DNA from: Burkholderiaceae bacterium
GTDB lineage: Bacteria; Pseudomonadota; Gammaproteobacteria; Burkholderiales; Burkholderiaceae_C
Assembly (NCBI GenBank): GCA_017992055.1
Contig: JAGOPK010000003.1
Location: forward strand, 310,001 to 374,000
DNA: 64,000 bases
Direction: 5' to 3'
Shown in pieces: positions 1-64,000 of this stretch. Within the stretch, counting starts at the first letter, position 1; each line of letters opens with the position of its first letter. The translations under genes were made by a program, and so were the position numbers. The notes below the pieces were generated by a model, which was given only the letters and a program-made list of their open reading frames with translations, did not search any database and had not been told where the DNA came from.

Positions 1-1
1 G

Positions 2-1900
2 GTGGACGTGGCCTCGGTGCATGCGGCGGTGAACGTGCTGAAGGACCAGCTGGACATGGGCGCCCTGGTCGACACCGGCGCCATCCACGTGGGCTTCCGC
101 CGCGACGGCCTGGATGTCTCGGCCGAGGACATCGCCATCGAGACCGATGGCACGCTGTCCGGCCGCGACTCGCCGCTGACCGGGCGCAACACCCTGCATG
201 CCGGCGCCACCGGCGGGCGCACCGGCCTCGTGCGCTTCTACGACGACCGCATCGAGGCGCCGGAGCTGTACTTCGAGCGCCTGGTGCTGCACGAGCTGGA
301 CTTCGAGAGTGCCGACTACCGCGTCAGCGTGCCCGAGTTCGGCGGCGAGATCCTGCTGGAACAGGTCGCGGCCGCGGTCACCGTGGAGCTCGATCCCGAG
401 GCCGAGGCCATGACGCCCACGCGCATCGTCATCCACAGCCTGGACGTGCCCACGGTCACCGCCACCGGCATCAGCTTGGTGCTGAAGGCGGTGGACGTGG
501 GTGGCACGCCGCGCGATGTGACGATACGCCTGCCCAACTCGCCACCGGCCACGGCCACCAACCTGCACGTGGGCGCCGCCAACCCGCTGGGCGAGGGCTT
601 TGTGCTGACACCGCGCTTCAATGCCGTGACCGGCCAGACCGAGTGGCTGCGCGACGGTGCCGTGGGCCTGGGCACGCTGGACGCCAATGCGCTGGGCGTC
701 GAGATCCAGGGCCTGATGAGCCTGCGCACCGATGCCCATGTGGAGACGCTGAGCCTGGGCCTGCTGTCCAGCGGCGACTGGTCGCTGGACGTGCTGCACA
801 CCGAGCTGAGCCAGCTCACCGCCGACATCGGCGCGAACCATGTGGAGATCACCGGCATCCCGCCGCACCTGAGCGATCAGATGAGCGGCGGCTCGCCCAA
901 CGTCACGATCGGCGGGCTGCACCGCGGCACCGGCGGCGAATGGAGCGCCGACGAGGTGGGCGTGTCGGGGCTGGCCTATCGCAATACGGGTCAGGGTGTG
1001 GCGGTGGAGATCGCCAGCGCCCGCCTGCCCAGTGGCTTCGAGCGACCGGCCAGCGGACCGCTGACCCTGCCCTCGCTGGCCATCGACGACGCCTGGTTCC
1101 GCATCAACGACCTCACGGCGCTGATGGGCCCGTCCAGCGGCGAGCCCACGCCGATCGAGAACCTGCGCTTCCTGGATGCGCTGCATGGCACGGTGACGCT
1201 GAACGTCTCGATCACCAACATCCCCGACATCGACGTCACGCTGCACATCCAGCCCGGCGGCATCGTCGAGCTGTCCGAGATCGAGGGCGAGACCGCCGGC
1301 TACGACCCGCTGGTCGACTTCGACTACGACGAGGACTCGCGTCAGCTGGTGTTGAACCTGGACTGGGGCAATGCCATCGGCGTGATCCCGGCCATGATTC
1401 CCCAGGCCAACAAGGCCCTGACCACCTGGAGCGGCCTGGACGAAGAGGAAGACGAGCTGGCGCGCGCCGGCAAGTCCCGTTTGTCCACCCTGGTCGGCCG
1501 CCGCGAGCCCGGGGCCGAAGACGACGACGGCGAGCCCGACACCTTCCGCGTCGACCAGATCTACGGCATCGACGCCCAACTGACCATGGATGCCACGCCG
1601 CTGCCGCTGGGCGACTACGGCACGCTGCAGCTGGGCACCGATGACGCCCCGGCGGCCGAGGGCATCCACGTCACCGGCAGCGTGGGCGAGATGTCCACCC
1701 AGCTGCAGATCGCCATCGAGCGCCTGAGCGCCCACACCGATCCCGCCGCGCCGCTGCAATTTGGCAGCAGCCTGGTGGGCATCGGCAACCTGACGGTGGA
1801 GAACATCCACGACACCACGCTGGACTTCCGCGACTTCAAGCCCCATGCGTTCGAGGGCCGCATCGGCTCGGCCAGCGCCGAGAACATCACGGTGGAGTAG
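2..1900 (+). CDS. Partial beta-rich hypothetical protein at the head of the eCIS genes
   Basis: The frame is already open at the window edge, so the true start is probably upstream; about 632 residues are visible. I do not recognise a named domain. The protein is rich in short alternating hydrophobic/polar strands with recurring Gly-Leu turns and acidic patches, for example a run of Glu/Asp near residues 480-490. It has no obvious membrane segment or cysteine pattern. The texture resembles elongated AsmA/fibre-like beta proteins, which is only an impression. Its stop codon is directly followed by the ATG of the DUF4157 gene, so it belongs to the same operon and is probably a structural or cargo protein of the injection system. 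Confidence 0.6.
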   Translation: MDVASVHAAVNVLKDQLDMGALVDTGAIHVGFRRDGLDVSAEDIAIETDGTLSGRDSPLTGRNTLHAGATGGRTGLVRFYDDRIEAPELYFERLVLHELDFESADYRVSVPEFGGEILLEQVAAAVTVELDPEAEAMTPTRIVIHSLDVPTVTATGISLVLKAVDVGGTPRDVTIRLPNSPPATATNLHVGAANPLGEGFVLTPRFNAVTGQTEWLRDGAVGLGTLDANALGVEIQGLMSLRTDAHVETLSLGLLSSGDWSLDVLHTELSQLTADIGANHVEITGIPPHLSDQMSGGSPNVTIGGLHRGTGGEWSADEVGVSGLAYRNTGQGVAVEIASARLPSGFERPASGPLTLPSLAIDDAWFRINDLTALMGPSSGEPTPIENLRFLDALHGTVTLNVSITNIPDIDVTLHIQPGGIVELSEIEGETAGYDPLVDFDYDEDSRQLVLNLDWGNAIGVIPAMIPQANKALTTWSGLDEEEDELARAGKSRLSTLVGRREPGAEDDDGEPDTFRVDQIYGIDAQLTMDATPLPLGDYGTLQLGTDDAPAAEGIHVTGSVGEMSTQLQIAIERLSAHTDPAAPLQFGSSLVGIGNLTVENIHDTTLDFRDFKPHAFEGRIGSASAENITVE

Positions 1901-3259
1901 ATGATGGCATCCGGCATCCGTCCCCCACCCGTCGACCGGCGCGCAGACATGCAGCGCACCCAGCAGCTGGAGGCCGAGGCCCGGCGCTTTGCTGCGCAGC
2001 CGACGACGGCCGCGACCCGGGCCAGCATGGCGGCCCATGCCGGCAGCGCCGAAACCTTGGCCGTGCCGGGCCTGGGCCGGCCCTTGTCGCCGGCCTGGCG
2101 CGCCGCGCTGGAGCCGCGCCTGGGCGTGGACCTGTCCCGCCTGCGCGTGCATGACGACGAGGCCGCCGCCCAGCAGGCCGAAGCGGCCGGCGCCAAGGCC
2201 TTCACCCAGGGTCGTGACATCGTGCTGGGCCGCGGCCAGGGCCGGGGCGCGGACGCCGGCACTCTGCTGGCGCACGAGGCCGCCCATGCCGCCCAGCAGG
2301 CCCGCCCCGGTGCCCAGGCCGGCGTGCAGCGCGACCCGCAGCCGGGCGAGGGCCTGGGCCGCCATCCACCGTCCGAGGACTTCGTGCCGATGGACGCCGG
2401 CGACTCCGGTGTCGAGGACGATCACCTGCTGTTCGCGCGCAACGACGCCGTGCTCGACGCCGGCGACTGCGAGAGGCTGGACACGCTGGCCGCCGCCGCC
2501 GGCCCGGGCGCCGCGGTGCACGTGCACGGCTATGCCAGCCAGGAGGGCGATGCCGAGTACAACCTCAACCTCTCGGCGCACCGGGCAGTGGCCGTCAAGC
2601 AGTACCTGCGCAGCGTGATGCCCGAGGACACACGCATCACCGCCTATGCCTATGGCGCCAGCACCGCCTTCGGCAGCAGCACCGACCGCCAGGGCCTGAA
2701 CCGGCGCGTGGGCGTCGACATCATCGAGGCCGGTGGCCTGTTCAATCCCGGTCTGGCCTCGCGCTTCGCCGGCACGCTGCTGCCACCCGGCGGGCTGAGC
2801 CTGGGCGGGCCTGCGGTGCCGCCGCCCCGGCTGCCGGCCGGCCTGCCCAGCCTGGACGACGCGGATCTGGTCGGCCCGCGGCCGCTGGCCCCCTACCGGC
2901 CGGTGCTGCCCGGCGGCAGCCCGGCGCTGCTGCCGGCGGCGCCGGGCTTCGATCTCGGCTCGGTGGCGCCGGACTTCGCGTTCCGCGGCATTCCGTACAC
3001 CGAGCGCGACGCCGCCTCGCTGCAGGCCCACTACAGCTTCTGGTTCGGCAACTTCACCCGCTGGGGCATGGACCCGGCGCTGGCCGACTGGCTGGTGCAG
3101 AAGGGCACGGCCTTTGCGGCCCGCACCGACCTGTCGCTGCAGGCACCCACCGACCAGGAGCTGCTGGACCGCGCCCAGGGCACAACGCCGACCATCGTGC
3201 CGGTGTTCAACGACACCATGATGCGCTGGCTGTTCGACCGCTTCAGCCGCGACCACTAG
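1901..3259 (+). CDS. eCIS core protein: DUF4157 domain fused to an OmpA-like domain
   Basis: The 452-residue protein has an N-terminal DUF4157 (eCIS core) region at about residues 57-135. It ends in a zinc-protease-like HEAAH motif (His125, Glu126, His129). An OmpA/MotB-like segment follows at about 170-275, with the YNLNLSAHRA motif and the closing NRRVGVDI. The last 180 residues are Pro/Leu-rich and unassigned. DUF4157 proteins are typical companions of extracellular contractile injection systems and have been proposed to be effectors or processing factors. The OmpA-like part suggests peptidoglycan contact. The start ATG abuts the previous stop. There is no signal peptide. Whether the HExxH site is catalytic is unknown. 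Confidence 0.85.
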   Translation: MMASGIRPPPVDRRADMQRTQQLEAEARRFAAQPTTAATRASMAAHAGSAETLAVPGLGRPLSPAWRAALEPRLGVDLSRLRVHDDEAAAQQAEAAGAKAFTQGRDIVLGRGQGRGADAGTLLAHEAAHAAQQARPGAQAGVQRDPQPGEGLGRHPPSEDFVPMDAGDSGVEDDHLLFARNDAVLDAGDCERLDTLAAAAGPGAAVHVHGYASQEGDAEYNLNLSAHRAVAVKQYLRSVMPEDTRITAYAYGASTAFGSSTDRQGLNRRVGVDIIEAGGLFNPGLASRFAGTLLPPGGLSLGGPAVPPPRLPAGLPSLDDADLVGPRPLAPYRPVLPGGSPALLPAAPGFDLGSVAPDFAFRGIPYTERDAASLQAHYSFWFGNFTRWGMDPALADWLVQKGTAFAARTDLSLQAPTDQELLDRAQGTTPTIVPVFNDTMMRWLFDRFSRDH

Positions 3260-3272
3260 GAGGCGAGCCACG

Positions 3273-3929
3273 ATGACCGGATTCACCCGCTCGCCGCGCC
3301 TGGTCAAGGGCGGTCTGGTGATGCTGGACGCAAGCAGCGGCGCCTTGCTGCGCGTGATCGCGCTGCAGTACAACCCCGATGCGCTGACCCGCTCGCTGCA
3401 GCTGCAGGGCGCCGGCGAGGGTGGCGACCGGCTGGAGGCGCTGCGCCTGAAGGGCCCGCCGGTGGAGACGCTGCGCATCGAGGCCGAGCTGGACGCAGCC
3501 GACCAGCTGGAGTTTCCGCAGCAGAACGCCACCACGGTCGAGGTCGGCGTCGCGGCCCAGCTGGCGGCCATCGAGCAGGCGCTGTACCCCAGCCTGGACC
3601 AGCTGCTGGCCAACGACGCGCTGGCCGCGCGCGGCAGCATCGAGATCCTGCCGGCGGCGGCGCCGCTGCTGCTGTTCGTCTGGGGCAGCGCGCGCGTGGT
3701 GCCGGTGCGGCTGACCGAGTTCAGCATCACCGAGGAGGCCTTCGACCCGCTGCTGAACCCGATCCGCGCCAAGGTCTCGCTGGGCCTGCGCGTGCTCAGC
3801 ATCAACGACCTGCCGTTCGCCTCGCGCGGCGGCAGCCTCTACCTCGCGCACCAGCGCCAGGTCGAAGCCCTGGCGCAGCGCGCCGGCTCGGCGGCGCTGG
3901 CGGCACTCGGCCTGCAAGGATTGCCATGA
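3273..3929 (+). CDS. Contractile injection system tube/adaptor protein (Afp7-like N-terminal family)
   Basis: The 218-residue protein begins with a beta-strand region containing the ALQYNPDALTRSLQ stretch. This matches the '(F/Y)NP' signature of the CIS tube protein family (Afp7/Pvc7 type) that joins the inner tube to the baseplate hub. It lacks the C-terminal LysM-type domain found on longer homologues; the next, overlapping gene may supply that part. An AGGAGG ribosome site lies 9 bases before the ATG, and the gene starts 13 bases after the DUF4157 stop. The stop overlaps the following ATG (ATGA). Position between DUF4157 and the hub gene supports the assignment. Confidence 0.75.
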   Translation: MTGFTRSPRLVKGGLVMLDASSGALLRVIALQYNPDALTRSLQLQGAGEGGDRLEALRLKGPPVETLRIEAELDAADQLEFPQQNATTVEVGVAAQLAAIEQALYPSLDQLLANDALAARGSIEILPAAAPLLLFVWGSARVVPVRLTEFSITEEAFDPLLNPIRAKVSLGLRVLSINDLPFASRGGSLYLAHQRQVEALAQRAGSAALAALGLQGLP

Positions 3930-4246
3930 GCGAAGCCCGCATCACCGCCAGCAGCCGCTATGCCGGCATAGCGCAGGCCACGCACACCGCGGCCGACGGC
4001 ACGCCCCAGCCCTATCTGAAACGGCGCTTCCTGCCGCGCGAGGCGCCCACGGTGATCGCCCGCGTCACCGTGGTCCAGGGCGACCGGCCCGATCTGCTGG
4101 CGGCGCGCCAGCTGGGCGATGCCGAGTCCTGGTGGCGACTGGCCGATGCCAACACCGTGCTGCATCCGGACGAGCTCTGCGCCCAGCCGGGCAGCACCGT
4201 GGTCGTGGCCCTGCCGAGTTCTGGATCTGGAGCAGGAGGCGGCTGA
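3926..4246 (+). CDS. Small LysM/tail-X-like baseplate protein
   Basis: The 106-residue protein contains YLKRRFLPRE, then VVQGDRPDLLAARQLGDAESWWRLADAN. This is the pattern of phage tail protein X / LysM-like adaptors, in which a 'V.GDR.D.LA...LGD...WW.+AD.N' core packs on the spike-hub complex. It overlaps the tube-protein stop by ATGA and its own stop overlaps the hub start by one base, so translation is probably coupled. In several eCIS this domain is the C-terminus of the Afp7 protein; here it is separate. The C-terminus is Gly/Ser-rich and disordered-looking. Confidence 0.7.
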   Translation: MSEARITASSRYAGIAQATHTAADGTPQPYLKRRFLPREAPTVIARVTVVQGDRPDLLAARQLGDAESWWRLADANTVLHPDELCAQPGSTVVVALPSSGSGAGGG

Positions 4247-5397
4247 TGGTCTCGGGCCTGCAACTGCGGCTGTACATGGGCGCCATCGCCGCGTCGGCCG
4301 TGCCGCGCGAGCTGATCGACGCCCTGGTGTCGGTTCAGGTCAACGAAGGCGCCGGCGCCCAGGCCGGCTTCCAGCTCGCCTTCACCGCCGCCAACCAGGG
4401 CCTGATCCAGCGCGAGCTGCTGCCCGGCGGCTTTTTCGATGCGCCGCGGCGCGTCATCGTCGCGGTGGTGGTCGACGGCCGCGAGGAGGTGCTGATCGAC
4501 GGCGTGATCACCCGCCAGGAGCTGACCGTGTCGTCCGAGCCCGGCAAGACCCAGCTCACCATCACCGGCCTGGACCTGAGCCAGATGATGGACCTGATCG
4601 ACTTCAGCGGCTTCCCCTATCCGGCGCTGACGGTGGAAGGCCGCGTCGCCATCATGCTGGCCAAGTACGCGATGTACGGCGTGGTGCCGATGATCGTGCC
4701 CAGCATCCTGGTGGCCGTGCCCAACCCGCTGCAGCGCATCAACAGCCAGCGCGGCACCGACCTCTCGTACATCAAGCGCCTGGCCAGCGAGGTGGGCTAC
4801 ACCTTCTATGTGCAGCCGGGGCCGGCGGTGGGCATGTCGCTGGCCTACTGGGGGCCGGAGATCAAGGTCGGCGAGGTGCAGCCGGCGCTGACCTGCAACA
4901 TGGGCCCGCACGACAACGTCGATGCGCTGACCCTGGGCCTGGACGGCATCCAGAAGACGCTGTTCATCTTCTTCGTGCAGCAGCCCGACACCCGCGTGCC
5001 GATCCCGGTGCCGGTGCCCGACATCGGCCCGCTGAACCCGCCGCTGGGGCCGCGGCCGCTGGTGCCGCTGTCGTACACCAAGCTCGACCTGGTCTCGCCC
5101 GAGGGCGAGGACGACTCCACCGCCAAGCACGAGCTGATGACCGCGGTGATGCGCGGCCTGGCCCGCGCCTCGCAGCGCGCCGACGTGATCAGCGGCTCGG
5201 GCACGCTGCGCGTCTCGCGCTACGGCCAGCTGCTGCGCCCGCGCAAGCTGGTGGGCGTGCGCGGCGCCGGCATCAGCTACGACGGCCTGTACTACGTCAA
5301 GAGCGTCACCCACAGCATCAAGCCCGGCGAGTACACGCAGAACTTCCGGCTCACGCGCAATGCGCTGATGTCGTATACGCAGGAGGTGCCGGTATGA
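4246..5397 (+). CDS. Baseplate hub protein (gp27/gpD-like, N-terminal part of VgrG/Afp8)
   Basis: The 383-residue product starts at the ATG inside TGATG shared with the previous gene; longer in-frame starts would overlap that gene. The sequence resembles the phage late-control protein D / gp27 hub fold: paired beta-barrel domains, the segment TITGLDLSQMMDLID, and the hub-typical QRINSQRGTDLSYIKRLASE followed by GYTFYVQPG. It would form the trimeric hub under the tube and carry the spike. The spike domain that is fused in VgrG is missing and is encoded by the gene at 5477. The C-terminus (HSIKPGEYTQNFRLTRN) is the normal end of this domain. Confidence 0.8.
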   Translation: MVSGLQLRLYMGAIAASAVPRELIDALVSVQVNEGAGAQAGFQLAFTAANQGLIQRELLPGGFFDAPRRVIVAVVVDGREEVLIDGVITRQELTVSSEPGKTQLTITGLDLSQMMDLIDFSGFPYPALTVEGRVAIMLAKYAMYGVVPMIVPSILVAVPNPLQRINSQRGTDLSYIKRLASEVGYTFYVQPGPAVGMSLAYWGPEIKVGEVQPALTCNMGPHDNVDALTLGLDGIQKTLFIFFVQQPDTRVPIPVPVPDIGPLNPPLGPRPLVPLSYTKLDLVSPEGEDDSTAKHELMTAVMRGLARASQRADVISGSGTLRVSRYGQLLRPRKLVGVRGAGISYDGLYYVKSVTHSIKPGEYTQNFRLTRNALMSYTQEVPV

Positions 5398-5480
5398 GCG
5401 ATCCCGCACGGCCGCTCCGAAGGGAGCGCTCTCCTTCCCCGGGGAGGTGGTCACGCAGTGACCGGAGGGTCAACACATGA
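5394..5480 (+). CDS. 28-codon reading frame coupled at both ends to hub and spike genes
   Basis: An ATG overlaps the hub stop (ATGA at 5394-5397), and this frame's own stop overlaps the spike start (ATGA at 5477-5480). It therefore bridges the only sizeable gap in this part of the operon. The predicted peptide is short and very Arg/Ser/Pro-rich (first residues MSDPARPLRRERSPSPGR). It may be a translation-coupling leader rather than a functional protein, because the DNA also contains three palindromes and the spike gene's own GGAGGG ribosome site. The low complexity argues against a folded product. Confidence 0.25.
   Translation: MSDPARPLRRERSPSPGRWSRSDRRVNT
5419..5462 (+). repeat. Cluster of three inverted repeats between hub and spike genes
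   Basis: Within 44 bases there are three hairpins in a row. They are GAAGGGAGC/GCTCTCCTTC at 5419-5437 (one bulged base), the perfect palindrome TCCCCGGGGA at 5436-5445, and GTCAC-GCA-GTGAC at 5450-5462. There is no U-tract, so it is not a typical terminator. It may be a dispersed REP-like element or an RNA structure that sets hub:spike stoichiometry. Its repetitive character elsewhere in the genome cannot be judged from this window. Confidence 0.5.
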
Positions 5481-5998
5481 GCGCTGGCGAGACGCGCCGC
5501 TACTTCGGCAAGTACCGCGGCCTGGTGATGAACAACATCGACCCGATGCAGCAGGCCCGGCTGCAGGTGCAGGTGCCCGACGTGCTGGGCCTGAACAGCC
5601 TGAACTGGGCCATGCCCTGCCTGCCCTTCACCGGCCGCCAGATGGGCATGTGGTGCCTGCCGCAGATCGGTGCCGGCGTGTGGGTGGAGTTCGAGCAGGG
5701 CGATCCCGACTTTCCGATCTGGACCGGCGGCTGGTACGGCAATGCCTCGGAGGTGCCGGTGCTGGCCCTGGGCGGCCTGCCGGCCTCGCCCAGCGTGCTG
5801 CTGCAGACCCAGGCCCAGCAGACGCTGATGCTGTCCGACCTGCCCGGCCCCACCGGAGGCATCCTGCTGAAGACCGCCACCGGCGCGCTGATCTCGATCA
5901 ACGAGACCGGCATCACCATCAGCAACGGCCAGGGCGCGACCATCATGATGAACGGACCCACCGTCACCGTGAACGGCGGCGCCCTGGTCGTGACCTGA
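5477..5998 (+). CDS. Baseplate spike OB-fold protein (gp5/gpV-like, C-terminal part of VgrG/Afp8)
   Basis: The 173-residue protein opens with the phage baseplate-V/gp5 OB-fold signature: YRGLVMNNIDPMQQARLQV, then WAMPCLPF, then GVWVEFEQGDPDFPIWTGGWYG. The last 60 residues (KTATGALISINETGITISNGQGATIMMNG) form short strand repeats like the triangular beta-helix needle of gp5/VgrG. It should trimerise on the hub and be capped by the PAAR-like protein that follows. A GGAGGG ribosome site lies about 8 bases before the ATG. The split from the hub into a separate gene is typical of many phages but differs from fused VgrG/Afp8. Confidence 0.85.
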   Translation: MSAGETRRYFGKYRGLVMNNIDPMQQARLQVQVPDVLGLNSLNWAMPCLPFTGRQMGMWCLPQIGAGVWVEFEQGDPDFPIWTGGWYGNASEVPVLALGGLPASPSVLLQTQAQQTLMLSDLPGPTGGILLKTATGALISINETGITISNGQGATIMMNGPTVTVNGGALVVT

Positions 5999-6008
5999 GG
6001 GGACACAC

Positions 6009-6347
6009 ATGCCAGGCCCGCTCTACCACGTCGGCGCCAGCGGCATCTGCCCGCATGGCGGCCAGGCCAGCACGATCTCGGCCAACACCCGCGTGCTGGT
6101 CCTGGGCCAGCCGGTGGCCGTGCTCAGCGACACCACCACCATCGCCGGCTGCCCGTTCAGCATCCCGCCGGCGCCCAAGCCCCAGCCGTGCGTCACCGTG
6201 CGCTGGCTGGTGCCGGCCACGCGCGTGCTGGTCCACGGCCAGCCGGCCCTGCTGCAGACCAGCACCGGCCTGTGCCTGAGCGCCGAGCAGATCCCGCAGG
6301 GCCCGCCCACCATCACGGTCAACCAGACCCGGGTGATCGCCACATGA
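6009..6347 (+). CDS. PAAR-like spike tip protein
   Basis: The 112-residue protein begins MPGPLYHVGASGICPHGG and has repeated 'VLVLGQPVAVLSD' / 'VLVHGQPALLQTS' hairpins. Cysteines and histidines occur in the first third (Cys14, His16, Cys48) and at Cys61 and Cys90. This is the layout of PAAR/PAAR-like (DUF4280-type) cone proteins that bind a metal and sharpen the spike (Afp10 position). It lies 10 bases after the spike gene with a GAGGGG ribosome site, and overlaps the gp25 gene by ATGA. There is no C-terminal effector extension. Confidence 0.8.
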   Translation: MPGPLYHVGASGICPHGGQASTISANTRVLVLGQPVAVLSDTTTIAGCPFSIPPAPKPQPCVTVRWLVPATRVLVHGQPALLQTSTGLCLSAEQIPQGPPTITVNQTRVIAT

Positions 6348-6700
6348 ACGCCGCCCATCCCCTGCGCTTCGATGCGCGCGGCCGCACCGCCACGGCCGAC
6401 GACGCCGCCCACCTGCGCGGCCTGATCGAGCAGCTGCTGTTCACCGCACCGGGCGAGCGCGTGATGCGGCCCACGCTGGGCAGCGGCCTGCACCAGCTGG
6501 TGTTTGCGCCGGCCAGCACCGCGGTCGCGGCCACGCTGCGCGCCACCACGCAGGCGGCGCTGCAGCAGTGGCTGGGCGACCGCATCGCGGTGGATGCCGT
6601 CGAAGCCGAGGCCGACGACGCCAGCCTGCGCGTGGAGGTGCGCTACCGCGTGCTGCTGACCGGCGAGTCGCGCGCCGAGTCCTTCCGCCGGGAGCTGTGA
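6344..6700 (+). CDS. Baseplate wedge protein, GPW/gp25 family
   Basis: The 118-residue product contains the family core: LRFDARGRTATAD, then HLRGLIEQLLFTAPGERVMRPTLGSGLHQLVF, where the E-R-x-x-R-P-x-x-G-S motif is diagnostic for gp25. It interacts with the tail sheath to initiate assembly (Afp9 position). The start is the ATG overlapping the PAAR stop; a longer in-frame start would lie inside the PAAR gene. The next gene starts one base after the stop. Confidence 0.9.
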   Translation: MNAAHPLRFDARGRTATADDAAHLRGLIEQLLFTAPGERVMRPTLGSGLHQLVFAPASTAVAATLRATTQAALQQWLGDRIAVDAVEAEADDASLRVEVRYRVLLTGESRAESFRREL

Positions 6701-6701
6701 G

Positions 6702-9119
6702 ATGAGCACCGACCTGCTGCAGGACCGCGACGAGCGCATCAAGGCCGTGCGCGCGGCCGGTGGGCTGAACGGCATCGTGCACCTGGAGGTGGCCAGCAAC
6801 GACCAGCTGCGGCTGGAGCTGGAGTTCGTCCAGCCCCTGCCCGGGCAGGCCGGCGGCGTGCCGGCGGCGCCGGCGCTGGGCCTGGGCCAGGTGCTGATCG
6901 AAGGCGGCGTGCGCGTGGCCGCGCCGCGCGTGCTGGCGGTGCAGGCCAATGGCCGCGTGCTGCGCGTGGACGTGGAGGCCGCCGGCGACTTCAGCCCCTA
7001 CCGGCTGCGACTGGTGGCCTCGCCCGGCAGCCTGCTGCCGCCGGCCGGCTTCGACCCCGCGCTGTCCAGCATCGCCTTTTCGTTCAAGGTGCGCTGCCCC
7101 AATCCCTTCGACTGCAAGCCGGTGGACGGCGAGACGCCGCCGCCGCAGAGCCTGGCGGCCATCGACTACCTGGCACGCGACTGGCGCGGCCTGCGCGGCC
7201 TGATGCTGGACCGGCTGCGCCTGCTGGCGCCCGACTGGACCGAGCACAGCCCGGTCGACCAGCAGGTGATGCTGGTGGAGCTGCTGGCGGCGGCCGCCGA
7301 CCAGCTCAGCTACTACCAGGATGCGGTGGCCACCGAGGCCTATCTGGGCACGGCGCGCCGCCGGCCCTCGCTGCGCCGCCATGCACGCCAGCTCGACTAC
7401 CGCGTGCACGAGGGCAACAACGCCCGCACCTGGGTGCACATCGCACCGCGGCCCGGCAGCGACCTGGATGGCCTGCAGCCGCTGCCCGCGGGCACGCCCG
7501 TGCTCACCGGCGATGCGCCGGCGCGGCTGTCGGCCGAGCAGGCGGCACAGGCCGTGTCGGCCGGCGCCACCGCCTTCGAGACCCTGCATGCGGCCCGCCT
7601 GCATGCGGCGCAGAACGAAATCCGCTTCCACACCTGGAGCCATGCCCTGGTGTGCCTGCCGGCCGGCTGCACCGCGGCCACGCTGCGTGCGCCGTCGCCG
7701 CTGGGCCTGCAGGTCGGCGATGCGCTTCTGCTGGAGCAGATCCTCGATCCGGCCACCGGTGCAGCGCTGCACGATGCCGCGCGCCGCCATGTGGTGCGCC
7801 TGGTCGAGCTGCGCACGCGCAGCGATCCGCTGGACGGCACGCCGCTGGTCGACGTGCTGTGGCACGACGCCGACGCGCTGCCGTTTGCGCTGCCTCTGGA
7901 AGCGCGCATCGTCGGCCCGGGCGGCCCGACGTTGCAGACCACCGCCGTGGCCCGCGGCAACCTGGTGCTGGCCGACCACGGCTATACGCGGCACGAGCCC
8001 GATGCGCTGCGTCCGGCCGAGGTGCCGCCCACCGAGCTGGCCACGCGCTACCGGCCGCAGCTGCGCCGCAGCGGCCTGAGCTTTGCCGTGCCCTATGTGG
8101 ATGCACGGGCCCGCGCCGCGCCGGCCTCGGACGCGCTGCGCCAGGCCGCGCGCGAGGCCCTGCCCGCGGTGCGCCTGCACGACGGTGACAGCGCCTGGCA
8201 GGCGCGCCACGACCTGCTGGCCTCGGACCGCCTGGCGCCGGACTTCGTGGTCGAGGTCGAGCACGATGGCCGCGCCGCGCTGCGCTTCGGCGATGGCGTG
8301 CGTGGCCGGCGGCCGTCCACCGGCCTGCGCTTTGCGGCCACGGTGCGCACCGGCAACGGCCTGGCCGGCCAGGTGGGCGCCGATGTGCTGCGCCAGCTGG
8401 CCAGCGATCTGGGCGACATCGTCGAGCTGCGCAACCCGCTGCCGGCGGTCGGCGCGGCCGAGCCCGAGACCGCCGAGACGGTGCGCCGCTTTGCGCCCCA
8501 GGCCTTCCGCGTGCAGCAGCGCGCGGTCACCGAGGCCGACTATGCCGCCGCCGCCCAGCGCCATCCCGACGTGCAGCGCGCCCGTGCCGACTTCCGCTGG
8601 ACCGGCAGCTGGTACACCGCCGTGGTCACCGTCGACCGACGGGGTGGCGCGCCGGTGCTGGCCGATGCCCGCTTCCGCACCGAGCTGACGGCGCTGCTGG
8701 ACGGCCTGCGCACCATGGGCGGCGATGTGGCGCTGCGCGACCCGCGCTACATACCGCTGCGCCTGGTGCTGCAGGTCTGCCTGCTGCCCGGCTTTTTTGC
8801 CGCCGACGTGCACCAGCGCCTGCGCGAGGCCTTCGGCACCGGCTGGCGGCGCGATGGCCAGCGCGCCTTCTTCCATCCCGACAACTTCAGCTTCGGCACA
8901 CCGCTGTGGCTGAGCGCCGTGTACCGCACGGCGCTGGCCGTGCCTGGCGTGCGCTCGGCCCAGGCGCTGGCCTTCGAGCGCTGGGGACGCCAGGCCACCG
9001 GCGAGCTGGCCGCGGGCCTGCTGGCCGTGGCCGAGGCCGAGATCCTGCGCTGCGACACCGACCCCAACCGGCCGGAGAACGGCGCCATCGAGTTCCAGTT
9101 CCCGGGAGCCGCACGATGA
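6702..9119 (+). CDS. Putative baseplate assembly protein, J-like (first copy)
   Basis: The 805-residue protein has a short N-terminal beta region, then IDYLARDWRGLRGLMLDRL and EHSPVDQQVMLVELLAAAADQLSYYQDAVATEAYLGTA. This is the hallmark of the 'putative baseplate assembly protein' family of eCIS and phage-like tails (Afp11 position, gpJ/gp6-like). A second core lies near residues 515-560 (FVVEVEHDGRAALRFGDGVRGRRP). The J-domain C-terminus (RAVTEADYAAAAQRHPDVQRARA) follows at about 605. The protein forms wedge heterodimers around the hub. It overlaps the next gene by ATGA, and is paralogous to it. Confidence 0.85.
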   Translation: MSTDLLQDRDERIKAVRAAGGLNGIVHLEVASNDQLRLELEFVQPLPGQAGGVPAAPALGLGQVLIEGGVRVAAPRVLAVQANGRVLRVDVEAAGDFSPYRLRLVASPGSLLPPAGFDPALSSIAFSFKVRCPNPFDCKPVDGETPPPQSLAAIDYLARDWRGLRGLMLDRLRLLAPDWTEHSPVDQQVMLVELLAAAADQLSYYQDAVATEAYLGTARRRPSLRRHARQLDYRVHEGNNARTWVHIAPRPGSDLDGLQPLPAGTPVLTGDAPARLSAEQAAQAVSAGATAFETLHAARLHAAQNEIRFHTWSHALVCLPAGCTAATLRAPSPLGLQVGDALLLEQILDPATGAALHDAARRHVVRLVELRTRSDPLDGTPLVDVLWHDADALPFALPLEARIVGPGGPTLQTTAVARGNLVLADHGYTRHEPDALRPAEVPPTELATRYRPQLRRSGLSFAVPYVDARARAAPASDALRQAAREALPAVRLHDGDSAWQARHDLLASDRLAPDFVVEVEHDGRAALRFGDGVRGRRPSTGLRFAATVRTGNGLAGQVGADVLRQLASDLGDIVELRNPLPAVGAAEPETAETVRRFAPQAFRVQQRAVTEADYAAAAQRHPDVQRARADFRWTGSWYTAVVTVDRRGGAPVLADARFRTELTALLDGLRTMGGDVALRDPRYIPLRLVLQVCLLPGFFAADVHQRLREAFGTGWRRDGQRAFFHPDNFSFGTPLWLSAVYRTALAVPGVRSAQALAFERWGRQATGELAAGLLAVAEAEILRCDTDPNRPENGAIEFQFPGAAR

Positions 9120-11893
9120 GCTGCTTCGATCCCGAGGCTTGCGGCACGGCCGCGCCGAGCACACCGCTGGCGGTGGACAACCCGCCGGGCCTGCCCTCCC
9201 TGGTGCGGCGCGTGGGCACGCATGCCTCGTTCCGCCAGGCCATGCTGGATGGCCTGGCCACCACGCCGGCGTTGCAGGGGCTGGCGGCGCGTGACGGCGC
9301 CGATCCCGGCATCGGCCTGCTCGATGCCTGGGCGGCAGCGCTGGACGTGCTGACCTTCTACCAGGAGCGCATCGCCGACGAAGGCTACCTGGGCACGGCC
9401 AAGGAGCGCCGCTCGGTGCTGGAGCTGGCGCGCGGCATCGGCTACGAACTGGGCGCCGGCGTCGCCGCCAGCGCCTGGCTGGCCGCCACCGTCGAAGCCG
9501 CGCCGGGGCTGCAGGAACCGGTGCGGCTGGGCGAGGGCCTGCAGGTGCAGAGCACGCCCGGCCCGGACGAGCTGCCACAGACCTTCGAGACCGTGCAGGC
9601 GCTGGACGCGCGCATCGAGTGGAATGCAATGCCGGCACGGCGCACGCGGCCGCAGCGGCTGACGCGGCGCAGCAGCGCGGCCTGGCTGGCCGGCGTGGCG
9701 ACGAACCTGAAGGCCGGCGACGTGCTGCTGTTCGTCGGTCCGCGTCGAGAGCAGTTCCCGGCCAGCGAGTCCTGGGACGCGCGCGTGCTGCTGGAGGTGC
9801 TGCCCGATGCTGCCCTGGGCCGCACCCTGGTGCGCTGGGCCGAGGCCCTGGGCCATGCCGCACCCGACCAGGACCCGGCGGCCCAGCCGGCCGTGCATGC
9901 GCTGCGCAAGCGCTATGCCCTGTTCGGCGCCAACGCCCCCGACATCCGCGCCCTGCCCGACAGCGTGCTGGAGGGCTACAGCATCCCGATCCGGCCGCGG
10001 CCCGCCGAATGGCCGGACTTCGAGATCACCACCACCGCCGAGCGGCGCATCGACATCGACGGCGCCTGGCCCGAGCTGGTGGAAGGCGGCTGGGTCCGGC
10101 TGGAAAAGTCCAGCTACGAAGAGCTGTACCGCATCACGCGCGTGCGCGCCGGTGCCCGCACCGACTTCACGCTCAGCGGCAAGACCACGCAGCTGTTTGT
10201 CGATGCCCGCGAGCACCTGAGCTGGTTCCCGCTGCGCGAGACCGTGGTGCACGGTGCCAGCGAGGCCCTGGCCCTGGCCGACGAGCCGGTGGCCGACGCG
10301 GTGTTCGGCGACCGCATCGAGCTGGACACGGCGATCACGCCGCCGGAGCCGGGCCGGCGGCTGATCCTGCGCGGCCGGCCCTTGCTGGCGGTGACGGTGG
10401 CGCCGCGCCAGTGGACGCGCCGGCGTGGCCGCGACGAGGTGGTCGAGGCGCTGCCGCCACTGCGGCTGACGGCCGACGACGGGCGCACGCGCCAGCTCGA
10501 CGCGGGCCAGCGGCTGGAGGTGGTGGCGGCGCCGCAGGCCTTGCCCGCCGACCCGCTGCGCGCGCGCTGGCGGCTGCGCGATGCCAGCGACGGCTTCGAG
10601 GGCCGGGTCGACGTCGGCGCCGCCGAGCTGCTGGCGGTGGAGGATGAGCCCCCGGCCGGCTTCGCGCCGCCGGACCCGCTGGCACTGGCCGCCGAGGCCG
10701 CCGAGCTGCTGCGCGTGGAGACCGGCGCCGATGGCGTCAGCGTGCTGGTGCTGAGCGCGCCGCTGGCCGGCGTCTACCAGCGCCGCGACTGCACCGTGCA
10801 GGCCAATGTGCTGCGGGCCACGCATGGCGCCCGCGTCAGCGTGCCGGGTACGGTGTCGCGCCTGGAACCGCTGGGCAGCGGCGATCCGGCCCAGGCGATG
10901 CAGGCTTTTGTGCTGAGGCAGCGGCCATTGACCTATGTGGCCGATGCACAGTCGCCGACCGGGGCATCGCCGACGCTGGAGGTCTATGTCGGCGGGCTGC
11001 GCTGGCAGCGTGTGCCCACGCTGTACGGCCAGGCGCCCGATGCGCGCGCCTACAGCCTGCGCCATGCCGACGACGGCACGGCCGTGCTGCAGTTCGGCGA
11101 TGGCGAACAGGGCGCGCGCCTGCCGGCCGGCAGCGACAACGTCAGCGCCAGCTACCGCATCGGCACCGGCCTGGCCGGCCAGGTGCGCGCCGGCCAGCTG
11201 TCGCTGCTGATGAGCCGGCCGCTGGGGCTGAAGGCCTTGTTCAACCCGCTGCCGGCCACCGGCGCCGAAGACCCGGAGACGCTGGACGATGCGCGCCTGA
11301 ACGCGCCGCTGACCGTGCTGACGCTGGACCGCCTGGTCTCGGTGCAGGACGCCGCCGACTACGCCCGCGCCTTTGCCGGCATCGGCAAGGCCCGCGCCGA
11401 CGTGCTCTGGAACGGCGAGCGGCGCATGATCTTCCTCAGCCTCGCGGCCGCCGACACCCGGCCGCTGGATGCCGCCGGCGAGCTGGCCGCCACGCTGCGC
11501 ACGGCCATCGCCGGCGTGCGGCCGGCCGACCAGTCCATCGCCGTCGGCGGCTACGAGGCGCGCCGCTTCGGCCTGGCGGCGCGGGTGAGGGTGCGCCCCG
11601 ATGCGCTGGCCGAGCCGGTGCTGGAGGCCTGCCGGGCCCGGCTGCTGGCCGCCTTCGGCTTTGCCGCGCGCGACTTCGCCCAGGGCACGCATGTGTCCGA
11701 ACTGGCTGCGCTGCTGCAGGCGGTGGACGGTGTCGACGGTGTGGTCATCGACCGCCTGGATGGCCGCCTGCCGGCCACGACGCCGCGGCTGGACGCTCAA
11801 CCTGCGCGCTGGAACGCCGCCGGCAGCACGGTGCTGCCGGCCCAGCTGCTGACGCTGGACGACCAGGCGCTGGACCTCAGGGAGATGCTGTGA
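9116..11893 (+). CDS. Putative baseplate assembly protein, J-like (second copy)
   Basis: The 925-residue product starts at the ATG overlapping the previous stop. It shares the family signature ALDVLTFYQERIADEGYLGTAKERRS near residues 75-100. It shares the LQFGDGEQGARLPAGSDNVSASYRIGTGLAGQ core near 655-690, and the LVSVQDAADYARAFAGIGKARAD J-motif near 740. Compared with the first copy it has a large central insertion of about 150 residues. Two J-like genes in tandem are common in eCIS of this type and may form the two arms of a wedge. Its stop overlaps the tail-I-like start by one base. Confidence 0.85.
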   Translation: MSCFDPEACGTAAPSTPLAVDNPPGLPSLVRRVGTHASFRQAMLDGLATTPALQGLAARDGADPGIGLLDAWAAALDVLTFYQERIADEGYLGTAKERRSVLELARGIGYELGAGVAASAWLAATVEAAPGLQEPVRLGEGLQVQSTPGPDELPQTFETVQALDARIEWNAMPARRTRPQRLTRRSSAAWLAGVATNLKAGDVLLFVGPRREQFPASESWDARVLLEVLPDAALGRTLVRWAEALGHAAPDQDPAAQPAVHALRKRYALFGANAPDIRALPDSVLEGYSIPIRPRPAEWPDFEITTTAERRIDIDGAWPELVEGGWVRLEKSSYEELYRITRVRAGARTDFTLSGKTTQLFVDAREHLSWFPLRETVVHGASEALALADEPVADAVFGDRIELDTAITPPEPGRRLILRGRPLLAVTVAPRQWTRRRGRDEVVEALPPLRLTADDGRTRQLDAGQRLEVVAAPQALPADPLRARWRLRDASDGFEGRVDVGAAELLAVEDEPPAGFAPPDPLALAAEAAELLRVETGADGVSVLVLSAPLAGVYQRRDCTVQANVLRATHGARVSVPGTVSRLEPLGSGDPAQAMQAFVLRQRPLTYVADAQSPTGASPTLEVYVGGLRWQRVPTLYGQAPDARAYSLRHADDGTAVLQFGDGEQGARLPAGSDNVSASYRIGTGLAGQVRAGQLSLLMSRPLGLKALFNPLPATGAEDPETLDDARLNAPLTVLTLDRLVSVQDAADYARAFAGIGKARADVLWNGERRMIFLSLAAADTRPLDAAGELAATLRTAIAGVRPADQSIAVGGYEARRFGLAARVRVRPDALAEPVLEACRARLLAAFGFAARDFAQGTHVSELAALLQAVDGVDGVVIDRLDGRLPATTPRLDAQPARWNAAGSTVLPAQLLTLDDQALDLREML

Positions 11894-14115
11894 TGGGCAT
11901 GACCGGCCAGACCCTCGAATCGCTGCTGCCGGCCATCCACCGGCTGCGCGACGACGCCCAGGGCCGGCCGCTGGCCGCGCTGCTGGGCCTGATGGCCACG
12001 CAGGGCCGGCTGGTCGAGGAGGACATCGCCCAGCTGCTCGAAGACTGGTTCATCGAGACCTGCGACGAATGGGTCGTGCCCTACATCGGCGAGCTGCTGG
12101 GCGTGAAGGGCCTGCGCGACCTGGGGCCCGACGCGCCCTACAGCCGCCGGGCGCTGGTGGCCAATGTGATCTCGCACCGCCGCCGCAAGGGCACGGTGCC
12201 GGTGATCGAGCAGCTGGTGCGCGACAGCGCCGGCTGGCCGGCCTCGGCCTCCGAGGCCTTTGTGCAGCTGGGCTGGAGCCAGCACCTGAACCATGTGCGG
12301 CCGGCCGTCGCCGGCCAGCCCGCCGGCGGCCTGGCCGACCTGCGCGATCCGGTGCCGCTGCAGGCGGTGGGCGGCGCCTTCGATACGCTGGCCCACAGCG
12401 TGGACCTGCGCAGCATCGCCGCCGGCCGCGGGCGCTGGAACCTGCCGCACCTGGCGGTGTTTGCCTGGCGGCTGCAGAGCTACCGCATGCTGCGCGCCGC
12501 GCCGCGCCCCGGTCCGCTGGCGGCCCGCTTCTGGCTGGACCCGGCCGGGCGCGACCTGCCGCTGTTCAACCCGCCGCTGACCGCCAGCCTGGCCAGTGCC
12601 CGCGCCACCGAGCGCCACCTGCCCGCGCCGCTGCGCCGCCTGCCGCTGTACGTGGAGCAGCAGGCGCGCCGGCTGGCCGAGGTCAATGGCCGCGTCGCCC
12701 CGGCCGGCTGGCTGGACGACAGCGCCGATGCCGACGGCGAGCCGGCGCTGCGCCTGTGGCTGGACGGCGTGGCCGTGCCTTCGTCGCAGCTGATGGTCTG
12801 CGACCTGGACGACTGGCACCAGCCGCCCGATGTGCTGGACGTGCCGCGCACCCAGCCGGATGGCAGCACCACGCTGGTGGCCGTGCCCATCGCCGCGGCC
12901 ATCGATCCCGAGCGTGGCCGGCTGACGCTGGCCCCGGCGCGTGCCGCCAGCCGCGTGCAGGTCGACTGGAACTACGGCTTCCCCGGCGACCTGGGCGGCG
13001 GCGCCTACGACCGCAGCCGCTCGCTGGCTGCGGCGCTGGACCGGCCGGTGAGCTGGCAGCTGGGCGTGTCGCGCGAGCAGACGGCACTGGCCGGCGAGAT
13101 CGTCGCCACCCTGGGCGAGGCGCTCGACGCCTGGGCCCTGCAGCCGCCCGGCAGCGTGGGCCTGATCACGCTGATGGACAACGCCAGCTGGCTGGAAAGC
13201 CTGAGCGGCGCACGCACCGTGCGCCTGCCCTCGGGCAGCCGCCTGGTCATCGCCGCCGCCGACTGGCCCGCGCTGCAGGTGGCCGGCGGCCTGCCGGGCC
13301 AGCGCGAACGGCGGCCCGGCCGCATCGACAGCGCGCTGCGCCGCGTCCACCTGCAAGGCGACATCGACGTCGAAGGCACGGCCCCGGCCGGCGACGAGGC
13401 GGCCGGCGAGCTGCTGCTCGACGGCCTGCTGATCGAAGGCCGGCTGCGCGTGCTGCCGGGCAATCTGGCGCGGCTGCGCCTGGCGCACTGCACCCTGCTG
13501 CCCGATGGCGGCAACACCGTGCTGACGGTGCAGGCCGGCAACGACAACCTGGTGCTGGAGCTGGAGCGCAGCATCGCCGGCGCGGTGTCGGTGGCGGCCG
13601 CGGCCGAGCGCGTGAGCCTGCGCGACAGCATCCTGCAGTCCAGCGCCAATGCCCTGGTGGCCGACGCGGCACCGGTGGAGATCGCCACCAGCACCCTGGT
13701 CGGCCGCAGCCGCGTGGACCGGCTGTGCGCCGAGAACAGCGTCTTCGCCGGCCGCGTCAGCGTGGCCCGGCTGCAGGAGGGCTGCGTGCGCTACAGCGTG
13801 CTGACGGCCAACTCCAGCGTGCCGCGGCCCTACCGCTGCCAGCCGCAGCTGGCGCTGGAGTCGGCACCGGCCGCGCAGGCCGCTGCGGTGCGCGCACGCC
13901 TGGTGCCCACGTTCAGCAGCCTGGCCCTGCCGCAGCCGGCCTATGCCCAGCTGTCGGGCGGCTGTGCGGCCGAGATCCTGGGCGGGGCCGACGACGGCAA
14001 TGAGATGGGCGCCTGGCATTTCCTGCTGCAGGCGCACCGCGAGGCCAATGCACGCGGGCAGATCGAGGCCTACCTGCGCTTCGGCATGCAGGCCGGCCTG
14101 AGCCACGCGACATGA
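11893..14115 (+). CDS. Tail-I-like baseplate protein with a long beta-rich C-terminal extension
   Basis: The 740-residue protein begins with a phage tail protein I-like segment: LESLLPAIHRLRDDAQGRPLAALL, then DWFIETCDEWVVPYIGELLGV, then NVISHRRRKGTVPVIEQLVRD, at residues 1-120 (Afp12 position). Unlike a classical 200-residue gpI it continues for 600 residues. Residues of about 480-640 show regularly spaced short hydrophobic strands such as LLLDGLLIEGRLRVLPGNL and VEIATSTLVGRSRVD, which suggest a right-handed beta-helix. That would make it a wedge-plus-fibre protein. The ATG shares one base with the previous stop; an in-frame GTG three bases earlier is an alternative. Confidence 0.8.
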   Translation: MGMTGQTLESLLPAIHRLRDDAQGRPLAALLGLMATQGRLVEEDIAQLLEDWFIETCDEWVVPYIGELLGVKGLRDLGPDAPYSRRALVANVISHRRRKGTVPVIEQLVRDSAGWPASASEAFVQLGWSQHLNHVRPAVAGQPAGGLADLRDPVPLQAVGGAFDTLAHSVDLRSIAAGRGRWNLPHLAVFAWRLQSYRMLRAAPRPGPLAARFWLDPAGRDLPLFNPPLTASLASARATERHLPAPLRRLPLYVEQQARRLAEVNGRVAPAGWLDDSADADGEPALRLWLDGVAVPSSQLMVCDLDDWHQPPDVLDVPRTQPDGSTTLVAVPIAAAIDPERGRLTLAPARAASRVQVDWNYGFPGDLGGGAYDRSRSLAAALDRPVSWQLGVSREQTALAGEIVATLGEALDAWALQPPGSVGLITLMDNASWLESLSGARTVRLPSGSRLVIAAADWPALQVAGGLPGQRERRPGRIDSALRRVHLQGDIDVEGTAPAGDEAAGELLLDGLLIEGRLRVLPGNLARLRLAHCTLLPDGGNTVLTVQAGNDNLVLELERSIAGAVSVAAAAERVSLRDSILQSSANALVADAAPVEIATSTLVGRSRVDRLCAENSVFAGRVSVARLQEGCVRYSVLTANSSVPRPYRCQPQLALESAPAAQAAAVRARLVPTFSSLALPQPAYAQLSGGCAAEILGGADDGNEMGAWHFLLQAHREANARGQIEAYLRFGMQAGLSHAT

Positions 14116-14134
14116 ACACCGGAAGGACCAGATC

Positions 14135-17095
14135 ATGAAGGGCGACTTCACCCGCTTCAGCTTCGACCGCCGCGCCCACTACAGCGGCGTGCGCCTGCAG
14201 CAAGGCCGTGTGACCCTGGATGCCGACTGGAACGAGCAGCTCGACATCGCCAGCCACCGCACCGAGACCGAATGCCTGGACACCATCGGCGCCAGCGGCA
14301 TGCCGATCGGCCACGACGGCTTCCGCGCCGTGGCCAGTGCCGCCGCACTGACCGCCGCCGAGGCCGCCCGCCCCGGCAACCAGGGCGCGCCGGCACCGGC
14401 TGGCGTGGGCGACTTCCTGATCACCGCCGGCCGCGGCTACGTGGCTGGCTGGCTGGTGGAGAACGAGCGCATCCTGCGCTACCTGGCCCAGCCCGACTTC
14501 CCCGGTGCGCCCGCCCCGGCCGATGCCGGCATCTACATCGCCTACCTCGATGTCTGGCAGCGCCACATCGGCCCGCTGGAGCTGCCCGCGCTGCAGGCCC
14601 AGGAACCCGGCCTGCCCGACATCCGCGAGGTGGCGCTGGGCGGCCCCGACACCGCCAGCCGCCAGCGCACGGTCTGGCAGCTGCGCCTGCTGCGCGCCGG
14701 CGACAGCGGCGAGGACCTGGACTGCAGCAGCCAGCCCGCCGCCTGGACGGCCCTGATCACGCCGCCCAGCGGCCGCCTGGCCGCGCGCGCCCAGCCGGCG
14801 GTGGCACCCGCCGACCCCTGCGTGCTGCCGGCCGACGCCGGCTACCGCCGGCTGGAGAACCAGCTCTACCGCATCGAGGTGCATGTGGGCGGGCCGCGCG
14901 GCACCGCCAGCTTCAAGTGGTCGCGCGACAACGCCACCGTGGTGGCGCGCTGGCTGACGCAGAACGGCGCAGACATCACCGTCTCCAGCGCCGGCCGCGA
15001 CAAGCAGCTGTCGTTTGCGCCGGGCCAGTGGGTGGAGCTGATCGACGACCCGCGCGAGCTGCGCGGCGAGCACGGCACGCTGGTGATGATCGCCGCGGTC
15101 GACGGCGAGCGACTGACGCTGGACCTGGGCTCGGCCGGAGCCGACCCCACGGCCATGGCCAGCTTCGGCGCCAACCCGCGCGTGCGCCGCTGGGACTCGA
15201 CCGGCACGCTGCGTCCCAACAGCGACGCCTGGCTGGACCTGGAGGACGGCCTGCAGTTCCGCATCACCGCGGGCGGCTACCGCAGCGGCGACCACTGGCT
15301 GGTGCCGGCGCGCACCGCCACCACCGACATCGAGTGGCCGCGTCCCGGCGGCGTGCCGCAGACGCTGGCGCCACGTGGCATCGAGCACCGCTACGCCCGC
15401 GTGGCGATGATGCACTTCGACGGCGCGGCCTGGACGCAGATCGACGACTGCCGATCGCTGTTCCCGCCGCTGACCGCGCTGATCACGCTGGACTACATCG
15501 GCGGCGACGGCCAGGAGGCGGCGCCGGCCGACCCCTCGCTGGCCAACGCCCTGGTGCCGCTGCCGCAGCTGCTGCGCGCCGGCGTGTCCAACGGCGGCCT
15601 GCCCTGGGCCGGCGCCCGGGTGCGCTTTCGCGTGCTGTCCGGAGCCGGCCAGCTGGGCGGGGCCGGCAGCGAGGTCATCGTGGCCACCGGCGGCGACGGC
15701 ATCGCGGCCACGACCTGGTCGCTGGGCTGGAACCGTGCCGCGCCGGTGGCCAGCCAGCAGGTCGAGGCCCAACTGCTCGACGCCGGCGACCAGCCCATGC
15801 ACCTGCCGCTGGTGTTCAGCGCCAACCTGAGCCTGGCGGCCGGCGTGGCCTATGTGCCCGGCGGCTGCGACCACCTGCTGCAGGCCGTCAATGTGCAGCA
15901 GGCGCTGGACGCGCTGTGTGCACTGCGCAGCTTCTTCTACCTGTCGGGCGACGGCCAGGAAGCCATGCCCGATCTGGCCCAGCCTGCCGCACCGGTGCCC
16001 CTGCCCCAGCCGCTGCGCGTGGGCGTGGCGCGTGGCCCCACGCCGGTGGCCGCGGCCCGGGTGCGCTTTGCCATCATCGCCGGCGGCGGCAGCCTCGACG
16101 GCGGCCCCGGCCCGGTGACGGTGGCCACCGCCGCCGACGGCACGGCCGCGGTGGCCTGGTCGCTGGCGCCCGGTGCCACCGAGCATGTGGTCGAGGCCCG
16201 GCTGCTGGACGACGCCGCCAACCCGGTGCAGCTGCCGGTGCGCTTCAACGCCAATCTCTCGGTCGCCCGCGCCGTGGCCTACGACCCCGGCAACTGCGCC
16301 GCGCTGGCGCAGGAGTTCACGGTGCAGGATGCGATCCGCCGCCTGTGCCAGCTGGTCGGCACCTCGGGCCGCGCCGGCATCCCGGTGCGCCGCGTGGCCC
16401 TGCTGGGTGGCGCGCCGTTCCAGAACGATGTGGTGATCCTGCCGGCCGACCTGGGCCGCGGCCTGGTCTTCGACTGTGGTCAGGCCCTGGCCGCCGTCTC
16501 GGTGAACGACAAGCCGGTGGTCGAGCTGCTGCTGCACCTGCCGCAGCCGATGGCCGTGGGCACGGCGGTTCCGCCCGGGCCGGTGAGCGTGCCGCTGGCG
16601 CTGGAAGGGCGCGCACAGCTGCAGGGCGGCAGCCGTGTGATCTGGATCCCCGACGGCGGACTGCCGGCCTGGCTGCAACGGCAGGTGGTGGTGATGGGCG
16701 AGTTCAACCGCGAGCGCCTGCTGGTGCGGCTGCGCCTGCTCGGCCGCTACCTCTGGGCCGCCGAGGACCCGAGCCTGCATGTGGACGGCCAGCTGTTCGG
16801 CCGGCCCGACAACGGCGTGCCGCGCCCGCGCAGCTTTGCCGACCTGCCCAGCGGCGGCGGCGCGCTGGGCAGCGATCTGGAGATGTGGTTCTGGATCGGC
16901 CGCACGCGCGAGGGCACGGTGATCGCGCCGCCGCGGCCCGGCGATGGCGTGGTGGTGGGCCCGGTGGTCGACGAGCTGGTGCTGCCCGTGCCGGAGGCCG
17001 CACCGGAGGCCGCATCGGGAGCGGCCCCCGAAGCAGCGGCGGCCAAACCGACCCGCCGGACCACCAGCCCCAAACGCGGCGGTGGCGTCGGCTGA
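14135..17095 (+). CDS. DUF6519 eCIS protein with two Ig-like repeats (putative fibre/adhesin)
   Basis: The 986-residue protein opens with MKGDFTRFSFDRRAHYSGVR followed by LQQGRVTLDADWNEQ, the DUF6519 signature found next to eCIS baseplate genes. The N-terminal 450 residues form that domain. Two tandem repeats of about 130-140 residues follow (from 454 and from 602), with the pattern GARVRFRVLSGAG / GDGIAATTWSLG typical of bacterial Ig-like (Big-1/invasin) domains. Residues 725-960 form another domain, and the last 30 residues are Ala/Pro-rich ending in a basic tail. It is probably the surface-exposed fibre or target-binding component. An AAGGA site lies about 10 bases before the ATG; this is the last eCIS gene visible. 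Confidence 0.75.
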   Translation: MKGDFTRFSFDRRAHYSGVRLQQGRVTLDADWNEQLDIASHRTETECLDTIGASGMPIGHDGFRAVASAAALTAAEAARPGNQGAPAPAGVGDFLITAGRGYVAGWLVENERILRYLAQPDFPGAPAPADAGIYIAYLDVWQRHIGPLELPALQAQEPGLPDIREVALGGPDTASRQRTVWQLRLLRAGDSGEDLDCSSQPAAWTALITPPSGRLAARAQPAVAPADPCVLPADAGYRRLENQLYRIEVHVGGPRGTASFKWSRDNATVVARWLTQNGADITVSSAGRDKQLSFAPGQWVELIDDPRELRGEHGTLVMIAAVDGERLTLDLGSAGADPTAMASFGANPRVRRWDSTGTLRPNSDAWLDLEDGLQFRITAGGYRSGDHWLVPARTATTDIEWPRPGGVPQTLAPRGIEHRYARVAMMHFDGAAWTQIDDCRSLFPPLTALITLDYIGGDGQEAAPADPSLANALVPLPQLLRAGVSNGGLPWAGARVRFRVLSGAGQLGGAGSEVIVATGGDGIAATTWSLGWNRAAPVASQQVEAQLLDAGDQPMHLPLVFSANLSLAAGVAYVPGGCDHLLQAVNVQQALDALCALRSFFYLSGDGQEAMPDLAQPAAPVPLPQPLRVGVARGPTPVAAARVRFAIIAGGGSLDGGPGPVTVATAADGTAAVAWSLAPGATEHVVEARLLDDAANPVQLPVRFNANLSVARAVAYDPGNCAALAQEFTVQDAIRRLCQLVGTSGRAGIPVRRVALLGGAPFQNDVVILPADLGRGLVFDCGQALAAVSVNDKPVVELLLHLPQPMAVGTAVPPGPVSVPLALEGRAQLQGGSRVIWIPDGGLPAWLQRQVVVMGEFNRERLLVRLRLLGRYLWAAEDPSLHVDGQLFGRPDNGVPRPRSFADLPSGGGALGSDLEMWFWIGRTREGTVIAPPRPGDGVVVGPVVDELVLPVPEAAPEAASGAAPEAAAAKPTRRTTSPKRGGGVG
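15494..15880 (+). repeat. Ig-like repeat 1 inside the DUF6519 gene
   Basis: The encoded segment starts YIGGDGQEA and ends VAYVPGGC. It aligns without large gaps to repeat 2 at 15938, sharing GDGQEA, GARVRF, DG.A...WSL, NLS and a closing Cys. The two copies are diverged at the DNA level, so the duplication is old. Confidence 0.75.
15938..16312 (+). repeat. Ig-like repeat 2 inside the DUF6519 gene
   Basis: The segment starts YLSGDGQEA and ends VAYDPGNC, and is the second copy of the repeat at 15494. The linker after each copy carries an amphipathic VQ.A...LC.L helix, so the repeat unit is domain plus helix, about 148 residues in all. Confidence 0.75.
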
Positions 17096-17119
17096 CCTTG
17101 TCGTCTGACTTTTTCCGCC

Positions 17120-17138
17120 AAGGCCGCCGCCCGGCCTT
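17120..17138 (+). terminator. Hairpin after the eCIS operon
   Basis: A perfect 7-bp stem (AAGGCCG/CGGCCTT) with a 5-base loop lies 25 bases after the last eCIS stop and before the regulator gene. No U-tract follows, so intrinsic termination would be weak. Position supports an operon end. Confidence 0.5.
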
Positions 17139-17193
17139 GATGCAAACTGCGGCCTGAGCTTGTTCCCTGCCCCCGCCCGGGCCGCCGCCTCCC

Positions 17194-17973
17194 ATGGATC
17201 ATGCCCTGCGCGCCGAACGATCGGCCTATGGCCGCAAGCCCGACGGCAAGAGCCTGCATGGCCGCATCGTGCGCGAGCTGGGGCTGGCCATCGTCAGCGG
17301 CGAACTGCTCCCGGGCGAGCGCCTGCCGGCCGAAGCCGAGCTGATGGTGGCCTACGAGGTCAGCCGGCCGGTGTTGCGCGAGGCCGTGCGCGTGCTGGTC
17401 GCCAAGGGCCTGGTGGTGTCGCGCCAGCGCGCCGGGGCGATCGTGCGGCCGCGCAACGAATGGCATCTGCTGGACCCCGACGTGCTGTACTGGCTGATCC
17501 AGTCGCAGCCGCAGGCCGATTTCGTGGCCACGCTGCTGACGGTGCGCCGCATCTTCGAGCCCGCCGCCGCAGCGCTGGCGGCACAGACCGCCAGTGCCGA
17601 CCAGCTGCAGGGCATTGCCCAGGCCTATGAGGGCATGGCCGCGGCCAGCACGTCCGACGAGCTGCTGGAACCCGACCTGGCCTTCCACCGCCGCATCGCA
17701 GCGGCCACCAACAACGACCTGCTGGCCTACATCGGCAACATGCTGTCGCTGGCGCTGCGCGAGTCGATCAAGCTCAGCAGCCTGCATCCCGACACCCACC
17801 GGCTGTCGCTGCCGCGGCACCAGGCCATCCTCACCGCGCTGCAGCGCCACGACCCGCTGGCCGCCCACCAGGCGGCCCTGGTGCAGCTGGATCAGACCCG
17901 CGAGGACCTGGCTGCGGTGGTGGCCGAGGGCCGCCTGACCAGGCCGCGCCGGCGTTCCTCCAAACCGACCTGA
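17194..17973 (+). CDS. FadR-subfamily GntR transcriptional regulator
   Basis: The 259-residue protein has an N-terminal winged helix (GRIVRELGLAIVSGELLPGERLPAEAEL, then VSRPVLREAVRVLVAKGLV) at about residues 24-75, and an all-helical FCD effector domain with PDLAFHRRIAAATNN at about 160-180. The segment NEWHLLDPDVLYWL between them is seen in DgoR-like regulators of sugar-acid (galactonate-type) genes. It lies 7 bases before a sugar-lactonase gene in the same direction, so it probably controls that gene and perhaps the glycoside locus. The ligand is unknown. Confidence 0.85.
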   Translation: MDHALRAERSAYGRKPDGKSLHGRIVRELGLAIVSGELLPGERLPAEAELMVAYEVSRPVLREAVRVLVAKGLVVSRQRAGAIVRPRNEWHLLDPDVLYWLIQSQPQADFVATLLTVRRIFEPAAAALAAQTASADQLQGIAQAYEGMAAASTSDELLEPDLAFHRRIAAATNNDLLAYIGNMLSLALRESIKLSSLHPDTHRLSLPRHQAILTALQRHDPLAAHQAALVQLDQTREDLAAVVAEGRLTRPRRRSSKPT

Positions 17974-17980
17974 TCCCCGC

Positions 17981-18868
17981 ATGATCCAGCCCGAAGTCGC
18001 CTGCGCCGTCGGCGCCCAACTGGGCGAAGGCCCGGTCTGGCATGGCCCCAGCGCCAGCCTGTGGTTCACCGACATCCAGCGCTGCCAGCTGCTGTGCTTT
18101 CATCCGGCCAGCGGCAAGCTGCGCCGCCTGGACGCGCCGGCCCAGGCCGGCTGGGTCTGGCCGGTGGACGATGGCAGCCTGCTGGCCGGTCTGCAGACCG
18201 GCCTGCACCGCGTCGATCCGGCCAGCGGCCGCTTCACGCTGCTGCTGGCACCCGAGCCCGACCTGCCCGGCAACCGCCTCAACGACGCCACCGTCGATCG
18301 CTTCGGCCGGCTGTGGTTTGGCAGCATGGACGATGGCGAGCGCCAGGCCAGCGGCCGCTTCTGGCGACTGCAGGACGGACGCCTGCACGATTGCGGCCTG
18401 CCGCCGGTGGTCATCAGCAACGGGCCGGCGGTGTCGCCCGACGGCCGCACGCTGTATGTCACCGACACCGTCAACCGCTGCATGCAGGCCGTGGCCATTG
18501 GCGACGATGGCCGGCTCGGCCCGGCACGTGCGTTCGTGCAGCTGGCCGATGGCGAAGGCTGGCCCGACGGCCCCACGGTGGACAGCCAGGGCGCGGTGTG
18601 GATCGGCGTCTGGGGCGGCAGCGAGCTGCGCCGCTACAGCCCGCAGGGCGAGCTGCTGCAGCGCCTGGCGCTGCCGGTGGCCCATGTCACCAAGCTGGCC
18701 TTTGGCGACGACGATCTGCGCACGGCCTATGTGACCACCGCGCGCAAGGGCCTGGATGCGCAGGCGCTGGCCGCCCAGCCCCTGGCCGGCCATCTGTTCC
18801 GGCTGCGCCTGCCGGTGGCGGGCCTGCCGGCCACACCGCTGCGCGCGGCCGATCTGCCAGGCGGCTGA
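17981..18868 (+). CDS. SMP-30/gluconolactonase/LRE family lactonase
   Basis: The 295-residue protein is a six-bladed beta-propeller of the SMP-30 family. The expected metal-ligand positions are visible: Glu16 in GEGPVW, Asn101 in NRLNDATVDRFGRLWFG, Asn147 in VISNGPAVSPDG, and the acidic DGPTVD segment near 196-201. Such enzymes hydrolyse sugar 1,4/1,5-lactones to aldonic acids in the cytoplasm (no signal peptide). It follows the FadR-type regulator by 7 bases and converges on the DHA2 transporter gene. A lactonase fits the sugar dehydrogenases encoded downstream, whose products could be lactones. Confidence 0.88.
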   Translation: MIQPEVACAVGAQLGEGPVWHGPSASLWFTDIQRCQLLCFHPASGKLRRLDAPAQAGWVWPVDDGSLLAGLQTGLHRVDPASGRFTLLLAPEPDLPGNRLNDATVDRFGRLWFGSMDDGERQASGRFWRLQDGRLHDCGLPPVVISNGPAVSPDGRTLYVTDTVNRCMQAVAIGDDGRLGPARAFVQLADGEGWPDGPTVDSQGAVWIGVWGGSELRRYSPQGELLQRLALPVAHVTKLAFGDDDLRTAYVTTARKGLDAQALAAQPLAGHLFRLRLPVAGLPATPLRAADLPGG

Positions 18869-18875
18869 GGCCGCC
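18860..18875. terminator. Short hairpin between convergent genes
   Basis: GGCGGC-TGAG-GCCGCC forms a perfect 6-bp stem that includes the lactonase stop codon. It lies in the 15-base gap between two convergent genes. There is no U-tract on either side, so this is a weak candidate bidirectional terminator. Confidence 0.35.
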
Positions 18876-18883
18876 GAGGCGGG

Positions 18884-20305
18884 TCAATGCGACGCCAGGC
18901 CGGCCTGCGCCAGCCGCAGGCGGGGCAGGCGCAGCGCGCTGGCCGCGCCCAGCAGCAGCAAGGCCGCCAGCGGCCACAACGCCTGGCTGCCCATGCCGAT
19001 GCCGGCGCCCAGCACCAGGCCGACCGCCACCACGGCCAGGGCGCCAGCCACCTGCTGCACCGCACTGGCCACGCCGGCGGCGCTGCCGGCGTCGGGCAGG
19101 GGCACGTCCTGCAGGGTCAGCGCGGTCAGCGGCGGACCCACCAGGCCCAGCCCCAGGCCCAGCAGGCCATGGGCCAGCAGCATGCCGGGCCACAGCGGCG
19201 CGCCACCCGGCAGCACCCAGGCCGTGACGGCCAGCGACAAGGCCTGCAAGCCCACGCCCCACAGCAGGGTGCGCGAGCCGTGGCGCTGCATCACCCGCTG
19301 GCCCAGCCAGCCCACGCTGACCATCGCGCCCAGCGCGATCGGCAGGCACAGCAGCGACATCTGCCAGGCCGCCAGGCCGCGGCCCTGCTGCAGCGCGAAG
19401 GTGGCGACAAACAGGTAGCCGGGCACGATGCCGTTGAGCAGCAGGCTGCTGAGCAGGCCGCGCCGCAGCGCCAGCAACTGCAGCAGGCCCGGCCGCAGCA
19501 GGGCCGCGCCGTCGTGTCGGTCGCGCCAGCGCCAGTAGGCCCAGGTCAGCGCGGCCAGCGGCGCGCTGGCGGCCAGCAGGCCCAGGCACCAGGCCGGCCA
19601 GTGCCATTCGGGCCCCTGGATCAGCGGCAGCATCAGCGCGCCCAGCACCGCCACCGACAGCGCCATGCCCGGCAGGTCCAGCCGCTGCGCGCCGCCGGCC
19701 AGCGCCACGTCGCGCGGCAGCAGCCAGGCCCCGGCGGCCAGGCTGAACAGGCCCACCGGCAGGTTGATCAGAAAGCACAAGCGCCAGCCCAGGTCGGGCG
19801 GCGCGGCGGCGATCAGCGCGCCGCCGATCACCGGGCCCAGCGCCGCCGACAGCCCGCCCAGCACGCCGAAGATGGCAAACACCCGCACCCGTTCCTCGGG
19901 CGGGTACAGGCGCTGCATCAGCGCCATCACCTGCGGCACCATCAGCGCCGCGCAGGCGCCCTGCAGCAGGCGGGCGACAACCAGGCCGCCGGCATCGGAC
20001 ACCAGGCCGCAGGCCAGCGAGGCCAGCGTGAACGCAGCCACGCCGACCAGGAACAGCCGGCGGTGGCCGTAGAGGTCGCCCAGGCGGCCACCGGTGATCA
20101 GCACCACGGCAAAGCTCAGCACATAACCCGCCACCAGCCACTGCACGGCCGCGGTGCCGGCGCCCAGGCCCTGCTGGATGGCCGGGATGGCGACGTTGAC
20201 GATGGTCACGTCCAGCAGGTCCATCACAAAGGCCAGGGCCACCACGGCCATGGCCAGCGTGCGCCGGCGGCCCTGCAGCGCGCCGGCGCTGTCCTGGACG
20301 CTCAC
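18884..20305 (-). CDS. DHA2-family (EmrB/QacA-like) MFS transporter
   Basis: The 473-residue protein has about 14 predicted membrane helices and the DHA2 motifs LLDVTIVNVAIPAIQQGL (motif D1) and GGRLGDLYGHRR (motif A). I chose the GTG at 20305 because it overlaps the stop of the upstream gene (GTGA); the longer frame would overlap that gene by over 100 bases. The family mostly exports hydrophobic aromatic compounds by proton antiport. As the last gene of the glycoside run it could remove toxic aglycone released by the deglycosidases, which is an inference. Confidence 0.88.
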   Translation of the reverse strand: MSVQDSAGALQGRRRTLAMAVVALAFVMDLLDVTIVNVAIPAIQQGLGAGTAAVQWLVAGYVLSFAVVLITGGRLGDLYGHRRLFLVGVAAFTLASLACGLVSDAGGLVVARLLQGACAALMVPQVMALMQRLYPPEERVRVFAIFGVLGGLSAALGPVIGGALIAAAPPDLGWRLCFLINLPVGLFSLAAGAWLLPRDVALAGGAQRLDLPGMALSVAVLGALMLPLIQGPEWHWPAWCLGLLAASAPLAALTWAYWRWRDRHDGAALLRPGLLQLLALRRGLLSSLLLNGIVPGYLFVATFALQQGRGLAAWQMSLLCLPIALGAMVSVGWLGQRVMQRHGSRTLLWGVGLQALSLAVTAWVLPGGAPLWPGMLLAHGLLGLGLGLVGPPLTALTLQDVPLPDAGSAAGVASAVQQVAGALAVVAVGLVLGAGIGMGSQALWPLAALLLLGAASALRLPRLRLAQAGLASH

Positions 20306-21327
20306 GTCGCCGGTTGGGCCGGCGCCGGATGCGCGGCCAGGATGCGCCGCGCCAGCGCCTGGTGCTTGCGCACCATCTCGAAGGCATCGGCCTTGCTGTA
20401 CAGATGGCCTTCCCACTCGCTGGACATGTAGCCCGAGTAGCCGCCGCGCTGGAACACCGGCAGCAGCTGCTCGTAGGGGATCGAGGTCTCGTTGCCCTCG
20501 TCGTCGAAGTCGTAGAACTTGCCGTGCACGTGGATCACCTGCGGCATGATCGCGGCCCAGGCCTCGGGGTCGCCGGGGCTGAGGATGTTGAACATCACCG
20601 ACAGCGCGCTGACCACGGTGGGATCGGCGCCCAGCGGCTCGACGCGGCGGGCGAATTCGGCGCGCTTCCAGCCGGCATCGCGCGGCAGGTACCAGACCTC
20701 CAGCGCCAGCTGCAGCAGGTGCTCGGGCAGGCCCTGCTCGCGCAGATTGGCCACATAGCTGGCCGGCAGCGTGCGCGCCGAGCAGCCGAAGTCGGGAATG
20801 AAGCCCAGCAGCGGCGAGTTGGCCCGGGCATAGGCCTCGCGGTAGGCCAGCACCGGCGGCGAATCGGGGTTCAGCGGCGCATGGATCTCCGGCCCCATCT
20901 TGATGCCATGCTTCTCGGCCAGCGGCAGCAGGCGCACCAGCACCTCGGCCGGCGCGGCGAACTGGCAGCGCACCACCGGAAAGCCCAGCTTGGCCGCGGC
21001 CTCGATCTGCGGCGCGTGGTAGGCCACGGCCTCGTCCACGCCCATCATCGTGCCGCGGCGCAGCGCCATGTCGGCATTGATGGCCAGGCTGGACGGCTGC
21101 AGGCCATGGCGGGCCAGCAGGTCCTTGAACCAGGCGGCGAAGTCATCGCTGATCTGCGGAAAGCCACGAAAGCTCTGGAAGCCGATGACCTCCAGGCCCG
21201 GGCCGAAGCCGCTTTCGGCCACCTTGGCGACCAGCTGCTCCAGCGTGTACTGGCGGCCATGCCACTCGTTGGTGAAGGCATAGAGCGTGGCGCCCAGCTT
21301 CATGCCGGGGGTGTTGTGGGTGTTCAT
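20302..21327 (-). CDS. TIM-barrel enzyme, putative C-glycoside deglycosidase alpha subunit (copy 1)
   Basis: The 341-residue protein belongs to the AP-endonuclease-2/xylose-isomerase-like TIM-barrel superfamily. Expected metal ligands are Glu147 (PEIH), Asp179 (FIPDFG), a His in HVHGKFY (266/268) and Glu304 (SSEWEG). It is a paralogue of the product at 26708: both have QSF.GFP, RHG, IPD.G, H.H.KFY and the C-terminal SSE.EG. It lies next to a 126-residue protein resembling the deglycosidase beta subunit. Known alpha/beta pairs (DgpB-DgpC, CarB-CarC) cleave the C-glycosidic bond of 3-keto-glycosides. The ATG at 21327 has an AGGA site; an in-frame GTG lies just before it. A plain sugar epimerase is the alternative. 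Confidence 0.72.
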   Translation of the reverse strand: MNTHNTPGMKLGATLYAFTNEWHGRQYTLEQLVAKVAESGFGPGLEVIGFQSFRGFPQISDDFAAWFKDLLARHGLQPSSLAINADMALRRGTMMGVDEAVAYHAPQIEAAAKLGFPVVRCQFAAPAEVLVRLLPLAEKHGIKMGPEIHAPLNPDSPPVLAYREAYARANSPLLGFIPDFGCSARTLPASYVANLREQGLPEHLLQLALEVWYLPRDAGWKRAEFARRVEPLGADPTVVSALSVMFNILSPGDPEAWAAIMPQVIHVHGKFYDFDDEGNETSIPYEQLLPVFQRGGYSGYMSSEWEGHLYSKADAFEMVRKHQALARRILAAHPAPAQPAT

Positions 21328-21339
21328 CACAGTTCCTCG

Positions 21340-21720
21340 TCAGGCCGCCAGCAGGGCCTGGCCGCGCGTGACCCAGGTCAGCATCGGGATGTAGGGCGGG
21401 TAGAGCTTGAACAGCAGCGAGGCCTGCACGGCCTGCTTCGGCCGTGCCGGCAGCGGCACGTGCAGCAGGGCCGAGTCGAGCACGAACCAGGACTCGCCGG
21501 TCAGCCCGGCCAGGGCCTGCAGCGGCCAGCGCTGGCCGTTCAGCTCCAGCTCGGCCGCGTCCAGCGGCACGGCCTGGCCGTCCAGCGTCAGCTCGGCAAA
21601 CTCGACCACCGACAGCGGCATCGAGCGGTACCAGGGCAGGCGCACGTCCAGCACCAGTTGATCGCCGTCCAGGCGCGTGCCGGCGTTGTTGATCAGCGCA
21701 TCGCTGAAGGTGTTTTTCAT
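21340..21720 (-). CDS. Putative C-glycoside deglycosidase beta subunit (copy 1, DUF6379-like)
   Basis: The 126-residue all-beta protein contains LDVRLPWYR (residues 24-32) then LSVVE and a closing YPPYIPMLTWVT. The same pattern (RLPYYR, LSIVE, ISYLPWVPTT) occurs in the product at 26290, so the two are paralogues. Small beta-sandwich proteins of this kind, found beside a TIM-barrel partner, form the beta subunit of C-glycoside deglycosidases, completing the active site. The ATG shares a base with the stop of the upstream dehydrogenase gene, and the alpha subunit starts 12 bases after its stop. Assignment is by recall of the family, not by a search. Confidence 0.7.
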   Translation of the reverse strand: MKNTFSDALINNAGTRLDGDQLVLDVRLPWYRSMPLSVVEFAELTLDGQAVPLDAAELELNGQRWPLQALAGLTGESWFVLDSALLHVPLPARPKQAVQASLLFKLYPPYIPMLTWVTRGQALLAA

Positions 21721-22892
21721 CAGGTTTCCTTGGGCAACTTGACCCAGCGACCGCCGCGCCGCGCCGAGGCCTGCACGGCCTCGATGAACTGCACGCCGCG
21801 CAGGCCGTCGGCCAGGCTGGGATGGTGGGCCGCGCGCTCGGCTCGCGCGCCACCGGGGCGGGCCGCGCGCAGCTGCTGGGCGACCTCGGCATAGAGGTTG
21901 GCAAAGGCCTCCAGATAGCCTTCCGGATGGCCGGACGGCAGGCGCGACAGCCGTGCCGCGGCGCTGCCGGCGGCGGCCGTGCCACGCTCGATCACCCGCG
22001 TGGGCTGGCCCAGCGGCGTGTGCAGCAGGCGGTCGGGCTGGCGCTGGCTCCAATCCAGGCCGCCGCGGCTGCCGAAGACACGGATGCGCAGGTCGTTCAG
22101 ATGGCCCGGTGCCACCTGGCTGGCCCACAGCAGGCCACGCGCGCCGCTGGCATAACGCAGCATGACCTGGGCGTTGTCATCGACCAGGCGGCCGGGCACA
22201 AAGCTGCCCAGCTCGGCCAGCACCTCGGCCACCGGCTGGCCGGTGATGTAGTCGGCCAGCTGCCAGGCATGGGAGCCCACGTCGCCGATGCAGCCGCCGC
22301 CCGACTGCGCCGGGTCGGTGCGCCAGGCGGCCTGCTTCTGACCGCCGCGCTCGATGGGTTCGGCCAGCCAGTCCTGCGGGTACTCGACCTGCACCACGCG
22401 CAGCTCGCCCAGCTGGCCCTCGGCCACCATCTGGCGCGCCGCACGCACCATTGCATAGCCGCTGTAGTTGTGCGTCAGCGCAAACACCCGGCCCTGGCGC
22501 CGCGCCAGCGCCAGCAGCTTCTTGGCATCGGCGCTGCTGGTGCTGAGCGGCTTGTCGCACAGCACATGGATGCCGGCCTTCAGAAAGGCCGTGGCCACCG
22601 GCGCATGCAGGTGGTTGGGCGTGACGATGGCCACCGCCTCGATGCCATCGGGCCGCTGCGCCTCGGCCGCCGCCATGGCGGCGTAGTCGTCGTAGATGCG
22701 CTCCGGCGCCAGGCCCAAGACCAGGCCCGAGCGCTGGGCCTTGGCCGGCGTGGCCGACAGCGCGCCGGCCAGCAGCTCGTAGTGGCCGTCCAGGCGCGCG
22801 GCCAGGCGGTGCACGGCGCCGATGAAGGCGCCCTCGCCGCCGCCCACCATGCCCAGGCGGATGCGTGCCGGCGGTCTGCGTGCTCCGGCCAT
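21720..22892 (-). CDS. Gfo/Idh/MocA-family NAD(P)-dependent sugar dehydrogenase
   Basis: The 390-residue protein has an N-terminal Rossmann fold (RLGMVGGGEGAFIGAVHR), the family motif HVLCDKPLS with the catalytic-type Lys near residue 125, and a C-terminal alpha/beta domain with GGGCIGDVGSHAWQLADYITG. Members oxidise ring or hydroxyl carbons of sugars and inositols; in the puerarin pathway DgpA of this family makes the 3-keto-glycoside needed by the deglycosidase. It shares one-base stop/start overlaps with the GMC gene before it and the beta-subunit gene after it, so it is translated as part of that unit. It is cytoplasmic with no export signal. Confidence 0.85.
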   Translation of the reverse strand: MAGARRPPARIRLGMVGGGEGAFIGAVHRLAARLDGHYELLAGALSATPAKAQRSGLVLGLAPERIYDDYAAMAAAEAQRPDGIEAVAIVTPNHLHAPVATAFLKAGIHVLCDKPLSTSSADAKKLLALARRQGRVFALTHNYSGYAMVRAARQMVAEGQLGELRVVQVEYPQDWLAEPIERGGQKQAAWRTDPAQSGGGCIGDVGSHAWQLADYITGQPVAEVLAELGSFVPGRLVDDNAQVMLRYASGARGLLWASQVAPGHLNDLRIRVFGSRGGLDWSQRQPDRLLHTPLGQPTRVIERGTAAAGSAAARLSRLPSGHPEGYLEAFANLYAEVAQQLRAARPGGARAERAAHHPSLADGLRGVQFIEAVQASARRGGRWVKLPKET

Positions 22893-24580
22893 CACAGGGC
22901 TCCGGCCTTCAGCCGTGCCGCCGCATGCTCGACGGCGCGTGCGGTCAGGGCCATGAAGGTCAGCGAGGGGTTGACCGCACCGGCCGAGGCCATGGCCGCG
23001 CCATCGGTGACATAGAGGTTGGGCAGGCCGTGCACGCGGTTGTGGGCGTCCAGCACCGATTCGGCCGGATCGTGGCCCATGCGCGCCCCACCCTGCACAT
23101 GCACGGTGATGCCGGGCGTTTGCCCCACGCGCATGCTGCGCACGTTCAGCGCGCCGGCGGCCTGCAGCATGGCCGTGCATTCGCGCATTGCGTCCTGCAC
23201 CATCCTGTCTTCGTTGTCGCTGCGGCGGATGTCGAAGCGCAGCTGCGGCAGGCCCCAGGCGTCCTTGGCCTGGGCGTCCAGCGTGATGCGGTTGCCCTTG
23301 CGTGGCAGCACCTCGCAGGCCCCGCCCATGTAGACCACCCAAGGCCCCAGGCCGGCCAGGCGCTTCTTGTAGGCGGCACCGAAGTCCTCGCCCTCGCCGG
23401 CCTGGTCGGTCCAGCCCATGCGCGTGCTGCCGCCCTGGATCACATAGCCGCGGTCGAAGTCCACGCCGGCATCGCGGCCCTTCAGGTTGCGGAAGCGCGG
23501 CATGTACAGGCCGTTGGGCCGGCGGCCGTAGAAGTAGCGGTCCGCCAGGCCGGGCAGGATGCCGAAGGCGCTGCCGCTGTCGTGGTCGCAGATGTAGCGG
23601 CCCAGCGCATCGCCCTGGTTGCCCAGGCCGTTGGCATGGCGGGCCTGGGCCGACTGCAGCAGGATCTTCACGCTGGCCTCGGTGCCGGCGTTGAGGAACA
23701 CCAGGCGCGCCGTGTGCGTGCTGCGCGCGCCGGTCTTGGCATCGATGACCTGCACGCCGCTGGCGCGGCTGCCGGCCTCGTCGAGCAGCACACGCTCGAC
23801 GATGGCATCGGTCTTCACCGTCAGCAGGCCGGTCTTCTGCGCATCGGGCAGGCTGGCGCTGAGGCTGCTGAAATAGGCGCCGAAGCTGCAGCCGCGCTGG
23901 CAGATGTTGCGGTAGTTGCAGGGGCCGCGGCCGTTGTGCTCGCGCGTGACATTGGCGCTGCGGCCGATGGTCAGGTGGCGGTCGGGCCAGCGTTCCCTGA
24001 CCTTCTGCCGGACCAGCTTCTCGGCCGCGGTCAGCTCCATCGGCGGCAGCAGCTTCATGTCGGGGAAGTGCTCCAGGCCCAGGTTCTCTCCACTGATGCC
24101 CATGTAGGCCTCGACGCGCTCGTACCAGGGCGCCAGGTCGGCATAGCGGATCGGCCAGTCGTTGCCATGGCCGTCCTGCTTGTTGGCCTCGAAGTCCAGC
24201 GGGCTCCAGCGATAGCACTGGCGGCCCCACAGCAGCGAGCGCCCGCCCAGCACGCTGGAGCGGATCCAGCTGTAGGGCTGGGCCTGCACATAGGGCTGCT
24301 CGGGGTCTTTCACCCAGTGGTGCTTGTTGTCCCACTTGAACTGGCCGAAGGGCTGGCGGCTCTGGATCGGATAGTCACGCGCGATCTCGTCGCGCTGGAA
24401 CTGGCCGCGGTGCTGCGCATCCCAGGGCGCGGTGAACTCGGTCTGGTACTGCTGGTGCTGCAGCGGCCGGCTGCGCTCCAGCACCAGCACCTTCAGGCCG
24501 CGCTCGGTCAGCTCCTTGGCCGCGTAACCTCCGGTCATGCCGGAGCCGACGACGATGGCGTCGAAATCGTAGGAACTCAT
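22892..24580 (-). CDS. GMC-family FAD sugar dehydrogenase, large subunit (glycoside 3-dehydrogenase-like)
   Basis: The 562-residue protein has the FAD-binding GSGMTGG at residues 12-18 with Glu35, a second GMC motif (SSVLGGRSLLWGRQ) near 108, and the catalytic pair His494 (TVHVQGG) and Asn537 (NPSLT). Cysteines in GPCNYRNICQRGC near 222-234 could hold a cluster or disulfide, as in related membrane-linked dehydrogenases. With the small subunit encoded just upstream it resembles bacterial glucoside-3-dehydrogenases and gluconate-2-dehydrogenase-like enzymes. Its likely role is to oxidise the sugar C3 hydroxyl. It has no signal of its own, so export would need the partner. Confidence 0.85.
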   Translation of the reverse strand: MSSYDFDAIVVGSGMTGGYAAKELTERGLKVLVLERSRPLQHQQYQTEFTAPWDAQHRGQFQRDEIARDYPIQSRQPFGQFKWDNKHHWVKDPEQPYVQAQPYSWIRSSVLGGRSLLWGRQCYRWSPLDFEANKQDGHGNDWPIRYADLAPWYERVEAYMGISGENLGLEHFPDMKLLPPMELTAAEKLVRQKVRERWPDRHLTIGRSANVTREHNGRGPCNYRNICQRGCSFGAYFSSLSASLPDAQKTGLLTVKTDAIVERVLLDEAGSRASGVQVIDAKTGARSTHTARLVFLNAGTEASVKILLQSAQARHANGLGNQGDALGRYICDHDSGSAFGILPGLADRYFYGRRPNGLYMPRFRNLKGRDAGVDFDRGYVIQGGSTRMGWTDQAGEGEDFGAAYKKRLAGLGPWVVYMGGACEVLPRKGNRITLDAQAKDAWGLPQLRFDIRRSDNEDRMVQDAMRECTAMLQAAGALNVRSMRVGQTPGITVHVQGGARMGHDPAESVLDAHNRVHGLPNLYVTDGAAMASAGAVNPSLTFMALTARAVEHAAARLKAGAL

Positions 24581-24589
24581 GGCGGGCTC

Positions 24590-25204
24590 TCAGAGTTGCA
24601 TCTGGCGCTGCCAGGTCTTGACGTCCACATCACCCTCGAAGCGCCCGGGCACGGCCACATAGGCCAGCTCGGCCTGGATGCCCACGCGCGAGGTGAAGTA
24701 GCCGACCGTGACCAGGTCACGCGCCTTGTGGAAGAACGGCGCCGCCGGGTCGGCCAGGCGGGCGGCCAGGCCACCCGCCTTGTAGTCCTTGATCCCTTCG
24801 CGCAGCGCGCCGAAGACCTCGGCCTGGCGGGCCGGCGTGGCCGCGGCAAAGCCCTGGCCGAAGCGGCGCTGCGCGTCCTCGTCCAGCGCCTTCAGCCCAG
24901 CGACGAAGCGGCTGCGCTCGCTGCCGTTCATCCAGTGGCGGAACATGTCGGCGACGAAGGCCGGCACCTCGGCCTCGGTGGCCCCGGGCGTGTCGGTGGC
25001 CGGGATGACCAGCTCGGCCAGCGCGGTCAGCGTGGGCAACAGCGCAGCTGGCAGATCCTCGGCGGCCGCGGCCTCGGGCTCCTGCGCGCGGCCGGCCGCG
25101 GCCTTGGCCAGCTCCACGGCCAGCGAGTCGCCCATCCACAGCGTGGCGCCGGCGGCGGCGGCAATGCGCTCCAGCAGCGCGCGGCGGTTGATCGTGCCTG
25201 TCAT
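24590..25204 (-). CDS. Gluconate 2-dehydrogenase subunit 3-like small subunit (Tat-type N-terminus)
   Basis: The protein of about 204 residues starts MTGTINRRALLERIAAAAGA, a twin-arginine-like leader. A helical domain follows with LTALAELVIPATDTPGATEAEVPAFVADM, the signature of the gluconate-2-dehydrogenase subunit 3 family. These subunits are needed for folding and Tat co-export of the partner GMC subunit, which starts 9 bases after this stop. Two ATGs are possible (25210 and 25204); I prefer 25204 because the AAGGAG site is 9 bases before it but only 3 before the other. No cytochrome subunit gene is seen nearby. Confidence 0.8.
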   Translation of the reverse strand: MTGTINRRALLERIAAAAGATLWMGDSLAVELAKAAAGRAQEPEAAAAEDLPAALLPTLTALAELVIPATDTPGATEAEVPAFVADMFRHWMNGSERSRFVAGLKALDEDAQRRFGQGFAAATPARQAEVFGALREGIKDYKAGGLAARLADPAAPFFHKARDLVTVGYFTSRVGIQAELAYVAVPGRFEGDVDVKTWQRQMQL

Positions 25205-25218
25205 GGCCATCGTCTCCT

Positions 25219-26274
25219 TCACAGGCCCAGCATGCGGCGGATCTGCGCGGCATCGTGGGTGCCGCCGGCAAAGTCGTCGAAGGCCTTGTCGGTGACGCGG
25301 ATGATGTGGTCGCGGATGAAGGGCGCGCCCTCGGCCGCGCCCTGCTCGGGATGCTTGAGGCAGCACTCCCACTCCAGCACCGCCCAGCCGGCAAAGCCGT
25401 ACTGCGCCATCTTGGAGAACACCGCGCGAAAGTCGACCTGGCCATCGCCCAGCGAGCGGAAGCGCCCGGCGCGCTGGGTCCAGGGCTGGTAGCCCGAGTA
25501 CACGCCCTGGCGGCCGCTGGGGCGGAACTCGGCGTCCTTGACGTGGAACACCTTGATGCGCTCGTGGTACAGGTCGATGAACTCCAGATAGTCCAGCTGC
25601 TGCAGCACGAAGTGCGAGGGGTCGTAGGCAATGGCCAGGCGCGGATGCCGGTCCACACGCTCGAGCAGCATCTCGAAGCTGGCGCCGTCGAACAGGTCTT
25701 CGCCCGGGTGCAGCTCGAAGGCCACGTCGCAGCCCGCCTCGTCGTAGGCATCGAGGATGGGCCGCCAGCGCCGCGCCAGCTCGTCGAAGGCGGTCTCGAT
25801 CAGGCCCGCCGGCCGCTGCGGCCAGGGGTAGACGAAGGGCCAGGCCAGCGCGCCGGGAAAGCTGATGCTGGCCTTGAGGCCCAGGTTCTGCGAGGCCTTG
25901 GCGGCCAGCAGCATCTGCTGCACGGCCCAGCGCTGGCGCTCGGCCGGCTTGCCGCGCAGGGCTGCGGGCGCAAACACATCGAAGGCCTCGTCATAGGCCG
26001 GGTGCACGGCCACCAGCTGGCCCTGCAGGTGCGTGGACAGCTCGGTGATCTCCACGCCGTTGGCACGGGCGATGCCGGCGATCTGATCGCAATAGGTCTT
26101 GCTCTGGGCGGCCAGCTCCAGATCGAACAGCCGCGCATCGCCCGAGGGCAGCTGCACACCGCGGTAGCCCAGCGAGGCGGCCCAGCGCGTGATGCCGTCC
26201 CAGCTGTTGAACGGGGCCTGGTCGGAAGCGAACTGGGCCAGGAAGATGGCCGGGCCCTGGAGGGTGGTTGGCAT
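25219..26274 (-). CDS. Sugar isomerase/epimerase-like TIM-barrel protein
   Basis: The 351-residue protein belongs to the xylose-isomerase-like TIM-barrel superfamily but is not a close paralogue of the two deglycosidase-like alpha subunits. The metal site is clear: Glu187 (FELHPGED), Asp218 (YDPSHF), His244 (FHVKDAE) and Glu301 (LEWEC). Proteins of this type sit beside GMC/Gfo sugar 3-dehydrogenases in many genomes and probably isomerise or epimerise the 3-keto sugar. The gene lies between the second beta subunit and the GMC small subunit, all closely spaced on the minus strand. The actual reaction is not known. Confidence 0.8.
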   Translation of the reverse strand: MPTTLQGPAIFLAQFASDQAPFNSWDGITRWAASLGYRGVQLPSGDARLFDLELAAQSKTYCDQIAGIARANGVEITELSTHLQGQLVAVHPAYDEAFDVFAPAALRGKPAERQRWAVQQMLLAAKASQNLGLKASISFPGALAWPFVYPWPQRPAGLIETAFDELARRWRPILDAYDEAGCDVAFELHPGEDLFDGASFEMLLERVDRHPRLAIAYDPSHFVLQQLDYLEFIDLYHERIKVFHVKDAEFRPSGRQGVYSGYQPWTQRAGRFRSLGDGQVDFRAVFSKMAQYGFAGWAVLEWECCLKHPEQGAAEGAPFIRDHIIRVTDKAFDDFAGGTHDAAQIRRMLGL

Positions 26275-26289
26275 GGAGGTCGGGAGTCT

Positions 26290-26679
26290 TCAGGCGAGGG
26301 TCATGCGCTGCGTGCAGCTGGTGGTGGGCACCCAGGGCAGGTAGGAGATGCGCAGCTGCTCGGCCACCACCAGCTCGTGCTCGCCGGCGGCCAGGCCGCC
26401 CGGCTGCAGCACGCTGACCGTGGCCACCTCGCCGAACTCCCAGCGCTGGTCGGTGGCGGCTTCCATCTGGTCCAGCGTCCAGGCGCGGCCACGCAGCGTG
26501 AAGCGCACGGCCTCGCGCGGCGCCTTCACGCCGTCGGCACTGACCGCGATGTCCTCGACGATGGACAGCCACTGGCCGCGGTAGTACGGCAGGCGGATGC
26601 CCAGCTCGTAGCCGGTGATGGCCTCGCCGTCGGCGGTATTGCGCAGCGTGCCGGGCACGATGATGTGTTGGTCGTACAT
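26290..26679 (-). CDS. Putative C-glycoside deglycosidase beta subunit (copy 2)
   Basis: The 129-residue all-beta protein contains ELGIRLPYYRGQWLSIVE near residues 25-42 and ends in ISYLPWVPTTSC. It aligns with the 126-residue product at 21340 around RLP(W/Y)YR and LS(I/V)VE. It follows the second alpha-like gene by 28 bases and precedes the isomerase gene by 15. A GGAG site lies about 8 bases before the ATG at 26679; a longer frame would overlap the alpha gene. The same role is proposed: beta subunit of a heteromeric C-deglycosylation enzyme. Confidence 0.7.
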   Translation of the reverse strand: MYDQHIIVPGTLRNTADGEAITGYELGIRLPYYRGQWLSIVEDIAVSADGVKAPREAVRFTLRGRAWTLDQMEAATDQRWEFGEVATVSVLQPGGLAAGEHELVVAEQLRISYLPWVPTTSCTQRMTLA

Positions 26680-26707
26680 GCTGTGTGCTCCTTCCCGGGG
26701 CCTGCGC

Positions 26708-27691
26708 TCAGGCCTCGCCCAGCAGGCGCTGGAACATGGCGTGCTGGCGCCGCACCTGCTCGCGCGCATCCACCGGATGGGCGTCCTCGATGTGGCGCTG
26801 GCCTTCGTATTCGCTGCTCAGGTGGCCGCGGTAGCCGCCTTCGATCAGCACCGGGATGATTTCTTCGTAGGGGATGGCCGGCTCGTGGCCGCTGTCGTCG
26901 ATCTCGTAGAACTTGGCGTGGATGTGGAAGATCCAGGGCATGAACTCCAGCATGCGCCGCGGATGGCTCCAGATGTTGTGGCGCGTGGTCTCGGCCATCG
27001 CCAGGTCGGCCGGCGTGGCGCCCATCTTGCGGATGTCCATCAGCAGGTAGTCGGTCAGCACCCGCTGCTCATGGGCCTGCAGGATGAACTCGACGATCTT
27101 GGGCGTGGCGCCCATGCGCAGAAAGCGCTCGCGCATCACCGGCGGAAAGCGCTTGGTGTACATGCCCATGTCGGGGATGTAGCCCACGTGGTCGGAGCCG
27201 GTGGCGCGGGTGATCTCGGTGTAGCGCAGGATCCAGGGGTGGTCGAAGTGGAAGGGCGAATGCACCTCGATGCCCATGCGGATGTCCAGCTGTTCGGCCA
27301 GCGGCACGCAGGCCACCACCACCTCGGGCGGCGTGTTGACGATGATGCGCACCACCTTGCAACCCAGGCGGTGGGCCACGCGCAGGTCGCGCTGCAGGCT
27401 GGCCACCATCTCGTCGAAGCTCAGCTTGCGGTGCTTGTGCAGCTTGGTGTCCAGGAACATGTCATGGCACACCGGGTAGGCGCCATGGCGCTCCAGGCTG
27501 GCGAACCAGGCATCGACCTGGTCCTGTGGGATGTCGGGAAAGCCGGTGAAGCTTTGCTCGGGCAGCACCTCGATGCCCTTGGCGCCCAGGCTGGACGCAT
27601 GGGCGATGCAGTCGTCCAGCGTCATCTGGCGCAGAAAGACCTCGACCTGGTAGCTGTAGAGGCTGACGCCCCGCTGGATCTGGTGGTTCAT
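26708..27691 (-). CDS. TIM-barrel enzyme, putative C-glycoside deglycosidase alpha subunit (copy 2)
   Basis: The 327-residue protein has a metal site Glu142 (IEVH), Asp174 (YIPDMG), His256/258 (FHIHAKFY) and Glu294 (SSEYEG) in the same order and context as the copy at 20302. The N-terminal thirds also match (QSFTGFP, ERHG). Relative to copy 1 it differs most in the region after Asp174, which carries ETTRHNIWSHPRRM, likely part of the aglycone pocket. The ATG at 27691 is the first good start; the next gene begins 28 bases after the stop. With the small protein at 26290 it would form a second alpha/beta pair, probably with different substrate preference. Confidence 0.72.
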   Translation of the reverse strand: MNHQIQRGVSLYSYQVEVFLRQMTLDDCIAHASSLGAKGIEVLPEQSFTGFPDIPQDQVDAWFASLERHGAYPVCHDMFLDTKLHKHRKLSFDEMVASLQRDLRVAHRLGCKVVRIIVNTPPEVVVACVPLAEQLDIRMGIEVHSPFHFDHPWILRYTEITRATGSDHVGYIPDMGMYTKRFPPVMRERFLRMGATPKIVEFILQAHEQRVLTDYLLMDIRKMGATPADLAMAETTRHNIWSHPRRMLEFMPWIFHIHAKFYEIDDSGHEPAIPYEEIIPVLIEGGYRGHLSSEYEGQRHIEDAHPVDAREQVRRQHAMFQRLLGEA

Positions 27692-27726
27692 GATGGTCGG
27701 CAAAGTAAGAAGCAAAGGCCGCCGGC

Positions 27727-29004
27727 TCAGGCCCGGGCGGCCTGGGGAGCGGCAGAGCCAGGACGGCGGCGCAGCCCCAGCGTGCCCAGCAGGGCCACGG
27801 CCAGCGACAGCACGCCAAAGGCCACGAAGCCGGCCTTCAGCCCGCCCACCTGGGCCGCCACCAGCGAGACGATGGCCGGCGAGACAAACTGCCCGGCGAA
27901 GAACGACGAGGCCCAGAAGCCCATGCCGCGGCCACGGTGCTCGAAGGCCAGCTTGCTCTGCGCCCAGGCGATCAGCGCCGAGATCACCAGGCCCGATCCC
28001 ATCTGCTGCACGAAGGCAAAGCCCATGGCCTGCTGCACATTGGCCGCCAGGCCGATGCCGCCCAGGCCGATGCCATAGAGCACAAAGGTCAGCAGCAGCT
28101 GGGCCGACGAGCCGAAGCGGCCGGTGGCATAGAACAGCAGGCCGCCCAGCGGCACGCCAAAGCTGGGCACGGCGCTGATCAGGCCGATGGACCTGGGGTT
28201 GTCCACGCCCATCTCCTTGAGCACCAGCGAGAAGTTGATGACCTGCACGAAGTACACATTGGCCAGCAGCAGGGTCACGGCGCAGACCATCAGCATGGTG
28301 GCGGTCGGGAAGGCGCCGGCCACTGCGGTGGGGGTCGCGGGCGCCGCCGCCGCAACCGGCGGAGCATCGTGGGCCGACTCGCGCCTTTGCGGCTCGTACA
28401 GCCAGAACCAGCTGGCCGCGAACAGCGGCAGCGCCACCGCATACACGGCAAACGGCCACTGCCAGCCCAGCGAGGCCAGCCAGCCCGACAGCACCAGCAG
28501 GCCCGAGCCCAGCAGCGAGCCCACCACCGCCTGCACGGTGAGCCAGCGGCGCCGCGCCTGCTCGTCAAAGTAGTCGGCCAGCAGCGTATTGGTGACGGTC
28601 AGGATGCCGGCCTCGGCAATGCCGATCAGCACGCGGCCGGCCACCACCATGCCGAAGCTGTCGACGAAAAACGGCACCAGGCCGCCCAGCGCGTACAGCA
28701 GCATCGAGGCCAGCATCAGCCGGCGCCGGCCCAGCTTGTCGGTGATGACGCCGGCCACCGGGGCCAGCAGCGCGATGCAGGCGCTGGGCGCGGTGATCAG
28801 CAACGGCACCCAGAAGCGCGGATTGTCGATGTCGCCGCGGAAGTGGGCGATCAGCGTCGGCAGGGCCGGGGTCAGCGCGATGATCGCCACCACCGGCAGA
28901 AAGCCGGTGAGCACGAGGATCCAGCCCTGGCGCCAGTCGGCCTGGCGGGCCGGGTGAGCCTGGTGGGCCTGGCCTGCCCGGCTTGCAGCGGTGGCAGCAT
29001 TCAT
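27727..29004 (-). CDS. Major facilitator superfamily transporter (importer-like)
   Basis: The 425-residue protein has about 12 membrane helices with the MFS motif A region (GVITDKLGRRRLML) after helix 2 and the repeat-like segment (AFEHRGRGMGFWASSFFAGQ) in the second half. An insertion between halves is Ala-rich. It sits between the TonB receptor and the second alpha subunit gene, so it probably moves the glycoside or its oxidation product across the inner membrane. It is much shorter than, and unlike, the DHA2 protein at the other end of the run. Confidence 0.85.
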   Translation of the reverse strand: MNAATAASRAGQAHQAHPARQADWRQGWILVLTGFLPVVAIIALTPALPTLIAHFRGDIDNPRFWVPLLITAPSACIALLAPVAGVITDKLGRRRLMLASMLLYALGGLVPFFVDSFGMVVAGRVLIGIAEAGILTVTNTLLADYFDEQARRRWLTVQAVVGSLLGSGLLVLSGWLASLGWQWPFAVYAVALPLFAASWFWLYEPQRRESAHDAPPVAAAAPATPTAVAGAFPTATMLMVCAVTLLLANVYFVQVINFSLVLKEMGVDNPRSIGLISAVPSFGVPLGGLLFYATGRFGSSAQLLLTFVLYGIGLGGIGLAANVQQAMGFAFVQQMGSGLVISALIAWAQSKLAFEHRGRGMGFWASSFFAGQFVSPAIVSLVAAQVGGLKAGFVAFGVLSLAVALLGTLGLRRRPGSAAPQAARA

Positions 29005-29051
29005 CGACGGTCTCCTGGGGTCGTTGTCGTGGGGCGATGCGCCGCAGCCCG

Positions 29052-31295
29052 TCAGAACGAGCTGGTCAGGCGCACGCCGAAGGTGCGCGGCGCGCTGGTG
29101 TTGACCGCGCCCTGCAGGATGTTCACCACCTGCAGCTTGTTCTCGATGTTCTTCACGTACAGCTGGGCGTAATAGTCACCAACCGCCGGCGTATAGGTCA
29201 GGGTCAGGTCGGTCTTGGTGGCCGCCTTCTCCGGATAGCGGAACACCGAGTTGGCCGAGTACGCCGAGCTGAAGTAGGCGCTGGTGTACTTGGTGTTCAG
29301 CTGGGCCTTGACGCTGGCGCCGCTGCCGAACACGAAGTCGTGGCCATAGCCCAGCGCCAGCGTGGTCTTGGGCGCGCGGTCCAGCACCTGGCCCGAGATG
29401 TCCCAGGTCTGCACGCCGCTGGCGTTGTAGGACTTGAAGGTGGTGAACTTGGCGTCGTTGTAGCCGGCGGCCAGCGTGAACACATCGGCCTGCGTCAGGC
29501 GCAGCCGGCCTTCCAGCTCCAGGCCCTTGACCTTGGAGCCTTCGCCGTTGAGCGTGATGGTCGCGCCGCAGTTCTGCGGCACGATGCAGTACACGCCCTT
29601 GACCTGCATGTCCTGGTAGTCGTAGTGGTAGACGCCGGCGCTGAGCTGCAGCCGGTCACCGAAGAAGCGGCCCTTGATGCCGGCCTCGGCGGCCGTCAGG
29701 TTCTCGGGGCGGATGGTCGGGCTGGTGGAGCCGGCATCGTTCATGCCGCCGGCCTTGTAGCCGGTGGAGTAGCTGGCATAGAGCATGGTGCTGCGGTCCA
29801 GGTCGTGCTCGGCGCCCAGGCGGTAGGTGCTCTTGCTGAACGATTCGGCGCGCGTGCCGGTCACCGCATTGGTGGTCCAGTTGAAGGTGGTGTAGGTCTT
29901 CTCGTCGCGGCTGTGGCGGGCGCCAACCACCAGGCGCGTGCTGGGCAGCAGGCTGTAGGTGAGCTGGCCGAACAGCGCCTCGGACTGGTTGGTGGTGCGG
30001 TTGGCCATCCACAGCGGGCCCGGACCCTGCGACACCGCCAGGCCGTCGATCAGGTACTTGCGGCGCAGGTCGATCTCTTCATCCATCAGGTAGGCGCCGG
30101 CCACCCAGCGCAGCGGGCCGCTGGCGGCCGAAGCCAGGCGCAGCTCGTGCGAGGTCTGCTCCACCGGCATGCGCGCCAGGCCCAGGATGCCGTTGGCCGG
30201 GTTGGCGCCCGAGTTGGCCGGGCCGGTGAGGCCGAAGTCCAGATCGGTCTTCAGATAGCCCAGCTGATAGGTCAGCGTGGACCAGCCCAGCTCGGTGTTC
30301 AGCTCGGCACGCAGCATGTCGTGCCGGTTGTTCTTGTCGGTGTTCTTGATGAAGCCGTCGGGACCGGGGAAGGTCAGTGCGGCGCTGGTGCCGATGTCCA
30401 CGCGCACCGGGTTGGCGATGTTCTCCGGCAGGTCGGCCGAGCCGCCCACGCCGGTGCCGGCGTAGAAGTTGCGCATCGGCAGCGTCGTATAGCCGGTGCC
30501 GCCCTGGCGGCTGTGCTCGCCGGTGACCAGCAGCGTGGTGCCGGCCAGCGGCTTCCACAGCAGCGACAGGCGTGCCGCGGCATCGTCCTGGTCTTCCAGC
30601 GGCTGGCTCTGGCCGCCCGACTTCAGGTAGCTGCCACGCTTGTTGCTGGAGAAGGCCGCGCGCAGCGCCAGCGTCTCGGACAGCTTCTCGTTGAACACGC
30701 CCTCGGTGCGCAGCGTGCGGTAGTTGCCCAGCTCCAGCGTCAGCTTGCCTTCGCGGCGGAACACCGGCCGGTTGCTGATCAGGTTGATGGCGCCGCCGGT
30801 GGCGTTCTTGCCGTACAGCGTGCCCTGCGGGCCACGCAGCACTTCCACGCGGTCGATGTCCATGAAGGCGCCCAGCTGGGCCTCGGGCCGGCCGATGTAG
30901 ACGCCGTCGATGTGGAAGGCATTCGACGGATCACCGCGCTCGGTGGTGTCCACCGCCATCACGCCGCGGATGTTGATCAGGTTGCGGCCCGACTCCTGCG
31001 AGATCTGCACATTGGGCACCAGCTCGGTGAGGCCGCGCACGTCGGTGATGCCGGCGTCCTTCAGGCCGTCGCCGGTGACCACGGTCAGCGCCAGCGGCGT
31101 CTTCGAGGCCGGCTGGGCGATCTTCTGCGCCGTCACCACCACCTCCTGCGAGCCGTCGTCCTTGACCTTGGCCGCCGGAGCGGCGGCCGGCGGCGTCTGC
31201 GCCAGCACCGGCAGTCCGGCGATCAGCAGGCCGGCAGCCAGCAGCTGCAGGGCCAGGGGATTGAGCTTGGTGTTCGGCAATTGCGGCTTGTTCAA
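29052..31295 (-). CDS. TonB-dependent outer-membrane receptor
   Basis: The mature protein follows a signal peptide (LNPLALQLLAAGLLIAGLPVLA, cleavage near residue 32). It has a TonB-box-like EVVVTAQK at 51-58, a plug with RGVMAVDTTERGDPSNAFHIDGVY and VEVLRGPQGTLYGKNATGGAIN, and a C-terminal beta-barrel ending in Phe. I chose a TTG start at 31295: it has a GGAG site about 9 bases upstream and gives a compact leader, whereas the in-frame upstream ATG adds 25 residues before the signal peptide. The receptor is of the sphingomonad/catabolic type rather than a siderophore receptor, and heads the glycoside run. Its ligand is probably a bulky plant glycoside. Confidence 0.88.
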   Translation of the reverse strand: MNKPQLPNTKLNPLALQLLAAGLLIAGLPVLAQTPPAAAPAAKVKDDGSQEVVVTAQKIAQPASKTPLALTVVTGDGLKDAGITDVRGLTELVPNVQISQESGRNLINIRGVMAVDTTERGDPSNAFHIDGVYIGRPEAQLGAFMDIDRVEVLRGPQGTLYGKNATGGAINLISNRPVFRREGKLTLELGNYRTLRTEGVFNEKLSETLALRAAFSSNKRGSYLKSGGQSQPLEDQDDAAARLSLLWKPLAGTTLLVTGEHSRQGGTGYTTLPMRNFYAGTGVGGSADLPENIANPVRVDIGTSAALTFPGPDGFIKNTDKNNRHDMLRAELNTELGWSTLTYQLGYLKTDLDFGLTGPANSGANPANGILGLARMPVEQTSHELRLASAASGPLRWVAGAYLMDEEIDLRRKYLIDGLAVSQGPGPLWMANRTTNQSEALFGQLTYSLLPSTRLVVGARHSRDEKTYTTFNWTTNAVTGTRAESFSKSTYRLGAEHDLDRSTMLYASYSTGYKAGGMNDAGSTSPTIRPENLTAAEAGIKGRFFGDRLQLSAGVYHYDYQDMQVKGVYCIVPQNCGATITLNGEGSKVKGLELEGRLRLTQADVFTLAAGYNDAKFTTFKSYNASGVQTWDISGQVLDRAPKTTLALGYGHDFVFGSGASVKAQLNTKYTSAYFSSAYSANSVFRYPEKAATKTDLTLTYTPAVGDYYAQLYVKNIENKLQVVNILQGAVNTSAPRTFGVRLTSSF

Positions 31296-31402
31296 GGCTT
31301 GTCTCCAGGGAATCGCTTCGAGGTGGCCGGCATGGGCGGCAGGCCCATGCCGGACGGTGTCTTCATGCACGCAGACGCCGTGCTTGGCGGCGCGGGAACG
31401 AA

Positions 31403-31417
31403 AGGTAAGCGCTTTCC
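31403..31417. promoter_or_regulatory. LacI-family operator candidate
   Basis: AGGTAAGCGCTTTCC is centred on AAGCGCTT, the CG-centred palindrome bound by many LacI-family repressors. It lies 108 bases upstream of the TonB receptor start on that gene's side of the intergenic region. The flanking bases are only partly symmetric. Confidence 0.55.
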
Positions 31418-31527
31418 CGTTTTTCCTCTTCGGTGTTTACCCCAGGTCAAGCCGCGCTGACCTGCGATGGCGATTTCTTCAGTGAGTGGATTCGAGACGG
31501 GCTGCTGGCAATCCCAGGTAAAAGATC

Positions 31528-31543
31528 AGGAAAGTATTTTCCT
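31528..31543. promoter_or_regulatory. Perfect inverted repeat near the LacI gene
   Basis: AGGAAA-GTAT-TTTCCT is a perfect 6-bp inverted repeat with a 4-base spacer, 63 bases before the LacI ATG. It is AT-rich against a G+C-rich background. It may be a second operator for autoregulation or a site for another factor. Confidence 0.5.
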
Positions 31544-31605
31544 ACAACACCCGCCGGTGCCACAATGGCCGGACAACGACTGTTGTGCAAAGGGAACCCG
31601 CCGCC

Positions 31606-32598
31606 ATGAAGGAACTGCCGTCGATCAATGCCGTGGCCGAGCTGGCCGGGGTGTCGATCGCCACCGTCTCGCGCGTGCTGAACAACAGCAAGCCGGTCAA
31701 CGAGTCCACCCGCCTGCGCGTCGAGGCCGCGGTGCTGAAGCTGGGCTACCGCGCCAATCCCTTCGGCCGCAGCCTGGCCAAGGCGCAAAGCCATCTGCTG
31801 CTGGTGCTGGTGCCCGACTTCTCCAACCCCTTCTATGCGCAGATCCTGAAGGGCGTGGAGTCGGTGACGCGCAGGCGCGGCTACAAGATCCTGCTGGCCG
31901 ACGACTCGCTGGCCTGGACCGAGCGGGGCGAGCCCATGGACATGTCGTACTTCCAGCTGGTCGACGGCGTGATCAGCCTGACCCATGTGGACGAGCGGCC
32001 CGAGCTGCTGGCCGAGCTGGATGCCCACCCCTGGGTGGCCTGCTCGGAGTTTCCGCCGCGCGTGGCCGTGCCGCATGTCAGCATCGACCACCGCCAGGCG
32101 GCCATCGACGCCGTGCAGTACCTGCTGAACCGCGGCCATCGGCGCATTGCGCTGATCGCCGCCGAAGAAGGTTATCTGTGGGCCCAGCAGCGCCGCGAGG
32201 GCTACGAGCTGGCGCTGCAGCGCGCCGGCATCGCCATCGAGCCCGAGCTGGTGCGCGTGGCCGTGGACACCGACTACGAATCCGGTGGCCAGGCCGCCGG
32301 CAGCCTGCTGGCGCTGACCGCGCTGCCCACCGCGGTGTTCGCGATGTCGGACACGCTGGCCATCGGCGCGATCAAGGCCTTCCGCCGCGCCGGCCGGCGG
32401 GTGCCGGAAGACATCGCCGTGGTCGGCTTCGACAACCTGCCGCTGGCCGCGGTGTTCGAGCCGGCGCTGACCACCATCGCCCAGCCCATGCGCGAGCTGG
32501 GCGAGGCCGCGGCCGAGCTGCTGCTGGAGCGCCTGGCCGGCGCCCAGCCCGCCTCACGCACGCTCAAGCATGCGCTGGTGCTGCGCGAGTCGGCCTAG
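31606..32598 (+). CDS. LacI-family transcriptional regulator
   Basis: The 330-residue protein has an N-terminal LacI helix-turn-helix (AVAELAGVSIATVSRVLNNSK) at residues 9-29. A periplasmic-binding-protein-like sensor domain begins near 62 (LLLVLVPDFSNPFYAQILKGVE), with the C-terminal VFAMSDTLAIGAIKAFRRAG and VVGFDNLPLAAVFEPALTTI typical of sugar-responsive members. It is divergent from the TonB receptor/glycoside run, which is the probable target. The ATG at 31606 is preceded by AAGGGA 11 bases upstream; a GTG at 31585 is possible. The gene ends one base before the convergent SnoaL-like gene. Confidence 0.9.
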   Translation: MKELPSINAVAELAGVSIATVSRVLNNSKPVNESTRLRVEAAVLKLGYRANPFGRSLAKAQSHLLLVLVPDFSNPFYAQILKGVESVTRRRGYKILLADDSLAWTERGEPMDMSYFQLVDGVISLTHVDERPELLAELDAHPWVACSEFPPRVAVPHVSIDHRQAAIDAVQYLLNRGHRRIALIAAEEGYLWAQQRREGYELALQRAGIAIEPELVRVAVDTDYESGGQAAGSLLALTALPTAVFAMSDTLAIGAIKAFRRAGRRVPEDIAVVGFDNLPLAAVFEPALTTIAQPMRELGEAAAELLLERLAGAQPASRTLKHALVLRESA

Positions 32599-32599
32599 G

Positions 32600-33121
32600 C
32601 TAGAACATCGGGTGCTTGCTGACCGGGTTCTCCGGCACCACCTGCAGCACATCCCAGTGCTCGACGATCTTGCCGTCGCGCAGGCGGAACATGTCGACCA
32701 CCGCCGCGCCACGCGGGTCACGCGCCGAGCGCACCTTCAGGTGCACCACGGCCAGTTCGCCGTCGACGATGATGCGCAGCGGCTGCACCTCGAAGCTCGG
32801 TGACTGGAACATCGGCGTCAGCGCCACGATGGCCGCCTCGCGGCCATCGGGCAGGCCGGGGTTGTGCTGGATGTACTGGCTGGCCGAGACATGGGTCTCG
32901 AAGGCCCGGCGCACATCGCGCTCGGCATAGAAGAGGCGCACGAAGTCTTCGACGATGGCTCGGTTGGCCGCCGTCAGGCTCGCGCCGGCGCTGCAGTCGG
33001 CGGCCGGCGCAGCTTTGGCCTGCACCGGCGCCATGGCGGCCAGCGGCGCCGCCAGCGCCAGCAGCAGCTGCAGCAGGCCGGGCCAGCGTGGCAGGCCGGG
33101 GTGGAAGGTGTCGGGTCTCAT
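32600..33121 (-). CDS. Exported SnoaL-like (NTF2-fold) protein
   Basis: The 173-residue protein carries a signal peptide (hydrophobic run WPGLLQLLLALAAPLAAMA, Ala-x-Ala near 34). A SnoaL-like fold follows, with IVEDFVRLFYAERDVRRAFETHV, YIQHNPGLPDGREA and the closing VVDMFRLRDGKIVEHWDVLQ. These cone-shaped proteins act as small hydrolases, cyclases or binding proteins; here it would work in the periplasm. Function unknown. A second member of the family lies directly upstream on the same strand. Confidence 0.8.
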   Translation of the reverse strand: MRPDTFHPGLPRWPGLLQLLLALAAPLAAMAPVQAKAAPAADCSAGASLTAANRAIVEDFVRLFYAERDVRRAFETHVSASQYIQHNPGLPDGREAAIVALTPMFQSPSFEVQPLRIIVDGELAVVHLKVRSARDPRGAAVVDMFRLRDGKIVEHWDVLQVVPENPVSKHPMF

Positions 33122-33148
33122 GCAAGTCTCCTGCAGGGTCGTGGGCGG

Positions 33149-33676
33149 TCAGCCCGGTTCTTGTCCGGCCAGGCTCCAGTGCTCGACGATGCGGCCATCG
33201 GCCACACGGAACACCTCGACCCGCGATTGCGGCGCTGCCGCGCCGGGCGCGCAGGCGCGCAGATGCAGCATGCCGGTGTCGCCGCTCACCGCCAGATGCA
33301 GCAGCTGCACCTGCATCTGCGCGCTGCCCAGCTTGGGCGCCAGCAGCGTCATGGCCCGGGCCCGGCTGCAGCGGCCGGCCAGGCCATGGTCGCGGTAGCC
33401 ACGCGCCACCACGCAGGACTCGAAGGCCGCACGCACCTGGCGGCGGCGGTAGAGCAGGTCGACGAAGCGCTCGATGACCTCGCGCGGGCTGTCGCTGCAC
33501 AGCGGGGTTGGCGGACCGGGCCAGACGCTGCGCAGCGTGGCCTTCGCAGCCATGGCACAGCCTGGCAGCGGCGACGGTTGGACGCCATCCTCGGGCCAGC
33601 GCAGCCGGCCGCGCAGCGAGCGGCTGCGCGGCACGGCCGCGGGCACCGCGATGGAAGGTGGGAGCGGGTCGGGCAT
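33149..33676 (-). CDS. Second SnoaL-like protein
   Basis: The C-terminal 125 residues show the SnoaL pattern: SPREVIERFVDLLYRRRQVRAAFESCV, ARGYRDHG, and SRVEVFRVADGRIVEHWSLAG. The N-terminal 50 residues are Pro/Arg-rich and do not form a clear signal peptide. The start is uncertain: ATG at 33676 is given, with an in-frame ATG at 33706 and one further inside as alternatives, none with a strong ribosome site. It precedes the exported paralogue by 27 bases, so the two may act on the same compound. Confidence 0.65.
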   Translation of the reverse strand: MPDPLPPSIAVPAAVPRSRSLRGRLRWPEDGVQPSPLPGCAMAAKATLRSVWPGPPTPLCSDSPREVIERFVDLLYRRRQVRAAFESCVVARGYRDHGLAGRCSRARAMTLLAPKLGSAQMQVQLLHLAVSGDTGMLHLRACAPGAAAPQSRVEVFRVADGRIVEHWSLAGQEPG

Positions 33677-33766
33677 GGGGGCAGAGCCTAGGGGCGACCG
33701 GAGCATCCCGGAAGTTCAGCTTGTGAATGGCTGGCATTCACCGGATCAACAGGTGGCCGACCGGGC

Positions 33767-33794
33767 TTGACAAAAAATATGATGAACATAATAT
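33767..33794 (+). promoter_or_regulatory. Sigma-70-type promoter of the TetR gene
   Basis: A perfect -35 TTGACA (33767-33772) and a -10-like TAATAT (33789-33794) are separated by 16 bases. It is one of very few AT-rich stretches in the window. Transcription would begin near 33801, only a few bases before the ATG at 33805, implying a leaderless or nearly leaderless mRNA. The -10 overlaps both operator copies. Confidence 0.75.
33779..33792. promoter_or_regulatory. TetR operator, upstream half of a tandem pair
   Basis: ATGATGAACATAAT matches the pattern ATGATG-NN-CATCAT with one mismatch. It directly abuts the perfect copy at 33793, and covers the spacer and -10 of the promoter. Confidence 0.6.
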
Positions 33795-33806
33795 GATGGC
33801 CATCAT
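33793..33806. promoter_or_regulatory. TetR operator, perfect 14-bp palindrome
   Basis: ATGATGGCCATCAT is a perfect palindrome spanning the end of the -10, the predicted start point and the first bases of the gene. The same half-sites recur before the SDR gene at 34429, which argues for one regulator controlling both. Confidence 0.7.
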
Positions 33807-34392
33807 GGCAACCACACCCGGCCGCAAGGAACTGAGCCACGAGCGCATCCTCGACGTGGCGGCGCGAGCGATACGCCGCGCCGGCTATCACGGCGTGGGC
33901 GTGGCCGACATCATGAAGGAGGCGGGCCTGACGCATGGCGGCTTCTATGCCCACTTCGCGTCGCGCAATGCCCTGCTGGCCGAGGCCTTGCAGCATGCCG
34001 GGCGCGACAACGCGGCGGTGCTCGCGGAGCATCTGCGCCAGGCGCAAGACCAGGGCGCCAGCCCGTTCCGCGCCCTGGTCCGGGCCTATCTGCACGACTC
34101 GCAGCTGGACAATGCCGAGCATGGCTGCTGCGTCGCCGCGCTGGCCTCCGAAATGCCGCGCCAGACCGATGATCTGGCCGATGCCGGGCGCGGCCGGGTG
34201 CTGGCCCTGGCCGATCTGGTGCGCCGTCACCTGCCCGCTGGCGTGGATGCCACACAGGCCCAGGTCATCCTGGCGACCCTGGTCGGCTCGCTGCAGCTGG
34301 CGCGCACGCTGGGCGGCAAGCCCGGCAAGGCCTGGCTGGCCAATGCACGCCAATCCCTGATCAACCAGTACGACGCCGACGGCGTCGGTTGA
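33805..34392 (+). CDS. TetR-family repressor
   Basis: The 195-residue protein has an N-terminal TetR helix-turn-helix (VGVADIMKEAGLTHGGFYAHFASRNALL at about 31-58) and a C-terminal domain of the TetR_C family with a CC pair near residue 111. ATGs at 33793 and 33796 are in frame, but they lie within the promoter's -10, so I start at 33805. No ribosome site precedes any of them, consistent with leaderless translation. The ATGATG-NN-CATCAT palindromes at its own promoter and before the next gene indicate autorepression and control of that SDR. Confidence 0.85.
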   Translation: MATTPGRKELSHERILDVAARAIRRAGYHGVGVADIMKEAGLTHGGFYAHFASRNALLAEALQHAGRDNAAVLAEHLRQAQDQGASPFRALVRAYLHDSQLDNAEHGCCVAALASEMPRQTDDLADAGRGRVLALADLVRRHLPAGVDATQAQVILATLVGSLQLARTLGGKPGKAWLANARQSLINQYDADGVG

Positions 34393-34428
34393 AGCCCGCA
34401 CCGGTCGGGCTTTGGCTCGCCGGTAAAT

Positions 34429-34442
34429 ATGATGATCATCAT
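34429..34442. promoter_or_regulatory. TetR operator before the SDR gene
   Basis: ATGATGATCATCAT is a perfect 14-bp palindrome with the same half-sites as the operators at 33779 and 33793. A TATGAT -10-like hexamer (34428-34433) overlaps it, so binding should block transcription of the SDR that starts at 34456. Confidence 0.7.
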
Positions 34443-34455
34443 TTGAGAGACCCTC

Positions 34456-35154
34456 ATGAAACTCGACAACGCAAGCGTTCTGATCACCGGCGCCAACCGT
34501 GGCATCGGCCTGGCGTTCGCCAGGGCCGCCCTGGCCCGCGGCGCGCGCAAGGTCTATGCCGCGGCGCGCGACCCGGCCACGGTGACGCTGCCCGGCGTCA
34601 CGCCGATCCGGCTGGATGTGACCTCGGCCGAGGACGTGGCCGCCGCGGCCCAGGTGGCCGGGGACGTGAGCCTGGTCATCAACAACGCCGGCATCGCGCA
34701 GTTCGGCGGCTTTCTGGCCGCCGATGCCGAGGCCCAGCTGCGCCGCCACTTCGAGACCAATGTGCTGGGCCTGCTGCGCGTGAGCCAGGCCTTTGCGCCG
34801 GTGCTGGCGCGCAACGGCGGCGGCGCGCTGCTGAACGTGGCCTCGATCGCCAGCTGGATCACCGGCCCGCAGCTGGCCAGCTATGCGGTGTCGAAGTCGG
34901 CGGTGTGGAGCCTCAGCAACGGGCTGCGCAACGATCTGCGCGCACAGAACACGCAGGTGCTGACCCTGCACATGGGCTTCGTCGACACCGATCTGACCCA
35001 TGGCATCGACGCGCCCAAGTCCTCGCCCGAGGACATCGTGGCGCGCGCTCTGGACGGGCTGGAGGCCGGCGCCGACGAGGTGCTGGCCGACGAGCTGACC
35101 CAGCAGGTCAAGCAGGGCCTGGCGGCCGGCGTGTACCTGCAGGCACGCGGCTGA
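34456..35154 (+). CDS. Short-chain dehydrogenase/reductase (TetR target)
   Basis: The 232-residue protein is a classical SDR: TGANRGIG nucleotide-binding motif at about residues 11-18, NNAGIA near 75, catalytic Ser in VASIASWI and YAVSK with Tyr/Lys at about 143-147. C-terminal HMGFVDTDLT is typical of members that reduce small carbonyl compounds. GAGAG lies 6 bases before the ATG. It is preceded by an operator matching those of the TetR gene. Such TetR/SDR pairs often respond to reactive electrophiles or quinones; the substrate here is unknown. Confidence 0.88.
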   Translation: MKLDNASVLITGANRGIGLAFARAALARGARKVYAAARDPATVTLPGVTPIRLDVTSAEDVAAAAQVAGDVSLVINNAGIAQFGGFLAADAEAQLRRHFETNVLGLLRVSQAFAPVLARNGGGALLNVASIASWITGPQLASYAVSKSAVWSLSNGLRNDLRAQNTQVLTLHMGFVDTDLTHGIDAPKSSPEDIVARALDGLEAGADEVLADELTQQVKQGLAAGVYLQARG

Positions 35155-35249
35155 TGCTCGGTTGAGACCGGGTGGGTGCGCCGGCGGCTGCGGCCGCAGG
35201 CCACAATCTGCGCGCCATCCACCCACATCGCGCAGGAGACACCCCACCC

Positions 35250-35633
35250 ATGTTCTCGCACATCATGATCGGCACCAACGATCTGCCACGCGCCAAGGCC
35301 TTCTACGACGCCGTGCTGGCCACGCTGGGCGTGCCGGCCGGCTTCGTCGACCGCCACCGCGTGTTCTGGCGCACGCCGACCGGCGTGTTCTCGGTCAGCC
35401 TGCCGATCAACGGCCAGCCGGCCACGGTGGGCAATGGCAGCACCTTCGGCTTTGCCTGCCAGTCCGCCGAGCAGGTCGATGCCTGGCATGCCGCGGGCCT
35501 GGCCCAGGGCGGCGTCAGCTGCGAAGACCCGCCCGGCGTGCGCGAAGGCAGCACCGGCAAGCTGTACCTGGCCTATCTGCGCGATCCCGACGGCAACAAG
35601 ATCTGCGCCATGCACCGCCTGCCCAAGGCCTGA
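35250..35633 (+). CDS. VOC-family (glyoxalase/dioxygenase-like) protein
   Basis: The 127-residue protein is a single vicinal-oxygen-chelate domain: MFSHIMIGTNDLPRAKAFYDAVL at the start and LYLAYLRDPDGNKICAMH at the end. A metal ligand His4 is visible. Family members include glyoxalases, lyases and resistance proteins, so the reaction cannot be named. A GGAGA site precedes the ATG. A Gfo/Idh/MocA dehydrogenase gene starts 2 bases after its stop, suggesting co-function. Confidence 0.82.
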   Translation: MFSHIMIGTNDLPRAKAFYDAVLATLGVPAGFVDRHRVFWRTPTGVFSVSLPINGQPATVGNGSTFGFACQSAEQVDAWHAAGLAQGGVSCEDPPGVREGSTGKLYLAYLRDPDGNKICAMHRLPKA

Positions 35634-35635
35634 GC

Positions 35636-36622
35636 ATGGACCCGCTGCACATCGGCGTGATCGGCCTGGGCGTGATGGGCCAGCGCATGCTGGCGCGCCT
35701 GGCCGACCACCCGCGCCTGCGCGCCACGCATGTGTGGGATGCCGACGCCAGCGCCATGGCCCGCACGCTGCAGGCCCATCCTGGCCTGGGCCTGCAGGCC
35801 GCCGACAGCGCCCAGGCGCTGATCGCCGCGCCCGGCCTGCACTCGCTGTACATCGCCACGCCGCCGGCGCCGCACATGGCCTTGTCCAACCTGGCGTTCG
35901 ACGCCGGCCTGGCCGTGCTGTGCGAGAAGCCGCTGACGGTGGACTTCGACGCCGCGCGCCAGACCATCGCCCGCATCCAGGCCCAGGGTCTGCGCGCGGC
36001 GGTGAACTTCTCGCTGGCCTCGTCGCCCGGCCTGGCCGTGCTGCAGCAGGCCTGGCAGCAGCAGCCCGGTGGCCTGCTGGGCCGGGCGCTGTCGGCACAG
36101 GTCGAGCTGGCCTTTGCCGCCTGGCCGCGGCCCTGGCAGGCGGCCGCCGGCGCCTGGCTGGCCCAGCGCGCCGAGGGCGGCTTCACCCGCGAGGTGCTGT
36201 CGCACTTCATCTTCGTGCTGCAGCGTGTGCTGGGACCGGCCCGGGTGCTGCAGGCGCAGCCGGTTTATCCGGCTGACGGGCTGGGCGCAGAGACCGCGCT
36301 GCAGGCGCGGCTGGAGGCCGGTGGCATCCCCATCGAGATTGCCGCGCGCATCGGCGGCGAGGTCGACGACCACAACCGCCTGCTGCTGCGCGGCAGCCAG
36401 GGCGAGATCGAACTGCGCGAATGGTTTGGCGTGCAGCAGCGCCGCCATGGCGATGCGGCGGCAACCACGCCGGACGACGCCGCCACGCTGCGCAGCCGCG
36501 GCCAGGCCGACCAGCTGACGCAATGGGTGGCGCTGATCGAAGGCCGGCCGCATGGCCTGCCCGGCTTTGCCGAGGCCCTGGCCGTGCAGCAGACCATCGA
36601 GGCCCTGCTGGCCGGCGCCTGA
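35636..36622 (+). CDS. Gfo/Idh/MocA-family dehydrogenase (second in window)
   Basis: The 328-residue protein has a Rossmann start (IGVIGLGVMGQRMLARL), the EKPLT motif with catalytic-type Lys near residue 100, and a C-terminal domain with GGFTREVLSHFIFVLQRVLG. It is distinct from the enzyme at 21720. It starts just after the VOC gene. The lack of a sugar transporter nearby leaves its substrate open; scyllo-inositol or sugar derivatives are typical for the family. Confidence 0.85.
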   Translation: MDPLHIGVIGLGVMGQRMLARLADHPRLRATHVWDADASAMARTLQAHPGLGLQAADSAQALIAAPGLHSLYIATPPAPHMALSNLAFDAGLAVLCEKPLTVDFDAARQTIARIQAQGLRAAVNFSLASSPGLAVLQQAWQQQPGGLLGRALSAQVELAFAAWPRPWQAAAGAWLAQRAEGGFTREVLSHFIFVLQRVLGPARVLQAQPVYPADGLGAETALQARLEAGGIPIEIAARIGGEVDDHNRLLLRGSQGEIELREWFGVQQRRHGDAAATTPDDAATLRSRGQADQLTQWVALIEGRPHGLPGFAEALAVQQTIEALLAGA

Positions 36623-36633
36623 GTGCCGCGGCG

Positions 36634-37836
<1,203 letters not shown>

Positions 37837-37935
37837 GGGGGTCTTGCGCTCGGATCGGGCTGCGGCGCAGTGTAGGAACGGGCCCGGCCGGCAGCCACGC
37901 AGGCGCCGGCACAGCAGGCTTGCACCGCGCGGCAT

Positions 37936-37951
37936 GGCAGCCATGGCTGCC
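37936..37951. promoter_or_regulatory. 16-bp perfect palindrome between divergent thiolase and hydratase genes
   Basis: GGCAGCCATGGCTGCC is a perfect palindrome about midway in the gap between the two divergent CoA-enzyme genes (100 bases from one start, 80 from the other). It is a candidate operator for coordinated control. In G+C-rich DNA such palindromes also arise by chance, so confidence is limited. Confidence 0.35.
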
Positions 37952-38030
37952 GCGGCCTAGGACGGGCGGCCGCAAGTGCCTAGAGTCGCCGCCATCGTCC
38001 ACGGACTCGAAGCAGCAACGGAGCGCCCCC

Positions 38031-38807
38031 ATGCAAGACCTGACCCAACTGCGGGTGTCGATCCGCGAGCACGTGGCCACGCTGACGCTGGATGCACCGC
38101 CGGTGAATGCGCTGACGCGCACGCTCAACGACGAGTTGACGCTGGCACTGGACCGCATCAGCGAGCTGGACGAGGTGCGCGCCGTGGTGCTCACCGGTGC
38201 CGGCAAGGTGTTCTGCGCGGGCGCCGACCTGAAGGGCCGCGCCGAAGTGATCAAGGGGCCGGGCGACCTGCCCGCCCACTCGCGCCGCACCCGCGAATGC
38301 TTCCATGCCATCCGCGAGTGCAGCAAGCCGGTGGTGGTGGCGCTGAACGGCGCGGCACTGGGCTCGGGCCTGGCGATGGCGGCGTCGGCCGACATCCTGG
38401 TGGCCAGCGACAAGGCCAGCCTGGGCATGCCCGAGGTCGATGTGGGCCTGCTGGGCGGCGGCCGCCATGCGATGCGCCTGTTCAGCCATTCGCGGCTGCG
38501 TCGCATGGCTCTGACCGGCCTGCGCGTGGACGCCGCCGAGCTGTACCGGCTGGGCATCGTCGAGGCCTGCACGCCGCCCGAGGAGCTGATGCCGCTGGCG
38601 CTGCAGATCGCCGCCACCATCGCCGCCAAGAGCCCGGTGGCCACGCGGATGTTCAAGCACACGCTCAACACCATCGAGGACATGAGCCTGCGCGACGGCT
38701 ACCGCTACGAGCAGGACATGACGGCGCAGATCGCCCGCACCGACGACGCCAAGGAAGCCCAGGCCGCCTTCCGCGAGAAGCGCGCGCCGGTGTTCCGCGG
38801 CTGCTGA
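38031..38807 (+). CDS. Enoyl-CoA hydratase/isomerase family protein
   Basis: The 258-residue crotonase-fold protein has oxyanion-hole segments GAGKVFCAGADLKGR (about 57-71) and VALNGAALGSGLAMAASADI (about 103-122), and the expected acidic residue in LGMPEVDVGLLGG. It hydrates or isomerises 2-enoyl-CoA esters. It faces away from the thiolase gene across a shared regulatory gap; an alpha/beta hydrolase gene follows 11 bases after the stop. Confidence 0.88.
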   Translation: MQDLTQLRVSIREHVATLTLDAPPVNALTRTLNDELTLALDRISELDEVRAVVLTGAGKVFCAGADLKGRAEVIKGPGDLPAHSRRTRECFHAIRECSKPVVVALNGAALGSGLAMAASADILVASDKASLGMPEVDVGLLGGGRHAMRLFSHSRLRRMALTGLRVDAAELYRLGIVEACTPPEELMPLALQIAATIAAKSPVATRMFKHTLNTIEDMSLRDGYRYEQDMTAQIARTDDAKEAQAAFREKRAPVFRGC

Positions 38808-38818
38808 GGGACAGGCCC

Positions 38819-39763
38819 ATGGCCACCCGCCTCGCGCTCAGCCGCCGCGCCTGCCTGGGTGCAGGCGCCGCCGGTGCCGCCAGCGCCGCCTGCGCGCTGG
38901 CCCTGCCCGCGGCCGCCGCCACCGCCACAGGAGCATCCCCGGTGTGGACGCCGGTGGAGCTGCCGCACCAGGCCCCGGCCAGCGAAGGCTGGCTGGATGT
39001 GGGCGGCGCCCGCCTCTGGTACTGGGACACCGGCGGCAGCGGCCAGGCGGTGATCCTGCTGCACGCCGGCTCGCAGAGCGGCGCCGGCTGGGGCTACCAG
39101 CAGCCGGTGTTCGCGGCGGCGGGCTACCGCACCATCGCCTACTCGCGCCGCGGCCACTTCCGCTCCGAGCACGGACCGCTGGACGACCCGGGCCTGGCCT
39201 GCGACGACCTGCTGAAGCTGGTCGACCACCTGGGCCTGGACCGCGTGCACCTGGTGGCGCTGGCGCTGGGTGCCTTCTATGCGCTGGACTTCGCGCTGGT
39301 CCATCCGCGGCGCCTGCGCACGCTCAGCATCACCTCGTCCTTCCTGGGCATTGCCGACTCGGAGACCGAGTACCTGGAGGCCAACAACCGCCTGCGTCCC
39401 AAGGAGTTCAATGCGCTGCCGGTGGAGGTGAAGGAGCTGCACCCCTCGTACCGGGCCGGCAATGCCCAGGGCACGGCGGCCTGGGTGCGCCTGGCCCGCG
39501 AGGCGGCCCCGGCCCCGCGCGTGATGCAGAAGCGGCCGCATGCGCTGACCTGGGCGCGGCTGGAGAGCATCCGCCATCCCACGCTGCTGATGACCGGCGA
39601 CGGCGACCTGTACACGCCGCCGGCCCTGCTGCGCATGCAGGCCCTGCACATGCCCCATGCCGAGGTGCATGTGATCACCGAGGCCGGCCATGCCGCCAAC
39701 TGGGAGCAGCCGGTGGCCTACAACCAGCGCGTGCTGGACTTTCTGCGCCGCCACCCCGGCTGA
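38819..39763 (+). CDS. Tat-exported alpha/beta-hydrolase-fold protein lacking the nucleophile Ser
   Basis: The 314-residue protein starts with a twin-arginine-type leader (LALSRRACLGAGAAGAASAAC). An alpha/beta-hydrolase core follows: YWDTGGSGQAVILLHAGSQSGAGW, YSRRGHFRSE, and the C-terminal DGDLYTPP and TEAGHAANWEQP that supply acid and His. At the nucleophile elbow, where G-x-S-x-G is expected, the sequence is VALALGAF, so Ala149 replaces Ser. The codon is a clear GCG. It may be a non-hydrolytic binding protein, a lyase-type family member, or inactive. It lies 11 bases after the hydratase stop. Confidence 0.8.
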   Translation: MATRLALSRRACLGAGAAGAASAACALALPAAAATATGASPVWTPVELPHQAPASEGWLDVGGARLWYWDTGGSGQAVILLHAGSQSGAGWGYQQPVFAAAGYRTIAYSRRGHFRSEHGPLDDPGLACDDLLKLVDHLGLDRVHLVALALGAFYALDFALVHPRRLRTLSITSSFLGIADSETEYLEANNRLRPKEFNALPVEVKELHPSYRAGNAQGTAAWVRLAREAAPAPRVMQKRPHALTWARLESIRHPTLLMTGDGDLYTPPALLRMQALHMPHAEVHVITEAGHAANWEQPVAYNQRVLDFLRRHPG

Positions 39764-39786
39764 CCCGCCCGGGGCCACCGGGACCG

Positions 39787-41010
39787 CTAACCCGCCAGGG
39801 ACTGGGCCAGCATCTGCTGCAGGTCGTCGTCGTCGCCGAAGGCGCCGGAGCGCGAATGGCATTCCAGGCCATCCCAGGCGCCGCCCACCAGCAGCGCATG
39901 GCCCCAACCCGGTCGCAGCGCCGCCAGCGTGCGCAGCGAGCGGGCGCCGCTGGCCCGGCAGCAGGCCAGCAGGCTGTCGCCACCCACCACCAGCAGCAGC
40001 CCCGGCCGGCGCATGCACGCCAGCAGCTGCGCCAGCTGCTGCTGCAGCAGCAGCGCGGCCTGCTGCGCATCGAGCGGCTGCAGCGGCGACAGCTCCAGCG
40101 CCGCCACGTCAAACGGCTGCCGCAGCGCCTCACAGGCCGCCGCAAACTGCCGGGCATCACCGGCCTCGACCTGCAGCGCCTGCGGCCAGGCCTGGCGCAG
40201 CCGCGCCCATTGCCTGCGCACCACCGGATGGTGGCTGGCGCCCAGCATCAGCGCGCCGGCGGGCCGGCCCCGCGCGGGCGGCGGTGGCACCGGCTGCGGC
40301 GGCGTTGCGGCCGGGTGGCTGTTGGCTGCCACGCGCAACCGGGCCGCGGCCAGCGCCTGGGCCAGTCCGGCGCTGCCACACCACAGCCAGCGCCCGGGCA
40401 GGGCCTGCGCTCCCGGCAGGGTGCGCAGCGCCAGCTGCAGCAGGTCGGCATCGCCCAGCACATCCGGCACCCAGACCACCGGGCCCGCGCCAGCGGCGCC
40501 GGGCGGCGGTGGCTCGGCCCCGCGGCAGACCGCCAGGCCCAGGGCCGCGAAGGCCTGGTCGATGGCCGGGCCGACGGGGGTGCGCTGCGCCTCGCCCGGT
40601 GCGGCCGCCGCGGCCGCCGCGGGCCGCAGCAGGTACTGCTGTGCCGCCTGCGTCAGCCGGCCCTGCGCCGGAAACGCCGGCGCAAACACCAGGCCGTCGA
40701 AGCCCCCGGACCGCGCCAGCCAGGCGCACTCGGCAAAGGTGTTGCCACGCAGCAGGCTGTCCACCTTCTTGAAGGCCAGGCCGGCACCGGCCAACCAGTC
40801 GAGCACGCCGGCCAGCCGCTGCGGCAGGGCCGCGACGGCAACGTCTCGCGTGGCCGTGGCAACGGCCTGCACGCCTTCATCGGCACCGCGCTCCGGCGCC
40901 TGGTCCAGGTGCACGTGGACGCTGCCGGCAAAGGCGGCAGCACTGTCCAGCGCGCCGGTCAGGTCGTCGGCCAGCAGCCGGATCTGCGGCACAGCCGCTG
41001 CAGGGCTCAC
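39787..41010 (-). CDS. Four-carbon acid sugar kinase (DUF1537, OtnK/DtnK-like)
   Basis: The 407-residue protein has the family's N-terminal motif LLADDLTGALDSAAAFAG (12-29) and KKVDSLLRGN (81-90), and the C-terminal nucleotide-binding part with LLLVVGGDSLLA. OtnK/DtnK enzymes phosphorylate D-erythronate, D-threonate or related acids at O4, feeding PdxA2. The GTG start at 41010 overlaps the DeoR stop (GTGA), so the two are translationally coupled. A PdxA2-like gene lies just across the divergent promoter. The exact sugar acid cannot be told from sequence alone. Confidence 0.85.
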   Translation of the reverse strand: MSPAAAVPQIRLLADDLTGALDSAAAFAGSVHVHLDQAPERGADEGVQAVATATRDVAVAALPQRLAGVLDWLAGAGLAFKKVDSLLRGNTFAECAWLARSGGFDGLVFAPAFPAQGRLTQAAQQYLLRPAAAAAAAPGEAQRTPVGPAIDQAFAALGLAVCRGAEPPPPGAAGAGPVVWVPDVLGDADLLQLALRTLPGAQALPGRWLWCGSAGLAQALAAARLRVAANSHPAATPPQPVPPPPARGRPAGALMLGASHHPVVRRQWARLRQAWPQALQVEAGDARQFAAACEALRQPFDVAALELSPLQPLDAQQAALLLQQQLAQLLACMRRPGLLLVVGGDSLLACCRASGARSLRTLAALRPGWGHALLVGGAWDGLECHSRSGAFGDDDDLQQMLAQSLAG

Positions 41011-41822
41011 ACCGCCACCCGGGTCAGCTTCAGGCCCAGGGTGCGCACCTGCTCGGCCACCTCGGCCGGCACGGCCTGGTCGGTGAGCAACTCGTGGAAG
41101 TCGCTCAGCGGCGCCACGCGCATGAAGGCGGCCTGGCGGAACTTCGACGCATCGACCAGCAGCCGGCGCACGCGCGCAGCGCGCACGAAGGCACGCTTGA
41201 CGGCGGCCACATCGGCCGAGGTCTCGGTCAGCACGCCGTTGCTGACGGTGTGGGCGCCGCACAGCAGCACGTCGGCATGGATGGCCGCCGCGGCCTCGAC
41301 CACCGCCGGCCCGAGCAGGGTGGTGAAGCCGGCGCGCAGCTGGCCGCCCAGCACATGCACCTGCACGCCCGCAGCGGCGCCCAGCACCTGGGCAATGGCC
41401 AGGTCGTTGGTCACCGCGGTCAGCGGGATGCCACGCGCGACCACCGCCTGTGCCGCCTCCAGCACGGTGGTGCCGCTGTCGAAGATCACGCTCTGCTGCG
41501 GCTCCAGCGCGGCCGCGGCGGCGATGCCGATGGCGCGCTTCTCGGCCGGCGACAGCTCGGTGGCCGAGCGCAGGTCAGGCTCGAAGGTGCTGTAGCCCTG
41601 CTGGCGCAGCAGCGCGCCGCCATGGGTGCGCTCGACCACCCCTTCGGCCGCCAGGCCGTCGAGGTCGCGCCGCAGCGTGGACTGCGAGACGGCCAGCGCC
41701 TGCTCCAGCTGGGGCAGCGTCACCGCGCCATGGGTCTTCAGGAATTCGACGATGCGCTGGCGCCGCTGCGCCGGCAGCAGCCCGCCCTGCAGGGCTTCGA
41801 GGTGGCGTGGTGTGGCGGTCAT
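41007..41822 (-). CDS. DeoR-family transcriptional regulator
   Basis: The 271-residue protein has an N-terminal DeoR winged helix (QRRQRIVEFLKTHGAVTLPQLEQALAVSQSTLRRDLDGL; helix-turn-helix at about 35-56) and a C-terminal sugar-phosphate sensor domain with IFDSGTTVLEAAQ and LLVDASKF. It is the first gene of a two-gene unit with the sugar-acid kinase and is divergent from PdxA2. A 10-bp-periodic direct-repeat array in the gap is its likely binding site. The effector is probably a phosphorylated sugar acid. Confidence 0.9.
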   Translation of the reverse strand: MTATPRHLEALQGGLLPAQRRQRIVEFLKTHGAVTLPQLEQALAVSQSTLRRDLDGLAAEGVVERTHGGALLRQQGYSTFEPDLRSATELSPAEKRAIGIAAAAALEPQQSVIFDSGTTVLEAAQAVVARGIPLTAVTNDLAIAQVLGAAAGVQVHVLGGQLRAGFTTLLGPAVVEAAAAIHADVLLCGAHTVSNGVLTETSADVAAVKRAFVRAARVRRLLVDASKFRQAAFMRVAPLSDFHELLTDQAVPAEVAEQVRTLGLKLTRVAV

Positions 41823-41829
41823 CGTGGGT

Positions 41830-41840
41830 GATTTTGGAAT
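41830..41840. promoter_or_regulatory. Distal copy of the DeoR repeat
   Basis: GATTTTGGAAT, 8 bases before the DeoR start, matches the repeat unit of the array at 41873-41912. It is well placed for autoregulation or for DNA looping to the main array. Confidence 0.45.
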
Positions 41841-41872
41841 GTTGTGGCGCTTTCTCAGCCCAGGGTTTGCAC

Positions 41873-41912
41873 TTATCTGAATGATCTTGAAAGATTGTGG
41901 AGGATTTTGAAT
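41873..41912. promoter_or_regulatory. 10-bp direct-repeat array, putative DeoR operator
   Basis: Four consecutive 10-base units start at 41873, 41883, 41893 and 41903 and follow the pattern NATYNTGRAN; a weaker fifth starts at 41913. They are AT-rich within G+C-rich DNA and lie about 70-110 bases before PdxA2. One unit per helical turn places all copies on the same DNA face, which suits the oligomeric direct-repeat binding described for several DeoR regulators. Confidence 0.6.
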
Positions 41913-41982
41913 AATTCTGCTCATCGCTGGTGGCAGTCCGCCCAGCCTACGACATCCATCAGCCACTCCAGAAAGCCCCCGC

Positions 41983-43002
41983 ATGAGCACAGCGCAGACC
42001 CCGGCCCGCATCGCCATCACGATGGGCGATCCGGCCGGCATCGGGCCCGAGATCATCGTCAAGGCGGCCCATGCGCTGCGCGACCGCATTGCCGCCGGCC
42101 GGCTGGCGCTGCAGGTCGTCGGCAGCCAGGCCGCGTTGCAGCAGGCGCAGGACCAGCTGGCGCTGCCGGCCGGCCCACTGCCGCTGTACCAGGCCATCGA
42201 TGTCGGTCCGGTCGACGCCCCGGTGCCCACCGGCCGGGTTTCGGCGGCCGGCGGCGAATGGGCCTACCGCGCCGTCGAGCGTGCGGTGCGCCTGGCCCAG
42301 GCCGGCCAGGCCGATGCCATCGTCACCGCGCCGCTGTCCAAGGAGGCGCTGCACCTGGCCGGCCATGCCTTCGAGGGCCACACCGAGCTGCTGGCGCACC
42401 TGACCGGCCAGCGCGACGCGGTGATGATGCTGGCGCACGATGCCATGCGCGTCTCGCACGTGACCACGCACTGTCCGCTGTCGGACGTGCCGCGCCGCAT
42501 CACGCCGCAGCGGCTGCAGCGGGTGTTCGAGGTGACGCTGGAGGCGCTGCGCTCGCTGGGCATCGCGCAGCCGCGCATCGCCGTGGCCGGCCTCAATCCG
42601 CATGCCGGCGAAGGCGGCATCCTGGGCCGAGAAGACGACGAGATCGTGCGCCCGGCCATCGAGCGCTTCGCGGCCGAGACCGGCGTGGCCATCAGCGGCC
42701 CGGTGCCCGGCGACACGGTGTTCATCAAGCTGCGCGCCGGCCAGTACGACGCGGTGGTGGCCATGTTCCACGACCAGGGCCACATCCCGGTCAAGCTGCT
42801 GGGCTTCAATGTCGACCCGGCCACCGGCAAGTGGCAGGCCATCAGCGGCGTCAACATCACGCTGGGCCTGCCCATCCTGCGCACCTCGGTGGACCACGGC
42901 ACGGCCTTCGACATCGCCGGCCAGGGCATCGCCAACGCCGACAGCCTGGTGGACGCGGTGAACTACGCGCTGCGCCTGATCGAGGGGAGGACCGCGCGAT
43001 GA
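41983..43002 (+). CDS. PdxA2-like 4-phospho-sugar-acid dehydrogenase
   Basis: The 339-residue protein is a full PdxA-family member: ITMGDPAGIGPEI near the start, TAPLSKEALHLAG, metal histidines around His163 (VTTH), His207 (NPHAGEGG) and His263 (FHDQGH), and the closing TSVDHGTAFDIAG. Its place beside a DUF1537 kinase and DeoR regulator marks it as a PdxA2-type enzyme (4-phospho-D-threonate/erythronate oxidation and decarboxylation to dihydroxyacetone phosphate) rather than vitamin B6 biosynthesis. It overlaps the next gene by ATGA. Confidence 0.87.
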   Translation: MSTAQTPARIAITMGDPAGIGPEIIVKAAHALRDRIAAGRLALQVVGSQAALQQAQDQLALPAGPLPLYQAIDVGPVDAPVPTGRVSAAGGEWAYRAVERAVRLAQAGQADAIVTAPLSKEALHLAGHAFEGHTELLAHLTGQRDAVMMLAHDAMRVSHVTTHCPLSDVPRRITPQRLQRVFEVTLEALRSLGIAQPRIAVAGLNPHAGEGGILGREDDEIVRPAIERFAAETGVAISGPVPGDTVFIKLRAGQYDAVVAMFHDQGHIPVKLLGFNVDPATGKWQAISGVNITLGLPILRTSVDHGTAFDIAGQGIANADSLVDAVNYALRLIEGRTAR

Positions 43003-44186
43003 GCCCGGCCCCCGACACCCCCGACATGGCCGCGGGCCGGCTGCAGCCGCGTGCCGGCGAGCCGCGCGTGACCGAGGCCGACCTGCCCGCGCCCTGCGTG
43101 CAAAGCCATGCCGCCAACCTGATGACGCTGGGCGACGGCGCGCTGGGCTGCGTGTGGTTCAGCGGCTCGCAGGAAGGCGTGGCCGACATCTCGGTGTGGT
43201 TCTCGCGCCTGGCCCCGGGCAGCAGCACCTGGAGCGCACCGGTGCAGCTGTCCGACGATGCCACGCGCTCCGAGCAGAACCCGATCCTGTTTGCCGCACC
43301 CGACGGCCGGCTGTGGCTGCTGCACACGGCGCAGCGCGCCGGCAACCAGGACACGGCGGTGGTGCGCTGCCGCGTCTCCAGCGACCACGGCGCCAGCTGG
43401 GGGCCCAGCCGCGAGCTGTTTGCGCAGGCCGGCATCTTCGTGCGCCAGCCCGTGGTGGTGCTGGACGACGGCGCCTGGCTGCTGCCGATCTTCCACTGCC
43501 CGACGCGGCCCGGCGAGAAGTGGGCCGGCCACGAGGACCACAGCGCGGTGATGGTCTCGCGCGACCAGGGCAACAGCTGGACCGAGGTGGCCGTGCCCGG
43601 CAGCACCGGCTGCGTGCACATGAACATTGTCAAGGGCCGGCGCCCGGGCGAGCTGCTGGCCTTCTTCCGCAGCCGCTGGGCCGACCATGTGCACCGCAGC
43701 GTATCGGCCGACAACGGCCGGACCTGGTCGGTGCCCAGCCCCACGGTCGTGCCCAACAACAACTCGTCGATCCAGGTCACGCGCCTGGCCAGCGGCGCGC
43801 TGGCCATGGTCTGCAATCCCAGCAGCGCGGCCGACGCCACCGAACGCCGCGCCTCGCTGTACGACGAGATCGACGACGGCGATGGCCGCGTCGAGGCCCG
43901 ACCACGGGGCCGCAGCGCCTTCTGGGGTGCGCCGCGCGCGCCGATGAGCGTGCTGCTGTCGCACGACGACGGCCTGAGCTGGCCGCAGCGCCGCGACCTG
44001 GAAACCGGCGACGGCTACTGCATGACCAACGACTCCCGGCAGCGCCTGAACCGCGAGTACTCCTATCCCTCGATCCACCAGGGCACCGACGGCGCGATCC
44101 ATGTCGCCTACACGGTGTTCCGCCAGAAGATCCGCCACCTGCGCTTTGACGAAGCCTGGGTGCGCGAGGCCGACGTGTCCCGTTGA
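42999..44186 (+). CDS. Sialidase-fold (BNR/Asp-box) protein, apparently cytoplasmic
   Basis: The 395-residue protein has four Asp boxes: SSDHGASW (127-134), SRDQGNSW (187-194), SADNGRTW (236-243) and SHDDGLSW (321-328), the mark of a six-bladed sialidase propeller. An arginine in an early RQP-like context (Arg149) and further Arg residues could bind a carboxylate. There is no signal peptide, unusual for a sialidase. It overlaps PdxA2 by ATGA and sits before a DHDPS/NanA-family aldolase gene two genes on. A hydrolase releasing a sugar acid inside the cell is the inferred role. Confidence 0.78.
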   Translation: MSPAPDTPDMAAGRLQPRAGEPRVTEADLPAPCVQSHAANLMTLGDGALGCVWFSGSQEGVADISVWFSRLAPGSSTWSAPVQLSDDATRSEQNPILFAAPDGRLWLLHTAQRAGNQDTAVVRCRVSSDHGASWGPSRELFAQAGIFVRQPVVVLDDGAWLLPIFHCPTRPGEKWAGHEDHSAVMVSRDQGNSWTEVAVPGSTGCVHMNIVKGRRPGELLAFFRSRWADHVHRSVSADNGRTWSVPSPTVVPNNNSSIQVTRLASGALAMVCNPSSAADATERRASLYDEIDDGDGRVEARPRGRSAFWGAPRAPMSVLLSHDDGLSWPQRRDLETGDGYCMTNDSRQRLNREYSYPSIHQGTDGAIHVAYTVFRQKIRHLRFDEAWVREADVSR

Positions 44187-44209
44187 ACCCGACCCCCAGG
44201 AGACAAAGC

Positions 44210-45172
44210 ATGAACCGCCAGTCCTTTCTTGCCGCCATCGGTGCGCTGCTGTGCGCCGCCAGCTTCGGCAGCGCCGCCCAGCCCTACCCGAGCAAGCCGA
44301 TCACGATGATCATCCCGTTCCCGCCGGGCGGCACGCTGGACACGGTGGGCCGCGCGCTGGCGACGAAGATCGGCGCCCAGCTGGGCCAGACCATCGTCGT
44401 CGACAACCGGCCCGGCGGCGCCGGCACCATCGGCGCCATCGCCGTCAAGCAAGCCAAGGCCGATGGCTACATGCTGCTGTTCGCGCCGTCGACCCACACC
44501 ACGACGCCGATGACCATGAAGACGGCGCCCTACGACGTGACCAAGGACTTCAGCCCGGTGGCCCTGGTGGCCAAGGCGCCGCTGGCGATTGCGGTCAACA
44601 AGTCGCTGCCGGTCAGCGATGTGAAGTCGCTGCTGGCGCATGCCAAGGCCAATCCGGGCAAGCTGAGCTTTGCCATCGGCTCCACCGGTTCGGCCGGCCA
44701 TTTGTCCACCGAGCTGCTGCGCCGCGCCGGCGGTGCCGATCTGCTGATCGTGCCCTACAAGGGCTCGGCCCCGGCCTACCAGGACCTGGTGGGCGGGCAG
44801 ATCGACGGCTTCATCGATCCCGTCCTGGGCTCGGCCTCGTTCGCCAAGGCCGGCCAGCTGCGGGTGATCGCCGTCACCTCCAAGAGCCGCGTGCCGGCCC
44901 AGCCCGACATGCCCACCGTCGGCGAAACCATCCCGGGCTACGAGTTCTACAGCTGGTATGGCCTGTGGGCCCCGGCAGGCCTGCCGGCCGACATCGCCGA
45001 GCGCCTGAATGCCGAGGTCAACAAGGCCCTGGCCACCGACATGCGCGAGCGCCTGGAACAGCAGGGCCTGCTGCTGACGCCGGGCTCGATCGCCGACTTC
45101 GTGCGCTTCCAGAAGGACGACATGGGGCGCTCGGCCAAGATCATCACCGAAGGCCGCATCCGCGCCGAGTGA
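44210..45172 (+). CDS. Bug/TctC-family periplasmic binding receptor
   Basis: The 320-residue protein has a signal peptide (SFLAAIGALLCAASFGSAA) and the Bug core: YPSKPITMIIPFPPGGTLDTVGRALA, DNRPGGAGTIGA, VPYKGSAPAYQDLVGGQIDGF and a C-terminal EQQGLLLTPG. Bug proteins bind carboxylates, often for a tripartite transporter encoded elsewhere; no TctA/TctB genes are in the window. Position in the PdxA2/sialidase operon suggests a sugar acid ligand. An AGGAGA site precedes the ATG. Confidence 0.9.
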   Translation: MNRQSFLAAIGALLCAASFGSAAQPYPSKPITMIIPFPPGGTLDTVGRALATKIGAQLGQTIVVDNRPGGAGTIGAIAVKQAKADGYMLLFAPSTHTTTPMTMKTAPYDVTKDFSPVALVAKAPLAIAVNKSLPVSDVKSLLAHAKANPGKLSFAIGSTGSAGHLSTELLRRAGGADLLIVPYKGSAPAYQDLVGGQIDGFIDPVLGSASFAKAGQLRVIAVTSKSRVPAQPDMPTVGETIPGYEFYSWYGLWAPAGLPADIAERLNAEVNKALATDMRERLEQQGLLLTPGSIADFVRFQKDDMGRSAKIITEGRIRAE

Positions 45173-45194
45173 ACCCACACAGCAAGGACGCACG

Positions 45195-46322
45195 ATGAAC
45201 CCGCTTGCCGCCCGCATCCCCCTGGTGCTGCCCCCGGTCGAGTTCGGCAGCGGGGCGCTGGACGCCGTGGCCGCCTTTGCCCGCCAACAGGGCGCGCAGC
45301 GCCCGCTGGTGGTGGCCGACGCCTTCAATGCGCAGCGTGTGCAGCTGCTGGCCCTGCCCGGCCAGGTGGCGCTGTTCGGCGAGGTGGTGCCCGAGCCCGA
45401 TGTGCCCAACCTGGAGCGCGCACTGGCCCTGGCCCGCGAGGTGCAGCCCGACCTGGTGATCGGCTTCGGCGGCGGCAGTGCCATGGACCTGGCCAAGCTG
45501 GTGGCCGTGCTGGCGCGCGGCACGCAGACCGTGCACGAGGTGGTGGGCCCGGACAAGGTGGCCGGCCCGCGCATCCCGCTGGTGCAGGTGCCCACCACCG
45601 CCGGCACCGGCAGCGAGATCGGCACGCGCGCCCTGGTCAGCGACCCGGTCAGCCGCAACAAGCTGGCGGTGCAGAGCCGGCTGATGCTGGCCGACCTGGC
45701 CGTCATCGACCCGGCCCTGACCATGAGCGTGCCGCCCTCGCCCACGGCCGCGGCCGGCATCGATGCGATGACGCACTGCGTGGAGGCGCTGACCAACCGC
45801 AAGGCCCATCCGCTGATCGACCACTATGCGCTCGAAGGCATCCGCCTGGTGGGCCGCCACCTGCCCGTGGCGGTGCGCGACGGCGCCGATGCCGATGCAC
45901 GCGCCGGCCTGGCGCTGGCCGCGCTGTACGGCGGCATCTGCCTGGGCCCGGTGAACACCACCGCCGGCCATGCCGTGGCCTATCCGCTGGGCACGCGCCA
46001 CCACATCGCGCATGGCCTGTCGTGCGCGGTGATCTTCCCGCACGCCCTGGCCTTCAATGCCGGCGTGGCCGCCGAGCGCACAAGCGCCGTGCTGCAGGCC
46101 ATGGGCCTGCCGGACGACCTGCGCGAGACCGCCATCGTCGAGCATGCCACCCGCTGGTGCGCCGACCTGGGCGTGGAGATGCGCATGTCGCGGCTGGGCA
46201 TTCCCGAGCACGACCTGGATGCCATGGCCGGCGAAGCCTTTGCCATCCGCCGCCTGCTCGACAACAACCCGCGCGAGATCAGCCGCGAGCAGATCCGCAG
46301 CATCTACCAGGCCGCCTACTGA
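45195..46322 (+). CDS. Iron-containing alcohol dehydrogenase
   Basis: The 375-residue protein is a group III Fe-ADH: NAD-binding GFGGGSAMDLAK (90-101), PTTAGTGSE (133-141), and the four metal ligands Asp190, His194, His259 and His273 in the usual order. Members reduce aldehydes or maleylacetate, or oxidise hydroxy acids. In this operon it may act on a semialdehyde produced by the aldolase encoded next. It starts 22 bases after the Bug stop. Confidence 0.88.
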   Translation: MNPLAARIPLVLPPVEFGSGALDAVAAFARQQGAQRPLVVADAFNAQRVQLLALPGQVALFGEVVPEPDVPNLERALALAREVQPDLVIGFGGGSAMDLAKLVAVLARGTQTVHEVVGPDKVAGPRIPLVQVPTTAGTGSEIGTRALVSDPVSRNKLAVQSRLMLADLAVIDPALTMSVPPSPTAAAGIDAMTHCVEALTNRKAHPLIDHYALEGIRLVGRHLPVAVRDGADADARAGLALAALYGGICLGPVNTTAGHAVAYPLGTRHHIAHGLSCAVIFPHALAFNAGVAAERTSAVLQAMGLPDDLRETAIVEHATRWCADLGVEMRMSRLGIPEHDLDAMAGEAFAIRRLLDNNPREISREQIRSIYQAAY

Positions 46323-46334
46323 GCCGCTGCCGCC

Positions 46335-47255
46335 ATGACCCTCAGCCCCGATCTGCATCCCCGCGGCGTCTACTGCGCCGCCCTGACCCCGCTGGACGCC
46401 GAACTGCGGCCCGACCACGAGCGCTTCGTCGCCCACTGCCGCAGCCTGGTGGCCGACGGCTGCCGCGGCGTGGCCCTGCTGGGCACCACCGGCGAGGCCA
46501 ACTCGTTTTCCACCGGCGAGCGCAAGGCCTTGCTGGAGGCCGCCGTGGAAGGCGGCCTGCGGCCCGACCAGCTGCTGCCCGGCACCGGTGTCAGCGCCCT
46601 CACCGAGACGGTGGAGCTGACGCGCCATGCGCTGTCGCTGGGCGTCAGCAGCGTGGTCATGCTGCCGCCCTTTTACTACAAGGACGTCAGCGAAGACGGC
46701 CTGTTCGCCGCCTATGCCGAGACCATCGAGCGCGTCGGCGACCCGCGGCTGCGCGTGGTGCTGTACCACATCCCCCAGGTATCGGCCCTGCCCATCCCGT
46801 TCGGCCTGATCGAGCGGCTGCGCGCGCGCTATCCGCAGGTCGTCGTCGGCATCAAGGACTCGGCCGGCAAGCTGGAGCACATGACGGCCCTGGTGCAGAG
46901 CTTTCCGGGCTTTGCGGTGCTGTCCGGAGCCGACCCGCTGATGCTGCCGCTGCTGCGCGCGGGTGGCGCCGGCGCCATCACCGCCACCACCAACCTGGTG
47001 GCCGCCGACCTGGCCTTCGTCCATGCCCACCATGCGGATGCATCGCGGGCCGCCGAGGTCGAGGCCGCGCAGCAGCGCGTGGTGGCCATGCGCAGCCTGG
47101 CCTCGACCCATGCGCAGATGGCCTCGCTGAAGGTGCTGCTGGCCGCACGCACCGGCCACGACGGCTGGCGCCGCCTGCGCCCGCCGCTGCTGGCACTGGG
47201 CGAGGCGCAGCGCCAGGAACTGCTGGCCGGCCTGGCCCGGCTGCAGGCGGGCTGA
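46335..47255 (+). CDS. DHDPS/NanA-family class I aldolase or dehydratase
   Basis: The 306-residue TIM-barrel protein has GTTGE (50-54), YHIP with catalytic Tyr144, and the Schiff-base Lys174 in VGIKDSAGK. The family includes dihydrodipicolinate synthase, N-acetylneuraminate lyase and 2-keto-3-deoxy-sugar-acid aldolases. It is not the housekeeping lysine enzyme by context: it lies in an operon with PdxA2, a sialidase-fold protein and an Fe-ADH. It probably cleaves a 2-keto acid derived from the imported sugar acid. Confidence 0.88.
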   Translation: MTLSPDLHPRGVYCAALTPLDAELRPDHERFVAHCRSLVADGCRGVALLGTTGEANSFSTGERKALLEAAVEGGLRPDQLLPGTGVSALTETVELTRHALSLGVSSVVMLPPFYYKDVSEDGLFAAYAETIERVGDPRLRVVLYHIPQVSALPIPFGLIERLRARYPQVVVGIKDSAGKLEHMTALVQSFPGFAVLSGADPLMLPLLRAGGAGAITATTNLVAADLAFVHAHHADASRAAEVEAAQQRVVAMRSLASTHAQMASLKVLLAARTGHDGWRRLRPPLLALGEAQRQELLAGLARLQAG

Positions 47256-47257
47256 GC

Positions 47258-47938
47258 ATGCAGCCGCCTCGCGTGGCCGTGGTCAGCGGCGCCAGCTCGG
47301 GCATCGGCCTGGCCATCGCGCAGCGCCTGCTGGCCCAGGGCTGGCGCGTGATCGGCCTGAGCCGGCGCGCCGCCGACATCGCCCATCCGCAGTTCGAGGC
47401 CCGGCCGGTGGACCTGTGCGACCGCCAGGCCCTGCTGCAGGCCGTGGACGGCGTGGTCGCCGACGCCCTGGTGCATGCGGCCGGCGTGCTGAAGGTGGCA
47501 CCACTGGGCCAGTTGCAGGCCGAGGACGGCGCGGCCATGTGGCAGCTGCATGTGGCCGCCGCCGAGACGCTGGCCCAGGCCCTGGCGCCGGCCATGCCGA
47601 CGGGCGGTCGCATCGTGCTGATCGGCAGCCGCACCGCCAGCGGCGCGCCGGGACGCAGCCAGTATGCGGCGAGCAAGGCCGCGCTGACTGCGCTGGCCCG
47701 CTCCTGGGCCGCCGAGCTGGCACCGCGTGCCATCACCGTCAACGTGGTGGCGCCGGCAGCCACGCAGACGCCGATGCTGGCCGATCCCGGCCGCGCCGGC
47801 CTGGCGCCGCGGCTGCCGCCGATCGGCCGCTTCATCCAGCCCGAGGAGGTGGCGGGCACCGTGGCCTTTCTGCTGTCCGACGATGCCGGCGCCATCACCG
47901 GCCAGCAGCTGGTGGTCTGCGGCGGCAGCTCGCTGTAA
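47258..47938 (+). CDS. Short-chain dehydrogenase/reductase at the end of the sugar-acid operon
   Basis: The 226-residue protein has SGASSGIG (7-14), a shortened NAG region (VHAAGVL near 68), catalytic Ser in LIGSRTAS and YAASK (Tyr/Lys near 130-134), and the C-terminal GQQLVVCGGSSL. The ATG is 2 bases after the aldolase stop. It probably oxidises or reduces a sugar-acid hydroxyl. It converges on the alkylsulfatase gene with a 15-base gap. Confidence 0.88.
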   Translation: MQPPRVAVVSGASSGIGLAIAQRLLAQGWRVIGLSRRAADIAHPQFEARPVDLCDRQALLQAVDGVVADALVHAAGVLKVAPLGQLQAEDGAAMWQLHVAAAETLAQALAPAMPTGGRIVLIGSRTASGAPGRSQYAASKAALTALARSWAAELAPRAITVNVVAPAATQTPMLADPGRAGLAPRLPPIGRFIQPEEVAGTVAFLLSDDAGAITGQQLVVCGGSSL

Positions 47939-47953
47939 CCGCCGGCCGCGGCC

Positions 47954-49882
47954 TCAGCCCGCCGGCCGGACCCGGGGCTCGACGATGTTGAACATCGGAT
48001 CGAACTCGTCCAGCGCCTCGACCAGGGCCTGCAGCAGGTCCACGCGGCCCTGCAGGCGCAGGCGGCCGTCGCCCAGGGCCGCCGCCAGCGCACTGCGCCC
48101 GGCCGACAGCGCCACCAGCTCGCTGCGTGTGGTGCGCAGCGTCAGCTCGGCCGCCGCACCATGGCGGCCCGGCTGGTGGTTCAGCGCACCGTGGGACAGG
48201 GTGATGCGCTCGGCCTCGACCATGCCGCCGGCCTCGTCGTCCAGCAGCCAGTCGATCCTGGCCTGCAGGTGCTGGGCCTTGGGGCCGTTGACGCGGATCG
48301 CCAGGTAGTCGAGAAAGCTGCCCAGCGGCAGGATGGCCACCACGTCCGGGCTGATGGCCACGTTGCGCGGCGCCGCGGCGCGGCCGGTCTGGCGCAGCTC
48401 ACGCGCCGCCAGCAGGTAGGCATTGCGCCAGGTGGCCGACTCGGCCTGGTAGCCCAGCTGCTCCATCGCTGCCGCGCCCAGCTCGCGGGCCTCGCGGTGG
48501 CCGGGCTGGGCGAACACCAGCTGGTTCATCACCTCGGCCACCCAGCGGAACTCGCCGCGCTCGAAGTCGGCGCGGGCGCGCTGCAGCACCGCATCGGCGC
48601 CGCCCATGTACTCGATCTGCTTGTGTGCGGCCGGCACCGGCGGCAGGCGGTCCAGCTGGGCCGGATTGCCTTCGTAGGGCCCCAGGTAGTGGGCGTAGAT
48701 GGCGTGCACGTTGTGCGCCACCGCGCCGTAATAGCCGCGCGCAAACCACTGGCGCGACAGCGCATTGGGCAGCATCAGCTCGGCGGCGATCTCGGTGGGC
48801 ACCAGGCCGTGGCTCATCAGCCTCAGCGTCTGGTCGTGCAGATAGCGGTAGAGGTCGCGCTGGCCGGCCACATAGTCGGCAATGCGCGTGGGCTGGGCCT
48901 GGCTGTTCCACACCGGCCAGTGGTGCTGCAGCACCAGCACGTCGGCGCCGGGCACGAAGCGCTCCAGCGCCTGGTCCAGGTACTTGGCCCAGGCCAGCGC
49001 GTCGCGGGTCTTGGCGCCGCGCAGCGGACACAGGTTGTGCATGGTGTGGCAGGCGTTCTCGGCCAGGTTCAGCACCCGCAGGCCGGGAAAGTGCAGGTTC
49101 ATGTCGGCCGGCGCCTCGGTGCCCGGCGTCAGCTGGAACATGATCTCCACGCCGTCGATCACATGGCGCTCGCTGGGCTCGCGGATCAGCAGGTTGGGCG
49201 CGATGAAGCCGTCGCCACCACCACCCACGGCCTTGCCCAGGCCGCTGTCCACCTGGGCCGTCGGTCCCGGCTCCAGGCCCCAGCCGAACTGGAACATCGC
49301 GCGCCGGCGCATCGGCACGCCGGCCAGCATGGATTCGGAAAACGACTCTTCGGTGAAGCCGAAGGGCGCGATCACCGGCAGGCCGTGCCGGGCATCGTCG
49401 GGCGTGATCACACCGCGCACGCCGCCGTAGTGGTCGCGGTGGCTGTGGGTGTAGATCACGGCTGTCACCGGGCGCTCGCCCCGGTGTTCCCGGTACAGCG
49501 CAATGGCCGCCCGCGCATGCTCGGTGAACTGCAGCGGATCGATGACGATCACGCCGCGCTCGCCCTCGATGAAGGTGACATTGGCCAGCGAGAAGCCGCG
49601 CACCTGGTAGACGCGTTCGGCGGCCTGGAACAGCCCGTGCTCGGTGTTCAGCTGGGCCATGCGCCACAGGCTGGGGTTGACCGTGTCCGGCGCCTCGCCG
49701 CGCAGAAAGCCATAGGGCCGCATGCTCCAGGCCACGCCGCCGGCATCACTTTCGATGTGGGCATCGGGCAGCGTGGCGATGAAGCCGCGGCGTGCGTCGT
49801 CGAAGTCCTGGCGGTCGGAGAAGTCGAGCTCCTCACGCACCCGGGCGTGGGCGGCCAACGTGGTGGCGTGGACAGGCTGCAT
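47954..49882 (-). CDS. Linear alkyl sulfatase (SdsA/BDS1-like metallo-beta-lactamase fold)
   Basis: The 642-residue protein has the metal-binding THSHRDHYGG (His146, His148, Asp150, His151) and further ligand regions ENACHTMHNLCPLRGAK and QHHWPVW. A dimerisation domain and a C-terminal SCP2-like domain (APRNVAISPDVVAILP onward) follow. This layout is that of type III alkylsulfatases which release fatty alcohol and sulfate. SdsA-type enzymes are usually exported; here no signal peptide is visible. I chose the ATG at 49882 because GAGGG is 9 bases upstream; a GTG at 49891 is in frame. It is third in an SDR/Bug/sulfatase unit. Confidence 0.88.
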   Translation of the reverse strand: MQPVHATTLAAHARVREELDFSDRQDFDDARRGFIATLPDAHIESDAGGVAWSMRPYGFLRGEAPDTVNPSLWRMAQLNTEHGLFQAAERVYQVRGFSLANVTFIEGERGVIVIDPLQFTEHARAAIALYREHRGERPVTAVIYTHSHRDHYGGVRGVITPDDARHGLPVIAPFGFTEESFSESMLAGVPMRRRAMFQFGWGLEPGPTAQVDSGLGKAVGGGGDGFIAPNLLIREPSERHVIDGVEIMFQLTPGTEAPADMNLHFPGLRVLNLAENACHTMHNLCPLRGAKTRDALAWAKYLDQALERFVPGADVLVLQHHWPVWNSQAQPTRIADYVAGQRDLYRYLHDQTLRLMSHGLVPTEIAAELMLPNALSRQWFARGYYGAVAHNVHAIYAHYLGPYEGNPAQLDRLPPVPAAHKQIEYMGGADAVLQRARADFERGEFRWVAEVMNQLVFAQPGHREARELGAAAMEQLGYQAESATWRNAYLLAARELRQTGRAAAPRNVAISPDVVAILPLGSFLDYLAIRVNGPKAQHLQARIDWLLDDEAGGMVEAERITLSHGALNHQPGRHGAAAELTLRTTRSELVALSAGRSALAAALGDGRLRLQGRVDLLQALVEALDEFDPMFNIVEPRVRPAG

Positions 49883-49897
49883 GCGGGCCACCCTCGC

Positions 49898-50896
49898 TCA
49901 CTCGGCCTTCAGGTTGATGGCCTTGGCCAGGGCCTGCCAGCGCTGCAGGTCACCCTTGACCGTGGCCGCAAACTGCTGGGCGTTCTTGCCGGCCGGCACC
50001 AGCATGTTCTGGTCGGCGAAGCGCTGGCGCATCTCGGGCAGGGCCAGGGCCTTGTTGATCTCGTCGTTCATGCGCTGCACGATGGCAGGCGGCGTGCCCC
50101 CCGGTGCAAACACGCCGAACCAGCCCTCGGCCTCGAACTTGTAGCCCTGCTCGGCCAGCGTGGGCAGATCCGGCAGGGCCGGGCCGCGGGCCGAGCCGGT
50201 GGCGCCCAGGGCCACCAGCTTGCCCGAGCGGATGTGCGGCAGCGGCGAGGCGATGTCGGTGAAGGCCAGTCGCAGGTTGTCGGACAGCAGGTCCATCACC
50301 TCGGCCGCCGTGCTCTTGTAGGGCACATGGGGGATGTCCAGGCCATAGGCCTCCTTGATGCCCTCCATCACCAGGTGGCCGGTGGAGCCATTGCCCCAGC
50401 TGCCGTAGCTGAGCTTGCCGGGGTTGGCCTTGGCGTACTTCACCAGGTCCTGCAGGTTCTTCAGGCCGCTGGCCGGGTTGCTCATCAGCAGGATGCCGCC
50501 GGCGCCCAGCTGGGCCACCGGCACCAGGTCGCGCTCGGTGTCGTAGGGCATCTTGGCCACCACCAGCGGGTTGATGGCGATCGACGACGAGGCGGTGAAC
50601 AGGAAGGTGTGCCCATCCTTGGGCGACTTGGCCACCGCGTCGTTGCCGATCAGGCCGTTGGCGCCGGGCTTGTTCTCCACCACCACGGTCTGCTTCAGGC
50701 TGGTCTGCACCTGGGCGGCGACCATGCGCGTGAAGATGTCGTTGCCGCCACCCGGGGGGCCGGCGACGATGAAGCGGATGGGCCGCTCGGGCCATGTGCT
50801 GGCGGTCTGGGCGCTGGTCGGGGTGGAAACGGCACCGGCCAGTCCGGACAGGGTCAGCCCCAGCAGGGCGCGGCGCGACAGCTTGGCATGGCTCAT
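49898..50896 (-). CDS. Bug/TctC-family periplasmic binding receptor (second)
   Basis: The 332-residue protein starts with a leader containing twin Arg (KLSRRALLGLTLSGLAGAVS) and then WPERPIRFIVAGPPGGGNDIFTR, VVVENKPGANGLIGND, and IPHVPYKSTAAEVMDLLSD, the Bug family landmarks. The AGGAGAC site is well placed before the ATG. It is flanked by an SDR and the alkylsulfatase on the same strand, so its ligand may be a sulfated or carboxylated organic acid. No membrane components of a tripartite transporter are nearby. Confidence 0.9.
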   Translation of the reverse strand: MSHAKLSRRALLGLTLSGLAGAVSTPTSAQTASTWPERPIRFIVAGPPGGGNDIFTRMVAAQVQTSLKQTVVVENKPGANGLIGNDAVAKSPKDGHTFLFTASSSIAINPLVVAKMPYDTERDLVPVAQLGAGGILLMSNPASGLKNLQDLVKYAKANPGKLSYGSWGNGSTGHLVMEGIKEAYGLDIPHVPYKSTAAEVMDLLSDNLRLAFTDIASPLPHIRSGKLVALGATGSARGPALPDLPTLAEQGYKFEAEGWFGVFAPGGTPPAIVQRMNDEINKALALPEMRQRFADQNMLVPAGKNAQQFAATVKGDLQRWQALAKAINLKAE

Positions 50897-50919
50897 CGAT
50901 GTCTCCTGGAATTTGATGA

Positions 50920-51696
50920 TCAGAGTACCGCCGGCGTGGCGCCGCCGTCCACCAGCAGCGACTCGCCGGTGATCCAGCTGCTCTCGTCGCTGGCCAGGAA
51001 CAGCGCGGCCGAGGCCACGTCGTCGACCTCGCCCAGCCGGCCCAGCGGCGTGCGCGCCAGGCGCTTGGCGGCCATCGCCGGATCGACGTTGATGCGCACG
51101 CCCTCGGTCTGTATCGAGCCCGGGCAGATGGCATTGACGCGCACACGCTGCGGTCCCAGCTCCACCGCGGCGGCGCGGGTCAGGCCCAGCACGCCGGCCT
51201 TGACGCCGGCATAGATCATCGCGTTGGGCATGCCCAGAAAGGCCGCCGCCGAGGCGATGTTGACGATGGAACCGCCACCGTTGCGCGCCATCAGCGGCGC
51301 TGCGCACTGGATGCCCCAGACCACCGAGTCGAAGCCGGTGCCGGTCATGCGCTGCAGCATCTCGGGCGTGATCGCGTCCAGCGGGCCGTAGCGCACCCAG
51401 ATGGCATTGCTGACCAGCACGTCCAGGCGGCCAAAGCGTGCGTCGAGCGCAGCCACGGCGCCGGCCAGCGTGGCGCGGTCGGCCACGTTGCCGGCACGGG
51501 CCTCGACCTGGGCGCCAGGAAACTTCTCGCGCAGCTCGGCGGCGGCGGCCTGGGCGCGCTCGGGCTTCAGGTCCAGCAGGCCCAGGGCCGCGCCCTCGGC
51601 CACGAAGCGCTCGGCAATGGCGCGGCCTATGCCCTGCGCCGCACCGGTGACCAGGGCCACCTTGCCCTGCAAACGTGCTGTCGTTGGATTGCTCAT
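50920..51696 (-). CDS. Short-chain dehydrogenase/reductase
   Basis: The 258-residue protein is a classical SDR with TGAAQGIG (17-24), catalytic Ser in NIASAAAFLG, YAGVK (Tyr/Lys) and C-terminal ESLLVDGGATP. In the NAG motif the third position is changed (SNAIWVRYG), reminiscent of SDRs acting on bulky substrates. An AGGA site lies 8 bases before the ATG at 51696; an in-frame ATG upstream is less likely. It heads the SDR/Bug/sulfatase unit and is divergent from the NTF2-like gene at 51774. Confidence 0.88.
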   Translation of the reverse strand: MSNPTTARLQGKVALVTGAAQGIGRAIAERFVAEGAALGLLDLKPERAQAAAAELREKFPGAQVEARAGNVADRATLAGAVAALDARFGRLDVLVSNAIWVRYGPLDAITPEMLQRMTGTGFDSVVWGIQCAAPLMARNGGGSIVNIASAAAFLGMPNAMIYAGVKAGVLGLTRAAAVELGPQRVRVNAICPGSIQTEGVRINVDPAMAAKRLARTPLGRLGEVDDVASAALFLASDESSWITGESLLVDGGATPAVL

Positions 51697-51773
51697 GCTC
51701 GTATTCCTAACTTGCAAAAGGCACGACTGTCCATAGACTGTGCGCCGACCATTCCGTGTTTCATCAGAAGTCC

Positions 51774-52310
51774 ATGACCTCCGACACCGATCTGCAGACC
51801 CTGCTCGACCGCGAAGCCATCCGCGAGTGCGTGTTCCTCTACTGCCGCGGCATCGACCGTGCCGACGAGGCCGCGCTGCGCGCCAGCTACTGGCCCGATG
51901 CCACCGACAACCATGGGGCCTACAAGGGCAGCGCCAGCGGCTTCATCGCGCTGGCCCTGCCCAAGCTGCGCGAAAGCGGCCGCATGATCCACCACGTGGG
52001 CAATCTGTCCATCACGCTGCGCGGCACGCAGGCGGCGGTGGAGACCTATTTCCTGGCCTGGCAGCGTGATCGCGCGGCCGACGGCAGCGAGCAGGAGAGC
52101 TTTCTGGCCGGGCGCTATGTCGACCGCTTCGAGAAGCGCGGCAGCGAGTGGCGCGTGGCCGCGCGTGTGGTGGTCTACGACTGGGTGCAGCCGCTGGGCG
52201 CGGCGCCCACGGCCTCGGAAGCCGAGCGCTTCGGCCTGCGCACGCCGATCGGCGCGCGCAAGCCCGACGATCCCTGGTACACGCTGCTGGCCGAGCTGGA
52301 CAAGCCGTGA
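51774..52310 (+). CDS. NTF2/SnoaL-like protein
   Basis: The 178-residue protein carries the pattern LLDREAIRECVFLYCRGIDRADEAALRASYWPDA, then HHVGNLSITLRG and GRYVDRFEKRGSEWRVAARVVVYDW. This is the NTF2-like fold shared by SnoaL, scytalone dehydratase and ring-hydroxylating dioxygenase beta subunits. It has no signal peptide. Proteins of this kind often accompany SDRs and act as dehydratases in aromatic or steroid degradation. ATG 51774 is preferred over a GTG at 51756, neither with a strong ribosome site. Confidence 0.8.
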   Translation: MTSDTDLQTLLDREAIRECVFLYCRGIDRADEAALRASYWPDATDNHGAYKGSASGFIALALPKLRESGRMIHHVGNLSITLRGTQAAVETYFLAWQRDRAADGSEQESFLAGRYVDRFEKRGSEWRVAARVVVYDWVQPLGAAPTASEAERFGLRTPIGARKPDDPWYTLLAELDKP

Positions 52311-52352
52311 AGATACCGTCGCGAGCGGGCTCAGGGTGGTTCGAGCAACGCA

Positions 52353-52370
52353 GGCGTACACCCGTACGCC
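52353..52370. repeat. Hairpin in the 97-base gap between convergent genes
   Basis: A perfect 7-bp inverted repeat GGCGTAC with loop ACCC and partner GTACGCC lies between the NTF2-like gene and the convergent SDR. There is no U-tract. It may be a bidirectional terminator stem or part of a dispersed intergenic repeat. Confidence 0.45.
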
Positions 52371-52407
52371 GAGTAGCGCAGGGCCGCCATGTGCCCGCGC
52401 AGCAGGT

Positions 52408-53235
52408 TTATTCATGGCTTGTCCCCCAGGCGGCCTGCGTCAGCGACGGCATCAGCGTCTGCAGCAGGCCGCCGTCCACCACCAGCTCGTGGCCGTGGAT
52501 GTAGGCGGCGTCGGGGCCCACCAGCAGCGACAGCGCCGCGGCCATGTCCTCGGGTCGGGCCACGCGGCGCAGCGGGATGCGCGCCTCGCGCCGGGCCAGC
52601 GCCTGCGGCTGCTCGTAGGCCGCAGCCGTGCCCGGCGTGAGCGTCAGGCCCGGCGACAGCGCATTGACGCGGATGCCGTCCGGCCCCCACTCCACGGCCA
52701 TCTGCTTCATCAGCATGATCTGCGCGGCCTTGCTGGCGCTGTAGGCGGCCAGCGGCGGCGAGGCCTGGCTGCCCGAGACGCTGGTGGTCAGCACCAGACA
52801 GCCGCGCGCACGCGCCAGCAGGCCATGGCAGGCCCGGCCCAGCAGCCAGGCGGCGCGCACATGCACGGCAAACACCCGGTCCCAGTCGTCGACAGCGGCT
52901 TCGAGCAGCGGCGCCGGCCGGGCGAAGCCGGCATTGCTGGCCACGCAGTCCAGCCCGTCCATGGCCGCGGAGGCCAGGGCAGCAATGCGCGCCGGCTCGT
53001 CGGCATCGGCCAGGTCGCCGGCACGGATCCAGACGCGGGCGCCGCCGGCCTGCAGTGCGTCGCGCAGCCGGGCCAGCTCATCGCCATGCTGGTCGGCCAG
53101 CACCAGCAGCGCCGGCTGCCCGAACCGCGCCAGCGAGTCGGCCGCCAGCCGCTCGGCCATGGCCCGGCCGATGCCACGCGCGGCGCCGGTGACGATGGCG
53201 CGCAGACCCGGCCGGTCGCTGACAGCGCCGCTCAT
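52408..53235 (-). CDS. Short-chain dehydrogenase/reductase (distal end of the liv operon)
   Basis: The 275-residue protein has TGAARGIG (16-23), SNAGFA, catalytic Ser in LTTSVSGS and YSASK, and C-terminal HELVVDGGLLQ. Its ATG overlaps the stop of the preceding SDR by four bases. It is the last gene of a ten-gene minus-strand unit. Two coupled SDRs suggest consecutive oxidation or reduction of the imported compound or its CoA ester. Confidence 0.88.
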   Translation of the reverse strand: MSGAVSDRPGLRAIVTGAARGIGRAMAERLAADSLARFGQPALLVLADQHGDELARLRDALQAGGARVWIRAGDLADADEPARIAALASAAMDGLDCVASNAGFARPAPLLEAAVDDWDRVFAVHVRAAWLLGRACHGLLARARGCLVLTTSVSGSQASPPLAAYSASKAAQIMLMKQMAVEWGPDGIRVNALSPGLTLTPGTAAAYEQPQALARREARIPLRRVARPEDMAAALSLLVGPDAAYIHGHELVVDGGLLQTLMPSLTQAAWGTSHE

Positions 53236-53990
53236 GTGGCCAGGAAGCCGCCGTCCACCGGCAGCGTGGCGGCATTGACATAGCTGGCCAGCGGCGAGGC
53301 CAGGAACAGGATGGCCGCGGCCACCTCGGCCGGCTGGCCGATGCGGCCGGCCGGCGTGCGCTGCACAAAGCCGGCCAGGCGCGTGGCATCGGCGCGTGTG
53401 GCCTCGGTCATCGCGGTCTCGATCACCCCCGGCGCCACCGCATTGACGCGCACGCCGTCGGCGCCCAGGTCCACCGCCAGGGTCTGGGTCAGCATGTGCA
53501 GCGCGGCCTTGGACGCCGAATAGCCGGCACAGCGCGCCTGGGCCGTGAAGGCCGCACCCGAGGCCACGTTGACGATGCAGCCGCGCCGGCGCCGCAGTGC
53601 CGGCAGAAAGGCCTTGACCATGGCAAAGGCGCCATGCAGGTTGACCTCCATGACCTGGTGCACGATGGCCTCGGCATCGGGATCGTCGATGCCGCGGCGC
53701 ACCAGCAGGCCGGCGTTGTTGACCAGGATGTCCAGGTCACCCTGTTCTGCAGCCACCCGCTGGGCCAGGGCGTGCACCGCCGCGGGCTCGGTGACATCCA
53801 GTGCCGCCGCCCAGGCGGCGTGGCCCTGCTCGCGCAGCGCCCGGGCCACGGCTTCGCAGCGCGCGGCATCGCGGTCGGCCAGCCACACACGGGCGCCGGC
53901 GCCGGCCAGGGCCTGGGCGGTGGCGGCACCGATGCCGCCCGCCGCGCCGGTGACCAGGGCCAGCCGGCCGTCGAGTCTGATGGCCGTCAT
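53232..53990 (-). CDS. Short-chain dehydrogenase/reductase next to livM
   Basis: The 252-residue protein shows TGAAGGIG (14-21), NNAGLLVRRG, catalytic Ser in NVASGAAF, YSASK and C-terminal ATLPVDGGFLAT. The start is the ATG that overlaps the livM stop (ATGA), giving a standard SDR length. It overlaps the next SDR in the same way, so both are translated with the transporter. Confidence 0.88.
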   Translation of the reverse strand: MTAIRLDGRLALVTGAAGGIGAATAQALAGAGARVWLADRDAARCEAVARALREQGHAAWAAALDVTEPAAVHALAQRVAAEQGDLDILVNNAGLLVRRGIDDPDAEAIVHQVMEVNLHGAFAMVKAFLPALRRRRGCIVNVASGAAFTAQARCAGYSASKAALHMLTQTLAVDLGADGVRVNAVAPGVIETAMTEATRADATRLAGFVQRTPAGRIGQPAEVAAAILFLASPLASYVNAATLPVDGGFLAT

Positions 53991-54949
53991 GCGCTGACCT
54001 GCGCCTTGCCGCCACGCGCCGCGCGGCGCTGGCGCCAGGCCTGCCATTCACCCACCACGCCGCGGCGGAACAGCAGCACGACGACGATGAACACCAGGCC
54101 TTGCAGCATCAGCACCAGCTCGGCGAACGAGGCCAGGTAGTTCTGCATCGTCACCACCACCAGGGCGCCGACCAGCGGGCCGGCCAGGGTCTGCACGCCA
54201 CCGACGATGACCATCAGCAGGGCCTCGCCCGAGGTGGTCCAGCTGACGTCGGTGAGCGTGGCGATCTGGAACACCAGGGCCTTCAGCGAGCCGGCCAGGC
54301 CGGCCAGCGCCGCCGACAGCACATAGGCCGCCAGCTTGTAGCGCGCGACCCGGTAGCCCAGCGACACGGCCCGCGCCTCGCTGTCGCGGATGGCCGCCAG
54401 CACATGGCCGAACGGCGAGTGCACGGTGCGGTAGATCAGCCAGAAGCCGAAGGCCACCAGGGCCAGCACCAGGTAGTACAGCGCATGGTTGTCGGCCAGT
54501 GGCAGCAGGCCCAGCAGCAGGCCGCGCGGCACGTCCTGGATGCCGTCCTCGCCGCCGGTGAAGGGCGCGCGCAAGGCGATGAAGTACACCAGCTGGGCGA
54601 TGGCCAGCGTGATCATCGAAAACGCCGTGCCCAGGCGGCGGATCGCCAGCAGGCCGCCGGCCAGGCCGATGAAGGCCGCGCAGGCGGTGCCGGCCAGCAC
54701 GCCCAGCAGCGGCTCGAAGGACCAGACCTTCACCGCATGGGCGGTGATGTAGGCGGCCGAGCCGAAGAACATCGCATGGCCGAAGGACAGCAGGCCGACG
54801 TGGCCGACCAGCAGGTTCAGCGAAGCCGCCAGCAGCGCCCAGCACAGCAGCTTCATCAGGAACACCGGATAGGCCACGAAGGGCGCGGCCAGCGCCAGCA
54901 GCGCCGCCGCCGCCCACACCCAGTGCGGCACACGTCCCACACCCTGCAT
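53987..54949 (-). CDS. livM: Branched-chain-type ABC transporter permease LivM
   Basis: The 320-residue membrane protein has about 8-9 hydrophobic helices. Family landmarks are ASLNLLVGHVGLLSFGHAMFFG near the start and AIRDSEARAVSLGYRVARYKLAAYVLSAALAGLAGSLKA, the coupling-loop region that contacts the ATPases. The ATG shares one base with the livH stop; a GTG three bases earlier is in frame. HAAT-family systems of this sort also carry aromatic and dicarboxylic acids, and context favours such a substrate. Confidence 0.92.
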   Translation of the reverse strand: MQGVGRVPHWVWAAAALLALAAPFVAYPVFLMKLLCWALLAASLNLLVGHVGLLSFGHAMFFGSAAYITAHAVKVWSFEPLLGVLAGTACAAFIGLAGGLLAIRRLGTAFSMITLAIAQLVYFIALRAPFTGGEDGIQDVPRGLLLGLLPLADNHALYYLVLALVAFGFWLIYRTVHSPFGHVLAAIRDSEARAVSLGYRVARYKLAAYVLSAALAGLAGSLKALVFQIATLTDVSWTTSGEALLMVIVGGVQTLAGPLVGALVVVTMQNYLASFAELVLMLQGLVFIVVVLLFRRGVVGEWQAWRQRRAARGGKAQVSA

Positions 54950-55830
54950 CACAGATCTCCCCGGCCGAACAGGCCCGCCGGCTTGAAGGCCAGCACCCCC
55001 AGCATCACGATGAAGACGACGATGCCGGCGTAGTCGGGTGCCAGCAGCCGCGTCATGCCCTCGACCACGCCCAGGCCGAAGCCGGCGGCGATGGCGCCGA
55101 TGATCGAGCCCATGCCGCCGATCACCACCACCGCGAACACCACCACGATCAGGTTGCTGCCCATCAGCGGGTTGACCTGGTAGATGGGCGCGGCCATCAC
55201 CCCGCCCAGGCCGGCCAGGCCCACGCCCAGGCCGTAGGTCAGCGTCAGCAGCAGCGGCACGCGGATGCCGAAGCTGCGCACCAGCTGCGGGTTCTCATGC
55301 GCGGCGCGCAGGTAGGCGCCGAAGCGCGTGCGCTCGACAAACCACCAGGTGGCCAGGCAGACCACCAGCGAGGCCACGATGACCCACACCCGGTAGGCCG
55401 GCAGAAAGGCGAACGGCAGCTTGATGCCGCCCGACAGCGGGCTGGCGTAAGGCTGGCCGGTGGCGCCGAACTTGAGCCGGAACGCACCTTCCAGCAGCAG
55501 GGCCAGGCCGAAGGTCAGCAGCAGCGCATACACCGGGTCCAGGCCATGCAGGCGGCGCAGCATGGTGCGCTCGACCAGCATGCCCAGGCCGGCGGTGACC
55601 AGGGGCACGATCAGCAGCGCCCACCAGTAGCCCAGGCCCAGGTATTCCAGCATCGCCCAGGCGATGAAGGCGCCCAGCATGTACTGCGCGCCGTGGGCGA
55701 AGTTCACGATGTGCAGCAGGCCGAAGATGATGGCCAGGCCCAGGCTCATCAGCGCATAGAACGAGCCGTTGATCAGGCCGACCAGCAACTGGCCGACGAT
55801 GGCGGCGGGGGGAATGTCCAGCAGGTTCAT
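54949..55830 (-). CDS. livH: Branched-chain-type ABC transporter permease LivH
   Basis: The 293-residue membrane protein has the LivH signature LINGSFYALMSLGLAIIFGLLHIVNFAHGAQYMLGAF and the coupling region RAAHENPQLVRSFGIRV. About 8 helices are predicted. It follows livF by 5 bases and pairs with LivM to form the channel. The C-terminus FKPAGLFGRGDL is the normal family end. Confidence 0.93.
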   Translation of the reverse strand: MNLLDIPPAAIVGQLLVGLINGSFYALMSLGLAIIFGLLHIVNFAHGAQYMLGAFIAWAMLEYLGLGYWWALLIVPLVTAGLGMLVERTMLRRLHGLDPVYALLLTFGLALLLEGAFRLKFGATGQPYASPLSGGIKLPFAFLPAYRVWVIVASLVVCLATWWFVERTRFGAYLRAAHENPQLVRSFGIRVPLLLTLTYGLGVGLAGLGGVMAAPIYQVNPLMGSNLIVVVFAVVVIGGMGSIIGAIAAGFGLGVVEGMTRLLAPDYAGIVVFIVMLGVLAFKPAGLFGRGDL

Positions 55831-55835
55831 CGGTG

Positions 55836-56534
<699 letters not shown>

Positions 56535-56541
56535 GCGGTTC

Positions 56542-57303
56542 TCAGACAACGGCGCCTCCCACATAGGCTTCGAGCACGCGCGGATCGCGCGAGACCTGTT
56601 CGTACGGGCCTTCGGCCAGCACCTCGCCGGACTGCAGCACCGTGATGCGGTCGCACAGGTCGGCGACCACCTTCATGTTGTGTTCCACCATCAGCACGGT
56701 GCAGCGCTTGGCCACGTCGGCGATCAGCTGGGTCACCGGGGCGATGTCCTCGTGGCCCAGGCCGGCCATGGGCTCGTCCAGCAACACCAGGCTGGGCTCC
56801 AGCGCCAGCGTGGTGGCCAGTTCCAGTGCACGCTTGCGGCCATAGGGCAGGTCGGCGGCGGTGTGCTCGCGCCAGCGCCCCAGGTCCACCGCGGCCAGCA
56901 GCTCGTCGGCGCGGGCGGTGTAGCGGTCCAGCGCACGCCGCGAACGCCAGAAGGCGTAGCTGCCACCGTCGTGGGCCAGCAGGGCCACGCGCAGGTTGTC
57001 CAGCACGCTGAGCTGGCGGAACACCGCCGAGATCTGGAACGAGCGCACCAGGCCCAGCCGGGCAACGCTGGCCGCATCCAGCGGCGTGATGTCGCGGCCG
57101 TCGAAGACGATGCGCCCGCTGCTCACCGGCAGAAAGCGCGTCAGCAGGTTGAAGCAGGTGGTCTTGCCGGCACCATTGGGGCCGATCAGCGCATGCACGG
57201 TGCCGCGCCTGACCTTCAGGTTCACGCCCTTCACGGCGTCGAAGCCGCGGAAGGACTTGCCCAGGTTGCTGGCTTCGAGGATGTAGTCGTTGTCGCTGCT
57301 CAT
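56542..57303 (-). CDS. livG: ABC transporter ATP-binding protein LivG
   Basis: The 253-residue ATPase has Walker A GPNGAGKTT, a LivG-type long insertion (VRSFQISAVFRQLSVLDNLRVALL), Walker B LVLLDEPMAGLG and VEHNMKVV. The signature motif is DLPYGRKRALELATTL, with the LivG-typical YGRKR variant. Its ATG overlaps the SMP-30 stop by four bases, so the lactonase and transporter are made together. Confidence 0.92.
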   Translation of the reverse strand: MSSDNDYILEASNLGKSFRGFDAVKGVNLKVRRGTVHALIGPNGAGKTTCFNLLTRFLPVSSGRIVFDGRDITPLDAASVARLGLVRSFQISAVFRQLSVLDNLRVALLAHDGGSYAFWRSRRALDRYTARADELLAAVDLGRWREHTAADLPYGRKRALELATTLALEPSLVLLDEPMAGLGHEDIAPVTQLIADVAKRCTVLMVEHNMKVVADLCDRITVLQSGEVLAEGPYEQVSRDPRVLEAYVGGAVV

Positions 57304-58196
57304 GGTGCAGGCTGCTCGGAACGGTAGGGCACCTCGGCCAGGCCGCGCACGCCCAGGCCGCTGATCTCCACCAGCGCGCCGGCGGCGGGATCGTCGCTGC
57401 GCAGCACATTGCCGCTGTCGCGGATGCTGGTGACATAAAGCCGGTCCAGCGCCGGCCCGCCGAAGGCCGGACAGCTGGGATAGGGCACCGGCAGGTCCAG
57501 CAGGCGCAGCAGCCGGCCATCCGGTGCATAACAGGCCAGTCGGGCGGCCATCACCAGGGCCACCCACAGGCAGCCATCGGCATCGACGGTGGCGCCGTCG
57601 GGGCCGCTGCCCTGGCTGCGGGTGTCGGCGAACACCTGTTCGTTGGACAGGCTGCCGTCCACCGCATAGTCCCAGCGGCGGATCAGGCCCGACAGGCTGT
57701 CGGCAAAGTACAGCCGGCGCCCGTCGGGGCTGAAGCAGATGGCGTTGGACACGGCGATGCCGCCGGCGATCAGCGTGCTGACGCGCCCGTCGTGCTCCAG
57801 CCGGTACAGCGAGCCCTCGGCATCGCGCCGGTGCAGCACCATCGAGCCGCAGACGAAGCGGCCCTCGCGGTCGCAGCGGCCGTCGTTCAGGCGCATCGGC
57901 GGCTTCGGGTGCTGCACCGCGGCGCGTGGCGTGACGGCGCCGCTGGCCAGGTCCAGCAGCGCAAAGCCGTCGGCCAGCGCCAGCAGCAGGCGGTTGGCAT
58001 CGGTGGTCAGCGCGATGGAGCCCAGGTCCTGCGGCGCATCCCAGTGCTGCAGCACCCCGCCCTGCTGCGGGCACCAGCGCTGCACGCGACGGCCGCGCGC
58101 ATCCACCCAGTACAGGGCCTGCGCCGACGCATCCCACAGCGGGCTTTCGCCGAGCAGGTCGCGCCGGAGCAGCGGCAGCTGCAGGCTGGGCGTCAT
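57300..58196 (-). CDS. SMP-30/gluconolactonase family protein inside the liv operon
   Basis: The 298-residue propeller has Glu17 (GESPLW), Asn104 (MRLNDGRCDREGRFVCGS), Asn151 (VSNAICFSPDGRRLYFAD) and GPDGATVD, the metal-site positions of SMP-30. It is a different protein from the lactonase at 17981. It lies between the binding-protein gene and livG, and overlaps livG by ATGA. A lactonase here suggests that the imported compound or its breakdown product passes through a lactone. Confidence 0.87.
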   Translation of the reverse strand: MTPSLQLPLLRRDLLGESPLWDASAQALYWVDARGRRVQRWCPQQGGVLQHWDAPQDLGSIALTTDANRLLLALADGFALLDLASGAVTPRAAVQHPKPPMRLNDGRCDREGRFVCGSMVLHRRDAEGSLYRLEHDGRVSTLIAGGIAVSNAICFSPDGRRLYFADSLSGLIRRWDYAVDGSLSNEQVFADTRSQGSGPDGATVDADGCLWVALVMAARLACYAPDGRLLRLLDLPVPYPSCPAFGGPALDRLYVTSIRDSGNVLRSDDPAAGALVEISGLGVRGLAEVPYRSEQPAP

Positions 58197-58227
58197 CGCG
58201 CAGGCCGTCGGATGCAGGAGCGCTGGC

Positions 58228-59433
58228 TCACTTCTTGGCGACGAAGTCGCAGCCGCCTTCGGCCAGCGGACGGAACACCTGGTCGGCCGGCAGCTCGCCC
58301 AGCACCTCGTAGTGGTCGGACTTGCCCTTCATCTGCGCCGGCGCCTTGACGCGCACCGCATACACCGGGCGCAGCGCCTGGCCGTCCTCGCGGATGCTGA
58401 CGTTCTTGGCCGTCATGTCGTTGATCGGCGTGGACTTCATCTTGGCCATCACCGCCGGGCCGGCGTCGCTGCCGGCGGCCTGCACGGCCTTCAGGTAGTG
58501 CGTGACCGCGCTGTAGGTGCCGGCGTGGATGTAGGTCGGCGGCTGGTTGTTCAGCCGCGGCATGAAGCGCCGCGCCCACTGGCGCGATTCTTCGGTGCGG
58601 TCCCAGTACCAGGGGTCGGTGAAGGTCAGGCCCTTGGCCACGTCCTGGCCCATCGCGGCCACGCTGTTGATGGTCATGCCGAACACCGACACGGCCTGGC
58701 CGCCATCGGCGATCTTGAACTCGGCCGCCTGCTTCAGCGCATTCGACAGGTCCAGGCCGGCGTTCAGGATCACGATGGCCTTGGCGCCGCTGCTCTGCGC
58801 CTGCAGCAGATAGGACGAGAAGTCGGTGGCGCCCAGCGGGTGCTTGACCGAGCCGACGACCTTGCCGCCGCCCTCCTCGATGAACTTGGTGGCCGCGTTC
58901 TGGAAGGCGGCACCGAAGGCGTAGTCGACGGTGATGAAGAAGAAGCTCTTGATGCCCTGGTTCAGCAGGGTCTTCACGCCGGCCTTGGGCAGCGAGTAGG
59001 TGTCGACCAGGAACTGCACCGACATCGGCGAGCAGTTCTTGCCGGTCAGCAGGTCGGTCACGGTGCCGGCGATCAGGTAGGGCTTCTGCTTTTCCTTCAG
59101 CAGGCTTTGCACGCCCAGCGCGATCGACGAGGCCGAGCCGCCGACGATGGCATCGACCTTGTCCACGTCCAGCCACTTGCGCGCGGCATTCAGGCCCACG
59201 TCGGGCTTGTTCTGGTCGTCGACCACCAGCAGCTCGACGGTCTTGCCGTTGACCTTGCCGCCGAAGTCCTCGATGGCCATGCGCGCGGCCAGCACCGAGC
59301 CGGGGCCACCGTTGCCGGAATAGGGGCCGGCCATGTCGCTCATGATGCCGATGCGCACCACGTCGTCGGACACCTGGGCCAGTGTGGGCATGGCCAGCGT
59401 GGCGGCCAGGGTGAGGGTCAGTGCCTGCTTCAT
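58228..59433 (-). CDS. LivK-type ABC transporter substrate-binding protein
   Basis: The 401-residue protein has a signal peptide (ALTLTLAATLAMPTLA) and a type I periplasmic binding fold: VVRIGIMSDMAGPYSGNGGPGS, VVDDQNKPDVGLNAARKWLD, and GGSASSIALGVQSLLKEKQKP. The AGGAGAC ribosome site is ideal. The Peripla_BP_6 subtype seen here is common for aromatic-acid uptake systems as well as amino acids. It feeds LivFGHM. Confidence 0.92.
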   Translation of the reverse strand: MKQALTLTLAATLAMPTLAQVSDDVVRIGIMSDMAGPYSGNGGPGSVLAARMAIEDFGGKVNGKTVELLVVDDQNKPDVGLNAARKWLDVDKVDAIVGGSASSIALGVQSLLKEKQKPYLIAGTVTDLLTGKNCSPMSVQFLVDTYSLPKAGVKTLLNQGIKSFFFITVDYAFGAAFQNAATKFIEEGGGKVVGSVKHPLGATDFSSYLLQAQSSGAKAIVILNAGLDLSNALKQAAEFKIADGGQAVSVFGMTINSVAAMGQDVAKGLTFTDPWYWDRTEESRQWARRFMPRLNNQPPTYIHAGTYSAVTHYLKAVQAAGSDAGPAVMAKMKSTPINDMTAKNVSIREDGQALRPVYAVRVKAPAQMKGKSDHYEVLGELPADQVFRPLAEGGCDFVAKK

Positions 59434-59490
59434 CGTCTTGTCTCCTGGGTCGGGGGTCGGTGGTGGCGGGTCAGGGGTGGCGGGCCGGGC

Positions 59491-61143
59491 TCAACCCGGG
59501 TCGGTGGGCAATCGGTGGCCCTGGAACTGTTCGCGCAGCGCGCGCTTCTGCAGCTTGCCGGTGGCGGTGTGGGGCAGGCTGTCGACCAGCTGCACGTCGT
59601 CGGGCTTCCACCAGCTGGCCACCTTGCCGTCGAACCAGTCCAGCAGTTCCTGGCGGCCGGCCTGGGCGCCGGGCTTGAGCTGCACCAGCAGCAGCGGGCG
59701 CTCCTGCCAGCGGCGGTGGGCGACGCCGATCACCGCCGCCTCCTGCACCGCAGGATGGCCGACGGCGACGTTTTCCAGCTCGATCGACGAGATCCACTCG
59801 CCGCCGGACTTGATCACGTCCTTGGCGCGGTCGGTGATCTGGATGTAGCCGTCGCCGTCGATGGTGGCCACGTCGCCGGTGGCAAACCAGCCCTGGGCGT
59901 CGACCGCCGGCTGGTCCAGGCCGAAGTAGCCGGCCGCCACCCAGGGGCCACGCGCCTTCAGCTCGCCGAAGGCCAGGCCGTCGTGCGGCAGCGGCCGGCC
60001 TTCGTCGTCGAAGATCTCGATCTCGACGCCGAAGATGGCGCGGCCGGCCTTGCACTGCACATCGTGGCGGGCCGCGCCCTGCAGGCCCTCGTGCTTGGCC
60101 AGCAGCCGGCCGATGGTGCCCAGCGGGCTGGTCTCGCTCATGCCCCAGGCATGGATGGCGAAGGCGCCGAACATCGCATCGAACTTCTCGATCAGCGCGC
60201 GCGGCGCGGCCGAGCCGCCGATGACCACCCGCTCCAGGCGGATCTGCGACAGGTCCAGCTGGGCGCGGTGGCGCTCGATGTGGTCGAACAGGCCCAGCCA
60301 CACGGTGGGCACGCCCAACGTGAAGTTGCAGCGTTCTTCGGCCAGCAGGCGGTAGATGGCCTCGCCACCGAGGTTGGCGCCGGGCAGCACCAGCTTGGCC
60401 CCGGCCATGGCGCCGGCATAGGGCACGCCCCAGGCATTGACGTGGAACAGCGGCACCACCAGCAGCACGCTGTCGCGCGCCGCCAGGCCCAGGCCGTCGG
60501 CGGCGCAGGCGGCAAAGCAGTGCAGCACCGTGGAGCGGTGGCTGTAGAGCACGCCCTTGGGGTTGCCGGTGGTGCCCGAGGTGTAGCACAGCGACGAGGC
60601 CTGGCGCTCGTCCAGCGCCGGCCAGTCGTACTGCGGCGCGGCCTGGTCGAGCAGGCTTTCGTAGGCCAGCACCTGATCGGCGGCCAGGCCGGCGATCTGC
60701 GGCTTGCCCGCCGCATCGCACAGCGCCACCCAGTGCCGCACCTTGGGGCAGCGCGGCACCAGGGCCGCCACCAGGTCGGCAAAGCCGACATCGAAGCACA
60801 GCACCTCGTCGCCGGCGTGGTCGATGATGTAGGCGATCTGGTCCAGGTGCAGGCGCGGGTTCACCGTGTGCAGCACGGCCCCCATGCCCGGCACGCCGAA
60901 GTACAGCTCCAGGTGGCGGTGGGTGTTCCAGGCCAGGGTGCCCACGCGTGTCGCGTCTGCCACGCCCAGGCCGGCCATGGCGTTGGCCAGGCGCTGGGCG
61001 CGCTCGCCGATCTCGCGCCAGCAACTGCGGTGCTGGCGGCCATCGGCCAGCTGCGAGACGATCTCGCGCTCGCCATGGAAACGCTGCGCATGCGTGAGCA
61101 GGCTGGAGATCAGCAGCGGGCGGTCTTGCATCAGGCCGTGCAT
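59491..61143 (-). CDS. Acyl-CoA synthetase (AMP-binding, medium/long-chain type)
   Basis: The 550-residue protein has the AMP-binding P-loop [18 protein letters not shown] near residue 187, [12 protein letters not shown] near 345, [32 protein letters not shown] near 430, and the acetyl-lysine site TATGKLQKR close to the C-terminus. It resembles the DmdB/fatty-acyl ligase group that makes CoA thioesters of medium acids. It lies between a Bug receptor gene and the LivK gene, so it probably activates the imported acid for the divergent acyl-CoA dehydrogenases. Confidence 0.9.
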
Positions 61144-61159
61144 GGCGGTGCTTCCAGAC

Positions 61160-62173
61160 TCAGTCGGGTTTGATGTTCTTGGAGCGGATCACCGGGCCCC
61201 AGGTTTCGATCTGGCGCTTCAGATGATCGGCAAAGGCGGCGCGGCTGACCAGGCGCGGCTCGACACCGGTCTTCATGATCTCCTCGGGCATGCCCTTGGC
61301 GGCCAGCGCGGCATTCAGGTCGGCATGCAGACGCGTCTGCAGCGCGGCGCTGGCGCCGGCCGGCACGAACACGCCGAACCAGCTGCCGGCATCGAACCTG
61401 GCCAGGCCGGGCTCGCCCGATTCGGCCAGCGTGGGTAGCTCGGGCGCCAGCATCGAGCGCTGGGCCGTGCTCACGGCCAGGGCCTTCAGCCGGCCGGTCT
61501 TGACATGCGACAGCGCGGCGGTGGAGTCGAACATGGCCTGCACCTGGCCGCCGATCAGATCGGCCAGCGCCGGTGCATTGCCGCGGTAGGGCACGTGGAT
61601 GATGGGCACGCCGATGGCGGCGCCGAACATCTCCGACATCACATGCACGCTGGAGCCGTTGCCGCTGCTGGCAAAGGCCGCCGGCGCGGCACCCGAAGCC
61701 GCGCGCGACTTGAGCCAGCGCACGAACTCGCCCACATTGCTGGCCGGCACCGACGGGTGCACCAGCAGCACGCCGGTCGATTCGCCGATCAGCGCCAGCG
61801 GCGCCAGCGACGACGGCGCATAGGGCAGGTTGGGCAGCATCAGCTGGTTGCCGACGAACCCGAAGCTGGTGACCAGCAGGGTCGAGCCGTCGGCCGGCGC
61901 ACGCGCCGCGGCGGCGGTGCCGATGACCGTGCCGCCGCCGGGCTTGTTGTCCACCAGCACGGTATTGCCCCAGGCCTCGGCCAGGCGCTTGGCCAGCGAG
62001 CGCGCCAGGCTGTCGGTCACGCCGCCGGCGGCATAGGGCACCAGCAGGGTCACGGTGCGCGGCAGCGCCACCGGCTCCTGGGCCTGGCTGTGCAGGGCCC
62101 AGCCGAGCGCGGCGGCGGTCGCGAGCTGCAGCCAGCGGCGGCGTTGCGGCGATGCGGGGCGGTGGATGCTCAT
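61160..62173 (-). CDS. Bug/TctC-family periplasmic binding receptor (third)
   Basis: The 337-residue protein has a signal peptide with an Arg-rich n-region (SPQRRRWLQLATAAALGWAL). Bug landmarks follow: LPRTVTLLVPYAAGGVTDSLARSLA, VLVDNKPGGGTVIGT, IIHVPYRGNAPALADLIGGQVQAMF. It is the first gene of the ten-gene minus-strand unit. A Bug receptor and a LivK receptor in one operon is redundant for import; one may act in sensing. A TetR-type operator candidate lies 15 bases before its start. Confidence 0.9.
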   Translation of the reverse strand: MSIHRPASPQRRRWLQLATAAALGWALHSQAQEPVALPRTVTLLVPYAAGGVTDSLARSLAKRLAEAWGNTVLVDNKPGGGTVIGTAAAARAPADGSTLLVTSFGFVGNQLMLPNLPYAPSSLAPLALIGESTGVLLVHPSVPASNVGEFVRWLKSRAASGAAPAAFASSGNGSSVHVMSEMFGAAIGVPIIHVPYRGNAPALADLIGGQVQAMFDSTAALSHVKTGRLKALAVSTAQRSMLAPELPTLAESGEPGLARFDAGSWFGVFVPAGASAALQTRLHADLNAALAAKGMPEEIMKTGVEPRLVSRAAFADHLKRQIETWGPVIRSKNIKPD

Positions 62174-62187
62174 GGTGCTGAAGTCAT

Positions 62188-62201
62188 TAACCGATCGGTA
62201 A
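62188..62201. promoter_or_regulatory. TetR-type operator candidate at the Bug side
   Basis: TAACCGATCGGTAA is palindromic except for one pair and is centred on CCGATCGG. It lies 15 bases before the Bug start. It resembles operators of TetR regulators of acyl-CoA metabolism (ACCG-N-TCGGT type) and matches the site at 62361 in the pattern TNACCGNTCGKTNA. Confidence 0.6.
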
Positions 62202-62360
62202 GTGACGGCATGCTAATCCGCGTTCCAACCCGCTGACAACCCAGAATGGCAGAGGGTTTTCCTGTAGTCGGGTCAGTCGCCAGGCCCCGGAGGTCCTCCC
62301 ATTGAAATGCCCATGCGGCGGGCACGGAAACATCCCTAGGGACCAACCCTAGTTGGCTAC

Positions 62361-62374
62361 TTACCGGTCGTTTA
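62361..62374. promoter_or_regulatory. TetR-type operator candidate at the acyl-CoA dehydrogenase side
   Basis: TTACCGGTCGTTTA lies 13 bases before the acyl-CoA dehydrogenase ATG and shares the pattern TNACCGNTCGKTNA with the site at 62188. The two sites bracket the 214-base divergent region and could let one regulator shut both units. No TetR gene for it is in the window. Confidence 0.55.
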
Positions 62375-62387
62375 GTAGATTTGCGGC

Positions 62388-63566
62388 ATGACCTCCGGAT
62401 CCGCCCTTCCCGATGCCGCCGAGATCGACTACGACGCCTTCCGGCGCGAGGTCGATGCCTTCGCCCTGAGCCAGTGCCCTGGCGAACTGCGCGAGCGTGT
62501 GCGCAGCAATGCCAAGCTGGGCCGCGAAGACTACGCCGCCTGGCAGCGCATCCTGCATGCGCGCGGCTGGGCCGCGCCAGGCTGGCCGCAGGCCTTTGGC
62601 GGCACCGGCTGGGACATGCGCCAGCGCTACCTGTTCGAGTCGGTGATGGCCGAGCGCGACTGCCCGCCGCAATACCACCATGGCCTGGGCCACATCGGCC
62701 CGGTGCTGCTGCACTTCGGCACGCCCGAGCAGCACCGGCGCTTCATCCCCGGCATCCTGGACGGCAGCGACTGGTGGTGCCAGGGCTATTCGGAACCCGG
62801 CGCGGGCTCGGACCTGGCCTCGCTGAAGACCCGGGCCGTGCGCGAAGGTGACGACTATGTGGTCAGCGGCCAGAAGATCTGGACCTCGCATGCCCACGAG
62901 GCCGACTGGATGTACACCCTGGTGCGCACCAGCAGCGAAGGCCGCAAGCAGGAGGGCATCACCCTGCTGCTGATCCCGCTGTCCACGCCGGGCATCCGCA
63001 TCCAGCCGATCCGCACCATCGACGCCTGGCACCATGTCAACGAGGTCTTCCTCGACGAGGTGCGCGTGCCGGTGGCCAACCGCCTGGGCGAAGAAGGCGG
63101 CGGCTGGAAGTGCGCCAAGTTCCTGCTCGACCGCGAGCGCCTGGCGCCGGCCATCGTGCTGCGCCTGGAGCGGCTGCTGCAGCAGGTGGCGGCCCAGGTG
63201 CAGGGCCAGGCCGCCTTTGCCGAGCGCCTGCTGCTGGCCGAGGCCGAGGTGCGCGCGGCGCGCGAGCTGCTGCTGTCGGCCATCGACGACGAGATGAACG
63301 GCCGGCTGCGTGCGGCCAAGTCCTCGGCGCTGAAGCTGCATTGCTCCGAGCTGGCGCAGCGCATCATCGGCATCGCCTTCGACGCGCTGGGCCCGCGCCG
63401 CGCCGCGCGCTTCGTGCCGCTGGCCGGCGACGGCAGCCTGCAGGTGGCCGAGGACGAGCAGAGCAACATGGTCCACAACTACCTGTTCTACCGCTCGCGC
63501 ACCATCGCCGGCGGCACCAGCGAAGTGCAGAAGAACGTGATCGCGCGCGAACTGTTCGGCGCTTGA
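62388..63566 (+). CDS. Acyl-CoA dehydrogenase
   Basis: The 392-residue protein has the full acyl-CoA dehydrogenase layout. Landmarks are the FAD/acyl-binding WWCQGYSEPGAGSDLASLKTRA (about 125-146), GQKIWTSHAHEADWMYTLVRT (160-180), and the C-terminal YLFYRSRTIAGGTSEVQKNVIARELFG. It belongs to the FadE-like group that pairs with a second dehydrogenase gene, as here. It oxidises the alpha-beta bond of an acyl-CoA, probably made by the synthetase encoded on the other side of the divergent promoter. Confidence 0.92.
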   Translation: MTSGSALPDAAEIDYDAFRREVDAFALSQCPGELRERVRSNAKLGREDYAAWQRILHARGWAAPGWPQAFGGTGWDMRQRYLFESVMAERDCPPQYHHGLGHIGPVLLHFGTPEQHRRFIPGILDGSDWWCQGYSEPGAGSDLASLKTRAVREGDDYVVSGQKIWTSHAHEADWMYTLVRTSSEGRKQEGITLLLIPLSTPGIRIQPIRTIDAWHHVNEVFLDEVRVPVANRLGEEGGGWKCAKFLLDRERLAPAIVLRLERLLQQVAAQVQGQAAFAERLLLAEAEVRAARELLLSAIDDEMNGRLRAAKSSALKLHCSELAQRIIGIAFDALGPRRAARFVPLAGDGSLQVAEDEQSNMVHNYLFYRSRTIAGGTSEVQKNVIARELFGA

Positions 63567-63576
63567 AGGAATCCCG

Positions 63577-64000
63577 ATGCAGTTTTCTGCCGACACCATG
63601 TTCCCCGGCGACCTGTTCGAGGCCGCCTCGCGTTTTGCCAGCGATGCCGTGGCCCGCGGCGACCGCCACGATGCCTGGCGCCAGGCCGCGGCCATGGGCT
63701 GGCCGGCTCTGCTGGTCGACGAGGCCCACGGCGGCGCCGGTGGCACGCTGGCCGACCTGGGCGCGGTGATCGAGGGCTGCTCGCGCCAGGCCCTGGGCCT
63801 GCCCCTGGTGCGCCGCTGCGCCCAGGCGCCGGCGCTGCTGATGGCCGCCAGTGCCCAGACCCGCAGCGAGACTGCCGACGAGGCGCTGCGCGCGCTGTGC
63901 GCCGGCGAGATCGACCTCGACGTGGTGGACGGCACTTCGCTGAGTGCCACGCCGCTGGCCGGCGGCGGGCTGCGCCTGGCCGGCACGCTGGAGGCGGTGG
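63577..64000 (+). CDS. Acyl-CoA dehydrogenase, second subunit (cut by the window end)
   Basis: The frame is open from the ATG at 63577 to the window edge, about 141 residues. The start MQFSADTMFPGDLFEAASRF and WRQAAAMGWPALLVDEAHGGAGGTLADLGAVIE match the N-terminal domain of acyl-CoA dehydrogenases. GAAGGA lies about 6 bases before the ATG, and the gene begins 10 bases after the first dehydrogenase. Tandem FadE-like genes of this kind often form heteromeric enzymes for side-chain or cyclic acyl-CoA substrates. Confidence 0.85.
   Translation, partial: MQFSADTMFPGDLFEAASRFASDAVARGDRHDAWRQAAAMGWPALLVDEAHGGAGGTLADLGAVIEGCSRQALGLPLVRRCAQAPALLMAASAQTRSETADEALRALCAGEIDLDVVDGTSLSATPLAGGGLRLAGTLEAV

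What the first reader, a model, noticed from the sequence alone, without database searches (positions are those of the whole stretch)
18884..31295. Eleven-gene glycoside locus with two C-glycoside-deglycosidase-like alpha/beta pairs
Seen: two paralogous TIM-barrel genes (20302, 26708), each beside a paralogous ~127-residue beta protein sharing RLP(W/Y)YR and LS(I/V)VE. They are embedded with a Gfo/Idh/MocA dehydrogenase, a two-subunit GMC dehydrogenase, another TIM-barrel isomerase, a TonB receptor and two MFS transporters, all on one strand. Known: DgpA-DgpB/C and CarA-CarB/C need a 3-oxidised sugar before the alpha/beta enzyme eliminates the aglycone. Inferred: a complete import-oxidise-deglycosylate-export pathway for plant C- or O-glycosides. 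Duplicated deglycosidases and two alternative 3-oxidases in one operon suggest a broad or two-step substrate range, possibly for di-C-glycosides.
Basis: partly seen in the sequence, partly recalled or inferred. Interest (0 to 1): 0.92.

Follow-up and report, generated by a model that had tools for sequence, protein, structure and literature searches.

The report
Dual-lyase operon for dismantling plant glycosides
This bacterial operon appears to encode a complete oxidise, split, hydrate and reduce route for stripping sugars from plant compounds, with two different sugar-splitting enzymes; the chemistry is known, but this gene combination and the linked pair of enzymes look like a new variant.

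Summary
Eleven closely spaced minus-strand genes include two divergent alpha/beta pairs of the C-glycoside deglycosidase (3-keto-glycoside lyase) family. Both betas pass the CGDB (PF19906) cut-off, both alphas keep all seven metal and catalytic residues, and both betas keep the aglycone tyrosine. The interpretation needs changing. The "other TIM-barrel isomerase" is 68.5% identical to a solved 2-hydroxy-3-keto-glucal hydratase, the step after elimination. The Gfo/Idh/MocA protein groups with Gfo proteins encoded beside that hydratase, so it is more likely the terminal 3-keto-glucose reductase than a second 3-oxidase. Best reading: a full non-hydrolytic route of uptake, 3-oxidation by GMC, elimination, hydration, reduction and aglycone export. 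A divergent LacI gene flanks two operator-like palindromes found nowhere else in the 5.9-Mb genome and repeated in some relatives. The substrate (C- or O-glycoside) and the division of labour between the lyases are inferred; no assay or complex model could be run. New variant of a known kind.

The parts
31585..32598 (+). LacI-family regulator, divergent from the operon; likely dedicated regulator (inferred)
   Evidence: Pfam LacI + Peripla_BP_3; 62-68% identical LacI divergent from the TonB gene in three Ideonella loci
31529..31542 (.). operator-like palindrome GGAAAGTATTTTCC
   Evidence: pattern found at only two places in the own genome, both here
31404..31417 (.). operator-like palindrome GGTAAGCGCTTTCC
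   Evidence: same pattern upstream of the TonB gene in Ideonella aquatica, I. alba and Duganella guangzhouensis
29052..31295 (-). TonB-dependent outer-membrane receptor (glycoside uptake, inferred)
   Evidence: Pfam Plug and TonB_dep_Rec_b-barrel
27727..29004 (-). MFS transporter 1 (inner-membrane uptake, inferred)
   Evidence: Pfam MFS_1
26708..27691 (-). A1: alpha subunit of lyase 1
   Evidence: 8qvc_A E 7.6e-121, 53.7% identity; E/H/D/H/K/E/E site complete; tree
26290..26679 (-). B1: beta subunit of lyase 1 (CGDB)
   Evidence: PF19906 132.4 bits; Tyr33 aligns with PuCGE Tyr39
25219..26274 (-). HYD: probable 2-hydroxy-3-keto-glucal hydratase
   Evidence: 8ro4_A E 2e-165, 68.5% identity
24590..25210 (-). 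GMC small subunit with twin-arginine-like N-terminus
   Evidence: Pfam Gluconate_2-dh3 105.5 bits; RR motif read from the sequence
22892..24580 (-). GMC flavoprotein, probable glycoside 3-dehydrogenase (inferred)
   Evidence: Pfam GMC_oxred_N/C; best solved relatives fructose and FAD-glucose dehydrogenase large subunits
21720..22892 (-). Gfo/Idh/MocA oxidoreductase, probable 3-keto-glucose reductase (inferred)
   Evidence: 3v5n E 1e-146; that sequence is 99.7% identical to the Gfo encoded beside the hydratase on S. meliloti pSymB
21340..21720 (-). B2: beta subunit of lyase 2 (CGDB)
   Evidence: PF19906 41.9 bits; 7dnm_B E 6.3e-10; Tyr31 aligns with PuCGE Tyr39
20302..21327 (-). A2: alpha subunit of lyase 2, AgCGD2-like
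   Evidence: 7dnm_A E 8.5e-73; site residues complete; tree
18884..20305 (-). MFS transporter 2, DHA2/EmrB-like (aglycone export, inferred)
   Evidence: EmrB model 174.7 bits, under its cut-off of 230.2; 54-57% homologues in the Pelomonas and Ideonella clusters

Best explanation
A catabolic operon, probably LacI-controlled, that removes glucose from plant (poly)phenol glycosides without hydrolysis. Proposed steps: the TonB receptor takes the glycoside through the outer membrane. The exported two-subunit GMC flavoprotein oxidises the sugar at C3. MFS1 carries the 3-keto-glycoside inward. In the cytoplasm two metal-dependent alpha/beta lyases (A1B1 and A2B2) eliminate the aglycone and leave 2-hydroxy-3-keto-glucal. 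HYD hydrates this to 3-keto-glucose, the Gfo protein reduces it to glucose, and MFS2 exports aglycone or surplus. Shown here by sequence: family membership, conserved active sites, hydratase relationship, operon packing, operator-like palindromes, conserved association of the two lyase types. Inferred: the reactions, the compartments, C3 specificity of the GMC enzyme, direction of the Gfo reaction, the regulator's role, and that the two lyases split the substrate range (for example by attachment position).
For: CGDB matches for both betas. Solved deglycosidases as best relatives of both alphas. Seven of seven metal/catalytic residues in A1 and A2 and the catalytic Tyr in B1 and B2. Hydratase 68.5% identical to 8ro4. 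Gfo close to a hydratase-linked Gfo. Same gene order from TonB to A2 in Duganella guangzhouensis (L015) and a similar set rearranged in Pelomonas and Ideonella. 3 of 3 CGDB-bearing genomes in the family sample, own genome included, also carry HYD, against 35 of 299 overall. Aromatic-acid genes lie next to the Duganella locus, and a PcaF thiolase lies about 5 kb from this operon. The four-step chemistry is described in PMC10628242 and PMC13273386.
Against: No activity data. No alpha/beta complex model could be made (structure tool off). Identity of the GMC enzyme to the characterised GlycDH was not tested; GMC relatives are very common (702 plasmid records), so the family alone is not diagnostic, and no cytochrome subunit was recognised in the operon. 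HYD plus Gfo also occurs without any A or B homologue in five stretches of 17-21 kb from rhizobia, Azospirillum and Variovorax, so these two do not point to C-glycosides. B2 matches the CGDB model only over positions 25-91 of 112. In the 50 A2-bearing stretches (up to 10 kb either side) only 18 hold an HYD hit (15 at 68-86% identity, 3 at 29%) and 14 a GMCL hit.
Confidence: 0.8

Rival explanations
1. The operon mainly degrades O-glucosides. The CGE-type lyases act on 3-keto-O-glucosides, and C-glycosides are side substrates at most.
For: PuCGE cleaves both 3-keto O- and C-glucosides (PMC10628242); HYD and Gfo relatives sit together in stretches without any lyase of this family.
Against: Both betas keep the tyrosine called critical for C-C cleavage (PMC13273386), whose loss in PuCGE cost only 2.4-fold on the O-glucoside (PMC10628242; residues). 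A2 lies on the same side of the tree as AgCGD2, assayed on C-glycosides in PMC8563793.
Confidence: 0.3
2. One reading: the Gfo protein is a second, alternative glycoside 3-oxidase of the DgpA kind, so two oxidases feed two lyases.
For: [quoted passage not shown]
Against: Best relative by far is a hydratase-linked Gfo (3v5n, 1e-146) and not DgpA (7xr9, 2.8e-10; 9m3d, 3.8e-12); the A. tumefaciens Gfo of the parallel operon is proposed to act in reduction of 3-keto-glucose (PMC10628242 section 7).
Confidence: 0.15
3. One of the two pairs is not a working lyase: B2/A2 is a diverged or regulatory copy, and only A1B1 acts.
For: B2 is the weaker CGDB match (41.9 bits, positions 25-91).
Against: A2 keeps all seven active-site residues, is better conserved than A1 in one Pelomonas and one Ideonella genome (71-77% against 50-52%), and 45 of the 50 A2-bearing stretches hold a B2 hit.
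Confidence: 0.1

Closest known systems
DgpBC / CarBC / PurBC C-glycoside deglycosidases (PuCGE, MiCGD, AgCGD1, AgCGD2)
   Same: alpha TIM barrel plus CGDB beta subunit, same metal and catalytic residues, same aglycone tyrosine
   Different: here two divergent pairs share one operon with hydratase, reductase, two-subunit GMC enzyme and TonB receptor; A2 is 38.7% and A1 30.1% identical to AgCGD2
Agrobacterium tumefaciens GlycDH-AtOGE-AtHYD-Gfo operon (PMC10628242)
   Same: GMC flavoprotein with small TAT-signal protein, hydratase, Gfo oxidoreductase; same four-step logic
   Different: two alpha/beta CGE-type lyases in place of the unrelated AtOGE; 8BVK (AtOGE) is not among the listed solved relatives of A1, A2 or HYD
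Duganella guangzhouensis FT80W locus (L015)
   Same: same order TonB-MFS1-A1-B1-HYD-GMC small-GMC large-Gfo-B2-A2; A1 86% and HYD 86% identical
   Different: no MFS2 hit after A2; beta-ketoadipate pathway genes lie downstream
Pelomonas sp. KK5 and Ideonella clusters (L011-L014)
   Same: A1-B1-B2-A2 contiguous, with HYD, Gfo, TonB, a GMC protein, MFS1 and MFS2
   Different: different order, two further small TIM barrels in Pelomonas, a more distant GMC protein (33-35%), and the A1 next to A2 comes from another sub-branch

Membership tests
C-glycoside deglycosidase / 3-keto-C-glycoside lyase | beta subunit of family CGDB (PF19906) encoded beside the alpha subunit | tested here: met
   132.4 and 41.9 bits, cut-off 27.6; gaps of 28 and 12 bases to the alphas
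C-glycoside deglycosidase / 3-keto-C-glycoside lyase | alpha-subunit metal site and catalytic pair (AgCGD2 E147, D179, H269, K271, E305; H149, E307) | tested here: met
   all seven identical in A1 and A2; 88 of 99 aligned rows carry the full set
C-glycoside deglycosidase / 3-keto-C-glycoside lyase | beta-subunit tyrosine equivalent to PuCGE Tyr39 | tested here: met
   Tyr33 of B1, Tyr31 of B2; Tyr in 92 of 94 rows, the other 2 have a gap
C-glycoside deglycosidase / 3-keto-C-glycoside lyase | alpha and beta form one complex | not tested
C-glycoside deglycosidase / 3-keto-C-glycoside lyase | elimination activity on a 3-keto-C-glycoside | not testable with these tools
   needs assay
Four-step non-hydrolytic glucoside pathway | 2-hydroxy-3-keto-glucal hydratase | tested here: met
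   by sequence: E 2e-165 to 8ro4, 239 of 349 positions identical; activity not tested
Four-step non-hydrolytic glucoside pathway | GlycDH-type GMC flavoprotein with TAT-signal small subunit | tested here: inconclusive
   families and RR-type N-terminus fit; GlycDH sequence itself not at hand for comparison
Four-step non-hydrolytic glucoside pathway | Gfo-family 3-keto-glucose reductase | tested here: inconclusive
   57.3% identical to 3v5n, a hydratase-linked Gfo; NCBIfam levoglucosan dehydrogenase only 114 of 650 bits; direction not testable
AtOGE O-glycoside eliminase | sequence relationship to AtOGE (8BVK) | tested here: not met
   8bvk absent from the listed solved relatives of A1, A2 and HYD (E limits 0.001, 0.01 and 0.001)
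DgpA-type glycoside 3-oxidoreductase (for the Gfo protein) | closest relationship to DgpA | tested here: not met
   7xr9 DgpA 2.8e-10 and 9m3d DgpA1 3.8e-12 against 3v5n 1e-146
CarA/PurA/G3Ox pyranose-oxidase-type glycoside oxidase (for the GMC protein) | closest relationship to pyranose and glycoside 3-oxidases | tested here: not met
   best solved relatives are fructose and FAD-glucose dehydrogenase large subunits (5.6e-42 and 9.1e-38); 7qf8 'GMC oxidoreductase family protein' 3.4e-15 (recalled, not from a call, as a glycoside 3-oxidase) and named pyranose oxidases 7.1e-12 or weaker

The most novel reading that the evidence does not exclude
The A1B1 and A2B2 lyases are an anciently separated, functionally coupled pair. 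A1B1 is the basic lyase, and A2B2 is an accessory lyase that is useful mainly when A1B1 is present, opening substrates with two or otherwise-placed sugars (C8 against C6, or di-C-glycosides cleaved in sequence). The pair has been kept together in Burkholderiales, Sphingomonadales, Actinomycetota and Chloroflexota.
Probability: 0.25. Interest if true: 0.7.

Novelty: new variant of a known kind. Interest (0 to 1): 0.52.

Why it matters
Aryl C-glycosides resist hydrolysis, and how environmental Gram-negative bacteria recycle them is little described: the C-C cleaving systems characterised in the papers I read come from gut anaerobes and soil Actinomycetota, while homologues in Pseudomonadota are only noted (PMC8563793, PMC12724307). 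This operon puts every predicted step, from outer-membrane uptake to glucose, on one 12-kb stretch next to one probable dedicated regulator. The one-way dependence of the A2-type on the A1-type lyase raises a testable question: what does the second lyase do that the first cannot? It also offers two new lyase pairs for C-glycosylation, since one family member (PuCGE) runs in reverse (PMC13273386).

Tried and rejected
Rejected: two alternative 3-oxidases. Not adopted: a simple A1 = C6-specific, A2 = C8-specific split. AgCGD2 (active on the C8-glycoside, PMC8563793) does lie on the A2 side of the tree, but the Arthrobacter plasmid stretch L062 holds further lyase-like frames within about 12 kb of its AgCGD2-like gene, at least one of them (11509-12996) also closer to AgCGD2 and A2 than to A1, and the AgCGD1 sequence was not at hand. 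The aglycone-pocket residue 248 of AgCGD2 was inconclusive: two alignments place A1 differently. The SMP-30 and GntR genes (17194-18868) were left out: opposite strand, converging on MFS2, with a GntR hit in 1 and an SMP-30 hit in 0 of the 50 related stretches. PMC10653915 (passages), opened because a Sphingobium plasmid ranked first for the GMC protein, gave nothing on this pathway. The flank annotation is partial: several ORFs gave no family and may be wrong-strand ORFs.

Own errors, mended. (1) The MFS2 query was read from 20300 in the wrong frame, so MFS2 rows are meaningless; protein 3 is the same mistake. One search repeats the search in the right frame; the counts for the other genes came out the same. 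(2) Searches count A1 in 31 of 50 stretches, but in L051 the A1 hit is a piece of the A2 gene at a contig end; one search gives 30 of 50, and one search shows an A1-type gene elsewhere in that genome, so the total stays 47 of 50. (3) One search also gave a p-value for 6 double genomes, with the A2 query, confirms only 5 (45-46% identity), and the sixth (G1076) is dropped.

Weak points of counts: the p-values ignore relatedness of genomes. The first scan used two short peptide patterns from A2-type sequences and so misses more distant relatives; AgCGD2-like Arthrobacter genes, for instance, were not in it.
Full report
What is there. Between 18884 and 31295 eleven ORFs run on the minus strand: TonB receptor, MFS1, A1, B1, a TIM barrel, GMC small subunit, GMC large subunit, Gfo/Idh/MocA, B2, A2, MFS2. 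Gaps from the TonB gene to A2 are 47, 35, 28, 15, 8, 9, -1, -1 and 12 bases, and MFS2 probably starts at GTG 20305, overlapping the A2 stop. By spacing this is an operon. Pfam gives CGDB for both small proteins (132.4 and 41.9 bits, cut-off 27.6), AP_endonuc_2 for the three barrels (below its cut-off for A2), GMC_oxred N and C, Gluconate_2-dh3, three Gfo domains, MFS_1, and TonB plug and barrel.

The two lyases. Among solved structures A1 is closest to 8qvc_A (E 7.6e-121) and B1 to 8qvc_B (6.7e-21). A2 is closest to 7dnm_A (8.5e-73) and B2 to 7dnm_B (6.3e-10). Chain B of 7dnm is named AgCarC2, and PMC10628242 (passages) gives 7DNN as AgCGD2 of Arthrobacter globiformis, whose active site is described in PMC8563793 (passages). 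Aligned on AgCGD2 numbering, Glu147, His149, Asp179, His269, Lys271, Glu305 and Glu307 are all present in A1 and A2, and in 88 of 99 aligned rows. The beta tyrosine called mechanistically critical for C-C cleavage (PMC13273386, part 1 of 3 read), whose change to Phe in PuCGE cost only 2.4-fold on a 3-keto-O-glucoside (PMC10628242 passage), is Tyr33 of B1 and Tyr31 of B2, and Tyr in 92 of 94 rows, the other 2 being gaps. Single chains with both parts exist: 8qrz matches B1 at its residues 8-124 and A1 from 143 on, and two open frames of an Arthrobacter plasmid do the same, which supports the pairing indirectly. In a tree of 99 alphas, A1 sits in a starred set of 39 rows (37 A1-type and two solved chains, 8qvc and 9m3b) and A2 in a starred set of 40 proteobacterial A2-type rows; AgCGD2 lies on the A2 side of the branch (98/90) that divides the tree. 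The tool warns that long branches are unsure, and one row labelled A2 by best hit (L048, 6252) falls on the A1 side.

The rest of the pathway. The 'isomerase' at 25219-26274 matches 8ro4, named 2-hydroxy-3-keto-glucal hydratase, at E 2e-165 and 68.5% identity. PMC10628242 section 7 describes an A. tumefaciens operon with GlycDH, the eliminase AtOGE, the putative hydratase AtHYD and a Gfo protein for reduction of 3-keto-glucose; PMC13273386 restates the four steps. A 2024 Angewandte paper by Kastner and others is cited there (reference seen); I have not read it. The Gfo protein here is closest to 3v5n (1e-146), a sequence 99.7% identical to a Gfo encoded beside the hydratase on S. meliloti pSymB, and far from DgpA (2.8e-10). 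I therefore read it as the reductase. The GMC large subunit resembles fructose and FAD-glucose dehydrogenase large subunits more than pyranose oxidases, and its partner has a Gluconate_2-dh3 domain and an RR-type N-terminus. That fits a GlycDH-like dehydrogenase acting in the periplasm, but GlycDH itself could not be compared, and GMC relatives at up to 50% identity are common (702 plasmid records).

Distribution. CGDB is rare: 3 of 299 genomes in a family sample including the own genome and 1 of 369 in a class sample, the own genome only. The four other genomes of the same genus in the family sample have neither CGDB nor the hydratase. The hydratase is commoner (35 of 299), and all 3 CGDB genomes have it (p 0.0015, relatedness ignored). 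Hydratase plus Gfo also stand together, without any A or B hit, in five stretches of 17-21 kb from Agrobacterium, Variovorax, Sinorhizobium, Peteryoungia and Azospirillum. A scan of genome contigs with an A2-type alignment gave 50 loci. Duganella guangzhouensis has the same order from TonB to A2; Pelomonas KK5 and three Ideonella have A1-B1-B2-A2 contiguous with HYD and Gfo. By best-hit label the contiguous A1-B1-B2-A2 order occurs in 10 of 50 loci, Actinomycetota among them (L048 with the caveat above, and two of the ten in one Naasia genome). HYD is hit in 18 of the 50 stretches (15 at 68-86% identity, 3 at 29%) and GMCL in 14, so the full set is not universal.

The one-way link. Of the 50 A2-bearing loci, 30 hold a separate A1-type alpha in the fetched stretch. 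For the other 20 the genome or record was searched: 17 have an A1-type gene elsewhere (E 4.8e-101 or better) and 3 do not (Neorhizobium, Agrobacterium vitis, one MAG). That is 47 of 50 loci, or 43 of 46 genomes by record title, four loci being from one Naasia and two from one Amnibacterium. In 298 genomes of the family around G1007, searched with A1, 15 have an A1-type gene; 5 of these also have an A2-type one (45-46% identical to A2), 10 do not, and no genome showed an A2-type gene without A1; the one genome with only a weak hit, G1203, is not A2-type (28%) (Fisher p 1.6e-7, relatedness ignored). In a 398-genome phylum sample 3 genomes had A1, of which 2, the own genome included, also had a second type. 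So A1 often stands alone, and A2 hardly ever does. This is the part that I think is new. PMC8563793 reports two lyases from one Arthrobacter, and PMC11170127 (passages) several DgpBC sets in gut Catenibacillus.

Regulation. A LacI gene diverges from the TonB gene. The intergenic stretch has two palindromes, 31404-31417 and 31529-31542. The pattern GGWAAGYRYTTWCC, which I drew up after seeing the sites, occurs in the 5.9-Mb genome only at these two places (the backward control gave 1 match) and in the window only there even with one mismatch (0.08 expected from shuffles). It recurs twice between LacI and the TonB gene, or at the start of the longest LacI frame, in Ideonella aquatica and I. alba, and once upstream of the TonB gene in Duganella; there is no exact match in the Pelomonas KK5 or I. 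livida stretches, and one in an unrelated place of L022. I infer a dedicated regulator.

Context. Next to the Duganella locus lie genes over the cut-offs for PcaD, catechol 1,2-dioxygenase, muconate cycloisomerase, PcaCD and PcaB. In the window a PcaF-type thiolase over its cut-off lies at 36634-37944. This fits use of aromatic aglycones but is not proof. GC content is 0.74-0.75 left of the operon and falls to 0.68 over its upstream end, a mild sign, with the patchy distribution, that the locus may have been acquired.

Verdict. The corrected reading is a complete non-hydrolytic glycoside pathway with probable hydratase and reductase identified, an oddly conserved second lyase, and a probable dedicated LacI switch. 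Membership in the lyase family is met on the three features tested by sequence; complex formation and activity are untested. Novelty: new variant of a known kind.

Noticed in passing
window 1901-17095: Genes that look like an extracellular contractile injection system: eCIS_core domain protein, a tube-protein match just under its cut-off, a baseplate OB-domain protein, and a DUF6519 protein.
   Followed up: no
window 17194-18868: FadR-type GntR regulator and SMP-30/gluconolactonase gene pair converging on the operon's last MFS gene; hardly seen with related loci. A second SMP-30 gene lies at 57300-58196.
   Followed up: partly
window 36634-38807: 3-oxoadipyl-CoA thiolase (PcaF) over its NCBIfam cut-off (36634-37944 -), divergent from an enoyl-CoA hydratase-family gene (37920-38807 +).
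   Followed up: partly
window 41983-47255: PdxA-family dehydrogenase, iron-containing alcohol dehydrogenase and DHDPS-family protein on one strand, possibly a side pathway for small acids.
   Followed up: no
L062 10188-12996 and 19684-23559: Arthrobacter sp. StoSoilB13 plasmid carries about four lyase-like alphas within 13 kb, two of them in frames that also hold a beta part, one 95% identical to AgCGD2 and one broken between frames.
   Followed up: partly
L053, L054, L055: A very divergent A2-side branch in Naasia and Amnibacterium has Gln in place of the catalytic His149 and Gly in place of Glu307 (EQDHKEG), perhaps another reaction.
   Followed up: no
L008 11837-13389: Two extra small TIM-barrel genes in tandem downstream of A2 in the Pelomonas cluster, absent from the window operon.
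   Followed up: no
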